Assembly (NCBI GenBank): GCA_905221615.1
Contig: CAJNDT010002002.1
Span: 844,477 to 908,476, forward strand
Length of the DNA stretch: 64,000 nt
Direction of reading: 5' to 3'
From: Symbiodinium sp. CCMP2592
Taxonomy: Eukaryota; Sar; Dinophyceae; Suessiales; Symbiodiniaceae
Position numbers and translations under genes: made by a program. Of the stretch, positions 1 through 64,000 are shown in pieces (the stretch's first letter is position 1; the number at the start of each line of letters is the position of its first letter). A model generated the notes under the pieces. That model did no database searches, was not told where the DNA came from, and saw only the letters and a list, made by a program, of their open reading frames with translations.

Positions 1-160
1 TGCTGGCGCTTCGCGGCAGTGCTCACATACAACGGCACAATGTTGCGCAGGCATCGTTTTGCAGCAACCAGAGCACACGAACAACATGCAGAAACACCAA
101 GCGACAGCAAATCATGGAGCGTGCTGCGTCGGAAACACTAAACCCTCTCCCCTATAAACC
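1..160. other. Non-telomeric lead-in, unassigned
   Basis: Composition here is CA-rich and lacks the CCCTAAA units that begin at about position 150. A plus frame stays open to a stop near 150 (ending ...SWSVLRRKH) and could be the 3' end of an exon entering from the left. No family is recognised. Confidence 0.2.
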
Positions 161-334
161 CTAAACCCTAAACCGCGTGGTTGATTGAAGCATTCTGAAA
201 AAAAGCAGAGAAGCCGTTCAAGGTCAGCAGAAGGTGGCACGCGCAGGCCAACCGAGCTCCTGATGGGCCACTGCCCGAAGATTTTGGGGCTCATAGGGTT
301 GTGGGGCCTAAATATTTCTTATTTCCGTTATAGT

Positions 335-433
335 TTAGAAGCTGCCCCCACCCTGTAACACTGACTATAAAGATTATATTAGGGCTATTATATTCCTATT
401 ATACCACTATTACAGGGTGGGGGCAGCTTCTAA
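335..433. mobile_element. MITE-like palindrome, family A
   Basis: A perfect 24-bp terminal inverted repeat (TTAGAAGCTGCCCCCACC... and its complement) encloses a 51-bp AT-rich loop. TA stands at both outer ends. A second copy with the same arms but a 152-bp centre is at 26815-27014. Confidence 0.85.
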
Positions 434-1668
434 GTTATAGTCTAACGGGTCCCAAAAAACCCTATTCCCATGATGAAGGCCCCTATAGTAGGGTTATGGG
501 GTTTAGGTTTTAGAGTTTAGGGTTTAGGGTTTAGGGTTTAGGGTTTAGTTTAGGGTTTAGAGAGTTGAAATGGCCAGATCTAGAGGTCAGGGTTTCGGCT
601 TCAGGGTTTAGCATTGAGGGTTTACGAGTAGTTGTGGTTTATTTCGGGGCTCATGTTTTTTTTTAGGGCTCATGGTTCCTGGTTTGGCATTTGTGATGGC
701 TTGAAGGATCCGGAAGCGCGAGCCCCGAAATTGAGGGTCTTTGGAGAATCCTGCTGTTTTTTAGGGTGAGCCCTATAACAGCGTCTGTGAAGCCACTGTA
801 AAACCCACAAAGCATCTCAACACCCTATAAAACCCGAACCCCAGACTCTAAATTGTTCAACCCCTAAAAAGCCTGAACCCTAAATCCTACCTGGACCCTA
901 AACAACCTGCTTTTTGTAAGGACATCTACAAGGAAATCATCGTACTGGACCCTGAAAAGGTAGGTTCTGTAGGGCACAGGTAAGCCCTAGACCCTGAATC
1001 TGCAGGGTCCGAGTACGTGACGGCTCCCATGCACTTATTACAGTATCTACGTAGTTACGCCTTCAAGAGTTTCCTAAAGGGGTTCCTCATACTTTTAGGC
1101 CTAAGTCAAGAAAATTATGGGTACACGGAGTCTTTGGGATTGCACGTCTGGATAGGTGCATGGAGGTTTTGGGATTATGATGGTTTATGCATTTGGATCC
1201 GTTAAAGTGATCACAGCCTAGTATGGTACAGAACAACAAGAAACTAACACCTCAAACGCTAAAATCTAACAGCCCTTAACCATGTAAGCCACCCTGAAAA
1301 CCAAAAGCCCTGCAAGCCCTAAAACCACCCCTACATGACCCTCATTTTCACAAAAACTCTGAACCCTCATTCCCTATACCGCCTATACCCCTGTAAGCCC
1401 CAAAGCCCCTGAACCCTGGAGGCCTTGAGCCTTAATTGTAGAACCCTTATAGAAGCCTGAACCACGAACCCCTATTAGTCTAGAGCCCCACATCCCTAAA
1501 CCCAAAGCCCCATAAACCCTGTATAAAAAAAAAACCGGTGTAGTAAGGAACAACTATAGATCCCTTTTGTGGGACCTTAAACCCCAGCCCCTAGACCTCC
1601 AAAGGCCCTCCACCATATAAGCTCTGTTAAGGAAACCCTAAACCCCATGAACCCCCTCTTGTATTATA
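434..1668. other. Spacer/intron: degenerate telomere-like repeats
   Basis: Runs of TTTAGGG lie at 505-547 on the plus strand, and degenerate CCCTAAA-type phrases (ccctaaa, ccctgaa, ccctataa) fill the rest. An imperfect palindrome at about 885-985 (arms around CCTACCTGGACC and GGTAGGTTC) resembles the element at 18582. No convincing exon was seen. Confidence 0.6.
505..547 (+). repeat. Interstitial telomere-type array (TTTAGGG)n
   Basis: Five to six near-perfect TTTAGGG units. It lies inside the contig among unrelated repeats, so it is interstitial rather than a chromosome end. Confidence 0.8.
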
Positions 1669-1769
1669 CGGTTGATGATATAAATCCTGCATTACCTTAA
1701 TGGCCCTAGACTATGGGAATTATGGTATATTCCTAATTATGGGTAATGCAGGATTTATATCATCAACAG
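1669..1769. mobile_element. MITE-like palindrome, family B
   Basis: Arms CGGTTGATGATATAAATC... and ...GATTTATATCATCAACAG pair over about 28 bp. TA flanks both ends (1667-1668, 1770-1771). This is the best-preserved family in the window, with seven copies. Confidence 0.88.
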
Positions 1770-1993
1770 TAGGACCTATGCAGACCCCTTTGAGGAGCCC
1801 CTATAGATCCCTGTGAATTTAGCCATAAACCCCCATGAACCCTTTATATCACCTATACAAACTCCTTTTCAGGAAGCCATATAGATCCCTTTCCCCCCAA
1901 ACCTCTAAAGGCCCAAAACCATAAACCCTGTGATAGTCCCTTATAGTAGCCCTTAGACGAACCCTTATAGAAATCCCTAAACCCCATATAGTA

Positions 1994-2099
1994 GAAGCCC
2001 AAAAGTTGGAAACCGCTTAGCCTCAATCTTTAAGGTTCATGTATAAGGAATCCTAGCACTATGTGGCCTTAATTCGGTTTGCAACTTTAGGGGGCTTAC
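1994..2099. mobile_element. MITE-like palindrome, family N (decayed)
   Basis: The left arm GAAGCCCAAAAGTTGGAA is matched by a degraded right arm (gcaactttagggggcttac). It is related to the copies at 14801, 16870, 18185 and 22044. Confidence 0.55.
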
Positions 2100-2875
2100 T
2101 CTAAACCCTGCAACGTCGGCTCAAGCGCTGCTTTGAGTCCTGGACGCATGGGCACCCCAGGAGCCAAGACATCCGAAAGACCCGAGAAGCCAGGGTTGCG
2201 GGGGGTTAGGGCCGAGGGTTCCTTTAAGGGGTATCATGGGGGGTTGTAAGGGTTTTTTTAGGGGTTCCTTTAAAGGGTCATTATGGGGACTTTAAGGGGG
2301 CTTTTTTAGGGGGTTTTAGAGGCGTGGGGTTGAGGTTGAGGGGTGTAGGGGGTTAGGAGGTTTAGGTTCAATTTGGGGTTTAGAGGTGTTCGAGTTCAGG
2401 AGTATGGGGTTTCTGGGGGGTCGGGGGTTGGTGGTTTAGCGGCTCGGCTTTAGGGATTTTGGTTTTCGGGTTTAGGGTTTTTTGGAATTTGGGGTTTCGG
2501 GGGTCACGGGTTTAGGGTTGAGCGTTTAGGGGGGGTACGGTTTCGTGGATTGGATGACTTCGTCGAGGGCTCTACCTGGGGTTTATAAAGGCTCCAAACG
2601 GCTGCGACTAGAGCTAGTAGGGTTTCGCGACTGGGGTCCTTTCAGGATTCCACCACGGTTCTGCGAGCATGACTTCTTGCAGGTGTCCATCACAGTTCTG
2701 TAGGAGTTTAGGCTTGAGGGTTTCATCGGACTCGGGAATAGGTGGGTTAGACAAGAACCGACGAGTTGAAGTTGTATTCCAGTTTGGGTTTTAACTCCTA
2801 AACCCTTCACACTAAACACCAAACCCTAAACCCTCAACCCTTAACCGTAAACCCTTAACCCTCAACCCTGACCCC
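2100..2875. other. Spacer/intron with one coding-like patch
   Basis: Positions 2111-2205 lack telomere units and are open in a plus frame (Arg-rich, ...RCFESWTHGHPRSQ...), a possible exon of unknown identity. The remainder is degenerate TTTAGGG text. Nothing else could be supported. Confidence 0.3.
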
Positions 2876-2961
2876 AAGGGTCCAAGTAGTCCTTATCTTA
2901 TTTATGGTTTTGATATCTAAACAGGCCCTAAAGTCCCATAATAGGGAGTACTTGGACCCTT
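2876..2961. mobile_element. MITE-like palindrome, family C
   Basis: The arms are AAGGGTCCAAGTAGTCC and its near-complement GGAGTACTTGGACCCTT. Related copies are at 4346-4458 and 40068-40151. Confidence 0.75.
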
Positions 2962-3019
2962 AGGGTTAACCCTCAACCCTGAACCCCTCACCGTAAACCC
3001 TTTTCTCCTCAACCCTGAA

Positions 3020-3064
3020 CCGTTTCCTGCCCGAGGAGCTGCCGCCGTACCGCAGTGGCAAACC
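3020..3064 (+). CDS. Possible orphan exon, unknown
   Basis: A short GC-rich stretch with coding-like text (NRFLPEELPPYRSGKPN, then a stop) stands out from the repeat background just left of a palindromic element. No family was recognised and no exon partners were found. It may be a fragment of an exon or chance. Confidence 0.25.
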
Positions 3065-3108
3065 CAATGCGTGAAATCGCAAGGCATGGCCGCCTCGGGA
3101 GGCCTGAC

Positions 3109-3370
3109 GTGGGAGTTCCCGAAAATTAGGGGTACCTTAGGGTTCCTTTAAAGGATTACTATAAGGGTCCCTTGAAAGGGCTCTATAAGGGCTTAGAGTT
3201 TCCGAAAATTCGGGGGTACCTTTAAAGGAATCTATAAGTGTTCCTATAGGGGATCTATAGGGTTTTAGGGTTTAGGAGTTTCCGAAGGTACCTTATCCTG
3301 GGGTCTTTATGGTAAGCGTCCGACTACTTAGGGTACTATATTAGGGTCCCCTATTTTCGGAAACTCCCAC
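3109..3370. mobile_element. MITE-like palindrome, family D (long loop)
   Basis: GTGGGAGTTCCCGAAAAT at the left is matched by ATTTTCGGAAACTCCCAC at the right. The 220-bp centre contains two more copies of the arm-internal motif, which suggests nested or recombined elements. A short copy is at 7612-7717. Confidence 0.7.
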
Positions 3371-3975
3371 ATGGTGTAGAGCTCTAGGGTTGTTTAGGGT
3401 TTAGGATGTAGAGCTCTGGGGTTGTTTAGGGTTTAGGGTTTGGGGCTCTAGGAATGTTTAGGGTTGATAATCGTAGTGGGCTTTTGGGGTGGTTTGGGGT
3501 TCCTATAACAGTGGGCTTTTAGGGTTGTTTGGGGTTCCTCTGAGGATTCTATAAGGATTTAGGTTTCGGACAAGGTTTCTGCATGGGTTCTTTAGGTTTT
3601 TTCTTGACGGGTCCTAGTGGGGCTTTAGGGTCTTTGGGGGGTTCTAATTGCTACTGCTGTGTGCAGTATCTGAGTTTGGAATGTAGTTCGGCCGTTTCCC
3701 TTCCGGGTGGTTTCTATCAACGGTTGAAACCATGGGCCCCTGGTATGGGCCCTTAACCCTGAGATTCCTAAATACCTACTGTGTACTCTATATAGACTGT
3801 TCAGGGATCCCTAGGGCTCCCTCACACAGGCCTAAGGGTCCATATTAGGGGCCCATACTTCTAACCTTAGATTCTAGCTGCGACTCACCATGGCCAGGGA
3901 AGAGGAGTAGGTCTGTCCTGTTTAGAGGTGTCCCACGAAGGATGGAGATTTCGAGGAAGGTACTAGTAGCTTTAA

Positions 3976-4086
3976 CGAGGACCCAGCGTAGGCCCTTATT
4001 CCCTGTTTTAAGGTTGAGGTTCCCTAATATCGCGCTTTAAAACCAAAAAGGACACCCTTTTATTCCTAGGTTACTCTTAGGTCCAG
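3976..4086. mobile_element. Palindromic element, family E
   Basis: Starts GAGGACCCAGCGTAGGCCC and ends with CCTAGGTTACTCTTAGGTCC, a diverged inverted repeat. Full-length relatives are at 10522, 13104, 19787, 30880, 33298 and 61892. Confidence 0.65.
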
Positions 4087-4345
4087 GCTTGAATTTGCAC
4101 AAGTTCTCATGAAACGAATAGCATATGGAGCCCAATTCTCACGCAGATGGGGCAACTTTGCATAACATGGGAGCGTGCGTAATTTCTTGTTACTAATCTC
4201 CCCGTACTTACAGTCCCTAGGTGTTTTGCCCACAAGATACTTTCCAAGCCCCATGCTTCGTATTTATGCCCCCCACATATCACAAGAAGCCCGGGGTTTG
4301 GATCCCAACGCAACAAAACTAAAAATGGGTGAGGGAATTTTCCCA

Positions 4346-4458
4346 GAGGGACCAAGTACTCCCTATTATGGGACTTTAGAGCCTTTTTCGGTATCAAAAA
4401 TCACTTAGGGCCTTTCTAGGTATCAAAAATCATAAATAAGGACTACTTGGACCCTTAG
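4346..4458. mobile_element. MITE-like palindrome, family C
   Basis: AGGGACCAAGTACTCCC at the left pairs with GGACTACTTGGACCCTTAG at the right. The centre carries a short internal direct duplication (ggtatcaaaaatca twice). Confidence 0.7.
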
Positions 4459-5404
4459 GGTTAGGGAACAGGACACTAAAGTCCCGAAGGCATCAGTAGC
4501 ACTCGAAAGGCCCTAGCCCCGCAAAAGGTCACAATGGACCTGAATCATACGAAGGCCCCGAAACCTTCCAACCTAGACTTCTATTGCTTGCACCTTAAGA
4601 CCCTAACTTTACCGTTGCAATTCGTTAAACCCGTCTTTACGAAAACTGAAGCAGGACTCGAAACACTATATAGAACCTTCAAAGAAAGCCTCCAAACGAA
4701 GCCTCAAACAAACTCCATTTCAAGGGAGCCGTACACGGAGCCTGATAAGGAACCCTTACAGGAAATCCCGAAACAAGAATTTAGGGAGAATGGGTTTGAG
4801 GCTCTCAAGCGAAGCACCAACAGGAATTCTAATTGAACTCCCAAGACAACCTTAAAACCTGAAACCCTAAATCCGAAACCCCTAAACTCGAGCATGACCG
4901 TTATAGAGCTGTGATTTGTGTTTCTGAGAATGTTTGTGGACAAGGCAGGTATAGAGCTATTAAGGAAGGAAGCGTAAGGAATGCTCTAAGAGCAGCAGGA
5001 CAGGTCCAACAGCTGAAGTTCCAAAACTTCGAGCAACTGGTTCGGCCACCGGTTCCTACGGTGTCTCCGCCGCTCGCTGGAGGAAGCGTAGAGGACTTCT
5101 TTGTGACTCCAGATCGTTCCTGTAAGGGTTCCGTTAAGGGGTTTCAGGGCTTCCTTAAGGGTTCCTGCAGCGGTTCCTTGAGCGATTTCGCTGTGGCATT
5201 GGGTCTAGGATTCGTCCCCCTAGAGCGGTCACTAGCATGCCCAGCATCGGCAGTACAGCCTCTTCAACACCCCACCGTCAGATCCTAAACTGAACCTGGC
5301 CATAAACTTTCGGCCCTGAAACGCTAAAGCCCTGAAACCAAACTCCCTGACACCTCAGACCCCGAAGCCCTAAATGCTCAAGCCCTGAACCCCCTAGAAA
5401 AAAT

Positions 5405-5516
5405 AAGGGTCCATGTACTCATATAGTATGTACATTGGCCTTAAAGTACTCCCTATATAGGTACATTGGGCCCAAAGTATATGCTATATGGGTACATGGA
5501 CCCTTAGGGTAAAGCC
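5405..5516. mobile_element. MITE-like palindrome, family F
   Basis: AAGGGTCCATGTACTCATAT at the left is matched by ATATGGGTACATGGACCCTT at the right. This is the most abundant family in the window, with at least ten copies; the centres carry ACATTGGCCTTAA and its complement. Confidence 0.85.
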
Positions 5517-5800
5517 TGCACCCTTATATCCAAAAAGGAAACCCTATAGATCCCTTTAAAGGAACCCTATAGATACCCTTAATTAAGGCCCTAGAAAAGA
5601 CAGGCTTCCGGCCAAGCACTATGTCCCCTTCGAGGCGGAACTCGCCGTGCTTTTTTGCGTGGGCACGTGGCCTGGCGGTGAGATTTCTGGGCTCCCCTGC
5701 TTGAAGGATCATGGGACATAGTAAGTAAGGCTCCTGAAAGGGTTCCTCAAAAGGGATCCATAAAGAGTCTATAAGGGCTTCTAGAAGAGTCTTATAAGAA

Positions 5801-5900
5801 GGGTCATGGGACTTAGTAAGTAAGGTTATAAGTAATTACCCTAATTGGGGTTATAAGTATAATTACCCTAATAATATCCCTAGTTACTAAGTCCCATGAG
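5801..5900. mobile_element. MITE-like palindrome, family G
   Basis: The arms are GGGTCATGGGACTTAGTAAG and CTAAGTCCCATGAGCC with an AT-rich loop. The outer arm sequence is the same as part of the 92-bp satellite unit at 36459-38379. Confidence 0.8.
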
Positions 5901-6049
5901 CCTTTAAGTGGGCATTTCAAACAATAGGGGCTTCTAGGCTCTATTGGGGAGGGGGACCCTTACTGTGGCCCCTAAGTAGTACGATCCTCAACTTAACCAG
6001 CCCCAAAATAAGACTACACCGATGCTTCAACATCCCACTACCACAAGTG

Positions 6050-6150
6050 GGTGGTTGTCAAAATTAGGGTCCCTTTTTTGGGTCCTTATTATGGTACGGC
6101 ACCTACTATTTAGGGTACCGCAAAGGGACCCTAATTGTGACAACTACCAC
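6050..6150. mobile_element. MITE-like palindrome, family H
   Basis: GTGGTTGTCAAAATTAGGG at the left pairs with CCCTAATTGTGACAACTAC at the right. A second copy is at 30683-30796, and a lone left arm lies near 10983. Confidence 0.8.
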
Positions 6151-7134
6151 AAGTATTCTACGAAACTTTCTGCGACTTTCAGACTCTACCCAGAGGCCCC
6201 AAAGTAGTTCCGCATGAGCTCAACAGAACGACAACAAGGACTCAACCTCAGAACTCCCGTTCAGAAAGCGATTACCTAGTAGGATTCTAAATATGAACCC
6301 CAAAAAGGAACTACTTCAGGGCCTTAGGGTAAGCTAAACCCTCATGTGCTGAGACTGATGTTTCGTCGTATCCTACCGCAAGGGTCATTCAACGCAGGCT
6401 TGAATCGTCGAGCCAGCCTTGAGCTTTGGGGTTCCTTAAAGCATCATGGGACTTAGTAAGTTAAAGGGTTCCTTAAAGGGATCTATAAGGGATCTATGGG
6501 GGGTTAAGGTTTAAAGGAGGTTTAGGGTTCAAAGGATCATGGGACTTAGTAAGTAGAGTTATAATTAGGGTAACTATACTTATAACCCCAATTGGGGTAC
6601 GTATAACCTTGATTGGTAAGTCCCATGATCCTCCAAGTAAGGCATGCCCGAGGAAACCATGGTTAAGGATTGAGCGCTTTTTCTTACGTCTTATACGAGT
6701 TTTTGCTACCAGTACACAAAGTTGTCACACACTCATGCTAGGACGCTTGGATTTCTAACTCTGTACAAAACCATCACTTCGGATCCAAATTCCTAGATCC
6801 TCGTGCTAAAGTGAAAGAAACCTTGACGACCAGCAAATCCTTGAACTCAAGAAGAGTATGTCCACACAGTGTTCAAATTTATAACCTTAGCCTTCAAGCC
6901 AAACCCAAGCACGGTGATTTGGCTGAGCCCTTGCTGCTTCTTTCCAAACCATACGGGGCTAGACTCGAGGAAGCCGCGACGAAGCGAATAACATCCGTAG
7001 GGATCCTCAAGCGGTTGACGGCTTTCCTTAAACATCATGCTATGTCAGGTCTGAGGGTTGATGTGAACGCTAAGGGCCATGTAAAGAGCTCAGGTACTTG
7101 AGCGTTTGCAGCCTGATCTTCTGCTACCTCTCAG
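6151..7134. other. Spacer/intron
   Basis: Contains a half element of family J (near 6290-6325) and a full family G element. The 6800-7100 stretch is repeat-poor with open frames on both strands (96 codons plus, 63 minus). I could not decide whether it is coding. Confidence 0.35.
6534..6631. mobile_element. MITE-like palindrome, family G
   Basis: GGATCATGGGACTTAGTAAG at the left is matched by GGTAAGTCCCATGATCC at the right, with an AT-rich loop. Confidence 0.82.
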
Positions 7135-7178
7135 AGGGTGAGTGGTCCTTCAGCGATGGCGTCGACTGGGCTAATTAC
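7135..7178 (+). CDS. Possible K+ channel pore-helix exon fragment
   Basis: Just after a pyrimidine-rich ...CTCTCAG the plus frame reads EGEWSFSDGVDWAN. This resembles the stretch before the selectivity filter in tandem-pore K+ channels (EGWSF.DA.Y.). The filter itself (TVGYGD) is absent here and the frame continues without clear homology, so this could be chance. It is reported because stronger channel exons follow on the same strand. Confidence 0.22.
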
Positions 7179-7472
7179 ATGAAATTTTCTCTAAACACCC
7201 ACCATACCCTTTGATGTGGTTATATACTTCTTTGGATTTGCATGCCACCCCCTGCAGATCCTGTTTTCCATACCGCGCCTTCTTGATCGATTAATTAGAT
7301 CCTAAGCCTCAGACCCTAAAGCCCAGAAATCCTAACTTAGATCTACTTCTGCCTCGTGACCCTCACGACGGTTGGGTTTGGTGACCTGGTGCCCTGCGTC
7401 GCGTTGAGATGCCGGCTCACTGGTATGGCCGCTCGACGAATTTTGGGGAGTTCGATCATAGAATTCAGGAAA

Positions 7473-7578
7473 GGAGGGACCCTTAATGGGGACCCCTACC
7501 CTATAATGGGCTATATAATGGTATAAAATAGCCAAATAGCTATATTAAGGGTATATACCTAGGGGTTCTTATTAAGGG
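7473..7578. mobile_element. MITE-like palindrome, family I
   Basis: GGAGGGACCCTTAATGGGGA at the left and TCTTATTAAGGG at the right form a diverged palindrome around a TATA-rich centre. Better copies are at 15088 and 33623. Confidence 0.7.
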
Positions 7579-7611
7579 AAGGGTTCAGGTTTCAATGCGC
7601 AGAGGTTAGGA

Positions 7612-7717
7612 TGTGGGAGTTCCGAAAATTGGGGGTACCTTCTTTAGGGGTGCTCATAATCAGGATCCTACTATTCAGGGTGCTATGTTAGGGTCCCCTA
7701 GTTTCGGAAACTCCCAT
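7612..7717. mobile_element. MITE-like palindrome, family D
   Basis: TGTGGGAGTTCCGAAAATT at the left is matched by TTTCGGAAACTCCCAT at the right. Confidence 0.75.
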
Positions 7718-8747
7718 TGGATTATAGGTTGTTGGGAGTTTAGGGTTTGAGCTCGATGGCTCAGGTATGCTTCTTTATTGTATAAGGGTTAAGAAGCAGG
7801 CCTCTTGGGATAGAGTGTAGATCAGGCTTCCGGCTAGGCGCGGCCGGCTCCTACAAGCCCTTCCCGACTTAGTCTTAGTTAGCGGCATCATGTCATGGAG
7901 TGTCTCGAGCTCATGATCGTGACGAAAGCTGTTTGCCATTGTAAGACAACCTCCACAATCTATCTGTCTACCGGCTGACTTATTTTTTATCTATCTATCT
8001 ACAGTCGCAGCATGTCGCAGCTCTATATATCATCATCAAGAATCCACCGAGCCCCCATTATTTCGATTCTGCTCCACAGGCCGGGGATGCTAAGCACCCG
8101 TGGTTTCGGATTCCGAACGAAGGAAACCTACAGCCCAAAGCGACAAGCTACCCCAAACCCCACCCTGCTCCCCCGGACAAAAAAACCGAAGCCCTGAATC
8201 CTAAACCCTGGACCCTACACCCCCAAAAGCACAAAACCCTATGCCCTATAAATCATAGATCCGGAACTCTTCGAGAACCCTGCACCCTAAACCGCACCTG
8301 TAACTTGAGCAAGCTCGAACTCTGCTGGAAAAGGGGCTATTGCACTTTCAAAAAAACGCACCTCCCATGTGAGCAGGTTTTCATTTGGACCAACGTCCTC
8401 TTAGTCAGCGCCCTGCATGGCACCTGAGTTGCATCCGTCTAGGGCTCCAGTTATATGGTAGAATGTAGGGTTTCTATGTTAGGAATTACACTTATGATTT
8501 GGGGAAGTATCCCCCATAACAGTACCTAAGACCCTTTGGGATAGTAGCCCCTAAACCCTAAACTCTAAACCCTAGAATATGAAACTCACTAACCCATTCT
8601 TCAGGCAGCTGGAGCTTGAGGGTGCAGTGCTTGCCCCTCAATGTGCCTACCAAGGAACCCCTTTAAGGCCTACGGCCTAAGTAAAAGTATGGACGATGAA
8701 GTACAACGGAGCCTTCGAACCCTCACTTCTAAAAACCCTAAGCCCTA

Positions 8748-8837
8748 CCCTAAGGCCCTAAAGTAGTTCCTTTTTGGGGTTCATATTTAGAATCCTATTA
8801 GGTAATCCCAAAAAGGAACTACTTTGGGGCCTCTGGG
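8748..8837. mobile_element. MITE-like palindrome, family J
   Basis: Arms CCCTAAAGTAGTTCCTTTTT and GGAACTACTTTGGGGCC; TA flanks both ends (8746-8747, 8838-8839). The arm matches the right end of the 16.4-kb element at 58897-58932 (CAAAGTAGTTC and the outer CTCTRGGTA). Confidence 0.85.
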
Positions 8838-8974
8838 TAAACTCTAAACCCCTATTATAAGCCCTAAACCCTAAACCCTAAGCCCTGAACTCTAAACCCC
8901 TAAACCCCAAACCCTACGCCCTGAATTCTAGACCCCTAAACCCTAAGCCCTGAACTCTAAGCCCCTAAACCCTA

Positions 8975-9172
8975 AACCCTAAGCCCTAAACTCTAAACCC
9001 CTAAACCCCTATAAGCCCTAAACCGTGGACCCTTAAAGGGCCTAATTAAACCCTAAACCCTAAGCCCTAAACCCCTATAAGCCTTAAACCGCGGACCCAC
9101 AAAGGGCCTAATTAAACCCTAAACCCTAAGCCCTAAACCCCTATAAGCCCTAAACCGTGCACCCTCAAAGGG
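8975..9172. repeat. Three-copy ~65-bp tandem repeat
   Basis: Three units contain CTAATTAAACCCTAAACC followed by CCCTATAAGCC and TAAACCG. They differ at a few positions, so the expansion is local and not recent. Confidence 0.7.
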
Positions 9173-9183
9173 CCTCTTCTGAG

Positions 9184-9294
9184 GCATTGTCGGTGCCAGA
9201 GTCGAGCGTGAGATCTCGCGCATTGGCCGACGGCTGGGTCTGTCGCAACTGGCGGTCCATCTGCTGGCCTTGAGCTTCTTTGTGGGAGCGCCTG
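9184..9294 (+). CDS. K+ channel exon: inter-pore linker and membrane helix
   Basis: After AG at 9182-9183 the frame reads IVGARVEREISRIGRRLG followed by a hydrophobic run (LAVHLLALSFFVGA). A basic amphipathic linker leading into a membrane helix is what tandem-pore K+ channels have between M2 and M3 (compare ...ERINxLVRRL...). It is repeat-free between two telomere-repeat blocks, as expected for an exon in a giant intron. The 3' end is uncertain. The K+ channel reading rests mainly on the pore exons at 10011, 17242 and 28144. Confidence 0.42.
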
Positions 9295-10010
9295 GGACTT
9301 GTGGGGTTTAGGAGTTTAGGGGTTATCGGGGTTTAGGGTTTAGGGTAGGAGTTCAGGGTTTAGGGTTTAGGCTATAAATTATTATAAGCTTCTTCATGGA
9401 AGCGCTTTGGACAAATTAGGGTTTAGATTAGGCTTAGGTGCTTGGTGCTTAGGGTTTGGGTGTTTAGAGTTGTGACTCTAGGGTGGGAGCGCCTTGTTCA
9501 CGGGTTTAAGTGTTAAGGTGTCTGGGGGTTTGGGCCAGCAGCTGGGGATCCATTCCCTGGCCTTGAGTTTTGTTCGGTCGGAGTGCTGTAGACCACACGA
9601 ATCCGCCAGGGCTTCAATGGTTTATAGGGTTTAGGGCCAGTTTACGATTTAAATCTAGACTTTCGTCAACTAACGTTCTTCTACAATTTTGAGCTTAGGT
9701 CAACTGCAGACGTGGAAAGGTCAGAGATGTGCTTGCCACCTTAAACCAATAGCCTGTAGTGATGCCCTAGGGCCACGATCCTCGTGGAAGCAGGTCACGA
9801 AGCTATTATGATGATCTTTGGGGGTGCAGTTCCAAAACATTCTGCGATGAACCTCCGGGCTACCCTTGACGACTATTACAGGGGCCGAAATTATTACCTA
9901 CACTATTTTGGGGGGTTCCTTCCTAATAACCAATAATAGGCCCAAAGCCCTGTTCTAATTGTTGAGGCTCCTATGTTACCGCCCGAAGCGCAAAGCCCAG
10001 GTGTTAGCAG
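9295..10010. other. Intron-like spacer
   Basis: TTTAGGG-rich to about 9660, then low-repeat sequence with a dispersed motif (CTGTTCTAATTGTTGAGGC) that recurs many times in the window. No coding signal seen. Confidence 0.45.
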
Positions 10011-10081
10011 CCGGATACAGCAACTACGAGGACAAGTCTTTGCTGGATGGCATCTATTTCTCGGCCTCGACTTTGAGCACG
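10011..10081 (+). CDS. K+ channel exon: pore helix
   Basis: After ...TTAGCAG the frame reads GYSNYEDKSLLDGIYFSAS and then TLST. The DGIYFSxxTLST pattern is the pore helix directly preceding the TVGYGD filter of tandem-pore/TPK-like K+ channels. The second pore exon of the window (28144) has the same core, DGIYFTSVALTTVGYGD. The filter residues are not in this exon and the frame then degenerates, so either the exon ends before the filter or this is a relic. The true 3' boundary is not fixed. Confidence 0.52.
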
Positions 10082-10521
10082 GCGGCCAGTCTTCATCAAC
10101 GAGGAGGGTAAGGGTTTGGGCCACGGTTCCACATTACCAAAACAATCAGTGGGTTGCTACACGAAAGAATGCTGGGCCCTTTCTAAAATCGGGGCCTCGA
10201 TTATGGCAGTGCTATTGTGGGGTTCCTTATTGTGGGGTTCCTTCTTAGAACTATAGTATACTATATCCAAAATCAACCTAACACCCTGTTCTAACTATTC
10301 GGGCCCCCATATTCAACCCAAAAAGGGCTCCGACTCTCCGAGTTATCATCTCAGAAACTAGAGCCACATTAGACTGGGCTCTTCTTGAGAAGTTTTCATT
10401 TCAGCGGAAATGATGAGAGAGCCATGTTATTTACCATGGATCCCTTATCATGGTAACTGAGACAAAGTCCTTGATCCCAAAACCTTACGGAGCCCCTAAA
10501 AATACACCAAACTATAATTGA

Positions 10522-10632
10522 CTAGGACCCAGAGTAGGCCCTTATTCCCTTTTTTAAGGTTTAGGTTCCCTTATAAACCCCTTTAAACCAAAAAGGGCAC
10601 CCTTTGTATTCCTAGGTTACTCTAAGGTCTAG
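10522..10632. mobile_element. Palindromic element, family E
   Basis: CTAGGACCCAGAGTAGGCCC at the left; TTCCTAGGTTACTCTAAGG and TCTAG at the right. TA lies at both outer ends. Confidence 0.78.
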
Positions 10633-11402
10633 TTGAGGTGTTGGGAGGGTAGCCCTTAATGCTCTAAACCCATGATGCTGGAGCTCTCCATAACCCTGTA
10701 AGTCTCAAACCCTGACCATTAAGCCCTAAACCCATGATGGGGCAAGCCTAAACGACCCTCAACTGAACCTTATAAACCTTCAAATGGACCTACAAGCCCA
10801 ACAAGCCCCATGATGGACCGTGACTATACCTATAAACCCGAAACTATACCTAAAAACCTTGCAAGCCTTGAATAGACCCCTATAAGCCCTAAACTCCCTA
10901 AGCCCTATAAGCCCGAAGCCTAAAACCCTAAACACGTTGCAAGCCAAGGGAAAACCCGACAAGCCCTAAACTCCACAAGCACATGGGTAGTTGTCAAATG
11001 TTTTTCATTTTTTGGGTAGCCTAAACCCTAAACCCTGATTTTGAGGATCCAAAAAGTAGATTCCTTAATGGGGGTTCCTATAAGTACCCTTAGTAGTATA
11101 GGGCCCCAAATTAGGGGATCTACTTTCTCGATTTGTCCGGGGGTCTGGGAAACTCCGTAAGCCCCATGATGGGGGCCCCAATCCCTAAACCCTATAAACC
11201 ATAAGCCCCATGATGGGGGCAGCTTCAGGTCGGCTACGGGGCCATTGCGCCGAGTCCTGGAACCTCGCGACTGCTCATGTGAGCCTTGGATGATCACTAA
11301 TATACGGGCCTCAATGTTTTTTTTGTGGGCTTAAAGGGTTCCATACAGGGATCTATAAGGGATCTATAGTATAGGGTTCTATAATATAGGCCCACTAACC
11401 CG

Positions 11403-11502
11403 CAGGGTCCATGTACTCATATAGTATATACATCGGCCTTAATGTAGTCCCTATATGGTACATTGGGGCTCATGTATCTCTATATGGGTACATGGACCCT
11501 TA
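11403..11502. mobile_element. MITE-like palindrome, family F
   Basis: AGGGTCCATGTACTCATATA at the left and TATATGGGTACATGGACCCT at the right. Confidence 0.82.
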
Positions 11503-11540
11503 GGGAAATATAGGGGCCTTAGTAATTAGAATAGGGGTTT

Positions 11541-11564
11541 GATATATATATATATATATATATT
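11541..11564. repeat. (AT)n microsatellite
   Basis: A pure alternating AT run of about 24 bases in an intron-like region. Confidence 0.85.
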
Positions 11565-11872
11565 ATCGTACTAGTTTTAATAAGGAACCCCGTAAATAGT
11601 ATTGGTAATTCTGATTGTTGGGCGGGAAAAGGATGTAGGGTTATACAGCAGTCTCTAGGGATCCAAATTTACGGGGGCCTGAGTAAAGAGTAATACAGAA
11701 TCTTTAAAATTCCTGTGTACATCTGGCATGGCGGTTTTTCACTTCGGTTGTCAACGGTGTGTTGGAAACACCCGATCTTGGCGTGCTGAATAAGTAGCAC
11801 TAGCATACTCTGCGATAGTCTTCGACGCTCTAAACCTTGATCCCCCAAGAGGAGCCCGAATTAGATGTCCCA

Positions 11873-11970
11873 GACTCCAATATCCCTTAATTAAGGCAGA
11901 TATTTTCAATCATATGAGGGATCCTACTACATTTTAAGGCATATTCCTCATTTACGGGATATTGGAGTCC
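11873..11970. mobile_element. MITE-like palindrome, family L
   Basis: GACTCCAATATCCCTTAAT at the left pairs with ATTTACGGGATATTGGAGTC at the right. Relatives are at 34312, 39747 and 59731. Confidence 0.75.
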
Positions 11971-12107
11971 CCTAAACCCTATAGATCTGCTGAAAGGAAG
12001 CCTCGGTAGTCCTTCATTGAGGGATATTGGAGTTTCTGGTGTCTCCGTTTCATTGGCTCAGCAAGGCCCGATCCTCTTCGTCGGAGTGGCATCTTGTCTC
12101 GAACCCT

Positions 12108-12207
12108 AAGGGTCCATGTACTCATATAGTATATACATTGGCCTTAATGTAGCCCGTATATAGGTATTTTGGGGCCCATGTATCTCTATATGGGTACATG
12201 GACCCTT
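12108..12207. mobile_element. MITE-like palindrome, family F
   Basis: AAGGGTCCATGTACTCATAT at the left and ATATGGGTACATGGACCCTT at the right, centre ACATTGGCCTTAATGTAG. Confidence 0.85.
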
Positions 12208-13103
12208 AGGGGAAGCGAAGGGTTGTGAACGCTTTAGGGTCTAAAGTGGTGAGGGTCCTTTTAAAGGTTCGTTGAATGAGATTCCTTCAAGGGTGTCTCA
12301 AAAGATTCCGTCAAGGGTACCAAGAGGATTCCTAGAAGCCTAAATAGGATTTGCGGAATTAGGGCTTCAAACAGTTGTGGGTAGTTTCAGCTTCCCTATT
12401 CAGAAGTCAGGGCTTAGGGGTTGCTGCAAAGTTTCGGGTTCAGTTTTTGTCCGGGTCAGGTGCAAACCTCAACCTCTACATTCACCCGTCGGCACTTGGG
12501 TTTTAGGGTGCAGATTTCGGGTTTAGGACCGGTGGGTGTCACGCATCTCAGGTTGTGGGCTGTGGGCATGGGGTAGAGCCCAGGGTAGGGAGGCTTGCGT
12601 GCTGGATGCACTGCTGCTAGCTTCCACGCGTTGCGGTTCACATTATCAAACATGAGTTTGGCCTTTGAGTGAGGGCATGTTTCAGTCTGGATCTCGCTTG
12701 CTATCTTGTTTTTGTCTTTTCTGGAGCTTCGTGATCTGGACGTTCCGTGCAACTATTACATCTTTGCTCAGTTGGCAAAACCGCAAGACCCCGGTGCCGC
12801 AAAGCTCCAAATCCGGGCCGTCAAACCCTCAAGGGCACAAGTCCCAAACCCTGTACTTTATCATATCAAGTCCCCATGAATCCGCATGAAACCCTAAAGA
12901 AATGCCACAGAGCTAATGCTCTATGAAATCCGAGGAAATGCCATGAAGCCGAGTGTAGAGCCCAACAAGAGGGTGTAAACTGGCTCAGGTGTCCGTCGGT
13001 AACATCGCATCGTACTTGGCAGATGCTGCAAAAGCCAGGCTTGAGGCCAAAGTGCACATCACATGCTTCTTGGTCGGATCTTGAGGGTGTTTGTCATGTT
13101 CTA

Positions 13104-13210
13104 CTAGGATGCCCAGTAGTACCCTTATTCCCGTAGTCCTAGGTTCCTTATAAAGTTACCCCAATACCAAAAAGGTAGCCCTTTTATTCCTAGGTTACTG
13201 GGCGTCCTAG
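13104..13210. mobile_element. Palindromic element, family E (subtype GATGCCCAGTA)
   Basis: CTAGGATGCCCAGTAGTACC at the left; TTCCTAGGTTACTGGGCG and TCCTAG at the right. TA lies at both ends. Confidence 0.78.
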
Positions 13211-13429
13211 TTAAAGAGTTTCGGCAGTTGCTCTCCCTGGGCGTTTAGGAGTTTACAGAGCTTTTAAGGGCAGCTTCTGTTGTAAGAGTTTTCAGGACCT
13301 TGAACGTTGCCGAAAGAGAGGATTTTTCCTCGTTGAGGTATGCATCTACACGGATCCGAGGTTTCGAATTTCTATACAGAATACCACTCACCTGTACCCG
13401 TACGTAAGCCTCCCAGGCCTCACCCTAGG

Positions 13430-13505
13430 CAGGGACCAGGTATTGAGCTTGGGTACTGCCCCCACTCAGTAGCAGCTGGATAATATATAAGGACCTTAAT
13501 AGTAG
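13430..13505. repeat. Half element, family M
   Basis: GGGTACTGCCCCCACTCAG matches the left half of the palindromes at 23254 and 35456. The right half is missing. Confidence 0.5.
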
Positions 13506-14351
13506 CCCCAACCCTAAACCCTAAACTCAGGACCGTACCCAAAATTGAGCTTTCCTTTTCGGAGCTGAGGCTACGACAAGCCGACGCGAGCCGTCATCAG
13601 CGCAGCTTACTAGCAATGGTCAGTCAGATGCTAGAAAACACTGCAACTAAAGCCTGTTGCTAGTATTGCTGAGGGTTCCCTTTTGTAGTTATAGCACGAA
13701 ACTCCTTAAACATCCTGCAACCCCAAAGATAATTGAAGCTTTGCTGGCACCAGTTGTCATTGTATCAGGTACATGCTCTGGAGAGTCCGTTATGGTTGTT
13801 ATCCATTTGAGCCGTTGAGGATGAACCCTAAACCCTAAACCGGATGAGCCATAAGCCCAAAGCCTTGAACTTCGTGAAACCCATGCAAAACCTGGGAATA
13901 CCGTGACAGGTCTGCCAATCGTGCCCCGTTTCTTTTGTTATTTTGGCCTCCTAACTCTGCAATGCTGGCGATACAGAGTTGCCAATAGAGTGACCTCTAG
14001 CACCGTTCTTCTACTATGAGCCACTGTAGACAGCTCCTCCACAGTGTGGAAGCTGGGGAGGGTGGGAAACTAGTCTTCAAAATTCACTACCAGCCTTCCA
14101 GTCCGTTCAGGACCGTACTTGTTGGGCGTCTCCTGAACTTTCAATCCTCAACTCTTAGACTTAGACCCTTCACCCTCACCCCAAACCCTTTTTGCACGCA
14201 ATGCCCTAGAGCCTAAGCCCATGAACCCCTATACCCCATACCCTAAGCCCATACATAACCCTTCTGGAGACAGAATCAGCAGTCCGGACAAAAAGGAGCT
14301 CAACGAAAAGCAAATGACCCTAAATCGCAGACCCTAAACCGCAAGCTTTGA

Positions 14352-14376
14352 ACCCAGATTCTGGTGATCCTGGGAA
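14352..14376 (+). repeat. Partial copy of the exon start at 14520
   Basis: CCAGATTCTGGTGATCCTGG here repeats CCAGATCCTGGTGATCCTGG at 14519-14538 with one change. The downstream copy covers the acceptor AG and the first codons of a channel exon. Confidence 0.65.
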
Positions 14377-14522
14377 TCCCAAGCCCCTACACCTCAAAGC
14401 CTAAACCGTCAACATCCTCTGACCCCTAAACCCTAAACTCTAAAGCCTAAACCCCTAAACCCTAAACCCCAAAATCGAAGCCCGAAGCACTAAACCCCAA
14501 ACACCGCTGAACTCTAAGCCAG

Positions 14523-14607
14523 ATCCTGGTGATCCTGGGCTCGGCATCATTGGGCGGGCTTGTCTTCAAGTACGCCGGCGGCGAGGACCAAAGCGTCCGA
14601 GAGCGCT
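14523..14607 (+). CDS. K+ channel exon: membrane helix and extracellular loop
   Basis: Bounded by ...GCCAG and a canonical donor GTAAAG. The frame reads ILVILGSASLGGLVFKYA followed by GGEDQSVRERC. A hydrophobic helix followed by an acidic loop fits the segment before a pore helix (compare F.Y.EGED.S). The exon start is duplicated, with one mismatch, 167 bp upstream. Assignment to a channel is inferred from neighbouring pore exons; the helix alone is not diagnostic. Confidence 0.45.
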
Positions 14608-14800
14608 GTAAAGGGGTGGGGGGGGGGGGGGGGGGTGTTAAAGGGTATAGGTTCTAATTGGTGTTTAGGATTAAGGGGTTTACGGCCGGGTTTAGGGTTT
14701 GGGGGTTTAGGAGTATAAGGGGTTTGATTAAGGCTTTAATGGGCTTATAAGGCCGGGTTTAGGGTTTTTTGAGGCTTGAGGGTTTCGGGCCTATAAAGTA

Positions 14801-14899
14801 AAAGCCAGAAAGTTGGAATATGATTATCCTAAACCCTTTGTGGTAAATTATATAGGGTATCCTACCCTGAAACTACATATATTCCAACTGTCTGGAGTT
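14801..14899. mobile_element. MITE-like palindrome, family N
   Basis: AAAGCCAGAAAGTTGGAATA at the left is matched by TATTCCAACTGTCTGGAGTT at the right. Confidence 0.75.
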
Positions 14900-15087
14900 C
14901 CCTCTAGGCGGTTTTGGGGGTGTCTAAAGCCCGCCTCTGGCAGTCCCGGCTCACGCCGGCTTTAGAAGGGGTCTCCGATTCTTAGAGATCCCGGAAACCG
15001 CACCACCGAACAGGAAAAGGGCCCTGAAGGGTCGCTTACTCTTAGGGGTACTTGGATTTTTTTAAATTTTGATTATTACACCGAACA

Positions 15088-15195
15088 GAGGGACCCTTAA
15101 TGGGGACCCCTACCCTATAACTATATAATGGGTATATAATGGCTATATCAAGGGTATATACCTAGGACCTAGGGGTCCTTATTAAGGGTCCCTCC
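15088..15195. mobile_element. MITE-like palindrome, family I
   Basis: GAGGGACCCTTAATGGGGAC at the left pairs with GTCCTTATTAAGGGTCCCTC at the right; the centre is rich in TATA. Confidence 0.85.
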
Positions 15196-15711
15196 TTTTA
15201 CCCTTTGAGTCTATGGTCCGGGATCAGAAAACGAGGTGTCGATTTGGGATAACTTGTCAAGTCCCCAGCGTTTAAATCTGGAATCTAAATCTAGGGTTTA
15301 GGGTTTAGGGTTTAGGGTCCAAATCTAGAGCAATAAATCCAAGATATTTTTGTGGATGGGGGGGGGGGCTCTCGAATTCGACACCTAGTATATGTGCAAG
15401 TAGGTCTCAGAGGGGCTTTCAAGGGTCTCAGACGGGCTTCGAGTTTCGTCAGGATGAGGGATTGCAGCTTTAAGTCGCATTCAGGTCAGTTTAGGTCTTG
15501 TCCTGCCTCGGTAGATGGGCAGTTCTCCAAATCAGGATTCCTTGTCACATCTACAATAACCTAAACCCTTATGTAGCCTTAAGCCTGAAAGGCCCTAAAA
15601 CCTAAGCCTTAAACCCGAACCCCTAAACCTCAAACCCCAAAAGGCCCTCAACCCAAAGCCTTAAACCTCAAACCCGAACCCCTAAACCTTAAACTCTAAA
15701 CTCTAGACCCT

Positions 15712-15723
15712 ATTCTAATTCGT
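15712..15723. repeat. Target-site duplication, left copy
   Basis: ATTCTAATTCGT is repeated exactly at 16398-16409, directly flanking the LINE fragment. Confidence 0.85.
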
Positions 15724-16397
15724 CCCACAGTCAGTTGGACCCACACTACTAAGCAAGCTATTGAAGCACGAATGCAAAAAGCTCATTCTGCCTATATGAA
15801 GCTACAACACTTGTGGAGAAGCAGAATTTGTCTGAAGTCCAAAGTCCGCCTATATCATTCATTTGTTTTGCCAGTTCTTCTTTACTCCCTTCAAGAACTA
15901 ACTTTGGAGGACAAACACCTCCGCACAATTGACGGTTGGTATTTTTCGGTATCTACGCAGGTGCATGGGTATTAAAGCGTCGTACTATTCTAGAATACCC
16001 AACCAACGAGTCTGGATCAATGCTGGACGCCCTACTTTACCCACACAAACCCTTCTCTCCCAGCAGCAATCCCGATTAATCAAAAGCACGCTGGCTACTC
16101 CGCAAGATCCTTTACACCATGTCATTTTCAGCCCAGGATACAAAGACAGAATCAAATTCTCGAAGTCCAAGAACAGAGGCCACCCACGACAGTATTGGTT
16201 CGATATAGTCTCCAGACAGGCGATTAAATTGGCAGAAAGTTTTGACCACTCCGCTCGGACTCAGGATTTTCTTGGTGTAAAACACCTCATACATAAACAC
16301 GAAAGCTTTCGCTCGCATCTGCTGGCTGCGCCGACGCGCAACGCTGAATCGTTTAAATTTCTTAGCAGAAGTGTGGGTGGCGCATGGCGGACTTAAA
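15724..16397 (+). pseudogene. 5'-truncated LINE reverse transcriptase remnant
   Basis: The first frame runs from ...SWTHTTKQAIEARMQKAH through the thumb-like region with VRLYHSFVLPVLLYSLQ, typical of the C-terminal part of non-LTR retrotransposon reverse transcriptases. Near 15940 the text shifts to the +1 frame and continues as FRYLRRCMGIKASYYSR, then DPLHHVIFSPGYKDR, to a stop at 16394-16396. The catalytic fingers/palm (including the YADD box) are absent. The piece is flanked by an exact 12-bp duplication (15712-15723 and 16398-16409), so it inserted as a truncated copy. Unusually, the insert stops immediately after the stop codon with no 3' UTR or A-tail. It is non-functional. Confidence 0.88.
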
Positions 16398-16409
16398 ATT
16401 CTAATTCGT
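16398..16409. repeat. Target-site duplication, right copy
   Basis: Exact repeat of ATTCTAATTCGT at 15712-15723. The pre-insertion site would match the dispersed motif CCTATTCTAATT.GTAAGGCC seen elsewhere. Confidence 0.85.
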
Positions 16410-16594
16410 AAGGCCACACTATATTACAGTACCCTTATAGACCCCTTATAGTACCCTTTTAGATCCCTTATAGTAACCCCTTTAAAGGAACCCCCCCAAA
16501 GCCCCTGAAAGATGGCATGAAGTCAGGACTGGAGCTTCAATGAAGCGCTGTACTTCTCCGCAGCCGGGTGACAATTCGGGATTCCTAAACCCCT

Positions 16595-16694
16595 AAGGGT
16601 CCATGTACCCATATAGAGATACATGGGCCCCAATGTACCTATATAGCGATTACATTAAGGCCAATGTATATACTATATGAGTACATGGACCCTT
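16595..16694. mobile_element. MITE-like palindrome, family F (inverted centre)
   Basis: AAGGGTCCATGTACCCATAT at the left and ATATGAGTACATGGACCCTT at the right. The centre is in the opposite orientation relative to 12108. Confidence 0.85.
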
Positions 16695-16869
16695 CGGGAA
16701 CCTTAAACCCTGAACCCTACACCCTAAACCTTAGGGCCTAGGGTTTCGGGTTCAGGGTTTTGGGTTTATGGTGTAGGTATTGTGGCCCAGGGTTTAGGGT
16801 TCAGGGTTTTGGGGTTTATGCTTCAGGATTCATGGCATGGAGGTCTATGGGGCTTTCGCGTTTACAGTC

Positions 16870-16974
16870 AACTCCATAAAGTTGGAAACCGGATTAAGTC
16901 CAAATAGTGCTGGGATTCCCTATACATTACTCTTAAGGATTGAGGCCATGCGGTTTCCAACTTTTGGGCTTCTA
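16870..16974. mobile_element. MITE-like palindrome, family N
   Basis: CATAAAGTTGGAAACCG at the left and CGGTTTCCAACTTTTGGGCT at the right. Confidence 0.7.
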
Positions 16975-17241
16975 CTGTAGGGCTTTCGGATTTAGGGCTT
17001 TCGCGTTCGGGGCTTTAGGGTTCAGCGTATTTACGGTTTAGGGCATCGTTTAGGGTTTAGGGCTTGGGGGGTTTAGGGTTCCGGGTTTAGGGCCTTACGC
17101 TATGCCTCCAGGGACCCCATTATGGAGTCCTTAAGGGGTCTAGGGCCCTAACTATGAGGTCCTTGGAAGGATAGGGTGAGGCAGGGCTACGGTTTATGGC
17201 CAAAGCTCAGGTACAGGGTTCAGGGACGAAAAGACAGGTAG

Positions 17242-17279
17242 TCACGATGACCACCGTGGGCTTCGGTGACTTCGCGCCG
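17242..17279 (+). CDS. K+ channel exon: selectivity filter
   Basis: After ...GACAGGTAG the frame reads VTMTTVGFGDFAP. T-V-G-F-G-D is the potassium selectivity filter, and the preceding TMTT and following FAP fit tandem-pore and TPK channels. The exon is very short; its end, probably near 17279, lacks a clear GT donor and a GC donor is possible. It is a different pore from those at 10011 and 28144. Filter identity is solid; membership in one gene with its neighbours is inference. Confidence 0.62.
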
Positions 17280-17395
17280 TGCCTGGGCTTCAATCTGTAG
17301 AAGCTGAGCGTAGCCGTCTGGCTTCCTGCTGCTACGGTTCAGGGTTTAGGGTTTAGCGGGGTTTAGGGTTTATGGGGGTTTTGGTCTTTTTGGGT

Positions 17396-17598
17396 TTAGG
17401 GTCTATATGGGCCACGACTACTGCGACGACTCCTGCGACGACTACTCCTACTACTGCTTCTTCTTGCTGCGATTACTACTATGATTCCTACCACTACCAT
17501 TACCACCACCGCCACCACCACCGCCATCACGACGACGACGGCGACTACTACTACTACTGCTACTACTACCACTACTTTTACTACTACTACGACGACGA

Positions 17599-17668
<70 letters not shown>

Positions 17669-17830
17669 CATCACTACTACTACTCCTACTCTTTCCCCTC
17701 CTCCTACTCCTTCTTCTACCCCCCCTTCTCCTCCTCCTCCTCCTCCTCCTCCTCCTCCTCCTGCTCAGCCACTGCCACTGCCACTGCTACTGCTCCTACT
17801 GCTGTTGCTCTTGCTCCTGCTCCGCTACTA
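17396..17830. repeat. (CTA)n / (CTC)n / (TGC)n microsatellite block
   Basis: A 435-bp trinucleotide tract: imperfect CTA/CGA, then about 65 bases of pure CTA near 17608-17672, then CTC units and TGC/CTG units. Open frames across it (poly-Tyr, poly-Thr, poly-Val) are artefacts of the repeat and are not called as genes. Confidence 0.95.
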
Positions 17831-17976
17831 AACCTTGCCTTCCTATGAATACCTAAAGTGACCATGTACACCTTTTCAAAGCCAAAGCTCTATAGGGGCC
17901 GGTACATATTGAGCCCCTGCTTCTTGTCCGACATTTCCAAGCGCGTTTCGAGCGAAGGATATCCACAAACTTCCAG

Positions 17977-18034
17977 AAAATCCTGGCAGTGCTCTTTATC
18001 ATGCTCTCCATCACCCTGTTCCTGGGCTCCGAGA
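17977..18034 (+). CDS. K+ channel-like exon: membrane helix
   Basis: AG acceptor (CTTCCAG) and donor GTTTGT bound a 58-nt exon that reads KILAVLFIMLSITLFLGSE. This is a clean membrane helix of the type found as M1 or M3 before a pore. It lies about 700 bp downstream of the filter exon, across the microsatellite. Channel assignment is by position only. Confidence 0.42.
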
Positions 18035-18184
18035 GTTTGTTGTTTTAAGCATTTTGGGGTTTCTTTCATGGTTCCTATAGGCGTTCCAAAAGTGCCTGAA
18101 TTAGATTTTGGGGTTTCGGAGTGTGGAGTTCATTTAGCCCCGTCGTCTCCATTACCTCTTCCTTGGCCCTGAGTGATTATAGTA

Positions 18185-18283
18185 GAAGCCAGAAATTAGT
18201 ATCCTCATGCCCTCAAAGGTAAAGTATGAGGGAACCTAGCAGTCACCCTCCTAATCCCATGTTCCAACTTTCTGGGATTCGCT
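18185..18283. mobile_element. MITE-like palindrome, family N
   Basis: GAAGCCAGAAATTAG at the left and CATGTTCCAACTTTCTGGGA at the right. The left arm has lost its GTTGGAA portion. Confidence 0.7.
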
Positions 18284-18289
18284 ATAATA

Positions 18290-18390
18290 CTGTTGATGAT
18301 ATAAATCTTGCATTACCTTAAGGACCCTAAAGTATGGGAATTATGGTATATTCCTTATTATGGGAAATGCAGGATTTATATCATCAACCG
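18290..18390. mobile_element. MITE-like palindrome, family B
   Basis: CTGTTGATGATATAAATCTT at the left, GATTTATATCATCAACCG at the right; TA flanks on both sides. It starts seven bases after the family N element ends. Confidence 0.88.
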
Positions 18391-18581
18391 TATGTCTAAG
18401 GGTTGAGGGTCGGAGTATGTTCCAAAACCAAGGCGCGTATTTAAGTTTAGATTCGTGGTCTGCAGCAGCTTGTACGTACCTCTAGACTTAACAGCTTTTC
18501 CTAGTGTTTCTAAGGTTTGTCTATGTGGTTATGGTGCGGAGGAGTTTAGGGCCCCAAAACGTGGACCCTAAGCCCTAAACC

Positions 18582-18677
18582 CTTACCTTAACCCGAAATA
18601 ACTTACCCTTTTCAGGACTTATGTAAGGAAATCATATAAGGAACCCTAGAAAGGTAGGATCTTCAGGGTTAAGGTAA
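18582..18677. mobile_element. MITE-like palindrome, family Q
   Basis: TTACCTTAACCCGAAATAAC at the left and CTTCAGGGTTAAGGTAAG at the right. Internal arms AAGGAAATC repeat a motif also seen near 930 and 26750. Confidence 0.65.
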
Positions 18678-18857
18678 GGCCTAAGCTCTGGCTGGAAGGT
18701 TTCGGCATGTGGCTGTTGGCGGATTTAGCGGCCCATGGCTTGCTCTCATTCCCTGTCCCCGCAGCCGGGTCTGATCCCACACTCATAATTATGCATGGTT
18801 TAGGATTTTGGGTTTAGGATTTAGGGTTTAGGATTTAGGGTTTAGGGTTTTATACTA

Positions 18858-18958
18858 CGGTTGATGATATAAACCCTGCATTACCCATAATAAGGAATAT
18901 ACCATAATTCCCATAGTGTAGGGTCTTTAGGGTAATGCAGGATTTATATCATCAACCG
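18858..18958. mobile_element. MITE-like palindrome, family B
   Basis: CGGTTGATGATATAAACCC at the left, GGATTTATATCATCAACCG at the right; TA flanks on both sides. It sits inside a TTTAGGG array, so it inserted into telomere-like sequence. Confidence 0.88.
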
Positions 18959-19786
18959 TATGCATGGGTTAGGGGTTTGGGTTTAGGATTTAGGGTTTAG
19001 GGTTTAGGGTTTAGACAAACCTTCATTTCCCAATCTACTACCAAGCTGCGGTAGTACGTCGTTTAAGATTCCATTCTTGTAGTGCCTTAGTTGAGGTCTC
19101 CCAGGCTTTTAAGATTTCATTCTTGCAGTGCCTTAGCCTGAACCCTAAATAAACCCGAAACCCTGAATCCTACACCCCCAACCCTGAATCCTCAACCCTA
19201 AACCCTGAACCCTAAACCCTAAACCCTGAATCCTAAAACCTAAACCGCTTAGTTGCTTGAGGTCTCCCAGGCCCCACGGACGCCCCAAAGCGAAAACCCC
19301 GAACCCTGACATCCCCCAACTCCGAAACCCGAGCATCCCCACCAATCCCAAAATAAGAGCAAGACAAGGTTTAGGGTTTTAGGGTGTAGGGTTTAGGGGT
19401 TTAGGGTTTTGGTTTATGGTTTAGGGTTTAGGGTTTTAGGGTTTAGGGTTTTAGGGTTTAGGGATTAGAGTTAGTAACGAGACCCCATGAGCATCCGCAA
19501 GCTAAACCAAGGTTGGCTGTACTTTTCGGCTTTATCAGCGCAGAGGCCCTCGTTGCCAGGGGCTTGATCGGTTTGGGACTTCAGTGCTAATGTTGCATTT
19601 AGGCCTCTACTGGCCTCTAAGGGTCTTTTCGCTCAGGGTATCTCAGGCTTACGGATTTTCGCTTTAGGGTTTAGGGTGCCATGTAGATGTAAAAGTGAGT
19701 AGTGGCGTTGAAGGAATGCACAAGAAGAAGTTCCCCCCCGAAGCCCAGTTACTTATGTAGTTGATTGCCGCACTGTTCCTTTAACC

Positions 19787-19897
19787 CTAGGATGCCCAGT
19801 AATACCCTTATTCCCTCTTCGTAGTCCTAGGTTCCTTATAAAGGTATCCAACACCAAAAAGTGAGCCCTTTTATTCCTAGGTTACTGAACATCCTAG
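19787..19897. mobile_element. Palindromic element, family E (subtype GATGCCCAGTA)
   Basis: CCTAGGATGCCCAGTAATACC at the left (19-base core) and CCTAGGTTACTGAACATCC at the right. Confidence 0.75.
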
Positions 19898-20283
19898 AAC
19901 CGGACATGACCCTTCACGGCCCTGAAGGTGTCTAGAAACCGTGAAGGAATTGTCATCAACACACAGTTTTTGCAATACTGTAACGTGCAACATACCCCTA
20001 TATCCCTCAAAAGCCCATTCTAATTATAATCTTTGGGGCATACCCCTATATGCCTCAAAACCCCATTCTAATTGTAATCTTTGGGGCCCACACATTAGCT
20101 ACCGTGAGTTCTGATAGAGATGCGAACCCCCAGCCTGAACCCAACAGCCCATATCCCCAAAAAATCAAAGCCTCAAAGCCTTAAAGCACTGAATAAATGA
20201 ACCTGAAAGGAATCCCTTAAAGGAACCCTCTAAAGGATCCCTTGCAGCATCCCTTTAAGGAACCCTTACCCTAACGGTCCAAA

Positions 20284-20683
20284 GGGGCTTCTCGCCTCTC
20301 CTTCTGTCGACCGCCAGACGACTGGATCCAGCCGTGGTGTACCTACTGGCTTCTCGGGCGGATCCCCATCGGACTGCTACCCAGGGAAAGTTGCAGGGCA
20401 AGTCTGCAATGGACCTGGCGTTGCAGTGGCATTCGGAGTATGTCCTCAGCGCCTGTAGAGCGCGGGGTGCCAGCGCAGGTGAGAAGGTCTTGCCCCTGAA
20501 CAGTGCCATAACAGGGGAGACATCGGGGTACCTGACGGCCGGGGCGTCACCTGTCCTGCAACACTATGAGCTCCAGGAATACCTCCGGGTGCCGACACTC
20601 GGCGCGGACCTGATTCCGCATGCTGAGGGCCTCAGCCTCGTTCGACGACACCTGCTGCCCGCTGATGAGGCAGCGGAAGCAGG
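20284..20683 (+). CDS. Ankyrin-repeat protein, exon
   Basis: The frame opens after ...CCAAAG with GFSPLLLSTARRLDPAVVY and LLASRADP, a good ankyrin unit (GxTPLxxA...xxVVxxLLxxGADP). It continues KSAMDLALQWHSEYVLSA, a second unit. The rest (about 70 residues, with ELQEYLRVPTLGADL) is non-repeat. The exon ends in codon phase 2 at the donor GTTTAGGG. Codon use is GC-rich and clearly unlike the flanking repeats. Ankyrin proteins are scaffolds that bind other proteins; this one's partner is unknown. Fusion to the surrounding K+ channel exons is conceivable because they share a strand, but nothing proves it. Confidence 0.75.
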
Positions 20684-20717
20684 GTTTAGGGTTTAGGGTT
20701 TAGGGTGGCACAGCCAG
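20684..20717 (+). other. 34-nt intron made of telomere repeats
   Basis: GTTTAGGGTTTAGGGTTTAG begins it and GGTGGCACAGCCAG ends it. Removing exactly this stretch (GT...AG) joins phase 2 to phase 1 and keeps the ankyrin frame open, reading ...AAEAG then CVELRHYLLERK. Left in place, the frame stops at TAG within the repeat. Confidence 0.75.
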
Positions 20718-20961
20718 GTGTGTGGAATTACGTCACTATCTCTTAGAGCGGAAGTATGACATTGCACTTGGCCTCATGTTGGCCTTCCCGGCGGTCTTGC
20801 CGCTTACAACGTCGACCTGGGGTGTCCCGCCCCTTCCATTGCACTGGGCTATCCGCAATGACACCTTTGCGGTCACCCTTATGCTTCGTGCTCGTGCGTC
20901 GCCGGATGGTGTCAACCGTGATTTGGTCAGCCCCCTTGTGTACGCCATTGTCCAGTCTTCG
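20718..20961 (+). CDS. Ankyrin-repeat protein, next exon
   Basis: Reads CVELRHYLLERKYDIALGLM, then an ankyrin unit PLPLHWAIRNDTFAVTLML followed by RARASPDG, then another start (DLVSPLVYAIVQSS). It ends at a canonical donor GTAATA (20962). The frame is continuous with the exon at 20284 through the 34-nt intron. The gene must continue, but no certain further exon is found; a weak candidate lies at 21609. Confidence 0.75.
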
Positions 20962-21165
20962 GTAATAATTAGGTACTCGGTTTTAGGATAGTAGTTATGT
21001 AGGTTAGAATTTCGGAGAGTATATGATTATTAGGTACTTGGAACCTTGGGGTAAGTCTCAAAGACTTGAACCCTGAAGCCCGAAACCCTCACCACTAAAG
21101 CCCCAAAATGTCCACAGCCCTCAAGCCCGAACTCTAGACCCCGAAAGCCCCAAAGCCCTAACCCT

Positions 21166-21265
21166 AAGGGTCCATGTACTCATATAGTATAGACATTGGC
21201 CTTAATGTAGTCCCTGTATAGGTACTTTCGGGCACATGTATCTCTATATGGGTACATGGAGCCTT
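21166..21265. mobile_element. MITE-like palindrome, family F
   Basis: AAGGGTCCATGTACTCATAT at the left, ATATGGGTACATGGAGCCTT at the right. A lone right arm (TATGGATACATGGACCCTT) follows at about 21344-21362. Confidence 0.8.
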
Positions 21266-21383
21266 ATACCCTAAACCCTCATCGAACCCTTAAAGATCCC
21301 TTAAAGGATCCCTTATGGCACCCTTAAAGCATCCCTTAACTATATGGATACATGGACCCTTAGGGTAATGCCCGCAAACCCTT

Positions 21384-21537
21384 AAACTTCTAAACCCCTT
21401 AAACCCTAAACCCCTAAACTTCTAAACCCCTAAAAACCCTAAACACCCCTAAACTTCTAAACCCCTAAAAACCCTAAACCCCTAAACTTCTAAACCCCTA
21501 AAAACCCTAAACCCCTAAACTTCTAAACCCCTTAAAC
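21384..21537. repeat. ~33-bp tandem repeat, telomere-derived
   Basis: About four to five units of the form CCCCTAAACTTCTAAACC plus CCTAAAAACCCTAAA. Confidence 0.75.
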
Positions 21538-21608
21538 CCTAAGGCCCTAAGAGGCCCCAAAGCCCTAAACCCCTTAAGCCCTAAAGCCCCAAAAGGCCCT
21601 AAAGCCCT

Positions 21609-21678
21609 ACTGCCGGAAATCACCCTCCGGAGCCCGGAGGCGCAAAATCTGGGCTGTGAGCTGGAAGCCTGCCACTGG
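21609..21678 (+). CDS. Possible orphan exon, unknown
   Basis: A repeat-free 70-bp patch reads LPEITLRSPEAQNLGCELEA and CH, followed by a donor-like GTATAC. It may be a further exon of the ankyrin gene, but it shows no motif and no clear acceptor. Confidence 0.28.
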
Positions 21679-22043
21679 GTATACCTGGGCCCCAGCAGTT
21701 TAGGGAGTGGGGCTTCTATACCGGGGCCCTACTAGTTTAGGGTTTAGGGGTTAAGGGTTTAGGGTTTCGGCTTCTGGGTATGTTAAGGCCCTACAGCCCT
21801 GCAGTAGTTCCTTTTTGGGGTTCATATTTAGAACTACTTTGGGGCTTCTGGGTATTTTAAGGCCCTACTAGTTTAGGGTTTAGGATTTAGGGTTTAGGGT
21901 TTAGGGGTTTAGGTGTTTAGGTGTTTAGGGTTTAGGGTTTAGGGTTAAAGGTGGCCCTACAAAATCAAAACATTCCTTTTTGGGGGGTTCCCTATGATGA
22001 TGTCCCTCGCCCGTCCCTATATAAACGGAGTTTACATACAGTA

Positions 22044-22149
22044 GAAGCCAGAAAGTTGGAACCGCGGGATCCTCATTCCCTTAAGGTAAAGCAAAGGGAA
22101 TCCTAGCACTAATCATCCTTAATCCATGTTCCAACTTTCTGGGGTTCAC
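22044..22149. mobile_element. MITE-like palindrome, family N
   Basis: GAAGCCAGAAAGTTGGAACC at the left and ATGTTCCAACTTTCTGGGGT at the right; TA at both ends. Confidence 0.82.
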
Positions 22150-22839
22150 TATAGGTTCGATAAAGGGCTTGTGGTCTGGGGCTTCTGGGTCCGTCCTTGT
22201 TGGGGAGCTCTTTCCTTTTCGGGGCTTGGGGTTGATAAGGCCTTCGGTGTAGGGATTATGGGATTCGCGTTTTTGAGGGGTGGTGGGTGTTTATTGGGCT
22301 TTGTGGGGTTTATTGTTTATAGGTTGTAGGGCACAGGGTTTAGAGTAGAGCCTTGGTTGTGGAACCCTACTTTTTGGTGTGCGTTTGTTGCTTTACTATT
22401 GTTTGTTGTCGTTCTTTTCATGCTGTTGTGTGTTTTCCATTTCAAGTGTGAGCTATATAGGCTGCCATGAATGGTGGTGAGTGATGGGCACGGTTTGGGA
22501 CAAAGGTTCGTCTCGCATACGTAGGAATTAGGGATGTTGGTGCTATATGTTTTGATACACACAGAGCAAAGTCAGGTGTCTTCCTCATATTTCTGACGGG
22601 TGCAAGCACCCATATACTCGGGGCTTCAGGTCCAAGTTTCGCACCCTGAATGGGTTTGTTGTTGTCCAACAGCCCTTTCTACGGGGTACTGGATCTTGAT
22701 AACTGGAACCCTCCAAGCAAGCTATAGAAAAGACTGATGTATTTATAAGGGTTATACTCGAGCAAGATCTCTACATCTCTAGGCCTTAAGCTTTGGGATT
22801 TCCATGGTTTTCCTTGAAGGCTTAAGTATTTAATTATTA

Positions 22840-22949
22840 CCTAGAGGCTCATACCCTACCCCCTTTTTAGGGCGCCTACTTTTTCAGATAGCAGGTCCCA
22901 ACCATAAAACTAGGTATCCAAAAAAAGGGGTAGGGTATGAGCCTCTAGG
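22840..22949. mobile_element. MITE-like palindrome, family O
   Basis: A perfect 23-bp inverted repeat begins CCTAGAGGCTCATACCC, with TA on both sides. The outer 11 bases are identical to the right end of the 16.4-kb element at 58932 reading inward. Confidence 0.88.
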
Positions 22950-23253
22950 TAGGTTCGACACAAGCACGTGGAGCCTTCTAGGATTCCCGGAGTGAACAAG
23001 CACCCAGGCTTCTCTCCGCCGAAACGGCGGAGGGGGGAGCGTTTCCGAGCGGCGTTTGCAACAGGACGCGCTGTTGCCTGAAAGGGGGTTTCGGTTTAGG
23101 GTTTATAGTGATTGGGGTTTAAAGTTTGAGTGCATATCGCTTTGTCTTTTGCTTTGTTACTGGGGCGGCGAGCGGATGTGTCTCGCACCCAGAGAGCAAC
23201 AAGCTTTTTGGGCAGGAGTCTCCATGAATTGGGATCGCTATAGGGTTGTCTCT

Positions 23254-23374
23254 TGGGTACGGCCCCCACTCAGTAATAGTTGAATAACATTCATAGTATA
23301 GATATATTAGGACCTTAATAATAGCCCTATTATAGACTCTTAGTGTGAGGGGGCAGTACCTAAGTACTGCCCCT
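23254..23374. mobile_element. MITE-like palindrome, family M
   Basis: TGGGTACGGCCCCCACTCAG at the left and GTGAGGGGGCAGTACCTAAG at the right. The arm is echoed once more just outside (about 23376-23390). Confidence 0.75.
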
Positions 23375-23618
23375 TTAGTGGGGGTCCGAGTGCCCAAACT
23401 GGCCAGTCAGAGGAGACGTTTTGAGTTTTGGGCACCTGTGCCTCGCGTCTACTCTGGCCTTAACAAAAGGTTTGGGTTCAGGGTCTAGGGTAGAAGTAGA
23501 GATCGCGACTTCCTTGAATCGAGATATCTTGACACATTGCCCGGGCTGCGAATACACTTGACCACACAAGCTCCAAAGCCCCATCACTAAGCTACCTTTA
23601 AAGCCTGCCAAAACCCTT

Positions 23619-23679
23619 AGGGTCCATGTACTCTTACATTGGGGCCCATGTATCTCTACATGGGCACATGGAACCTTAG
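23619..23679. mobile_element. Internally deleted family F palindrome
   Basis: Arms as in family F (AGGGTCCATGTACTC, GGGCACATGGAACCTT), but about 40 bp of the centre is missing. Confidence 0.65.
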
Positions 23680-23740
23680 GGAAACCGTTTTCTATCGACC
23701 TTAAACCCTTAGGCGCCCCCTCAAGCCCATGCTTGTCCCT

Positions 23741-23819
23741 AAGGGTCCATGTACCCATGCAGAGATACATGGGCCCCAATGTACCTATATAGGGACTACT
23801 ATATGAGTACATGGACCCC
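23741..23819. mobile_element. MITE-like palindrome, family F (short)
   Basis: AAGGGTCCATGTACCCATGC at the left, ATATGAGTACATGGACCCCT at the right; the centre is partly deleted. Confidence 0.75.
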
Positions 23820-24640
23820 TAAACCCTAAACCCTTAGGCTGTTTAAGTCAAACAAAAAACACGAAACCCTATGATCGAACTTTGAAGCCTAACAAAGCAC
23901 CACAAGCTCAAGCTCCCTAAAGCCCCAAACACCCGAAACTAGCAAAAAAACCCAAAGCCCTAAACATAAAAGGTTCCACGTATCATTATGGTACATACTT
24001 GTAGGGTATTTTGGGGTTCCAAGCATATACCATACTGATACTTGGACCCTTTGGGTAGAATGGTTTCCGAAAAAGTTCTCATGCAAGTTGTTTCTTCACT
24101 TTAGAGTGTCAGGATCCACCTGGACCCGAAGGAACCTACCTTTTTGGGGCCCCCTAATATGATTTCTTTCCCCTGAGAGGACTTCATCCTGGCCCCTCCA
24201 TCTTGCTGCTCCTTTTGCACGCGGTCTGTGGCGCCATGTTCGTTGCCGTGGAGTCCTGGAGACCCGGATTAGGGTGGAGTTAGGGGGTTAGAGGTTAGGG
24301 TTTAGGGTTCAGGGGTTACGGGTTTAGGGGTTAGAGTTTTTGGTGAGAGCGCCTAGTGTGCGTCCTGTACGTCCTCGCACATATCTGGGGTGGGGGGTGG
24401 GGGGGGGTGGGGGGGGGGCTAATTCCGCCCTGTCCCGACCCTTAACTCCCAGAACCGCCTTACCCTGCCAGAGACTGCTTGAAGCATGTTTTGTGCTTGT
24501 TGCTCTGCGTCGAATCACTTTCTGCAGCTTCCTGCCGAGAAGCCAGTCCGGGCTGAAGTGTGAAATGTCTAGTCTCAAAGCTTGCAGTCTTCAGCGAGGC
24601 GTAAGCGCACATGTTCCGATCAACATGTTGACGGACGACG

Positions 24641-24928
24641 ATGATGGCAGGTTCCCAGAAGGTTCGATCATCCACCACGGCTTGTGTAGCTCTGAGTGAA
24701 GCCATGCTCACCTTCGCGAACTTTCAGCAGCTCTTGTCCGTGGGATTGGCTCTCCTGCTGATTCTGCGAGAGCAGAACGCGCAGCTGCCAACCGAGCTGG
24801 CCGCCTTTGCGAGGTGTCCCTTCAGCGAGCTCGAAGACACCTTTGAGGCAGGCGCCGGGTTTCATGCAGTCTGCTTTCGACCAGTTTTTATCTGTTTTGA
24901 CTTAGACCTCCGAGCATCCCTGCCCTGA
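24641..24928 (+). CDS. Probable upstream exon of the ISXO2-like transposase gene
   Basis: A repeat-free open frame contains MLTFANFQQLLSVGLALLLI, REQNAQLPTELAAF and ARCPFSELEDTF. The sequence shares the GC-rich, coding-like composition of the transposase exons that follow. No domain is recognised. It may be an N-terminal exon of the same gene or an unrelated short gene; the minus strand is also open here and cannot be excluded. Confidence 0.4.
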   Translation: MMAGSQKVRSSTTACVALSEAMLTFANFQQLLSVGLALLLILREQNAQLPTELAAFARCPFSELEDTFEAGAGFHAVCFRPVFICFDLDLRASLP

Positions 24929-24944
24929 AGATTCTGGCGTCGCC

Positions 24945-25250
24945 TTGGGTTCCTGGATCTCCGGAGATGCTGTCTTCTATGAAGCGCGCTGCAGAAGATC
25001 CGGCAGTCTGCCTTGGAGGGCTTTTGTGCAGCACTTGAGTTGCAGACCATATCCATTGCCACAGAGCATCCATGTGCCATGGTTTCGAACCAAAGGACAT
25101 GTGTGGGTGCGGTGCGTGGATCGTGACTGCAGTGCGGCTCGGGATGTCCTTGCGGATGCTGCTTGGTTGCCGGAGGTCAGCAAGCAGCCTTGGACGCCTT
25201 TGCAGCTGCAGGCTGCTTTGCGCCTGAGCACTGCTGGTTTCGGAAAGCAG
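24945..25250 (+). CDS. ISXO2/Merlin-like transposase, N-terminal exon
   Basis: The frame reads SWISGDAVFYEARCRRSG, then FRTKGHVWVRCVDRDCSAA and RDVLADAAWLPEV. The spaced cysteines in VRCVDRDC suggest the N-terminal zinc-ribbon-like region that precedes the DDE core in IS1595/ISXO2-type enzymes. A likely intron of roughly 200 bp (about 25250-25440), containing GTGTGG repeats, separates it from the catalytic exon, which lies in the same orientation. Exon limits are estimated. Confidence 0.6.
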
Positions 25251-25430
25251 GCAGGCTCACGTAAATCGCCCCCTTAAGGTGTTCTAAAAGCTCAGATCCC
25301 GCATTCACAGATGGTGTGGTGTGGGGTGTGGGGTCTAGGGTGTGGTGTGTGCTTTTGTGCGTAAAACAGATACCAATATAAATCAGAAATCAGAAGGGAC
25401 GTCGCCCTGAGGTCTCGTAAAGACATAACC

Positions 25431-26243
25431 TTGAATGCAAGCCACCAGTTGCTGCCTTCTCCACTTCCTCAGGCAGCGACTCCGTATGCCTTGGCTCGCA
25501 TTCTGGGCACCACGTACAAGCCCACAGCGCGGTTTCTGGAAGCTCTGCGAGACTTGGAGGCTGCAGCAGCTGAAAAGCTCAATGCCCGCACCATGCTGGA
25601 CGACGCCGTCGAGGTGGATGGAACTTGCTTGCGAACCCTCCGCATCTCCAAGAACTCCCACGTGTATGCTCACTTGGTGCGAGATTGGCAGGCTAAGCAC
25701 AAGAACCAGAGCTTGCCAGACTACTTCCTTCTGCATCTGCGCGCGCTGGGAGCAACGCAGAGAGGGACGCAGAAGTGTGTGTTCGTGCCCGCGCCGCTCC
25801 GCCTGGTTCCTGCTGGGTCTGTGCCACCGCCCGAAAGCTGCGAAGACGTTCTTTGCACCAACCTGCTCAAGCGAATCCGCAGTCAGGCAGCATGCTACGC
25901 CGATGGTGCTCTGGCTTGGGATCGTGCAGCAGTGAAGCTAGGGAAGAGAATGGCCTTCGTTCATGTGAAGCATAACAAGTCCATTTTCACGCGTCCTTTG
26001 CGACGCAAGCCTCGCAAGCGCGCTTCCAGCTTGGCCGGCACGCAGCAAATTGACCGCGTGTGGATGCATCTTAAGGGCTCTATTCCGAAAACGCTGCACA
26101 ACAGAGTCTCCGGGAAAGGACGCCGCTCAGCCAATCTTGACCGGATGTGGCAGTACGTGCGGCAGTATCAGTTCCGGCGTATGCACTCAGATGTGTACGC
26201 AAGTCTTGCAGCACTCTGCGAAGCAGCCAACAAGTGCTGCTGA
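25431..26243 (+). CDS. ISXO2/Merlin-like DDE transposase, catalytic exon
   Basis: A 270-codon open frame. First acidic motif: DDAVEVDGTCLRTLRISK (compare EVDET in ISXO2). Second: QAACYADGALAWDRAA (T/YADG). Then FVHVKHNKSIFTRP, like the HxxVNHSK box, and finally TQQIDRVWMHLKGSIPK, matching the conserved NxIExxWxxLK block that carries the third acidic residue, here Asp instead of Glu. It ends RRMHSDVYASLAALCEA and a stop. The family excises and inserts DNA as IS1595/Merlin elements; eukaryotic members have few or no introns, so the upstream split exon is notable. The start is unknown because it is probably spliced. Clear terminal repeats were not found, so mobility is unproven. Confidence 0.78.
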   Translation: MNASHQLLPSPLPQAATPYALARILGTTYKPTARFLEALRDLEAAAAEKLNARTMLDDAVEVDGTCLRTLRISKNSHVYAHLVRDWQAKHKNQSLPDYFLLHLRALGATQRGTQKCVFVPAPLRLVPAGSVPPPESCEDVLCTNLLKRIRSQAACYADGALAWDRAAVKLGKRMAFVHVKHNKSIFTRPLRRKPRKRASSLAGTQQIDRVWMHLKGSIPKTLHNRVSGKGRRSANLDRMWQYVRQYQFRRMHSDVYASLAALCEAANKCC

Positions 26244-26576
26244 CGAAGTTTGCAAAGCGCGGTGCTCGCAAAAGTGCTTTTTACTGCAGTGCCAGCATTG
26301 TTTTCGCTGAAACGATCGACCTGTCACAGGGATTCTCCGCCTTTCCTACCACAAGTTTTTAGTCATAATACACGTTTTCCCTAGGTTTTCGCACATTGCC
26401 CGTTTCAGCAAAGCCACCAAACGCCGGTCACGTACCAGGCGCTGTTACCTCGTTTTTGGGTTTAGGGTTTTGATTACAGGCCTGGTTTAGGGAGAAAAGA
26501 CGGGGTTCAATGGGTGTAGACTTCTGTTTGGGGCCCAGGGGCTCGTATCTAGGGTTCAGTCGCCAGGAGCTCTGCC

Positions 26577-26716
26577 CCCAAGGCTCTTTTCTAATTATTA
26601 AGGCCCCAAAGGTAGGATTCCTTCATACAGTTATAGTAAAGTATACCCCAAAGCTCTTTTCTGATTATTAAGGCCCCAAAGGTAGGATTCCTTCATACAG
26701 TTCTAGCAAAGCGTAT
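26577..26716. repeat. 70-bp direct repeat, two copies
   Basis: CTCTTTTCTAATTATTAAGG and GTAGGATTCCTTCATACAG recur in the same order with three or four differences. The motif TTCTAATTATTAAGGCC is a dispersed repeat in this window. Confidence 0.85.
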
Positions 26717-26814
26717 ACCCCAAGACCCTATAAGGGTTCCTTAGTATGATTTCCTTATATAAGTCCTTAAACGGCTAGGTTATTCCGGGTTAAGGTACCC
26801 CAAAACCCAATTCT

Positions 26815-27014
26815 TTAGAAGCTGCCCCCACCCTGTAATTGTGGTATAATGGGAACTTAATTGGGCCGTATTTTCCTTACCCTAATGCTCCTGGACCCTC
26901 GTAGTGAGATCCCAAACCTTAGCCCCCAAAGCCCAAACCCTCGCCCACAAAGCCCAAGACCGTCTTTGGAGCCTTAGGGTATAGTCACTATTACAGGGTG
27001 GGGGCAGCTTCTAA
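26815..27014. mobile_element. MITE-like palindrome, family A (long loop)
   Basis: The 24-bp arms are identical to those at 335-433, but the centre is 152 bp and unrelated beyond the arm edges. It could be an element with captured or recombined interior. Confidence 0.85.
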
Positions 27015-28040
27015 CCTATTCTAATTATTAAGGCCCCAAAGGTAAGATTCGAGGCTTTCGGTGCAGGTCGAGGGCTCCAAACTAGAGCTTCCAAAACCTA
27101 CTTTTTGTAGGGTCCCTATAAATTACATATTAGGATTTATAAATAGAACCCACAAGAAATAGGGTTTGGGATTTTAAGGTAGAGCCTCTTGGTTTGGAAA
27201 GTCTGGCGACCCTCCCCGAAGTTACAGCTACCTGAATTCCGAAAAACCAGCCGTTTTAAAGGAACTGCGCAAAGAAACCATAAAGTTAGCTTGTTTGGGC
27301 CATAGGTACGGGCCCAAAGGCTTAACCAACAATCACCCCACACCCAGGTACCTATTTAATGAGGGTCAGAAAAGGTAATTAACCCAACAGAGTGCCTACA
27401 GTGGAGACACCTTCACAGTCAATGTCAAGATTGATGCCGATTAGATTTTGCAGCTGAAGACCACACCGAAGATGGCGGTCAGCACATTTGCTGATGCTTC
27501 GCATGAACCACTCTCAAAGACATTTTGCCAAAATTCAGTGTAGAAGACTGCGACATCATCACCCTTCCATGGGGTCGTGTTGGAGGCGGAAAGCCAGTTG
27601 CAAATGTGTTTGCTTACTTAACTCATTTTGCATGATATAGTTATAATGTTTTAATTTTATTTTTGGTTGGGTTTAGGTTTTAGTTTGGTCTGATTTCATT
27701 CCCAGGCAAAGTCTGCCACAGATGACACAACATTGATGCATGATAGGGCAAAAGTTTCTCGGTTTACAGGTTTACGGCATAATCCAAGCTGTTAAGCGAC
27801 TGCGTCGTGTACCTACATTTACTTGTACCCTACATCCATGCACGTCTTTACTGGGCATCTGGACATGCAGGTCACCCGAAACCCCGTCCCGAAAACAGTC
27901 TGAATCCTACGCAAGCTTCACAAAGTCCTGACAAAAAGATACCGCACCCCATAAAAGCCGAGGGACAATAACCAACACAACTCCTGTACACAACCATCTT
28001 AATATTTCAAAACACATGCAACGAAACCCTGTACAATCTT

Positions 28041-28129
28041 CTTACCTTTGGTTAGTAGGGAATGGAGGAATGGGTTACAATTATAACTACTTACTACCAT
28101 TCTTCCATTCCCTACTAACCAAAGGTAAG
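28041..28129. mobile_element. MITE-like palindrome, family P
   Basis: CTTACCTTTGGTTAGTAGGG and CCCTACTAACCAAAGGTAAG are perfect complements, with near-perfect pairing further in (ATGGAGGAATGG / CCATTCTTCCAT). It ends 14 bases before the acceptor of the pore exon at 28144. Confidence 0.88.
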
Positions 28130-28143
28130 TCTTTTGCCTGCAG

Positions 28144-28221
28144 GAGTTTCTTAGACGGCATCTACTTCACCTCGGTTGCTTTGACGACCGTCGGCTACGG
28201 CGATCTAACTCCTCGCACGGA
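28144..28221 (+). CDS. K+ channel exon: complete pore loop and filter
   Basis: Acceptor ...TTTTGCCTGCAG; the frame reads SFLDGIYFTSVALTTVGYGD and then LTPRTE. This is a complete potassium-channel pore: pore helix (DGIYFTSVALTT), filter TVGYGD and the LTPRTE turn typical of tandem-pore channels. The donor is GT at 28222, and joining to 28661 gives LTPRTEVGRMITTG without a break. The channel would conduct K+ across a membrane; plasma membrane versus organelle cannot be told. Confidence 0.8.
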
Positions 28222-28660
28222 GGTTGGGCGCCTTTTTTTCGTAAACGGTTTTGGCTTTTGGGTTTATGGGGTTTATAAGGTTTATATGGCTTAGGCCTTC
28301 ATTAGAAGGCTTGATTCAGGCTTACAGGGTTTATAGGTTGTAGGGTTTAAGTTTCATACGGCATATATACGGATTTCAACAGGTTGTGCTGGTCTCGTAG
28401 GGTCTTCTGCAGGCTTTTGAGGTTTCAGGATTTCGAGATAAGGGCCCCCTGGGGTCGAGGGAGACGGAAGGCCAGCCTCAAGCAAGGAAAATCCCTTGAA
28501 ATCATAGAGAACTTATATTTGGGGAGTTGATGTTTTTTTTGTGATTATAGGGTTTGAGACTGTGATTCAAGGTCTCTACGCTTGGCAAGAGATATATGCT
28601 GGGAATTGAGATGCCCTTTTGCCTTTAAACCTGAACCCTCAACCCTAGAGCAAGACGGAG
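28222..28660 (+). other. Intron flanked by a 15-nt direct repeat
   Basis: ACGGAGGTTGGGCGC occurs at 28216-28230 and again at 28655-28669. With GT at 28222 and AG at 28659-28660, each copy is cut at the same point (ACGGAG|GTTGGGCGC), so the repeat spans both splice sites. Confidence 0.75.
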
Positions 28661-28722
28661 GTTGGGCGCATGATCACTACCGGCCTGGTGCTCACCGGTG
28701 TGCCCGCTACAGCTGTCGCCCG
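28661..28722 (+). CDS. K+ channel exon: helix after the pore
   Basis: Continues directly from the pore exon: VGRMITTGLVLTGVPATAVA, followed by donor GTCGAA. The G-R-x6-G-x5-G-V/I-P spacing is the conserved helix after the pore (M2 or M4) in tandem-pore K+ channels (TxxGRxFxxxYxxxGIPxT). Splice phase and homology agree, so this pair is the strongest channel evidence in the window. Confidence 0.75.
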
Positions 28723-28796
28723 GTCGAAACCTTAGCCCGAAACCCTATACCAGCTGTAAGCCCTATACATATTATAAGCCCAAAGCCCCAAACCCG

Positions 28797-28896
28797 AAGG
28801 GTCCATGTACTCATATAGTATATACATTGGCCTTAATGTAATCGCTATATAGGTACATTGGGGCCCATGTATCTCTATATGGGTACATGGACCCTT
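28797..28896. mobile_element. MITE-like palindrome, family F
   Basis: AAGGGTCCATGTACTCATAT at the left, ATATGGGTACATGGACCCTT at the right. Confidence 0.85.
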
Positions 28897-29289
28897 AGGA
28901 AAAGTTGTTCTTCACAATTTTGTTGCGCAGGTTGTGATCAAGATGGGGTCCTTTATTGGGGGTCCTCGTGTGAATACATTGGTCTCCCTTGCACCCAACA
29001 GTCAGGTGCCTGGGTCGAGTGCAGCAGGACTTGTAGGCTGTTTGTCTACTTGCCTTGCACAGTTGCATCCCCTTGGCATCGAAGCAAAGGTCAACAGGCT
29101 CATCAGGTTTAGCGATACGAGCTCATTAATTGCCCAATAACCCGATCTTTGACAATGATTGACCGCTGCCTAAACGTACGAACTTGCAGATCCTACTACT
29201 ATCCTAAACCCAGGCGTTAGGCCCTAAACCCTAAACGGCCCATAGGGTATTGTGTAGGCTTTCGGGCTTGGAGGTTAACCAGGGACACA

Positions 29290-29394
29290 AAAAGCACATA
29301 AGCACAAGCATTTTATGGGGATATCCCTACCATATTGGGCTTCTTTACAAGGGGGTTTATATGGGATATCCCATCCTAATTTTTGCTTATGTGC
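29290..29394. mobile_element. Palindromic element, family S
   Basis: AAAAAGCACATAAGCACAAG at the left and TTTTTGCTTATGTGC at the right; inner arms GGGATATCCC occur twice. Confidence 0.6.
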
Positions 29395-29489
29395 CATTTG
29401 CGGGCCCTAGTTAAGGCGAAGCCCTGCAGAGGCCAGGACCTGCACAGGATACCATTGGACATCGAAAGGAAGCTGCGTAAACCGAACTG

Positions 29490-29590
29490 CGGTTGATATT
29501 ACAAATCCTGCACTACCTTAAGGACCCTAAACTATGGGAATTATGGTATATTCCTTATTATGGGTCATGCAGGATTTATATCATCAACCG
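29490..29590. mobile_element. MITE-like palindrome, family B
   Basis: CGGTTGATATTACAAATCC at the left, GGATTTATATCATCAACCG at the right. The left arm and the left flanking TA are mutated. Confidence 0.75.
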
Positions 29591-29941
29591 TATGGAGGCC
29601 TTAACTCCTTAACCTTTTGCGCCGAACCAGAACCACAAGGTTTAGATCAACAGGGCTTATGTGTAAAGCGTTAATAATGCTTACCAATACTATTTTGGGG
29701 ATTCTTTGTCTATATGTGTAGTGCAATGGGACCCCAAACCCTATTCTACTTCTTAAGGCCCCTACATTACTACTCCAGGAAGTTCGGTGCAATCCGCATC
29801 GAGCATTCCCTGTACCGATACCTTGAACCTCTACCCCCAAATACTTTTTTCTACGGAAACCCTCAAAACCAGAAAGACACCACCCAATTAGTCTGAACTC
29901 CTTAAAAACCCATGACTCCTTAACTCAACCTTCCATCCAAG

Positions 29942-30006
29942 GCTTTGGTGACATCCTTGTCGGGTCGATTTTCCAGCAGGCATGGCACTCAAAGCAGTTT
30001 CTGAAT
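29942..30006 (+). CDS. Possible K+ channel exon with GFGD
   Basis: After ...CATCCAAG the frame reads (G)FGDILVGSIFQQAWHSKQ and ends at a strong donor GTACGTAT (30007). GFGD at the very start of the exon would complete a filter begun in the preceding exon (TV-GFGD). The rest is not diagnostic. If real, this is a further, separate pore in the same run of exons. Confidence 0.35.
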
Positions 30007-30439
30007 GTACGTATATGCTTCGTTCCCAATTCAGTACCCTTTGCCCGGGCTTTCGGTATTCAAACCTTACTTCATTGGACGAACTTTGTTTGTGTTTCTT
30101 GAGCTTCTATGCTTGGTCATTAAGCAGAAAGAGATCTGGGGAGCTTATTATGCAACGTTGGGTTTGGGGTTTGGGTCTAGCGTGTTCGCCGTTGAGTGGG
30201 TTTGGCCAATGCTTCGACGACTAGGAGCGTCGGGATGCTTCAGGGTAGCCCCAGCACTACAGAATCCATACACCCGCAGCATCGAAACTTTGAACCCCAA
30301 ACCCAAGGCCGTAGCTCTTTCAAACCTTTTGGATCAACATTTTCGTCTTCCGAGATTTAAGTTACTCCGAGCTCTGAATCGCCCAAGCAATGAACCCTAA
30401 TCGCTGCAGTCTGGCCTCATTCCCAAACCCTACTTGGAC

Positions 30440-30535
30440 GATCATGGACCTTAGTAGTAAGGTTATAAGTATCCTAACTGGAGTTTTTAAGTATAGTTAC
30501 CTTGAAATAACTCTGCTTACTAAGTTCCATGATTC
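30440..30535. mobile_element. MITE-like palindrome, family G
   Basis: GATCATGGACCTTAGTAGTA at the left and CTTACTAAGTTCCATGATTC at the right; diverged. Confidence 0.7.
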
Positions 30536-30682
30536 TGTAAGTAACCTTCCGCTGTCAAGCTCAACTCCTGATCCCCGCACTCCGGGATACTTACACAAGC
30601 CTCGCCCACTTACTTTGTAAGAAAAGGCTCGGAACAACTTCTATATGCATACGATCATATCTCACCAGAAATCCTCTTCTAC

Positions 30683-30796
30683 ATATGGGTAGTTGTCAAA
30701 ATTACGGTCCCTTTTTGAGTACCCGAATTATATCAGGTGCCGTATTCCAAGAAAAGGATCCAACAAGGGACCCTAATCTTGACAACCATCCATATC
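30683..30796. mobile_element. MITE-like palindrome, family H
   Basis: ATATGGGTAGTTGTCAAAAT at the left pairs with ATCTTGACAACCATCCATAT at the right. Confidence 0.78.
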
Positions 30797-30879
30797 AAGG
30801 CCCGTATATTGGGTACTCAAAGGATCCTCGGGGATTGCAACCTCAGGAGGCTGATCCGAAGAATATACTATAATTGTAA

Positions 30880-30989
30880 CTAGGACCCAGAGTAGGCCCT
30901 TATTCCCTTTTGAGGGTTCAGGTTCCCTTATAAACCCCTTTTAACCAAAAAGGGCACCCTTTTTATTCCTAGGTTACTCTTAGGTCTAG
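30880..30989. mobile_element. Palindromic element, family E
   Basis: CTAGGACCCAGAGTAGGCCC at the left, CCTAGGTTACTCTTAGGTCT at the right. Confidence 0.8.
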
Positions 30990-31012
30990 GTAATAAGGAG
31001 CCCACCAAATCC

Positions 31013-31345
31013 CTACTAGTAAGGCCCCGGCATTACTCGAGGGCTGTTAACAAGGAACCCCCGCAGAACCCGAATTACTTGAGGGCTGTTAATCGGGAAC
31101 CCCCCCAAACCCTGTTCCAATTTGTAAGGCCTCTACACTACTTGAGGGCTGTTCATAAGGAACCCCCAAAACCTTAATCTAACCAGTAAGGACTCTGGAT
31201 TACTTGAGCGTTGTTAATAGGGACCCCCCGAACCCTATTTTAATTAGTCAGGCTCCTAAGCTCCTACACGACTTGAGGGCTGTTCATAAGGAACCCCAAA
31301 CCCTCATCTAGCTAGTAAGGCACCTGGATTACTTGAGGGCTGCCC
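31013..31345. repeat. ~60-bp tandem repeat, five to six diverged copies
   Basis: Each unit has TACTTGAGGGCTGTTAATAA, then GGAACCCCCAAAACCCT and a TCTAATTAGTAAGGC phrase. The same phrase is dispersed elsewhere and is the insertion target of the LINE at 15724. Confidence 0.75.
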
Positions 31346-31500
31346 TAAACCCTTAAACCCTAAACCCCAAACCCCTAAACCCTAAACCCTTAAACCCTAA
31401 ACCCTAAACCCTTAAACCCTAAACCCTTAAACCCTAAACCCTGAACCCTTAAACCCTTAAACCCTAAACCCTAAACCCTTAAACCCCAAACCCTAAACCG
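31346..31500 (-). repeat. Interstitial telomere-type array (CCCTAAA)n
   Basis: About twenty units of CCCTAAA/CCCTTAAA, the longest telomere-like run in the window. Confidence 0.85.
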
Positions 31501-31696
31501 GGCTAATCCCTGAGGCTGGTTCGTAGATTTCAAAAGCTGGACGACTGAACCACCTGACCGGCCTCTTGGTTACTCAGATGCCTTTGACCGGGGGCAGGGG
31601 TGTAGGCTTTAGGGTTTAGGCTTTAGGGTTTAGGGTTTAGGGGGGTTTAGGGTTTAGGGTTTCAGGACCCTAAGGCAAATCCCTCAATGCAGTGTA

Positions 31697-31726
31697 ACTT
31701 ATATATATATATATATGTATAGATAT
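31697..31726. repeat. (AT)n microsatellite
   Basis: An alternating TA run broken by TATGTATAGATA. Confidence 0.75.
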
Positions 31727-31929
31727 ACCCCGTAGGCAGTTATAAGAAGGGTTACGAGTCCACCGGTATGCGTTATAGCTCTTGTTGTCGTACCTATAAC
31801 CCTACTTCTACCGACCCATGAACCTCCAAGTGCGTTCTGTGGTCTCGGTATAACATGGTCTATCTAAGCAACTCCTCTCGAGCCTCTCATTTTCCAGTCT
31901 TTCAGAAGCTCGAGGATGACCCTAATCCA

Positions 31930-32029
31930 AAATTCCATGTACCCATAAAGAGATACATGGGCCCCAAAGTACCTATATAGGGACTACATGAAGGCCAATG
32001 TATATACTCTATGAGTACATGGACCGTTA
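31930..32029. mobile_element. MITE-like palindrome, family F
   Basis: ATTCCATGTACCCATAAAGA at the left, CTATGAGTACATGGACC at the right. Confidence 0.75.
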
Positions 32030-33132
32030 GGGTAAACTCGTTTAGGGTTTAGAGGCTTTGTCCTGAACTGCTTGGCCATCTTGAGTTCCTCGTGGTGATG
32101 CATTTGCGGAGGTATTGTGGCTTCTTTTTTTGTTGTTGGGTGGTCCGGAGCCTGAATCCCGAACTTCAAACCTTGGAAACTATGGCGAAAGTCATGGCAG
32201 TAAGCCCGAAGCAAACCGTTCAGAATAGAGCATCCGGTGACAAAACAACATGCAGTGCTCTCAGGTGTCGCTACATCGAGTACCACCTCACTCAGCTCTC
32301 CACAAGACCGGCATCAAGGCGAACATGTCCTCGGATCGGCTACATCAGCGAGCTACCGAATGGCATGGTCGTCGGTGGAGGTCAAGGGACTGGCTGCCAC
32401 ACTCAAAGTGTGGGCGTTTGATGCCTGTTGCTGGAGATCACCAGGAAGGGGCCGGCATCAAGGACATCAAAAGGTGGGGTGAATCAAGGCCGAGTGAAGG
32501 ACGCCTTCTACGAGCACCCTAAACCCTAAACCCCTAAACCGTACCCTAAACCCTAAACCCTAAACTCTGAACCGCGGCTCACCCTGAGTTGGGATGCCCC
32601 CCCAACCTCCACAGCCTTGAAAGATGGAGATGGCGGTGAAGAAGTAGGGTGCAGCGCCTCATCGCTGCGTTCGAAGAAGATTCTTTGAGACCTTGGCTCA
32701 TGTGTGCTTCTCGAGTAGAGTAGAGTGTAGTAGATATACATGCACTTAGGGCATAGGGTCTTTAATGATTAAAGACCTTAACTAATGATTGCAGTACGAT
32801 TTGGTAATACATCTGTACTTTATAGTTAAGCAAGCACGATCAGAAGGGTATGGCAAGAGTTGCTGACTGGTCGCATCCCCAGTATCAGTAGTATCCTGTC
32901 ATCATCATTACTATGATCATGATTATTACTAGTATTTCTATGATCATGCTATTGTAAATACCATCCATACCGTGAGGCATTTGGATCTCCAGTTTCTGCA
33001 CTACCCTTCGGTTTCCTAAACCCTAAACCCCTCCCGATCCCCTTATACAAACCCGTAGATGAACCCTTCCCTAAGGCTCCAAACCGGGGGGGGGTTCGGC
33101 TTTGGGGGCTAGGGTTTGGGGCCCTACTTACA

Positions 33133-33252
33133 GGATCATGGGACTTAGTAAGTAGGTAGTAAGTAGACTTCTAAGTACCCCAAAAGGGACCCTAATTGGG
33201 GTTATGGTACTTATAAGTCCCTAAAATAACCAGTTGCTAAGTCCCCCGACCC
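33133..33252. mobile_element. MITE-like palindrome, family G
   Basis: GGATCATGGGACTTAGTAAG at the left and a degraded CTAAGTCCCCCGACC at the right. Confidence 0.65.
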
Positions 33253-33297
33253 TCCAGGGTCCCGGAGCCTTGGGGTTTAGGAGCCCTTGAAGGAAGG

Positions 33298-33410
33298 CTA
33301 GGACCCAGAGTAGGCCCTTATTCCCTTTTTGGAGGGTTCAGGTTCCCTTATAAACCCCTTTAAACCAAAAAGGGGCACCCTTTTTATTCCTAGGTTACTC
33401 TTAGGTCTAG
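33298..33410. mobile_element. Palindromic element, family E
   Basis: CTAGGACCCAGAGTAGGCCC at the left, CCTAGGTTACTCTTAGGTCT at the right. The family F relative starts 10 bases later. Confidence 0.8.
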
Positions 33411-33420
33411 AAGGTTTCCC

Positions 33421-33527
33421 TAAGACTCCATGTGCCCATATAGTAGGTACTTAGCCCTTAAAGGGGTCCCTATATGGGTACTTTAAGGCCTAAGTACCTA
33501 CTATATGGCTACATGGAGCCTTTGGGT
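33421..33527. mobile_element. Palindrome related to family F
   Basis: AAGACTCCATGTGCCCATAT at the left and ATATGGCTACATGGAGCCTT at the right; internal arms AGTAGGTACTTAG pair as well. Confidence 0.75.
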
Positions 33528-33622
33528 TTGAGGGAACCCCAAACGCCTAAAGTCCCGCGAGTAACCTTTAAGGGCAGACTTAGTGTTCTCAATAGTGGGG
33601 GGCATAGGCTCAAAGGGGAAAA

Positions 33623-33740
33623 GGAGGGACCCTTAATAAGGACCCTTTAGGTATATACCCTTAATATAGCAATTATGTAGCCCATTATGTAGCCCATTAT
33701 ATAGCCCATTATATAGCCCATTATAGGGTAGGGGTCCCCT
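33623..33740. mobile_element. MITE-like palindrome, family I
   Basis: Begins GGAGGGACCCTTAATAAGGA and ends TAGGGTAGGGGTCCCC. The centre contains four tandem TATGTAGCCCAT / TATATAGCCCAT units. Confidence 0.75.
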
Positions 33741-34311
33741 TTGATAGGCTGTGCTAAAGAGTAGGTTTAGGGTTTAGGGTGTATAGGGTTTCAAAGGTTT
33801 CATTATAGGATTCCTTAAACCTCAAACCCTTACTCCAAAATCCTAAACCCAAATCCCTAAACCCTCAACCCCAAAAATCCCGACGTAAAGTCCCAAAGTA
33901 GGCATAATGGTGGCCCAGCACCTGTAAACGGCTGTGATTCTACATAGTTTAGGGGTCCAGGTAAACCCTAAACTAGAGATAAAGGGTTTTGTTAGGGCTT
34001 GTGGGTACGGTTCACGTGTTAGGGGTTGGCCTTAGGAATATATATGCTCAAGGCTTACTTGAGAACTTTCTGCGGTCTAGAAGTTTGAGAAAGACTTCAA
34101 GGACACGACAAGAGCAACTACACCACGCTCAAGCATCAACTCTTACTTACGGGCATTTGAACGATGCGAGAAGCACAAGTGAACCATATTTGATCCTCAG
34201 ACTCAGACTTCGCCCCAAGGATCCAAAGGATCCAATAATTGGGTATTTGGGCTTAGGATATTCGTTAAGTAGGCTACTAGTTTGGAGAGTGTATGATAAT
34301 TGGGTACCCAG

Positions 34312-34418
34312 GGACTCCCACATCCCTTAATTAAGGAATATACCTTAAATCATATTATATTAGGGATCCCTACTATAACTGCAGGATTATTCCCTAAGTA
34401 AGGCATATTGGAGTCTCT
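34312..34418. mobile_element. MITE-like palindrome, family L
   Basis: GGACTCCCACATCCCTTAAT at the left and AAGGCATATTGGAGTCTC at the right. Confidence 0.7.
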
Positions 34419-34467
34419 GGTCTCTGGGCACATGGACCCTTAGGGTTGGCCCCTAAACCATGGGCAG

Positions 34468-34534
34468 GTGTCCTGACGAAGGATGACCAGGGACGCTTCC
34501 GCTTTGACGCTCGGACGTTGTGCACCGATGTGAG
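34468..34534 (+). CDS. Possible exon, unknown protein
   Basis: Acceptor GGGCAG and donor GTTTTAGGG bound a repeat-free 67-nt stretch that reads VLTKDDQGRFRFDARTLCTD (then V). Hydrophilic; family not recognised. The donor again lies at the start of telomere-like sequence. It may belong to the gene upstream of the light-harvesting exons. Confidence 0.4.
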
Positions 34535-34928
34535 GTTTTAGGGTTTAGCGTTCAGGGTTTTAGGGTTTTTGGGTTTAGGGTTTTAGTGTTTTAGAGTTTA
34601 GGGCTTAGGGTTTAGGGTTTTAGGGTTTTGGGGTTTTGGGGGCTGAGGGTTCACCACCCTGGTAGGCGCCTGTCAATCCCCAACAAACCCGAAACCCCTA
34701 AGAGTGACGCCCTGAACCCTGAGACCCAAGCCCTGAATCCTGTACCCGACCTCTAGACCCCTAAAATTCCAAACCCCCAAACTTCCAAACCCCCAAACCC
34801 CTAAACCCCCAAACCCTAAACCCCCAACCCCCTAAACCCCTAAATCTAAGCCCCTCAACCCCCAAAGCACTAAACCCCTAAACCCCCAAAACCTTAAACC
34901 CCCAAACCCGCAAAGCCCAAATCGGCAG
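34535..34928. other. Intron-like telomere-repeat text
   Basis: TTTAGGG units to about 34650, then CCCTAAA/CCCCCAAA units to 34918. The orientation of the repeats flips within the stretch. Confidence 0.6.
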
Positions 34929-34998
34929 TAAGGATGCTCCTGAGACTCCCATCGTCCCGGAGGAGCAGCCGGGCGTGTCACTCGGCTGGCTAATATAG
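34929..34998 (+). CDS. Possible exon; C-terminal segment of an antenna protein?
   Basis: After ATCGGCAG the frame reads KDAPETPIVPEEQPGVSLGW, then LI and TAG. Light-harvesting proteins of dinoflagellates typically continue after the third helix with TGKDA..., so this could be the C-terminal exon of an upstream antenna gene or polyprotein unit in tandem with the one at 38386. The motif is only three residues, so the assignment is weak. Confidence 0.32.
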
Positions 34999-35006
34999 AG
35001 GCCCTA

Positions 35007-35107
35007 CTGTTGATTATATAAATCCTGCATTGCCTGAAGGACCCTAAACTATGATAATTATGGTATATTCCTTACTATGGGTCATGCAGGATTTATATCA
35101 TCAACCG
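35007..35107. mobile_element. MITE-like palindrome, family B
   Basis: CTGTTGATTATATAAATCC at the left, GGATTTATATCATCAACCG at the right; TA on both sides. Confidence 0.87.
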
Positions 35108-35330
35108 TAATTACTAGAATAGTGTTTTGCGGTACATTCTTCTTTTACTATGATAAGGAAGCACCCCCCAAAAACCTGTATAGATAATTCTTACAGCCCC
35201 TGTTTTACTTGCCCAAGGGCTAAGGGTGGTTTAGGGTTCAGGGTCGAGGGCTGAGGGCTTAGGGTAGAACCGCTAAACTCCTAAACCCCCAACTAACACC
35301 GGAAAAGTAGACCGGACTTTCAAAACCTTA

Positions 35331-35434
35331 CCTGTAGTCTCCATTGTAGTTCCGTTTTTTGGTTTAACCAGTTATATATATGGTAAAGATCCGATAAGGT
35401 AACCGTAAAAAGGAGCTACAATGGAGACTACAGG
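35331..35434. mobile_element. MITE-like palindrome, family K
   Basis: CCTGTAGTCTCCATTGTAGT at the left and ACAATGGAGACTACAGG at the right; TA on both sides. Reading inward, CCATTGTAGTTCCGTTTTTTGG (22-base span, one of them variable) closely matches the left end of the 16.4-kb element at 42475-42496. Confidence 0.88.
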
Positions 35435-35455
35435 TACAACCTTAACCATTAAACC

Positions 35456-35560
35456 TTGGGTACGGCCCCCACTCAGTTTGGAATATTCATAATATAGATA
35501 TATACGGCCCTTCATAGTAGCCCTATTATAGACTGTTAATGTATAGGGGGCCGTACCCAA
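35456..35560. mobile_element. MITE-like palindrome, family M
   Basis: TTGGGTACGGCCCCCACTC at the left and AGGGGGCCGTACCCAA at the right. Confidence 0.82.
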
Positions 35561-35658
35561 ATCAAACCCCTGATCCGCTTAGGGTGGTTTCCAGCCAAGG
35601 TAACCAAGGACGCAACAAAGCCACAGACACAACTTCTGAGATCCTGGAAACTAAGCCT

Positions 35659-35758
35659 AAGGGTCCATGTACTCATATAGAGATACGTGGGCCCCAATGT
35701 ACCTATATAGGGACTACATTAAGGCCAATGTATATACTATATGAGTACACGGACCCTT
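35659..35758. mobile_element. MITE-like palindrome, family F (inverted centre)
   Basis: AAGGGTCCATGTACTCATAT at the left, ATATGAGTACACGGACCCTT at the right. Confidence 0.83.
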
Positions 35759-36458
35759 AGGGCTAAGCAACATCGCCTTATCATCCTCCCGGCCCCAAGC
35801 CCTAAACCTTGAGCCCGTAGGAACAAGAGCCTGAAACCGTATCCTAAACCCCAAACTCTCAAACCCTACAAAATAGTAGGTTAGGACCCATAAATCAGAG
35901 GGTCTAACCCCCAAAACAGTAGGTTTTTGGATCCCTAGGCAAACTCTCAAACCCTAAACCCCACCCTAAACCCGAAAGACCTTAGGCCCTCCTAAACCCT
36001 AGACCCTGAATCCTCAAAATCTAAAACCCTAAACCAACTGAGCCCGACCCCACACCCGCAAAGGCCCTAAACCCTAAACTCTATATCCCTAAAGGCCCTA
36101 AAGCCCTAACAATATTTTTTTTAAAGCAAACCTATATAAACCCCTAAAGGCCCTAAACCCCTAACCCTTAGGACCATGCCTCCAAACCCTAAATCCCTAA
36201 GCCCTTTAAACCACTAAAGGCCCTAAACTCTAACCCCTTCAGGCCCCAAAGCCCGGAACCCTTAGGACCCCAAACCCTAGGGTTTAGGGTTTAGGGTTTA
36301 GGGTTTAGGGAACCCTTTAAACCGCAAATCCTTAAATTAACCCTAAATCCTAAGACCCTACGCCCTCAGGCCCTGAAGCCCGTAACCCATCGGACCATGC
36401 CTCCAAACCCTGAACCCCATAGATCCCTTTATAGATCCCTATAAGGAACCCGTAAAAG

Positions 36459-38379
36459 CTACTAAGTCCCATGATCCTTTAAGTAACCTTATAAAACCCC
36501 TCTTATAGAGCTCAGAACCATTTAAGGAACCCTTTAAGGAACCCTTTAAGTTACTAAGTCCCATGATCCTGTAAGTAACCTTATAAAACCCCTCTTATAG
36601 AGCTCAGAACCATTTAAGGAACCCTTTAAGGAACCCTTTAAGTTACTAAGTCCCATGATCCTTTAAGTAACCTTATAAAACCCCTCTTATAGAGCTCAGA
36701 ACCATTTAAGGAACCCTTTAAGGAACCCTTTAAGTTGCTAAGTCCCATGATCCTGTAAGTAACCTTATAAAACCCCTCTTATAGAGCTCAGAACCATTTA
36801 AGGAACCCTTTAAGGAACCCTTTAAGTTACTAAGTCCCATGATCCTTTAAGTAACCTTATAAAACCCCTCTTATAGAGCTCAGAACCATTTAAGGAACCC
36901 TTTAAGGAACCCTTTAAGTTACTAAGTCCCATGAGTAAGTAACCTTATAAAACCCCTCTTATAGAGCTCAGACCATTTAAGGAACCCTTTAAGGAACCCT
37001 TTAAGTTACTAAGTCCCATGATCCTTTAAGTAACCTTATAAAACCCCTCTTATAGAGCTCAGAACCCTTTAAGGAACCCTTTAAGTTACTAAGTCCCATG
37101 ATCCTTTAAGTAACCTTATAAAACCCCTCTTATAGAGCTCAGAACCATTTAAGGAACCCTTTAAGGAACCCTTTAAGTTACTAAGTCCCATGATCCTTTA
37201 AGTAACCTTATAAAACCCCCTCTTATAGAGCTCAGAACCATTTAAGGAACCCTTTAAGGAACCCTTTAAGTTACTAAGTCCCATGATCCTTTAAGTAACC
37301 TTATAAAACCCCTCTTATAGAGCTCAGAACCATTTAAGGAACCCTTTAAGGAACCCTTTAAGTTACTAAGTCCCATGATCCTTTAAGTAACCTTATAAAA
37401 CCCCTCTTATAGAGCTCAGAACCATTTAAGGAACCCTTTAAGGAACCCTTTAAGTTACTAAGTCCCATGATCCTGTAAGTAACCTTATAAAACCCCTCTT
37501 ATAGAGCTCAGAACCATTTAAGGAACCCTTTAAGGAACCCTTTAAGTTACTAAGTCCCATGATCCTTTAAGTAACCTTATAAAACCCCTCTTATAGAGCT
37601 CAGAACCATTTAAGGAACCCTTTAAGGAACCCTTTAGTTACTAAGTCCCATGATCCTTTAAGTAACCTTATAAAACCCCTCTTATAGAGCTCAGAACCAT
37701 TTAAGGAACCCTTTAAGGAACCCTTTAAGTTACTAAGTCCCATGATCCTTTAAGTAACCTTATAAAACCCCTCTTATAGAGCTCAGAACCATTTAAGGAA
37801 CCCTTTAAGGAACCCTTTAAGTTACTAAGTCCCATGATCCTTTAAGTAACCTTATAAAACCCCTCTTATAGAGCTCAGAACCATTTAAGGAACCCTTTAA
37901 GTTACTAAGTCCCATGATCCTTTAAGTAACCTTATAAAACCCCTCTTATAGAGCTCAGAACCATTTAAGGAACCCTTTAAGGAACCCTTTAAGTTACTAA
38001 GTCCCATGATCCTTTAAGTAACCTTATAAAACCCCTCTTATAGAGCTCAGAACCATTTAAGGGAACCCTTTAAGTTACTAAGTCCCATGATCCTTTAAGT
38101 AACCTTATAAAACCCCTCTTATAGAGCTCAGAACCATTTAAGGAACCCTTTAAGGAACCCTTTAAGTTACTAAGTCCCATGATCCTTTAAGTAACCTTAT
38201 AAAACCCCTCTTATAGAGCTCAGAACCATTTAAGGAACCCTTTAAGGAACCCTTTAAGTTACTAAGTCCCATGATCCTGTAAGTAACCTTATAAAACCCC
38301 TCTTATAGAGCTCAGAACCATTTAAGGAACCCTTTAAGGAACCCTTTAAGTTACTAAGTCCCATGATCCTTTAAGTAAC
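36459..38379. repeat. 92-bp satellite, about 21 units
   Basis: The unit holds ACTAAGTCCCATGATCC, AAGTAACCTTATAAAACCCC, TCTTATAGAGCTCAGAACC and two or three TTTAAGGAACCC. Twenty-two ACTAAGTCCC/GCTAAGTCCC boundaries were counted. Units differ by single changes (ttt/tgt after GATCC), by missing GGAACCC copies, and by one deletion of ATCCT near 36933. The unit begins with the right arm of family G palindromes. The array ends six bases before the acceptor of the light-harvesting exon at 38386. Confidence 0.93.
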
Positions 38380-38385
38380 TCTTAG

Positions 38386-38440
38386 GACCATGCCTTTGGG
38401 CTTCTTCGACCCCCTGGGCTTTTCGAAGAGCGGCGTCTTT
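38386..38440 (+). CDS. Light-harvesting gene, exon 1 of those seen
   Basis: Acceptor ...CTCTTAG|G; reads TMPLGFFDPLGFSKSG. PLGFFDPLGF is the signature just before helix 1 in dinoflagellate antenna proteins. The end is uncertain: there is no clear GT at the homology break and a GC donor near 38426 is possible. The Met may or may not be a start. Confidence 0.78.
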
Positions 38441-41400
38441 GACGCGATTCCTTCATGGGGGTGTGGGGGGAGGGGGTTCACGGCTTCCTTTAAAGGCTCC
38501 TTTAAAGGGATCTATAGGGTTTCCTTTAAGGGTTCCTTTAAAGGGTTTAGGGGTTTTAGGGTTTAGGGAGTAATTACTACGGTTGATGATATAAATCCTG
38601 CATTACCTCAAGGACTCTAAACTATGGGAATCATGGTATAATCTCTATTATATGTAATGCAGGATTTATATCATCAACAACATGGCCCGTTACTGTATGG
38701 GGGCAGTGCCCAACCCATAGCCCAAGAACAATCCGAAGCCTTGAGGCTATCAGGCTCGAACAACGCTTAAGAATCAAGAACCTGTTCCTCCAAGAAGGCT
38801 TCACTTTCCTACTCTGAGGGTCCAAGAAACTAGTCCTTGCTCGTGGCTGTGTACCTGAAATGGATGACAAAAAGCACGGGGTACTTTGGGCGGCTAAACC
38901 CCAAACTCTCAAACCGAATCCACACTCGCACTGGTATGATTCTTGAGCCGCGAGGTGTCATTCTTGGGCCGCGAGGTGAAGTATGACAGAAGAAAAACCA
39001 ACATGAATGAAGACGTCCTTACAACGTGGACAGCCCTTAGCAGCCTTACCAAAACCTGAAGCAACCAAGCCAGGCAACAACAACAACAGCGACAAATACA
39101 AAGGCATCAACTAACCCCAAGCCCTAAAACCCCAACCCCCCCTTCCCCCTCTAAAATACAAAACACTGAACGATCCCCCTCAAGCCTCAACCCTAAATCA
39201 GACCAACAACCGACCAAAAAAACCGAAGAATCAACAGGTCTCATGACCTTCCCCGGCGACTCCACCGGCTTCAAGCACCTCCGCACGGCGGTGTTTTGGA
39301 TGCACCGGCGGGGGAGTCTTCCGGTTTCCTGGTTTTGTGGTTTATTGCTTAGGGTGTAGGGTTTAGGTTTTGGAACTTTGACTTTGGGGTGTAGGGGTTC
39401 ATTTAGGCACTTTAGGCTTGAGGGGTTTGTCAAAGTGCAGATGCTAGTTTTTTTCGCCAGGTTACTGTGCCTGATGCGTCGTAATGATCCAGTAGTCCTT
39501 ACATGTACGTCTACAGTACCACAGTACCAGGAACAATTTGGTCTATCATCAAGCACAAAGCGAAAACCGTGAAAACAAAACCCTCAAAACCCTAAACCAT
39601 CCTGAATCCCTAGACCCCAAACCCCTACACCCTAAACCCTTATACCGTATTTCTCAGGAGATTAAGCACGGACGTTTCGCGATGATGGCCGCAACCGGAT
39701 CTCTCTTCGCCCACTTTGTGAAGCTCCTTGGCTATGTCAGCCCCCGACCTTACTTAAGGGATATATTCCTCAATTAAAGAATATGTCCCCTAGTTATAAG
39801 GAACATATCCCTTAGATCTTATCAGGGATCCTATTATAATATAAAGTATGTTCCTTCATTGAGGGATCTTAAAGTCCCCTAAACCCTAAACCCAACAAAC
39901 CCTATAGATCCCCAATTCTTAAAGGAACCCCTTGTAGGTTCCTTTAAGGGATGTTGGAAGGTCCTGGGGCCCTCACTCTCCGGTTTAGGGCCGTAGGGTT
40001 TACAGCAGAGGTTCAGGGTTTTTAGGGGCCTAAATAATTAGTAGCCTTCCCTTAGAGTCCCTACATTCAAGGTCCAAGTACTCCTTATGATAGTACTTCA
40101 GGGCTTTTTTCAGATATCCAAAACCATAAATAAGGACTACTTGGACCCTTAGGGCTAACCGATAAACCATGCTCCCCGAAAGGGCCCAGAACCCTAAAAC
40201 CGCGAAGCTTCTCTGAAGGCTCCCCGGCTTCGAAGACGTTCCCACCGGCTTGGCCGCCCTGAACACGACCAAGGCTTTTTGAGGGCGGCGGGCTTAGGAT
40301 TTACAGGGTTTAGGGTTTAGGGTTTAGGGTTCGGATCTTGTACGGAGTTTAGGGTTTAGAGTTTACGGTATTCTTTCGGGCAGTTTAGGATTAGGGTTTA
40401 AGGTTAGGGGTTTGTAGCTTAAAAGTTTGAGGGTGTAGGGTTTTTGGACTTATAATATCAGGTTAGAGGGTTATGCTTTTTCGGGTGGGTTAGGTTTAAG
40501 GTTTTAGTGTTTGAAAAATTTCAGGTTGAAGGTTTAGGGTTTAGAGTTTAAGTATTTCTTGTTTAAGCATAGGGTTCAGCCGCCGCAGTCGCTCTGAATG
40601 ATGCCCTACGGGTCCAAGCACGCAAATAAGTAGTAGGGCCTGCCGTACTGTATCAAAATCCGTTCCGAGCATAGCAGTAAGGGCATAAAGCCCAACTTGT
40701 TGCATTCTTCCAGCCTTCGGGCTCAGACTTGTTTTCCCTAAGCTGCCCGACTACTGTACAGATATAGTACCAAGACGGAGCGGTGACTATTCCTTGAAGG
40801 TCCACTCGTACTTGCATGGCATGGAAACCTCCCAAAACCCTTGCCCAGTGATTCCAGAGAACACACATGCATATCGAACAGCAACAAACTAAGCGATAGC
40901 CCACAAACCCTAGCCCCACGCCCCCAAACCCAAAACCCTCAGCCCAAAGCCCTAAGCCCTAAACCCTCCACCCTAAACCCTAAACCCAAAGCCTTGAACC
41001 CTAAACCCCAGACCCTAAACCCCAACCCCACCCTCCCCCCTTCTTCAAGCGTAGAAACGTCAGGGCGCCGAGGGCTTTGCCTTGCTGTTCTTCCTCATCG
41101 CCGGTCATGAGGCCTCTGTTTAGGGTTTAGGGAAAGTTTAGGGACTAGGGTTTAGGGAGTTTAGGGTTGAGGGTTTAGGGATTAGGGTTTTGAGAGTAGG
41201 GAGTTCAGAGTTGAGGGTTTAGGGATTAGGGTTTAGGGACTAGGGAGTTTAGGGGTTGAGGGTTTAGGGATTAGGGAGTTGAGGGTTTAGGGATTAGGGT
41301 GTAGCGATCACGGTTTATGGAATATGGAGTTTAGGGTTGAGGGTTCAGTGATTAGGGTTTGGGTTTAGGGTTTTAGGGTTTAGGGGTTTGGGTTTAGGGC

Positions 41401-44400
41401 TTAGGGATTAGGGTTTAGGGTGAGGGCCAAACCTAGTTTACGAAAGCTTGAACAACTAGTCATGCTACTCTTTAGGAGTACTTTCGGGTTTTGGTTTAGG
41501 CTTTGGGGTCTAGGGTAGGGTTTGAGAGAACATAGGGGTGCTTTGATGTAGGAGTCTACCTGCATATACCTTGTATCATGCTAAGTGTTGGGGTACATTC
41601 CTTGATTGGCAAGGCGTATGCTCTTGGGACTGCTCAGCGTCAGTCAAAGTACATTCCCCACTTGCCCAAGGGTAGCACCAACGCTGATCCTGCGATCGCG
41701 ATCGCTGTTGAAGCTTCAAGAAAACAACAGCATCGACGACACCCCAAGAGTACAGACAAGCTCGACAGTGGATTTATTCTTTTCATTTTGGGGAATTCAT
41801 CCTAGGTTCAGCCGGTGGTGATCCCTGCGGAATCTGCAGCGGTTCCGTGGCAGCGCTGGAGCACATATGGCTATCACTGGGACGATGCTGAGGCCATAGC
41901 TTTTGACCCGACCACGGGCAGGTGCCAGCCGTGGCAGCAGCTTGAGCCACACGGTTGATGATGTAAATCCTGCAGGACCCATAATAAAAATATACAATAA
42001 TTTCAATAGTTTAGAGTCCTTAAGGTAATGTAGGATTTATATCATCACCCTAAACCCAAAACCCCAAGACCCTATAGATCCCTTAAACCCTTAAAGGTAC
42101 CCCTATAGATCCCTTTAAGGGCACCAGAGGGATTTATATGATCAACCGCAGCAGCATTTTCAGAAATGGCATTAACCCCCGGTCCTCTAGGAGCTGTAAG
42201 CCCTAAGCCCTAAGCCTGCGGGTCCATGTACTCATATAGTATATACATTGGCCTTAAAGTAGTCCCTATATAGGTACTTTGGGGCCAAAGTATATCCTAT
42301 TTGGGTACATGGACCCTTAGGGTAAAGCCTGCACCCTTAGATATAACTTAAACCCCACCTTACCCAGAGGGTCCAAGTCGCCACACAGAATGTACTCCGG
42401 CCTTAAGTCCCGAAAAAGGTACTTCGGGGCCACGGTATGTACTACTTGGGTACATGGACCCCTACCTAGGGTCACCAATGTAGTTCCTTTTTTTGGTTTA
42501 CCCGGGGAAACTACTTTTAATTGGTTTCGAGTTTTTCACGTTGGGACTTTCTTTCACGACATGCCGTGTTTCGTAAACTTGCATGGATAGACATGTCGCT
42601 GCCTCTCTTTTTTTGTCCACGAGCGCCCCTCCAACGAAGCTTTACTTCTAACAGATATTTCTGCGCAGTGCGCAAGGGTGCTGTCAGCTGATTCGTCGTT
42701 CTGCTTATCACACTCGTGCGGCCGACATAATCTTCAGCCATCTGAGTCGCGAATATGGCTGGGTTGAGCAACCACTGAGCTCCAGCGTTGAGTTGGAATT
42801 GCAGGTCGAAACGAACATGGCCCAGGTAGTGGTACTTGCTGATCAAATTGAAATACACAAGCTCGTCATTGAAGCAGGAACTTGCCAAGCGTGCATAGCA
42901 TGACAAGAAAATTTTCAACCACTCAACACACTGTCGTCCTTGCGAAGCTGTCAAGAATACCCGATCAGACACAAAGCACATGCGCAGAAAGTTGTCAATG
43001 GCGACGGCTGCCTCAAACATATTTTGTAAATTCTCATCCAGGGCCAAAGGTTGATCAAGATACGACACGACCCATTTCAATAATAGTCGTGTGTCGGAGC
43101 CTTTGAAAGTAGCATCTGGCATGGAGTTGGCACTATCCCAATTGAAGTTGTCTTTGGTGAACATCTTCACCTGTGGTGTCTCGTGCAGGATCGTCTTGCA
43201 GAATATTTTGAACTGCTTGTAAGCTTCCGCCAAATATGCTGGCTTGCCCCAGCCACTGGCAGGCTTGAAGTGCCCACAGGACACCAGAAAGGCAATGCAC
43301 GAAATTACGAATGTTCTCACAATGCCCAGATGACACAAATGGAAAAGGTCTTTGGACAAGAACTTGGCAGAAGTAGCCCCTGGCACCAACAGCATTGGTG
43401 CTGTGTTGTTTGGGGCCCAGGGTGGGCTCCAATTCACTGTCGTCATCCAGCGTGCATCAGAATTCATATCAGCACAGGGTATGACCATATCGTCTGCTTG
43501 GCACCACGGACACATAGCACCAGGCTCTGAAGCGAAGGTCCGGACACAATGCATAACCTTCGCCTGGGCGGGGAGATCTCCATCCAATGTTATGAAAATC
43601 GGATAGAATCTTTCATGCCTGAGCTCAAAGCCATCCGAAAATAACCCTTGCGCTTCTTTCGCGAAATGCTGCAATAATGAATCCACAGCAGCATTGCCCT
43701 TCTCAAATCCGGAGTGAAATCCCTTGTACTGCTCATGAAGCATACAAGACCAGAAAAAATATCGATCGAAGCTGCATGCAGTCGCAGCAAAGATTGGACC
43801 CCACGACACGTGCAAAACAGCTGTCTTGCGCACACCAGTTCCTTCATCGATGTGTATATGGCACGGAATGCATGAAGCGAGGCGCTCACCATGCATCCGG
43901 TAGACAATGTGCTCTGGGTTCAGTCGATTGTAAGTCCTCCAGAATTTCCGTAGCTTGCCCTGAAACTCCGGTATGTCTCTACATCCACCCAAAAGTTTTT
44001 GGGGATAGTTGCGTACCAGCTCTTGCAAAAAGTTGCGTACGGGAATGATTGGGTGCATCCCTTGACCAGTGTCTGTCAAGATTGGCACCTGCACTATGTC
44101 AGCTTTGAACATGTAGCCCAGTTGCTTCACTGTTCGAGTGAAATCCCTCGCTTGGTTTGCTGTCTCGCGTCCAAGTAAAAACAAGTTTGCCTGACCAGGA
44201 TGCCCAGGAAGCATTGTAGTAGCTAAATGATTTGCCTGTGCAGCAGCCGCTGTGGCATCTTTATCCTTGGATCATACAGCAGCAATGTGCAGTTGTCAAC
44301 GTGCCAGTGTTATGTCATGTCAAGCTGCTTGGCTTCATGTTGCTCTGCTAGCTTGCGGTTGCTTGCTGTCTTGAAAAAGATACACAAGTGCACATAGCAA

Positions 44401-47400
44401 GCACAAGAGCAGCTACCCACCCACACAGTACACACACCCGCACCTGCACCCCCCCCACCCACACTGACACCCACACCCACACCCGAAGCCACAGCCGTAG
44501 CCAACCCCACAGCCACAACACATCTCTGCATAAGCACGTCAAGCAGCAGGCAAACATGCACACACACATACACACAGCAAATGCATAGGAGCAGTTCCAC
44601 GTAGGTCTTGAGGACATCATTGATTGCTGCAGCACCTGGCGGAGGGAATGCACGAATTTAAAACAGGAATGGCCATGAAATAACAATGCAGCCGCAACAA
44701 CATATGCTTCTTTCACACCACTTGTTTGCAGTCAGCAGATCTTTCGAAGCAGCTCCTAGTCTTTCAAGACCAGCTGCAGACAATGAAGCAGGAACAGCCA
44801 CGTTTTGCAAAGCCGAAGCATGCGTAGCACTCTGCCAGCATCAGTACACAAACTAGCTACACACAAGTTGCTAAGTTAACTACATTCCATGACTGCCCAG
44901 CTTCACACTGGAAACATTCAAGACCAGCTGCAGAGGCACACCACAGCAATGACAACAGCTGTATAGATGTCACGACCTTTGTGAAACACATGTAAAAGCG
45001 ATATTGCCTATGTATACAGACTTGTACTAGTTGATCCTCAGCAGCACATCAAAATTCCGCCTGAAAATGCACAAGAGGCCAGGCTCGGATGCTGTTCTTC
45101 AAACAGCTCCTACTCAGCTTTCACTGCCTTCTCACGACTTTTGCTGGGTTTCTTCTGAAAGTGGCTCCTCGGATGTGGTTGATATCAGGGATACTTTTAG
45201 ATAGCCTATAGTAACGGTTGAGCTCTTGCAGAACAAGCAACTTCAAGGCATTCAGCTGGTTCTGAAAGGCTTGGCACCTGCAAAGCACATAAGAAGCCTT
45301 TTTCTGCTGGAACATGACCCACCGAAGAAGGTCTATAGGCCTGTCTCGGGCTGTTTGCAACGTGTCTGTGTAGGCATCTTTATTCCTGCTCAGTTGCGGG
45401 AAACAAACATGTGCATAGTGGCGAACGATCTCTTAACTTGTAGCCAGGTAGCTTCTTGTCAGGACCCAGCTCGATGTTGCAAAGAGAGGTGTAGAGGGTG
45501 TTAATATCACCTGGGATGCAAACCAATCTCAGGCATGTGGCGCATGATTGCTGTGTGTACACGTGTGTGTGTTGTGTCAGGTGTGCTGAAAGTCTGTTTG
45601 TGTGCAATGCAATTGCGTGCAGCCGATGAGCTCATGAGCTTCTCACACTCTTTCAAATCCTGCCTTGGTGATATGCGCACAGACAGCAAGCCCGCCCACA
45701 GCAACATACAGATACTTCCACAGAGAGAGACACACACAAGCAGCTGTTGAAACAAGACTCACATGCGTTGTGCAGCTCTCTGCTTCCAAGCGTGTTTTTG
45801 CATCTTTCAATAGCCCACGCTTGTTGAGCAAGCTTTTCTTGTATTTGGCTACCACGGAACCAATCTCCTCGTTTCTCTCGATGTCGGGAAGGCCCGTCAC
45901 CTTCTTCTTCTTTTCAGCTTTTGAGTCGGGTAGACCTTGATCTTCTTCATCCGATATCTCGAAACAATCACCCGCACCAAGATCGAAGTCTTCGTTCATG
46001 TAACCTAGCAGAATCTCATACGGATCATGTTGTTATGCACATACATCTTGTTATCGTACAGCGATTTCCAACCTGCTTCCTCCATCAACGACTCCAGCTC
46101 GGACAATTTCTCTGTTCCCTGCCTTCAGTCACTTGACAGTACACGCTGTAACACAAACACAGCCTCGCAACAAACGACTGCGAAGATGCGTGCCAAGGAA
46201 CTCCACCGTATCACTTGTCAAGACGAGAAACTTGAGTTCACCGGTATACAAGCACTTCTTGTGAAGCTTTTTTGCTGTACAATACCGTACAGCCCCTTCC
46301 ACTTTGTGCCTTGCCATGCGAGAAACAAACTAGCTTTGTAGCATAACCACACACTCAAGAGACGTTCTGTTGTTCAATCGAAGAACGAGGGCCACTTGCG
46401 ATCGATCATGTCTTGCTTCGTAAGCCACTCGTACCCGGCGACTCCACGTCGCCACTCTTTTGTCAGTTGACGTAGTTTGACCAAGGCTTCCAGCTTCGCC
46501 TGGTACGATGATCCTAGAGGAGTTTCGGGCGTTCAATCATCGGGCAACGAAGACACCCCACCTTGTTCTTTAGGTGACCTTGGTCTGGCATAAAGACCTT
46601 CAAGACAAATTCTCGCAGGAGTCGCGAGCGAGGCAACCCTCCTGGAGAACAGCATGCTACAGGCCGGTCAGTCCAAGACATTGCAAAAATGCACAGAGCA
46701 GCTGGTACATGAATCGTCCTTGCTCCCACTGCTTCTTGATTTCTGGGTCCACTTCTTGCTTTGACTTGTTGCACATGCGGTACAAGAAATTCCATGCTTC
46801 AGGGTGCGTCTGAGAGTTGTATTGGTCGGGTCGACCTGGCCTTGGGTATCAGCACAGCCTTCGAGCACAGCAGTAACAGGAAGTCTGAGACATGGTGTGT
46901 TACATGTTTGCTGTTTGCCTCATCCTGCTCACATGTCTTGTGTATGTGATCTTGCTTTGCTGAACTTTCATCACAAGCCAGAAATAAAACATGCACATGC
47001 ACACACACACACACACACTAATCTTTCCAACAGCAGCACACTAAAAAGATAACAATGCATATGAGTCACCCACTCCTCCTCGCGGTGGGCGCCTGCTTCT
47101 CTGCTTTCCCCGGCTGCTCGTCCGTCGGAATATCTGTGTGAGTCTGTCCCGTCACTGCAACAGCCTCTGGCACCGGAGGCTTCGGGTGAGGTTCATCTGA
47201 AGCCTTCTGTCCTGCCGCAGCTGTCGATTGTGCAACTGCTTCTTCTTGCTGTGGCCCTGCAGCATCTTTTGACTCTGATTGCCCAGCTGCTGGCGCAGGC
47301 ATACTGCTCTTCACTTGCCGTTGCACATGCCCTTGTGACATTGGGACTGACTGCCCTGTCGGCACTGCAGTCGCTTGCAAACTTGGCCGGCCGACCGTTT

Positions 47401-50400
47401 GCAAAAAAGTTGGATGGGCTGGAGCATGCTGGCCACCACTCTGGAGAAGACCTGCATGCTGCAGGCCACACTGCTGCCTTGCCAGCTGCTGCTGCTGCAT
47501 GGCTTGTTGCTGCATCATCTGATGATTGTGTTGCATGAGTTGCTGCTGATGCAATGCTTGATGTTGCAATGCTTGCTGCTGGTGCATCTGCTGAAAGATC
47601 TGTTGTTGTTGTTGTTGCTGCTGCTGCTGCTGCATATGCATTTGCGGCGAGAAGCATTGCAGGCCTTGAGGATGGCTCATCAGCTGCTGCATGCCCTGCT
47701 GCTGAAGCCTCTGTTGCACTTGCTGCGGGGACATCATCTGATATTGCGGGGCAGGGGCCGGAGGGAAAGCTGCAGCGAACGGCATGGCTTGGCCGGGAGA
47801 AGCCATCTGCAACGGGGAGGGCGGAAGCCCTGCTTTCGGAAGGGGTGGTGCTGGAGGAAACGCTTCCTCCACACGCGCAGCTTTGCGAGGGAGTGGCGGA
47901 GAGCTGAGTGGGGAGCGAACCCGACCAAGTTGAGGGGTCTGGGGGGCATGGGGCCCCGGCGTCTGCAGCTGCTGCTCTTGCTCCGACTGTCGCACATTAT
48001 GATGCTTCTTTAAGTATTCTGCTGCAGCTTGCTGTTGCGTGCTGGGATGCCCAGCCTCAGCCGCCACCCTCTTCACTTTATCGACCAGACTTCCATCTGC
48101 AGATTTGTTCTTCTTCTTGTCCGCAATCATTGCTTGAAGCGTTTCCATCTCCCTCTGTTTCTGGAGGAGCTGCTGCTCCAGGTTATCATCCTCCTGCTTG
48201 ATTTCAGTGCTTGGCCGGGTTGGCACATTTGCTGGGGGTGGGGCGACATCGCGAGGGATCGGCATCTGCTTCGACACCAACTCCTCACCAGTCAAAGGGT
48301 TGATCCTCTTGGCCGGAAGTGGGGGCTTGCACTTTGCCTGCAGCTGCTGTTGCTGCTGTGTTTTCTGTTCTTGCTCAGCCTGTCTTTGTGCCTCAGCAGC
48401 CATCTGCGCTTGAAGAGCCAGGTTCTGCTGGAAGCTCCACTGTTCCTGCAGCTGCTGTTGTTTGAGACTTTCTTCGGCAAGTCGAACCTGCTCCTGGAGG
48501 TAAGCTGCTTGCTTAGCATGCGTTGCTTCCATCTCTTCTTTGCTGTTGTGGATGTTCGGCGCCCAAGTTTGTCCTCCCTCGGGAGGCTCGTGCCCAGCAG
48601 CTGGAGCAGTGTGCTCCGGCCGTGTTTCCTCTTCCTGGCCTCGTTCATAGTTGACTTCTGGCACTTCCTCTTGTGCCTCCTTCTTGACTGCAGCAGCTCT
48701 CGTCTTGATACCTTAGGTTAATCATATACCATGCCACTACATGATACAATATTGTACTTGCTTCTAGACATTGAAATGTGATACTGCTGCACATGAACAA
48801 CACTGACATATAACGGCCACACATGCAGAGAAACAGATACAACATCGCCGAAAGCACATTGCTTGCAAGTGTCATACAGAAGCACAGCAAACAGCGATGC
48901 AACACAACCGACATGACTGTCACATGCATGCACATGCTGCACAGCAAGCAACAAGAAATGCAGGGTAGATACTTGCCAAGATCTCGGACTTCAGTGCTTC
49001 TGACTCCTCGGAGTCATCTAGCTGGCTCAGCATCTGCTCCGTCGTCGGGCTGAGCTCCGGGTCATCCTCATACAACTCCTCCTTCACCTTAGTCGTAGTA
49101 AGACACACACACACACATGACATATTACGTCCACACATATTGCTTTCCTACTTGCACACCCTTGTATTTACCAACCCACTTACCCATGTTCATGTAGCCC
49201 CACATACACACTCACACACACACATACACACACACACACACAGGACTGCCGATAAGGCACGGCAGGCACAGGATGAGCTGGCTGCTTCTGTAGCTGGAGC
49301 ACACGGTTACCAGCCATGAGGCTGTTGCAAGACCAAGACCTACTTACAGCAGGCCCGATCATACCCTTTGAAATCAGCTGCCTTCAAAACAGCTGCCCCG
49401 AGATCAAGTATGCAGACAGTCAGACTGGCACAGCACATAGAAGCGATCACAACAGCATTTGCACACAAGCTTTGCATGGAGTGGGGGGTCGGGACCTGCA
49501 TCTATCCTCTGCTTCTTGCACTCCCTGTCCATGTCTGATGAACCTGGCAATGCAAAGTGGGCCAGCAGGAGTTAAGTCATTTGGCTCAGCACTAGCTTTG
49601 GAATCAGATTTTGGGTGTGTCCTTCAGTAAGCAACCTGGCACGCTAGTTAGCGGGAGGTAAGTTTTTGGTTTAATCCCTCTTCAGCAAACTGCAACGCTA
49701 GTTAGCGGGAGGCAGGTTTTTGGTTTTCTCAATATACAACCTGACACGCTTAAAATAAAGTTGCTCATTCATGCAGCAGACCCACAACACGTTACCGACA
49801 CAAGACTTATTTGGTAGTTGTACAAGCAAGGTGCAACGCTAGTTAGCGGGAGGCAGGTTTTTGGTTTTCTTCTCAATATACAACCTAGCACGCTTAAAAC
49901 AAGTTGCTCATTCATGCAGCAGACCCACAACACTTTACGGAGAAGGCCATTAAGCGGGAACGTTTTGATTACACACGAGAGTATAAGCAAGGTGCAACGC
50001 TAGTTAGCGGGAGGCAGGTTTTTGGTTTTCTTCTCAACATGCAACCTAGCACGCTTAAAATACAGCTGCTCATTCATGCAGCAGACCCACAACACTTTAC
50101 GGAGAAGGCCATTAAGCGGGAAAGTTCTGATTACGCACGAGAGTATAAACGCTTGTTAGCGGGAGGCAGGTTTTTGGTTTTGTTTCTCGATACACAACTT
50201 GGCACGCTTAAAATACAGTTGCTCATTCATGCAGCATGCAGACCCATGCACAACACTCTACCGGGAAGCCCATGGTTAAGTGGGAAAGTTTTGATTACAT
50301 GCAATGTAAGTGTCTTGCCTCATGCCGTGCTGCTGCATTAAAGATTTTATTTATATTTATATGTATGTGTGATACATGAGCAGTGTAAGTTACATAATAT

Positions 50401-53400
50401 ATATATAATACACATAATATATTGTACATGGTTTTAGATGCATGCACATTCGTGAATAAAACATGTTACAGTGTGTAATACGTATCGAACAACGATACTG
50501 ATATCATTGGAAATGAAGTTTTACGAGCTTGTATGGTTTTGGTTGAGTGAAGTGATACAACATAAGCATAATTATCAGAAGTGGTTTTCCAGTGGGGTTT
50601 CCTATTCAAAATTGGTTTTCCCGCTCGCCATAATTGGTTTTCCAATACACTCGTTGGTTTCCCATAGCATTATCCTAAATTTTTAAATCTCACGCGACCT
50701 TGTTCCAAGACTTGGTTTTCCTATTCCAAGACCTGGTTTTCCAACGCAACCTCACGCAACCTCGCGCGAGGTTCTGTGGCACAAATTCTGGTTTTCAGCG
50801 GTCCCTTGCATACCAAGCCCTTCTAAGCTTGAAAACCAGAAACTCAAACAGATCTGTGCATATGTGTATGTATACACATATACATATATACGTACATCCG
50901 TATAAGTTCATGCATGTCAGTTCCGGTAGTGTACGTGGGCTTGAGCTGAGTGCGTGTAGGGGTGCATGTGTGTCGGGCTGTGTCTCTGTTTGGGTGTATG
51001 TGCTTTTGACTGTGTGGGTGTGGGTGCATGTGTGTATGTGTCTGGATGCTTGGTCGTATGATTTTCACCGCCTGGGTTGGTGCATCAACTGACACCAATT
51101 GAGACAGAACTTCTTTCCACAACACACACAAGTCAGACAGAACATCTTGCACCACCTACTATCATACAACACAGAATGAGCCAGCCGAGCATGCACCTTC
51201 CCCAAACCTTCAGACCTGTTTATCTTCCAACGCAGGAACACGAGGGTCTGTCGATGCAGGCTCGTCGTAAGTAATTAACATTGCATGTCACATGAATTGA
51301 CCTCAGCTAGAGGGAGAGAGCATCTCGCATTGATTGCGGAAGCTGCAGCTTCTTGCAACCCCGTAGGTATGCACATACCTCCGGCATCCTCGCATCGGCC
51401 CAGGTATCAGAATCTTTAAAAGCAGCCAGCATAGCCACAACTGTAGGCTCCGTGTCCTTTGTGTAACGATCACTCTGCACTTTTACAGCACTAGCCAGCA
51501 AGTACTTCGACAGCAAAGAAACATGGCTCCTGTGCCGTCTCCCGGAAACCGTGCACACCCTCTGACAACCTGGGCAGCAGCTCCCCGATTTTGTAGCCAT
51601 AGGCACAAGTGTAGCACCTGGAGCAAGCAGGAATTTGTAGGGACAATCCTTTTGCTATGCTTATACATTACCTCGATATCATATTCGCCACTTGAGGCTG
51701 GAACTGAGATTGTTTGAGCTTCTTCTGCACACCAGTGAACCGTTTGGTGCCCGTAGAATCCACTTTTCGCTGCACTAGTGGCTGTGCTGTCTTCTTGTAT
51801 TCCTCAGCTCAATCGTACCATGATTCTCCGATCTCAAGACACAAATTTGTACAAGCCGACATACTCGACGGTAACCACTGAGAAACAAGTAGCCTTCAGC
51901 AATGCCTTGTCAGATTGCAGTTCGTGGATGAGGCTGCTGTTGCTCCAAATCATGGTGGGCTTGACATTCTCCTTGCCGTAGGCGCACATGAAGATGCTTT
52001 GTCGAAAGACCTGGTCCAAGGCAGCCCGGAGCTTAATCACCACATGGTACATGTGTGAGGCAATGCTTGTGGAAAAATCGAACGAATGAAAGCTGATGAT
52101 TAGAAGAAACCAAATCACAATCAGCTTGTCACACAGCTCCTCGAAACGTGGCAGAAAACGTATCTTCGCACTTGCTGGTTGCTCCAACAAGAAGACATGA
52201 CCAAGCGCTGCAGCCAGAAGGCAAAGTAGCACACACCTGGCAGGGTGTGTATATATAGTTGCAGCAGCAAGACACAGAGAGAGAAAGGAGAGGGAGAGAG
52301 GGAAAGAGAGAGAGAGAGAGAGAGATTTGGAAGAGAAGAGAAACAGAGACTTATGAAGACATGTGCCAGCTTGCCCGTGGCTGGTTAAATTGAAACATTT
52401 AGATACGACCCAGAACCTGTGGGCGAGCAAGTTCCCGTTGACAACGAAATCGTGATGCATATTGCCCAGCGGGGTGACAATGCTGCGTTGTGCTTGGGCT
52501 TGGCACATGTCTGAGAAAGAAGAGCAAACTGGGGCCAGCAGTAACAAACCAGCTGGCTCCATCCGCAGCACAGCAGCTACTGCAAGCCTGCACACCGGAA
52601 GACTGCACACGTTGACCTCAATGCCTCATTCTTAGCACCGTCCACAGGCTCGAAAGTTGTGAAATTAAAGAAGAAAAATACTACTGGGAATTGCCACCCG
52701 GCAAACGCCATGCCAGCTGCTGACGACAAATCATTGTACTTGCCACCATAGGAAAGATCCATGTTGACTACCTTGAAGTTTAACTTGCGTAAGGCGTAGG
52801 TCAAGTTGGCGTGGCCAGCGAACATCTCCACCACTCGCCAGTCCTAGCCAGCATATACAAGCATCGAAGGATTGTGTTTGAAAGATTGAGAAGGCAAGCA
52901 ACGGCTCCCGAATACAATAAACAGTCAGTCCAAGCATCCCTGTCCAAGCAGAAGTCGTGCGTGAAGTACATAAAGATGACACATAGCATAAGCACCTCAT
53001 TCAGTCGATATATATTAATCATTACACAGAAAGTCGGCAGTCGGCACCACACTGGCCAATCAATCCGAGCAAAGAGCCTTGGGGATAGAAGCTCGTCGCA
53101 TTCGCAAGATCAGTTGGCCAAGGCTCCATGCCCGCTCTCGCATGAGCATATTGTCACAATGCGAAAAAATCTGCACTAACTGTCACTAACTTCGAGACTG
53201 GCAGCTGAAGACAACATGAAACCTGATACAGCACAAGAGCAATCAGCAACAACATGAGCGATCAGGTAAACTGACAAACCCAGAAGAGCTTAAAGAATCA
53301 AGGAAATGAAACATGACGGCTCACTCGAGCATCGCTGCAAGGGCACCCGCGAGCGCGGCATGAGCAAGACCTCAGCAAAGCATGATATCTTTGTATATGG

Positions 53401-56400
53401 CAAGGGCGTCCATGCAAGCATTCACAAATGAAGTTGTAGCTAGTGCCGAAATTTTCGCATCGCTCCGCACATCAGGATCTTTGGTCGTCCATGCAGCAGC
53501 ACCTAGACATGTGCCTTGGACTGCACTTGGATACCACGCGGAAGAGTTGGCCCAAAAGTCATGAGCAAGCAACATCGTGCTTGGTCCCATTTGCCCATCG
53601 TGTTGACACGACAGCAGCACTGATCACTGTTGGCCTACAAGACATAGCCGTCTGAGCATGTTTGCAACTATACAATCAGGTCTTGCACAGTTCCTGACAG
53701 AACAATTGCTTGAGGTCAGTTTCCTGTGCCCCCCGACCTGGATTCTACATAGTTGGCTCACACTACAGTCTAAGCTATACATCAGCCAGAGATAGCAAAA
53801 TGCCACTGCATTCAAAGCCCTGCAGAGAACATGTCTTCCTGAAAGCATTAGTCTATATGATCAACAGAATCCACAATGTATGTCTGCTGTCCCAGAGGAA
53901 ACCTGCGTGCGCTAAGATATGTTGTTCTCAGTCTGAACAGGAGCTTTAAACCAGCGGTTTCTTAGCCTTGAGCTGGATATCAAACTCGTCTAGAAGGCGA
54001 CCCATGGCCTGCTGTGCAAAGGTAGCCGTAGCCTGCCAATTGTCCTCTCCATGGTTCTCCAAGAACCATGCCTCAAATAGAATTACCGATTCCCCCAAAG
54101 GGCACACGTGCAAACACGATACGAAGAAGTATTAACTTCTTGGTTACTATATCACATACACTGATTGAAAGACATGTCTGTCATAACAGCAAGGCACAAC
54201 TTCATTGGCCAGATGAATGAGGATGGTGAAGGAGACGAAGCTGTATGTGAAGCAACTTTTGCCAGTCGCCCTGTTCCTGATTCCCACCTTTGGGGCAGAC
54301 CCCTTCCAATACACCTCCAGCCGGTAGTATTCGGTGTTTTCGATTAGCCTGAGATATGCGAGCAGACTACACCACATGCACAAATCTTCACAAGGCACAC
54401 TGATGCGTAGAGAAGATCATACTGCATTTGACTGCCAACAACATCTTGACAGCCCGCAACGGTCTACATAACAACGTGAAAAGCGACGATAACAACAGTA
54501 CCAACAGCAGCAGCAGCAGCAGCACCAGCAGCAACAATGACACCCATCACTTGTGCAGCAGCAACAGCAACTGCGACGACAATACCAACACCACCAGCAG
54601 CAGCAGCAGCAGCAGCAGGAGCGGGACAAAGCACAAGCAGCAACAACAACCCCCAATAGCACCGCCAACACCAACATCAACATCAACAACAACGACAACA
54701 ACAGCAGCAGCAAGAACAACAACACAACAACAGCAGCAGCGACCGCAACAACAACACCAACAACATCAACAACAGCAACAACAACAACAACAACAACAAC
54801 AGCAGCAACAACAATAGCAAATAGGGATCAGCATACACTACAACAGCTGCAGTCACAACAGTAGGCAGGTTGTTATCAAGAGGCAGCTTCAGCTTTGCTT
54901 TCTCCTTGTCTGTGACAAGCTGGACGTTGGCGACCGTCGTGGTAGCTGCTTCCTCTCCACCTTCCTCTCCACCTTCCTCTCCACCTTTCTCTCCTTGCTC
55001 ATTCTCACCCCGCTTGTTCTGATGCTTGCGCTTGTGATTGCTCTCATCGCCTTGTGTTTTCCGTCCCTGCTTTGCTGGATTCGATGGGGCCGATGGCTCT
55101 GACATGGGCAATGCAGAATCAGGCTCTTCGGATTGGGTCTTCCTTCTCTTGTTGTCCACAGGCTTTGGCTCTTCAGCTGTATGCGTTGAAGGCTTCTGCC
55201 CCTTCTTTCCCATCCCTTTCCCCTGCTTACCCTGTCCTTCCTTCTCCTGCGAAGGGGCAGAGTCCTTCTTTCCCCTCCCCTTCGAGCTTCTACCGGTCAA
55301 TCCTTCCTCCTGTTCTGGCTGCACTGGCTTGGCCTTAGCCTTGGCCTTCCCTTTCGCAGTACACTTGGGTTTAGCATCCTTGGCGTCGTCGGCAACTGGG
55401 GAAGCATCCAAAGTAGCTCGGGGTTCCTCAACCTCCTCGGTGATCTGGTTGCTTGGTCCTCTGCCTTTGCCTGCAGCACCCTTTCCCCTTCCCACAGCGC
55501 CCTTTGCAGCAGGACGCTTCATTATGCGGAGGGTCACCTGCTGCTGGTGGGTGAGGACCGGCTTTGGTGGGGATGCTGCTGGTTCTGACAATGGCTCACC
55601 ATCCAACTCTAAAGATACAGCAGAGGGCGGGCTGGGTCTATTCAAGGGCTTGCCGTCAGCATCAAGAGGCGAGAAGTGGACAGTCGTCGGGGTTCGTGCA
55701 GGCCCCGCCGCAACAGGGCTGTTCCATGAACTTGGGATAGCTTTGGGCACCTCCGGTGGGGGACTGACAAGCTGCTCCCGCTCCTTCTTAGGTGAGGGGG
55801 TCAAGAGAAAGATAGGGGCAGGGATGACATCTGCTGCCGGCAGGATCTCAGCTTCCTTGGCGGCTTCTCCATCTTCGATAGCCTGTAGCTCGTCATTATC
55901 CCGATCCAGATGATCTCCCAGCTGCAAAGTTGTTGCATCTGACCTTTAAATCAAGCTTTGACCCACAGTGCTGGAAGACTGCAAAGCACTAGCTCACTAG
56001 CAAGTAACAAGCAGGATACATCAGCATCATTTCATTTCCATGCTTACATGTGCACTGACACATGACACCCAGGCAAGTCACTCAGCATCATTTTCCGGGT
56101 CCTGATCTGGCATTACTACAAGCCAGACTACGGTAACTCTGCAGCAACAAGTGTAAGTCCTCCTGTTGTGCTTCTTGGTTGAGCAAGGACATCTCCAGCT
56201 GCTTAGCAGCATCCTCGGTCGTGTCAAGTATAGTAACGAACAGGCCAGAGCATGCAGTTGTACACCTTGCTTATATTGCTCTGTCCCAGGTGCCTCCATT
56301 GTTTGCTCATCCACGATCTGGGTTTCGAGCTCGGACGGGTTCAAGACACTGGGCGACAACCACAAAGCAGCGAATTTGATAAATAGCAAGCAGCATCACT

Positions 56401-59400
56401 GACACTACATAAACAAGACTGTCACTACATTGCACATGCACAAGCAGCAAGCATGACCCTGCACCAAGACAAGAAGCAGTGCATGTGAAGGATTGCTGGC
56501 ATTGCACAGATTTGCACTGTTGTATAGCTTTGCTGCGTGGTGATTGTTTTCGTGTTTTCAGCTAGCAGGCTTGTCAGACAAAGCACGGTGCTGCAATTTC
56601 AAGCTCCAGGGTCTTCTTTGGATTAGCCAGCTCCGCTTTCTTTTGCTTCTGTGATGCCACAACATCAGCAAGCTTCTTCTTCAGAGCAACCAGATGTGGA
56701 TTCTTTGGAGGTCTGCCTTGCAAAGAATATAGAAGTCAAGCAACTGATGCGCATACAAGACAGAGTGCATGTTGCCATGGACAAACTGCGAATCATGTAA
56801 ATCAACATGCGAGCATACAAAGCCTGTGGGCACAGCTGGTTCAGGAGAGTCAATGATGATAGACTTGTCCACAGTCGGCTTCATCGACATAGAACGGCAC
56901 GGCGTGGCGATAGGAATCACAGGCGTAGGTAAATTCGGGGTCGAGCTGGAGCCGGTAGAACGAATCATGCCGTCACTCATCTCCTCATCGTCATCCTTTA
57001 CAAGAGCCATCGTCTCCTGCGGCACGTGCTTGAGCAACGAGTTCGGCTCGAAAGTCGTAGCCGCTTCCTCCTCCGTGATAGGCTCCCGGAGCTCTTCGTC
57101 GAGCTCGAACATCTCCTCAGGCTCCTCATCCTCCAACACCTCAGGCCCATCATCATTGTTCTCCGGAAGTTCCGCTGGGACCTCCGACGATCGCCCATCC
57201 GATGAAAAGGAAGATCGCGACGACTTTGCCCGACTTCTCTTCATGAACCGAACATTCTGGGGATTGTTCTCATGCTGTCGGACAAGCTCCTGAGCAGCAA
57301 CCACAACTTCAGCATCAGCTAAAAATGCTCCTCATAAAACAAGCTGCAACAGCATGTAGCTTATCCTACTTCAGAGCATGCAATCAGGACTCGGTCAAGC
57401 TGTGCACTTCCGGATCACGTTGCTGCTCGGAACGCTCAGCCAAGCCTGGGAAACCTATCTGATACCCAAGCAGATGCACATAACCAGAGCACACATAAAG
57501 ATACATATAACAATCATGGCGAACACTGACTGACCTGCAACACGCACAGACACACACACACATGCAGACTTCTGAGGATGGGTCGTTTGTGCGCAGTGAG
57601 GATGGTTTTGATGCTGCGAGCTTCATCTTTCACTCTGGACTGTGGCATATCCACCTTGCTCACAAAAGCATGAAAACCGCCGATATGCCGAACAGATACA
57701 CCCTGCCGGTACCCAGATACCAAACAAGACATCCTCCTGAGGCACTGCTCAAACATGCTATGTGCACTTGCAAGATTTCGAGGCAATTTTTGCAAGTGCG
57801 ACAAAATTCATACTAAATTCATGCGAGCTTCCCCCCACTCTTCCAGCACATAAAAGAGGATGGGCCTTATAACCGGCACAGTGCCCAGCTGCTCGTGCTC
57901 GACAGCTCGTGGCACAAAATGACGAAGCAGAATCTGAGTAGCTGGGGTCAGCCAAGACCGTGCAATCTGCACACACATCTACCCACATGCTGGTCCAAAA
58001 ACTGGCACTCACTACACGTGTCACTCACTGCTGTCTATGCTTGCAAGACACCCGGTTCAACTTCATTGCCTGTGCCGAAGGCTTCTTGTTCTTTCCGGAC
58101 TCATTGGATGGCCATAGGAGGAAGTGCTTCGTATTTTCCGTGCGAGCCTTCACCTCTTCATCCTTTTTCATATCCTGCAAGTATCTAGCAGAGAAACAAG
58201 AAGACTCTTTGGCAGATATATGGATTACCATACATGGCAACAGGCATGACAGAGGAGTCCTCGATGACATCATAAGCAAGTGCCTTTAGCTTGGCACGGG
58301 ACTCTGCTTCGGTCAACGCCACCATCGGCGCAGCCATGGGGTCAGCAATAGCAGCCATCTAAAACAATGTTCGATGTTTTCGGATGGACGTCATGAACAT
58401 CAGCAACATGCGCAAGGTCTGGGCACAAAATCTCACGGAAACAAAATGATATGGACGCATGTTGGCAAGAATATGACAGCATGCAGTGCCATGCCACATT
58501 TGCCACAACGTGTCATTACAGCTGCCACAGCATCGTCAAAATCTTTGATTTTCACTGATTGACACTTTAAGGCCCAAGCCGACGGAGCATAGGAAGGATC
58601 CGGCCATCTCCGAGAAGAGCTCGGAAGTTTCTTTCTTATATCAAAAGTGTTGGCTAAGCTTGCTGAATTATACGAATGTCTTGAAACATGCAGTCTCAGA
58701 CATGATAATAAAAGTCTAGCTAGGAATTTTACTATCACCCGTGTCCAAGTATGAGTCGACATGCATGTTGGGCCAGCTGATTATGCATAATGGCCACGTT
58801 TGGACACCAGCCAGTGTCGGAAATCAAGAACAGGTTTCTCAATTTCAAGAACTAGTTGAACCATAAGTAAGTAGTTTCAACCAGAAAGAATTACTCAACC
58901 AACAAAAAGAACTACTTTGGAGCCTCTAGGTATACCCTATACCATTGTAGAAAGCTCATAGATCCTTCAAAGGAGCCCTTACGGCACCCTAAAGCAACCC
59001 TGTTTTGGCACCTGAACCCTTAGGACCCTTCATTGTTTAATTCCCTAAACCCTAATTAAAGCCTAAACCTAAACCCTAAGCCGAATACCCTAAACCAAAA
59101 GCCTAAACCGAAACCTTAAACCAAAACCCTAAGCCGAAGCCCTAGACCTTAATTACTTATCTAACGCAGAAACAAACAGCGAGCCAGGCCGTGACCTGGA
59201 AGCCCCAGAAGGGCGAGCCCGGCTCTTTCGGCGACCCGCTTCTCGCCGGCACTTTGTGGGTTTGGAATTGGCGGGGGGTTAGGGGTGTAGAGGTCTGGAT
59301 TCAAGGTTTCAGGGTTTTGGGGTATAGTGTACTTGTGGCGATTTGGGGGTTTAGGGATTTGTGGTTTAGGTTTAGACTTTAGTTCAGGCGTTTAGGGTTT

Positions 59401-61456
59401 TAGGGTTTATGGGTTTAGGGCCTGGGTTAAGGGCCTCCTGTGTAGGGTCGAAGGGTTTGGAGCAAGGTCGGGTATAAACCTTAGATTTTTGCCATGCACC
59501 CTAAACCCTAAACCCTAAACCGTGGGCATGGGTTCCTGAAAGCTCGAAAAAGGGGCCTTGATGTTTGGGTGCCGAGCTTGCTCTCGGATTTAGCGCGTCT
59601 TTGTCCGGTGATTTGATCGGCCCTATAGGGCTTTCAGGTTTAGGGTTTAGGGTTTAGGGCTTTCAGGAAGATTTTGGTATGGTTTGGTTTCCTAAGCAGG
59701 TGTTTGTGATTTAGGGCTTTGGCGTTTCCCAGAGCCTCCAAAACCCCTTAGTTAAGGAATGTACCTTCAAATCATATTAGGGATCCTATGATAATTTAAG
59801 GGATATTCCTTAATTAAGGGGTTTTGGAGGCTCTGGGTTGGCAGGTTTTGAACCCTAAGCCCCTAACCCCCAACTTCCTTGGAGAGGGTGTGCGGAGATT
59901 CAGTTTGTCATTGGGGCCTTCAGGGCGTCAGACTTCAGCATGGTCATGGTGTTGCCAGAACCTACGGTTTGGGATGGTTGTACACTATAGGTCCGCTGTC
60001 GTAGCCTACTTCTTTACAGGTTCGGGCAATTCCGGTTCACATGAGTTTGTGGTCGTTCAGCTTGGAGGTTTCCGTGGGCCGAAGTGGTTCTGCGTCAGGG
60101 GATTAGGGTTTAGGGTGGTGATCGAGTCTGATATAGCAATCTGTGTGAACCTTGGTGCGAAAACCATAACCTCACACGGAAAATGCTTAAGCAAAAGCAT
60201 AGCCATCATGCTAAGATCTGAGTTTCCACACGTAGCAAAGCATTCTGTCAAACCCCTAAACCAAACCCTAGACCCCACATCGGTGTAGAGCGACAGCTGT
60301 GCGGAAATGTTTCGGCACAGGTTTTCTTCTTGAAAGGCTGGAAAGGGGCTGGGTAGGCTCTGGTGTGCCTTCAAGTCCTGATATCCTCTGAGAGTACATA
60401 CGTAGTTATACGCAGTTGAATCTATCCCGAAACCCTATTCTAAATGTTCAGTCCCCGACATTGCCTTGCCCATCAAAGCCCTCTACAATCCGAATTTTGC
60501 CGGCCTCATAACATCCAATGAATTCCGATAGTCCACCCCCCCAAAGCTTGCAATGCCAACTCTCAAGCCTAATGCTCTAAACATCAAGGTTCGCATGGAA
60601 GCAGTTCACCCCGGAGATGCGGACGAAGGCTGACGCGAAAGGGTTTGGTGTTTTGGGCCAGGGCATATAAAACCTGGCACCAAGGCTACATATCGCCAGG
60701 AACTAAACAATTTCCCTGACACATATAAGATGGTATAACATGGGGAGTAAACCAAACATCGCAACTTCAATTCTGAATATGTAGATATTAAGCACATATT
60801 ACACATGCACAACTACATTGAAACACATGAAAACATTTGCATGAATATAGATATAGATACATGGATAGTCAGACAAATAGATAGCTAGATCTATATTCTA
60901 TGTATGTTAATATACGTACAAATATCATTTATCTGCAATTATTTTGTATTTATCTATGTATGTATATATATACACATGTATATACATATATGTATATTCA
61001 AATATTTTGTTTCTATTTATCTTCTGGCCTTTTGAGTATTTGGACCCTCAGGGAAATGGCTCTCTTTTGCTCCATTTCGTTTGTAGAGGAGCCCTGATCC
61101 CCACCCCCCGGGAAAGGAAGCTAAACTGCGGAAGACGGTAGCTTAAGCCCCGAAGCCCTATAGGCTCTAAACTCCCAGAGGCTAAGCCCCGAAACCCCGC
61201 CTAAAACGCGGAAGACAGGAGCTGAACAGCACCCTAAACCCTACCTGTAGTTTGCATTGTAGCTCCTTTTTGGGGTTACCCTATAGGATCCCTACTATAT
61301 AACTGGTTAAACCAAAAAAAGGAACTACAATGGAGACTACAGGTAAACCCTAAACCCGGAAAAGGAAGCCTAAAACGCGGAAGACAGGAGCTGAACAACG
61401 GGCGCATGGCGATGTTTGCAATCATCGGGCAGATTGTGGCAGAGCTCCAGACCGGG
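38386..61456 (+). CDS. Light-harvesting chlorophyll a/c protein gene (split, with a nested 16.4-kb element)
   Basis: Seven short plus-strand exons, in order, spell a dinoflagellate antenna protein: PLGFFDPLGFSKS; GDSTGFKHLRTA; EIKHGRFAMMAATG; PGFEDVPTGLAALNTT; EGFALLFFLIAGHEAS; KGEPGSFGDPL; ELNNGRMAMFAIIG. Helices 1 and 3 carry the paired E..H/NGR motifs whose Glu, His/Asn and Arg residues bind chlorophyll and hold the helices together; the GFFDPLG start and the G.FGDP loop fit the long dinoflagellate form. It would sit in the thylakoid membrane and pass light energy to the photosystems. Transit-peptide exons and the C-terminal exon after the third helix are not identified. All seven exons are free of stops, so the gene may be functional, provided an intron of about 18 kb is spliced. 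Intron 5 contains the element at 42463-58932. Confidence 0.85.
38441..39237 (+). other. Intron
   Basis: TTTAGGG-like text, a family B palindrome (38580-38679) and a repeat-poor stretch with a minus-strand frame of 93 codons lacking any domain. Confidence 0.6.
38580..38679. mobile_element. MITE-like palindrome, family B
   Basis: CGGTTGATGATATAAATCC at the left, GGATTTATATCATCAAC at the right; TA on the left side. It lies in an intron of the antenna gene. Confidence 0.82.
39238..39290 (+). CDS. Light-harvesting gene, exon 2
   Basis: Acceptor TCAACAG|G, donor GTGTTT. Reads LMTFPGDSTGFKHLRTA; GDxxGFKxLRxAE is the run directly before helix 1. A 149-codon minus-strand frame overlaps it and is considered a shadow. 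Confidence 0.75.
39658..39728 (+). CDS. Light-harvesting gene, exon 3 (helix 1)
   Basis: Acceptor TTTCTCAG|G; reads EIKHGRFAMMAATGSLFAHF then VKL. This is helix 1 with the chlorophyll-binding Glu, the His and the Arg partner of helix 3. The donor is unclear (GC or a cryptic site near 39725-39731). Confidence 0.85.
39747..39878. mobile_element. MITE-like palindrome, family L
   Basis: ACTTAAGGGATATATTCC at the left and CATTGAGGGATCTTAAAGT at the right, with nested AAGGAACATATCCC arms. It starts about 20 bp after the exon. Confidence 0.6.
40068..40151. mobile_element. MITE-like palindrome, family C
   Basis: AAGGTCCAAGTACTCCTTA at the left, AAGGACTACTTGGACCCTT at the right. Confidence 0.78.
40219..40273 (+). 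CDS. Light-harvesting gene, exon 4
   Basis: Acceptor TCTGAAG|G; reads LPGFEDVPTGLAALNTTK. The loop between helices 1 and 2 in this family is PGFxxVPxGLxAxxT. The likely donor is GC after ACCAAG (40274). Confidence 0.75.
40274..41063 (+). other. Intron
   Basis: TTTAGGG blocks (40306-40332, 40520-40545) then CCCTAAA text (40910-41030). The middle (40640-40900) is repeat-poor with an 88-codon minus frame of no known type. Confidence 0.55.
41064..41117 (+). CDS. Light-harvesting gene, exon 5 (helix 2)
   Basis: Acceptor ACGTCAG|G and donor GTTTAGGG. Exactly 18 codons: GAEGFALLFFLIAGHEAS, a hydrophobic helix ending in E as in family helix 2 (GxxALLxxAGxLE). The intron that follows starts with two telomere units and holds the 16.4-kb element. 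Confidence 0.75.
41952..42049. mobile_element. MITE-like palindrome, family B
   Basis: CGGTTGATGATGTAAATCC at the left, GGATTTATATCATCACCC at the right; an orphan arm (GATTTATATGATCAACCG) follows at 42131. Confidence 0.78.
42219..42318. mobile_element. MITE-like palindrome, family F
   Basis: GGGTCCATGTACTCATATAG at the left, TATTTGGGTACATGGACCCT at the right. Confidence 0.83.
42366..42454. mobile_element. Palindrome related to family F
   Basis: GAGGGTCCAAGTCGCC at the left and ACTACTTGGGTACATGGACC at the right. It ends about 8 bp before the left end of the 16.4-kb element. Confidence 0.65.
42463..42498 (+). repeat. Left terminal inverted repeat of the 16.4-kb element
   Basis: TACCTAGGGTCACCAATGTA then GTTCCTTTTTTTGGTT. 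Thirty of 36 bases match the complement of 58897-58932. Confidence 0.7.
42517..44269 (-). CDS. Gene F: dinoflagellate multicopy-family protein with CPWC motif
   Basis: The main exon begins after an AG at about 44270-44271 (first residues KDKDATAAAAQANHLATTML) and runs about 582 codons to a stop at 42517, only 19 bases inside the left TIR. Landmarks: PCHIHIDEGTGVRKTAVLHV; FYPIFITLDGDLP; SEPGAMCPWCQADDM; KDLFHLCHLGIVRTFV; NPAIFATQMAEDYVGRTSVI followed by SRTTNQL. As far as I recall, Symbiodinium genomes encode many proteins with this sequence (D.FH....GIG..F, ..QMDEDFVGR.SRLSRR) and no assigned function. A CxxC and several conserved acids (HIDEG, TLDGD, AEDYVG) would suit a zinc-binding nuclease or transposase, but that is speculation. 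Upstream exons probably exist; 44588-44637 (AAAINDVLKTYVELL) is a candidate. Confidence 0.78.
44270..45120 (-). other. 5' region of gene F and spacer to gene E
   Basis: CA/CCCACA-rich low-complexity sequence (44400-44580; frames across it are artefacts), one candidate exon near 44588-44637, and otherwise unremarkable sequence. Confidence 0.5.
45121..46809 (-). CDS. Gene E: multi-exon dinoflagellate family protein
   Basis: Recognisable minus-strand exons: 46809 to about 46682 (APEAWNFLYRMCNKSKQEVD then QWEQGRFMYQLLCAFLQ); 46513 to about 46385 (YQAKLEALVKLRQLTKEWR and YEWLTKQDMIDRKWP); about 46317-46180 (RYCTAKKLHKKCLYTGELKF); about 46025-45760 (YEILLGYMNEDFDLGAGDCF, DSKAEKKKKVTGLPDIERNE, KYKKSLLNKRGLLKDAKTRL); about 45500-45430 (GDINTLYTSLCNIEL); and 45290-45121 (FQNQLNALKLLVLQELNRYY, stop at 45121). 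The order 'short conserved helix pair, W..R.G..GWLT..DM, then a Lys/Glu coiled coil' resembles a large uncharacterised protein family in Symbiodinium. Exon edges are estimated; function unknown. It may be one transcript with gene D upstream. Confidence 0.62.
46810..47065. other. Spacer between genes D and E with (CA)n
   Basis: Includes a pure CA run near 46997-47021. No feature beyond this. Confidence 0.6.
47066..49317 (-). CDS. Gene D: glutamine-rich coiled-coil protein
   Basis: Exon 1 could start at Met 49317 (MAGNRVLQLQKQPAHPVPAV) and end near 49241. Exon 2 (about 49089-48972) is acidic (KEELYEDDPELSPTTEQML). Exon 3 (48711-47066, about 548 codons) holds a long Gln/Glu/Ala coiled coil (QEQVRLAEESLKQQQLQEQW), a short KRINPLTGEELVSKQMPIPR box, a Pro-rich segment, a polyQ run of 12 at about 47606-47641 on the plus strand, and an acidic tail with stop at 47066. 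Polar, disordered and probably nuclear or RNP-associated, but nothing in it is diagnostic. The CAG/CTG tract could be length-variable. Confidence 0.62.
49090..49240 (-). repeat. (CA)n tract in gene D intron
   Basis: CACACA runs at about 49105-49117 and 49199-49242. Confidence 0.8.
49640..50310. repeat. ~140-165-bp tandem repeat, five units
   Basis: Units start with GCTAGTTAGCGGGAGGCAGG (49649, 49692, 49832, 49997, 50148) and carry AGCACGCTTAAAATA, TTGCTCATTCATGCAGCAG and ACCCACAACAC. The first unit is truncated. Interior units also share AGAAGGCCATTAAGCGGGAA. Confidence 0.88.
50578..50790. repeat. Dispersed TGGTTTTCC motif cluster
   Basis: At least seven copies of (A/T)TGGTTTTCC or TGGTTTCCC at irregular 20-45-bp spacing. 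GGTTTTTGGTTTTC also occurs in each 165-bp unit at 49640-50310. Confidence 0.7.
51307..53620 (-). CDS. Gene C: methyltransferase-like dinoflagellate family protein
   Basis: Minus-strand exons: about 53600-53390 (AHDFWANSSAWYPSAVQGTC); about 53160-53060 (DNMLMRERAWSLGQLILRM); 52843 to about 52700 (RVVEMFAGHANLTYALRKLN then VVNMDLSYGG); 52579-52417 (RMEPAGLLLLAPVCSSFSDM, PLGNMHHDFVVNGNLLAHR, donor ACAG|GT); 52229 to about 51885 (ALGHVFLLEQPASAKIRFLP, SIFMCAYGKENVKPTMIWSN); about 51772-51672 (RKVDSTGTKRFTGVQKKLKQ, donor GAG|GTAATG); a middle exon; and 51483 or less to 51307 (YTKDTEPTVVAMLAAFKDSD). VVEMFAGHANLT...MDLSYGG resembles motif I of SAM-dependent methyltransferases (FAGxGxxxxA...D), and LLAPVCSSF is where DNA cytosine-5 methyltransferases carry the PC loop, but the PCQ catalytic motif is not evident. 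Symbiodinium has many such proteins as I recall them. Real activity unknown. Confidence 0.68.
52270..52326. repeat. (AG)n tract in gene C intron
   Basis: About 55 bp of GAGA units between the two middle exons. Confidence 0.85.
53946..55943 (-). CDS. Gene B: Lys/Pro-rich protein with a conserved C-terminal segment
   Basis: Exon 1 starts at an AG|G acceptor (55943) and reads SDATTLQLGDHLDRDNDELQ, then about 340 codons of low-complexity Pro/Ser/Lys/Gly (RIMKRPAAKGAVGRGKGAAG; AKGKAKAKAKPVQPEQ; KGGEEGGEEGGEE). Exon 2 (54348 to about 54194): LIENTEYYRLEVYWKGSAPK VGIRNRATGK is written here in two parts. Exon 3 (54071-53946): AWFLENHGEDNWQATATFAQ QAMGRLLDEFD and a stop at 53948-53946. The basic linker is histone-tail-like and suggests nucleic-acid binding. 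The last exon resembles a segment (LFEAW...NW..) of large multicopy Symbiodinium proteins as I recall them. The first intron contains the CAG/CAA block at 54490-54815. Confidence 0.6.
54490..54815. repeat. (CAG)n/(CAA)n microsatellite block
   Basis: A 325-bp imperfect CAG, CAA and CAC trinucleotide block in the first intron of gene B. Open frames through it (poly-Gln, poly-Thr, poly-Leu) are repeat artefacts. Confidence 0.9.
56088..58600 (-). CDS. Gene A: multi-exon protein, first in the element
   Basis: Exons read from the minus strand: about 58600-58460 (WPDPSYAPSAWALKCQSVK, TRCGKCGMALHAV); 58358-58229 (MAAIADPMAAPMVALTEAES, KALAYDVIEDSSVMPVAMY, donor GTAATC); 58174-58052 (DMKKDEEVKARTENTKHFLL); 57941-57814 (ILLRHFVPRAVEHEQLGTVP, RPILFYVLEEWGEARMNL); 57654 to about 57571 (VDMPQSRVKDEARSIKTILT); about 57455-57390; 57318 to about 56820 (DAEVVVAAQELVRQHENNPQ, long acidic stretch EVLEDEEPEEMFELDEELRE); about 56719-56593 (Lys-rich coil ALKKKLADVVASQKQKKAEL); 56350-56268; and 56201-56088 (QLEMSLLNQEAQQEDLHLLL, stop 56090-56088). 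The CGKC pair and acidic region hint at a nuclear protein. Family not recognised. Exon limits come from splice consensus plus open frames. Confidence 0.58.
58601..58896. other. 5' flank of gene A inside the right TIR
   Basis: Low-repeat sequence between the first exon seen and the right terminal repeat. A promoter would be expected here, but no recognised dinoflagellate promoter signal (such as TTTT boxes) is convincing. Confidence 0.4.
58897..58932 (-). repeat. Right terminal inverted repeat of the 16.4-kb element
   Basis: AACCAACAAAAAGAACTACT then TTGGAGCCTCTAGGTA. It is the complement of the left end with six mismatches; the outer TA is kept. Confidence 0.7.
58933..59187 (+). other. Intron 5, right part
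   Basis: Telomere-like CCCTAAA text resumes abruptly at about 58990 and runs to the acceptor of exon 6. Confidence 0.65.
59188..59256 (+). CDS. Light-harvesting gene, exon 6
   Basis: Acceptor GAGCCAG|G; reads AVTWKPQKGEPGSFGDPLLA then GTL. KEPGxFGDPL is the stromal/lumenal loop between helices 2 and 3 in dinoflagellate antenna proteins. The donor is not certain (TTTGTGGGTTT). Confidence 0.78.
59731..59835. mobile_element. MITE-like palindrome, family L variant
   Basis: AGAGCCTCCAAAACCCCTTA and TAAGGGGTTTTGGAGGCTCT are perfect 20-bp complements; AAGGAAT/ATTCCTT arms continue inside. Confidence 0.88.
61201..61226 (+). repeat. Partial copy of the exon 7 boundary
   Basis: AAACGCGGAAGACAGGAGCT then GAACA repeats the acceptor and first codons of exon 7 (61373-61397). 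Confidence 0.75.
61244..61343. mobile_element. MITE-like palindrome, family K
   Basis: CCTGTAGTTTGCATTGTAGC at the left, ACAATGGAGACTACAGG at the right; TA on both sides. It sits between the two copies of the exon 7 boundary. Confidence 0.87.
61388..61456 (+). CDS. Light-harvesting gene, exon 7 (helix 3)
   Basis: Acceptor GAAGACAG|G; reads ELNNGRMAMFAIIGQIVAEL then QTG. This is helix 3 with the chlorophyll-binding Glu and Asn and the Arg that pairs with helix 1. If the exon extends upstream in frame it would add KRGRQ. The donor is likely GT within GGGTGC. The family usually continues TGKDA..., which was not found downstream. Confidence 0.87.
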
Positions 61457-61891
61457 TGCTTTTGCCAAAGTGGATGGGTTTTCCTATAAGGGATAGGTCG
61501 GATAGGTTCCTTTGAGGGCTATAATCATAGTGGATCTATAATCATAGTTTAGGGTTATCGGACAGATAGAAAGGTTTCTTCGGGTCCGTTTAAGTGTTCC
61601 TTGCATGGGCTCCTTGGAGGGGTTCCATTGAAGGGTTTGTTTAGACGGCTCCCTTCAGGTGCTCCCTTAAGGCTTCATCTAGGGGACACGGATCTTTAAT
61701 GGCTCAGAGTTCGGGCGCTAGGGTTTGAGGGTTCGCTAAGTCGAGAAAGGACACTAAGGACACTTTATGGTTTTGGTGGGGTTTTGGTTTTGTCGGATGT
61801 AGCCGGGTCCTGAAGCTTGCCGGTTTAGCACCGGGCCCCCTCCGGGCTTGTGTTCTAAGGTGTGACGGGGATATTTTGGTTCGAGTCTTGC

Positions 61892-61998
61892 CTAGGATGC
61901 CCAGTAGTGCCCTTATTCCATTTTTGAAGCCCTGGGCTCCTTATAAAATTACCCAAACCAAAAAGGGAGCCCTTCTTATCTAGGTTACTGGGCATCCT
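61892..61998. mobile_element. Palindromic element, family E (subtype GATGCCCAGTA)
   Basis: CTAGGATGCCCAGTAGTGCC at the left, TAGGTTACTGGGCATCCT at the right. Confidence 0.78.
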
Positions 61999-62392
61999 GT
62001 TTTTTTCTCCAACTCGAATGATGTAAGGCTTGAGGAGGGGCCTTGGGTTTCCCGAAGGGTGTCGCGTCCTAGGAACCCGATGAAGAAGCCCCTGGCTGTA
62101 GGTCGGTTCTGCAAGTTTGATTCTCTTTCGTCCATGACTGTGGGTAGATGGCAACCCCTATAAACACTGCAACTTCACGCCTATGCCGTAAGAAGACACT
62201 GACAGAACACACACGCGACACGGTACAGTGCAATCTTCCACCAATTTCCTGAATCAAAGGGCAGCAACACTTGCAAAGGCAGTCTCCACCACGGAGCTTC
62301 AAGCGGAAAGCTCTACACTTGCAAAATATTCAACTGTGCAACATCTGAATTTTCAACCGCCTTACTCCCTAAACTGCCACTACGAGACCCTA

Positions 62393-62492
62393 CCAATAGT
62401 CTCCATTGTAGTTCCTTTCTGGGGTTGCCTTATAGGATCCTAATTATATCTTTGGTTAACCCAAAATAAGGAACTACAATGGAGACTACAGG
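62393..62492. mobile_element. MITE-like palindrome, family K
   Basis: CCAATAGTCTCCATTGTAGT at the left, ACAATGGAGACTACAGG at the right; TA on both sides. Confidence 0.87.
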
Positions 62493-62599
62493 TAGCTAAA
62501 CCCCAAGCCATCTCACACCAAACCCGAAGCCCTAAAAGTCCCGAAACTTCAAACCCCGGAACCCGAAAAGCACCTTTCAAATGCAGGAACCTTAAGGAT

Positions 62600-62670
62600 A
62601 ACCCCCAAAGTATGTAGAATAATGGCCTTTTATAGGTATTGGGCCATTATTTTACTTACTTTGGGGGGTT
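62600..62670. mobile_element. Small palindrome, family R
   Basis: ACCCCCAAAGTATGTAGAAT and ATTTTACTTACTTTGGGGGG with AATGGCC/GGCCATT inside. Confidence 0.7.
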
Positions 62671-64000
62671 TAGGTAAAGATAACCCCAGCACGTACCCCT
62701 AAAACACCCTAAATCTACAAACAAAACCTGCCAATATAGACCCTACACATCCGTATACCCTAAACCCTAAACATCCCTAAACCCTAACCCAAGGAAGGGA
62801 CCCGTCGAGCAGTTTGCCGGCTGAGCCGGCATCTTTTGAGCTCGCTCTCTTTTAAACGGAGTAGGATATGGGGGTATAGGGGCCTGACTAATTACAAATT
62901 CTAATTATTATTGTCCCTATTTGTTTGGGGGTTCGGCTTTTGGGGTGTTTAGGGTTTTAGGACGCTTGCCGTTTAGAGTTTTGGGGTGAAGGCCCGTTTA
63001 AACGCAGTCGGATCTGGGGGTTTGGCCATTAGGGTGTTTATAGGGCTTATCCAGAGTTTTAAGGTTAGGTTTTACGGGTTCGGATTTTGGGATGTTTAGG
63101 GTGTTCAGGGTTTTTAGGACTTTGCCGTTTAGGGTTGTGCGTTAAGGCCCCTTAAGCCCTCGAGACAAACCCTGTGTCTAACTCTCCGAATCTTAAGCCC
63201 CTTCTCGTACTATTGCTGTCAGAAAAATGAGCAATAGTCGCCTCTTTTAGTCCCTACATAGTTAGTCTATTCCATTTCTTAAGGCCTCAAGCTCTAGTTT
63301 TGCTTTTCACTTGAGGGCTTGGAGTTCAAGTTGAGGCTTGTGGGTTCAACCAGTTTTAAAGTTGCAGACTTTGGGTCAGCACTCGGTGTCATGTGCAAGC
63401 CCGACACTACACTACCCTGCATCCTACTCGTCCGCAGCTGGCTTCTGAAGTTCTCGTACCGAGGATTTGCCAGCAAAACTGCGATCGCCGTGACGTTGCT
63501 TCGAGTTTAGGTTTCTACAAAGGTGCCCGTAATTCGGGTATTTGTAGGGGTTCTACAGGCGTTTTATACAGGATGAAGCTTCTGTAACGGCTTCTGGGTT
63601 CCGGTTCCTTGATGATGGTTCGGGGCCTTGATAGCCCTGAACCCCAAATCCTCGACCCTGTAAACCCCTAGCGTGAGAGGTCGAGCCAGGAATAACATTA
63701 ACGCTCTTCGCTACAGCTTAGCGATGCGGGCTGTTGCCTTAGGCTCCGCAGTGCTCGGTTTAGAATCCAGGGCTTTGGGTTCAGGGTTTGTCTGTCATTT
63801 CCGCAAGCTCCATCTTGCTATGTATTTTTCGTGTGTTGCGGTGGTTTTTGGCTTAATCTGGACGAGGACATGCGGAAAAGGTTGGCTGCGCTGGTACAAG
63901 TAGGGGCAGCCCAAGGTTCAAGGTCAAAGGCATTGGGTTTCGGGCCGTAGGTTATAGGAGTTAATTATTTAGGGTTTAGGGTTCAGGGCAGTGTTTAGGG

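Follow-up and report, generated by a model that had tools for sequence, protein, structure and literature searches.

The 64,000-nucleotide window analysed here, which comes from contig C2002 of Symbiodinium sp. CCMP2592 and reaches the end of that contig at base 64000, carries on its plus strand a light-harvesting antenna gene whose exons 5 and 6 lie on either side of a large block of other genes. We compared the antenna gene over exons 4-7, the last three of which are placed as follows:

41064..41111, plus strand: antenna gene exon 5, with a GC donor
59188..59255, plus strand: antenna gene exon 6, collinear with the antenna family
61384..61458, plus strand: antenna gene exon 7, starting at 61384, with an approximate 3' limit

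The original prediction described exons 5 and 6 as collinear across the block, and the comparison, to which exon 7 was added, bears this out: the peptides of exons 4-6 match PF00504 (E 4.8e-6) and the dinoflagellate proteins PCPI-13 and PCPI-12, a longer peptide that covers exons 4-7 reaches 6.8e-15 against PCPI-12, and exons 5, 6 and 7 join in frame (41064-41111, 59188-59255, 61384 onwards). Of the limits first given for exon 5, 41064-41117, the start stands and the end moves to 41111, at the GC donor. An uninterrupted paralogue on C1724 is continuous over the exon 5/6 junction; about 15 residues that lie between its exons 4 and 5 were not located in the window. The block within the intron contains the following:

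42463..58932, no strand: the whole putative transposon, 16,470 bp from TA to TA, with an end-to-end second copy on C5274
42463..42498, plus strand: left terminal inverted repeat, whose first TA is the target TA; 30/36 against the right end
42517..44271, minus strand: catalytic exon of the DDE transposase, a 584-codon open frame with D142, D232, C254-x2-C257, H481-x3-H485 and E513
45697..46842, minus strand: conserved parts of the transposase gene upstream of its catalytic exon, from tblastx with the related element E2 (45697-45882, 45907-46005, 46168-46311, 46389-46502, 46562-46642, 46747-46842)
47066..48712, minus strand: Q-rich 548-codon open frame, a Q-rich stretch conserved between elements E2 and E3 (dN/dS 0.12)
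51307..52843, minus strand: methyltransferase-like gene, upstream of the transposase, with approximate segment limits (about 52706-52843 with FAG, 52416-52591 with PVCSSFS, 52119-52235 with LEQP, 51909-52010, 51692-51805, 51542-51619, and a last segment running to the stop at 51307)
54195..54383, minus strand: conserved segment (EVYWKGSAPK..), E2/E3 dN/dS 0.23
57814..58183, minus strand: 5'-most conserved segments (57814-57936 and 58052-58183), from a tblastx-type comparison with E2
58897..58932, minus strand: right terminal inverted repeat, whose last TA is the target TA

The 36-bp imperfect inverted ends (30/36) with TA at both outer sides were confirmed by comparing the left 36-mer with all minus-strand 36-mers of the window: besides the right end, only four MITE ends reached a score of at least 28, with 25 and 23 as the next best values. 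Inside the TA, the block termini read CCTAG..CTAGG (CC..GG). The description of the block as holding only minus-strand genes also agrees with the translated comparisons, in which 16 of the 16 listed matches to E2 and 13 of the 14 to E3 fall in minus frames. Ends of this type also bound MITEs of about 100 bp, which form a large family, and the absence of MITEs that had been described applies to the block itself, with four of them lying nearby in the window:

8746..8839, no strand: 94-bp MITE with related terminal repeats, TA/TA
35329..35436, no strand: 108-bp MITE with terminal repeats of the same kind as the block, TA/TA
61242..61345, no strand: 104-bp MITE with the same kind of terminal repeats, TA/TA, within a CCCTAAA repeat
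62391..62494, no strand: 104-bp MITE with terminal repeats of the same kind as the block, TA/TA

When the MITE at 61242-61345 is removed, the CCCTAAA repeat that hosts it is restored with one TA, and among 24 MITEs with block-type ends, TA duplication was supported at all four that were informative. The CMCT clade (CACTA-Mirage-Chapaev-Transib) comprises relatives of RAG1. Because TA is duplicated at the MITEs, and because TA stands at both outer ends of the block and of E2 while their flanks are unlike, we find here the 2-5 bp target site duplication expected of this clade; at the block itself, TA was presumably duplicated as well.

The lack of any second copy of the block or of its ends, which would have counted against the original prediction, was not borne out: there is a full second copy at C5274:1216586-1234478, which has unlike flanks on both sides and differs from the block by 30 substitutions over 16,443 aligned bases. 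This copy lies deep within a 1.47-Mb contig, and the identity stops at TA..TA save for six common bases on the left. Since the copy stops at the same TA..TA in different flanks, the block is mobile. Left-type ends were also found beside relatives of the transposase, so that the giant DNA transposon proposed as one alternative in the original prediction is supported both by these ends and by the second copy in other flanks. The same ends bound related elements of 15.2-15.4 kb, and two 15.2-kb copies act like the copies of the block. Scoring 75 of 1054 candidates gave at least 104 exon-level matches, which is a lower bound on copy number.

The transposase frame adjoins the left end, and its AlphaFold model has the RAG1/ProtoRAG/Transib fold over about 400-430 residues, the predicted structure thus showing the RAG1/Transib-like fold of the CMCT clade. 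The D-D-C2C-H3H-E signature of that clade, as defined in the available text of PMC12730594, is present in the window protein. H481 is a histidine in 12 of the 19 alignment rows with a residue there and H485 in 12 of 18, in a part of the alignment that is ragged. We had taken the motifs to be KDZ/Zisupton-like, an identity that was dropped once the fold proved to match RAG1 and the signature to be C2C/H3H. The Pfam search of the transposase gave no convincing family (no family hit more than one member out of 35, the lowest E being 0.014), PDB sequence searches with A1, A3 and P0035 returned nothing related, and none of 18 pattern matches in viral contigs encodes a transposase relative; the methyltransferase alignment offers no stretch of sufficient conservation for a pattern of this kind. 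In proteins P0002 and P0012, the transposase domain is linked with part of the 45697-46842 region, and the Q-rich frame is probably the N-terminal part of the transposase gene, or else a separate gene.

For the second core gene, the corresponding protein predicted from the C5274 copy is P0035, whose translation runs through introns. Pfam searches found no useful family for this protein, with no PF00145 match above the gathering score and a sub-threshold one only in P0044 (E 0.34). The fold was modelled for a relative, P0040, and not for the block's own spliced protein, and P0040 is predicted to fold as a C5-cytosine methyltransferase (class I, C5 type). The gene encodes a C5-cytosine-methyltransferase-like protein, whose activity and role are suggested by this resemblance.

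It could be argued that two MITEs or MITE halves flank host genes which are moved in trans by a transposase encoded elsewhere, and the ends do match a large MITE family. However, each side carries one terminal repeat and not a MITE, the transposase frame stops 54 bases inside the left end, and three element groups share a common gene order and have an end beside the transposase. We regard such a composite as very improbable, and the MITE-delimited cargo unit once offered as an alternative is likewise not supported, since the block itself houses a transposase gene and another conserved gene. Segmental duplication or an assembly artefact in place of transposition is very unlikely as well. In its favour, C4568 combines the right flank of the window (1,674/1,674 bases) with the flank that the C5274 copy has on its left, and C2002 and C4568 each run out some 5 kb past the block. 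Against it stand the C5274 copy, deep in its contig with both flanks different, and the two 15.2-kb copies that behave alike. As a single gene has its exons 4-5 on one side of the block and its exons 6-7 on the other, we favour the arrangement of the window and treat the C4568 end as a misjoin; only that end looks artefactual.

The methyltransferase-like gene might instead be passenger cargo with no role in a transposon that is otherwise as described. The incomplete C4557 locus, collinear with C3513 over only 7.5 kb, showed nothing that matches the methyltransferase over the 19.5 kb examined, and neither did 7.5 kb at C5329, where the transposase is 32% identical and the left end is not significant (21/36). 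Yet the gene occurs in seven of the eight element groups examined, on the same strand and in the same order, having been sought in four of them only where the layout of the block predicts it, and its dN/dS is 0.12-0.14, which makes a passenger unlikely. Somewhat less unlikely, though still doubtful, is that the product of the second gene applies its C5-methyltransferase fold to a different substrate, or is a catalytically dead protein that binds DNA and partners the transposase in the way that RAG2 partners RAG1. The usual C5-methyltransferase motifs are PPC and ENV; this protein has PVC and EQP in their places, and the lack of a Pfam match above threshold points the same way, but alignment A4 shows almost no variation at the cysteine or the glutamate, and both are present in all seven groups with the gene. 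With a RAG1-fold DDE transposase that bears the clade signature and a methyltransferase-like gene that recurs, the block is most probably a CMCT transposon that is autonomous, targets TA and has that gene in its core, and not a MITE-flanked composite.

Among known systems, Transib, ProtoRAG and RAG1 resemble the transposase in fold over about 400-430 residues and in the D-D-E and zinc-ligand motifs, but they make 5-bp target site duplications in contrast to TA, and have RAG2 or no partner where the block has a methyltransferase-like one. Plavaka and EnSpm (CACTA) elements share the CMCT signature; PlavakaA has a 2-bp duplication and PlavakaB one of 2 or 3 bp, and the ends are TGT..ACA or CATCA..TGATG (PlavakaA/B) or CACTA, in contrast to CCTAG here. 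A further difference is that the transposase of the block has no convincing Pfam match. EnSpm elements of Chondrus crispus are given as 16-20 kb with 4-5 ORFs in the accessible text of PMC6431247. The ESTA elements, EnSpm-like transposons with TA duplications from rust fungi (Kojima 2025, PMC12730594, available text), have a RAG1-like CMCT transposase with C2C and H3-4H between the second D and the last E, a TA target site and a DNA-cytosine-modification gene. The TA duplication and RAG1-like transposase are found here too, a likeness by description and not by comparison of terminal sequences; the ESTA gene is a TET/JBP dioxygenase and the hosts are rust fungi, whereas the block has a methyltransferase-like gene in a dinoflagellate. 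The same text gives CMCT termini as 5'-CA..TG-3' "in most cases", and because of that wording the CCTAG..CTAGG of the block, which departs from it, does not exclude membership. Symbiodinium also has retrotransposons with a cytosine methyltransferase, SymbioLINE-Dnmt and SymbioDIRS-Dnmt3 (de Mendoza 2018, PMC5890265, available text), but their PF00145 domains are intronless, whereas the gene here is intron-rich, too divergent for PF00145 and carried by a DNA transposon with terminal inverted repeats. The literature searched, which included few subscription papers, yielded no dinoflagellate DNA transposon that carries this pair of genes. The novelty first suggested is partly borne out: no element with this gene set came up in that literature, whereas large multi-gene EnSpm/CACTA and TA-target RAG1-like transposons are already in print.

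We are confident that the block is a 16.5-kb CMCT transposon of the cut-and-paste type, autonomous and mobile in the recent past, with a TA target. Its transposase (42517-44271 with upstream exons) would recognise the TACCTAG..GTAGTTC ends, excise the block and insert it at a TA, duplicating the dinucleotide, and the MITEs probably owe their mobility to an enzyme of this kind. The intron copy, on the opposite strand to its host gene, would be spliced out with the 18-kb GC-AG intron and would therefore be tolerated. The methyltransferase-like protein most likely methylates the DNA of the element itself, which may cut its cost or tune transposition and silencing. More tentatively, and leaning slightly against it ourselves, we suggest a dinoflagellate RAG1/Transib-type lineage with a two-gene core, made up of the transposase and a divergent cytosine methyltransferase of its own. 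The life cycle of the transposon would require this methyltransferase, with self-methylation controlling excision or silencing, and the lineage would be a mirror image of the fungal TET transposons and a counterpart of the RAG1-RAG2 pairing.

On this reading, the genome of a coral symbiont has recently seen the movement of large cut-and-paste transposons that carry several genes and use a RAG1-type enzyme, and such a transposon can reside within a photosynthesis gene and leave its reading frame intact. A MITE family that is spread across the genome is likely to have its source here, and the transposase adds to the range of RAG1 relatives known so far. A methyltransferase-like gene under purifying selection in a DNA transposon, set beside the methyltransferase retrotransposons of Symbiodinium and the TET transposons of fungi, makes it testable whether transposons repeatedly take over the cytosine-methylation chemistry of their hosts.

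The block at 42463-58932 terminates in inverted repeats that agree at 30 of 36 positions, with TA as its first and last bases, which is the arrangement of 36-bp imperfect inverted ends with TA at both outer ends given in the original prediction. The exon peptides to its left and right match the dinoflagellate light-harvesting entries PCPI-12 and PCPI-13, as well as Pfam PF00504. Exon 7 of this antenna gene was located at 61384, and exons 5, 6 and 7 join in frame. A paralogous antenna gene on another contig (C1724:806819-807040, locus L045; 89% identity over the exon 4-6 query) carries no interruption, and its exon 5/6 junction is continuous; between exons 4 and 5 this paralogue has about 15 residues for which no counterpart was located in the window. 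The in-frame joining of exons 5-7, together with the paralogue being unbroken at the 5/6 junction, argues that the block sits in an intron of the antenna gene, with its genes on the strand opposite to that of the host gene. With antenna exons on both sides, the predicted insertion into the antenna gene in opposite orientation was upheld.

Several other repeats were seen in and beside the antenna gene. A 30-bp stretch that includes the acceptor site and first bases of exon 7 is present twice, at 61195-61224 and 61364-61393, and its two copies are separated by a MITE of the transposon family. Further palindromic repeats, of the GGTCCATGTA../..TACATGGACCC type and the TAATTAAGGGGTTTTGGAGG type, occur in antenna introns at 42206-42330 and 59728-59837, and a long tandem array of TTTAAGGAACCCTTTAAG-like units occupies 36500-38380, left of antenna exon 4.

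The assembly holding the window comprises 1.098 Gb in 5,383 contigs, and the last base of the window is a contig end; a hybrid assembly of S. tridacnidorum CCMP2592 has been described (PMC8045281). This genome contains a full second copy of the block at C5274:1216586-1234478, on a contig of 1,469,942 bases, with both flanks unlike those in the window. Identity between the two copies ends at the TA on the right and six bases before the TA on the left, the six shared left-flank bases being GACCCC. Over 16,443 aligned bases the two blocks show 30 substitutions, and there are small indels as well. On the second copy, the predicted counterpart of the block's methyltransferase-like gene (51307-52843, minus strand) is P0035, a protein predicted for Symbiodinium sp. 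CCMP2592. The second copy also contains an extra insertion of about 1.4 kb (L011:5220-6620, at window position 46590), with ends like CCGATTAAC..CTTAATCGG and repeats inside, which is possibly another small DNA transposon. The different sequence on either side of the C5274 copy shows that the block is mobile.

A block on a third contig, C4568, differs from the window block by only 3 substitutions in 16,467; its right flank is that of the window and its left flank that of the C5274 copy. The 5,448-bp left end of this contig (C4568:612641-618088, loci L043 and L010) repeats the sequence to the left of the C5274 copy, the two aligning with a single gap and no mismatch. From 44181 onward, the C4568 block carries the window variants wherever the window and C5274 differ, apart from two positions, 52404 and 54537, and a small gap close to 54595. 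Since exons of one gene flank the window copy on both sides, the simplest reading is that there are two loci and that the C4568 end is a likely assembly misjoin at the transposon.

MITEs sharing the block-type ends are common. A DNA search with the left end returned 34 matches, of which 3 were the block and 20 were made into loci. A pair of ends was present in 16 of the 17 non-block loci, and in 15 of the 17 the matched end itself was paired, at a spacing of 103-115 bp and once 206. CCCTAAA repeats fill the introns concerned, and the target site was assessed by rejoining the flanks of 24 MITEs with zero, one or two TA and scoring the fit to these repeats. The flanks of four were repeat-like enough to be informative, those of the other 20 and of the block not being decisive.

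Informative MITE flanks
61242-61345 in the window
8746-8839 in the window
one MITE in locus L020
one MITE in locus L031

In all four, one TA restores the CCCTAAA repeat (22, 20, 20 and 20 of 22), with zero TA giving at most 14/20 and two TA at most 16/24. This restoration by a single TA supports duplication of TA by elements with block-type ends.

The 584-codon ORF (42517-44271, minus strand), the DDE transposase catalytic exon beside the left end of the block, has many relatives: scoring 75 of 1054 candidates gave at least 104 exon-level matches. Of the other loci, the five nearest fall into three groups, and all have a block-type end just past the 3' side of the ORF, agreeing at 26 to 30 of 36 positions. 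Full elements were delimited on three contigs.

Full elements
C3513, 15,425 bp
C890, 15,222 bp
C5269, 15,240 bp

The C890 and C5269 elements are 99.16% identical, and their identity stops within 22-31 bases of the repeats, where the sequence is TA-rich. TACCTAG is replaced by ATCCTAGG in the C890 left end and by TATCTAGA in the C5269 right end. Exon-like segments keep the same linear order across element groups. As dN/dS between the elements labelled E2 and E3 is 0.10-0.33 over eight stretches, these segments are under purifying selection; for the three comparisons involving E1, silent sites are saturated and no ratio was obtained.

By analogy with the families involved, the DDE enzyme would excise the element at its terminal inverted repeats and insertion would then take place at TA, to be absorbed by the host intron. 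The weakest step of this mechanism concerns the methyltransferase, for which our preferred guess is self-methylation that may limit damage or control transposition; the main rival reading is that it is a structural or dead partner.

The claim that such an element would be new holds in part. EnSpm elements that are large and contain several ORFs (PMC6431247) and RAG1-like, TA-target elements with a TET gene (PMC12730594) are already published, as are Symbiodinium retrotransposons carrying a methyltransferase (PMC5890265, which also mentions DNA transposons of marine viruses encoding a DNMT). No report of a large, multi-ORF, TA-target, RAG1-like element combined with a methyltransferase-like gene was found in the literature searched. 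The novelty thus lies in the combination, its separate ingredients having published precedents.
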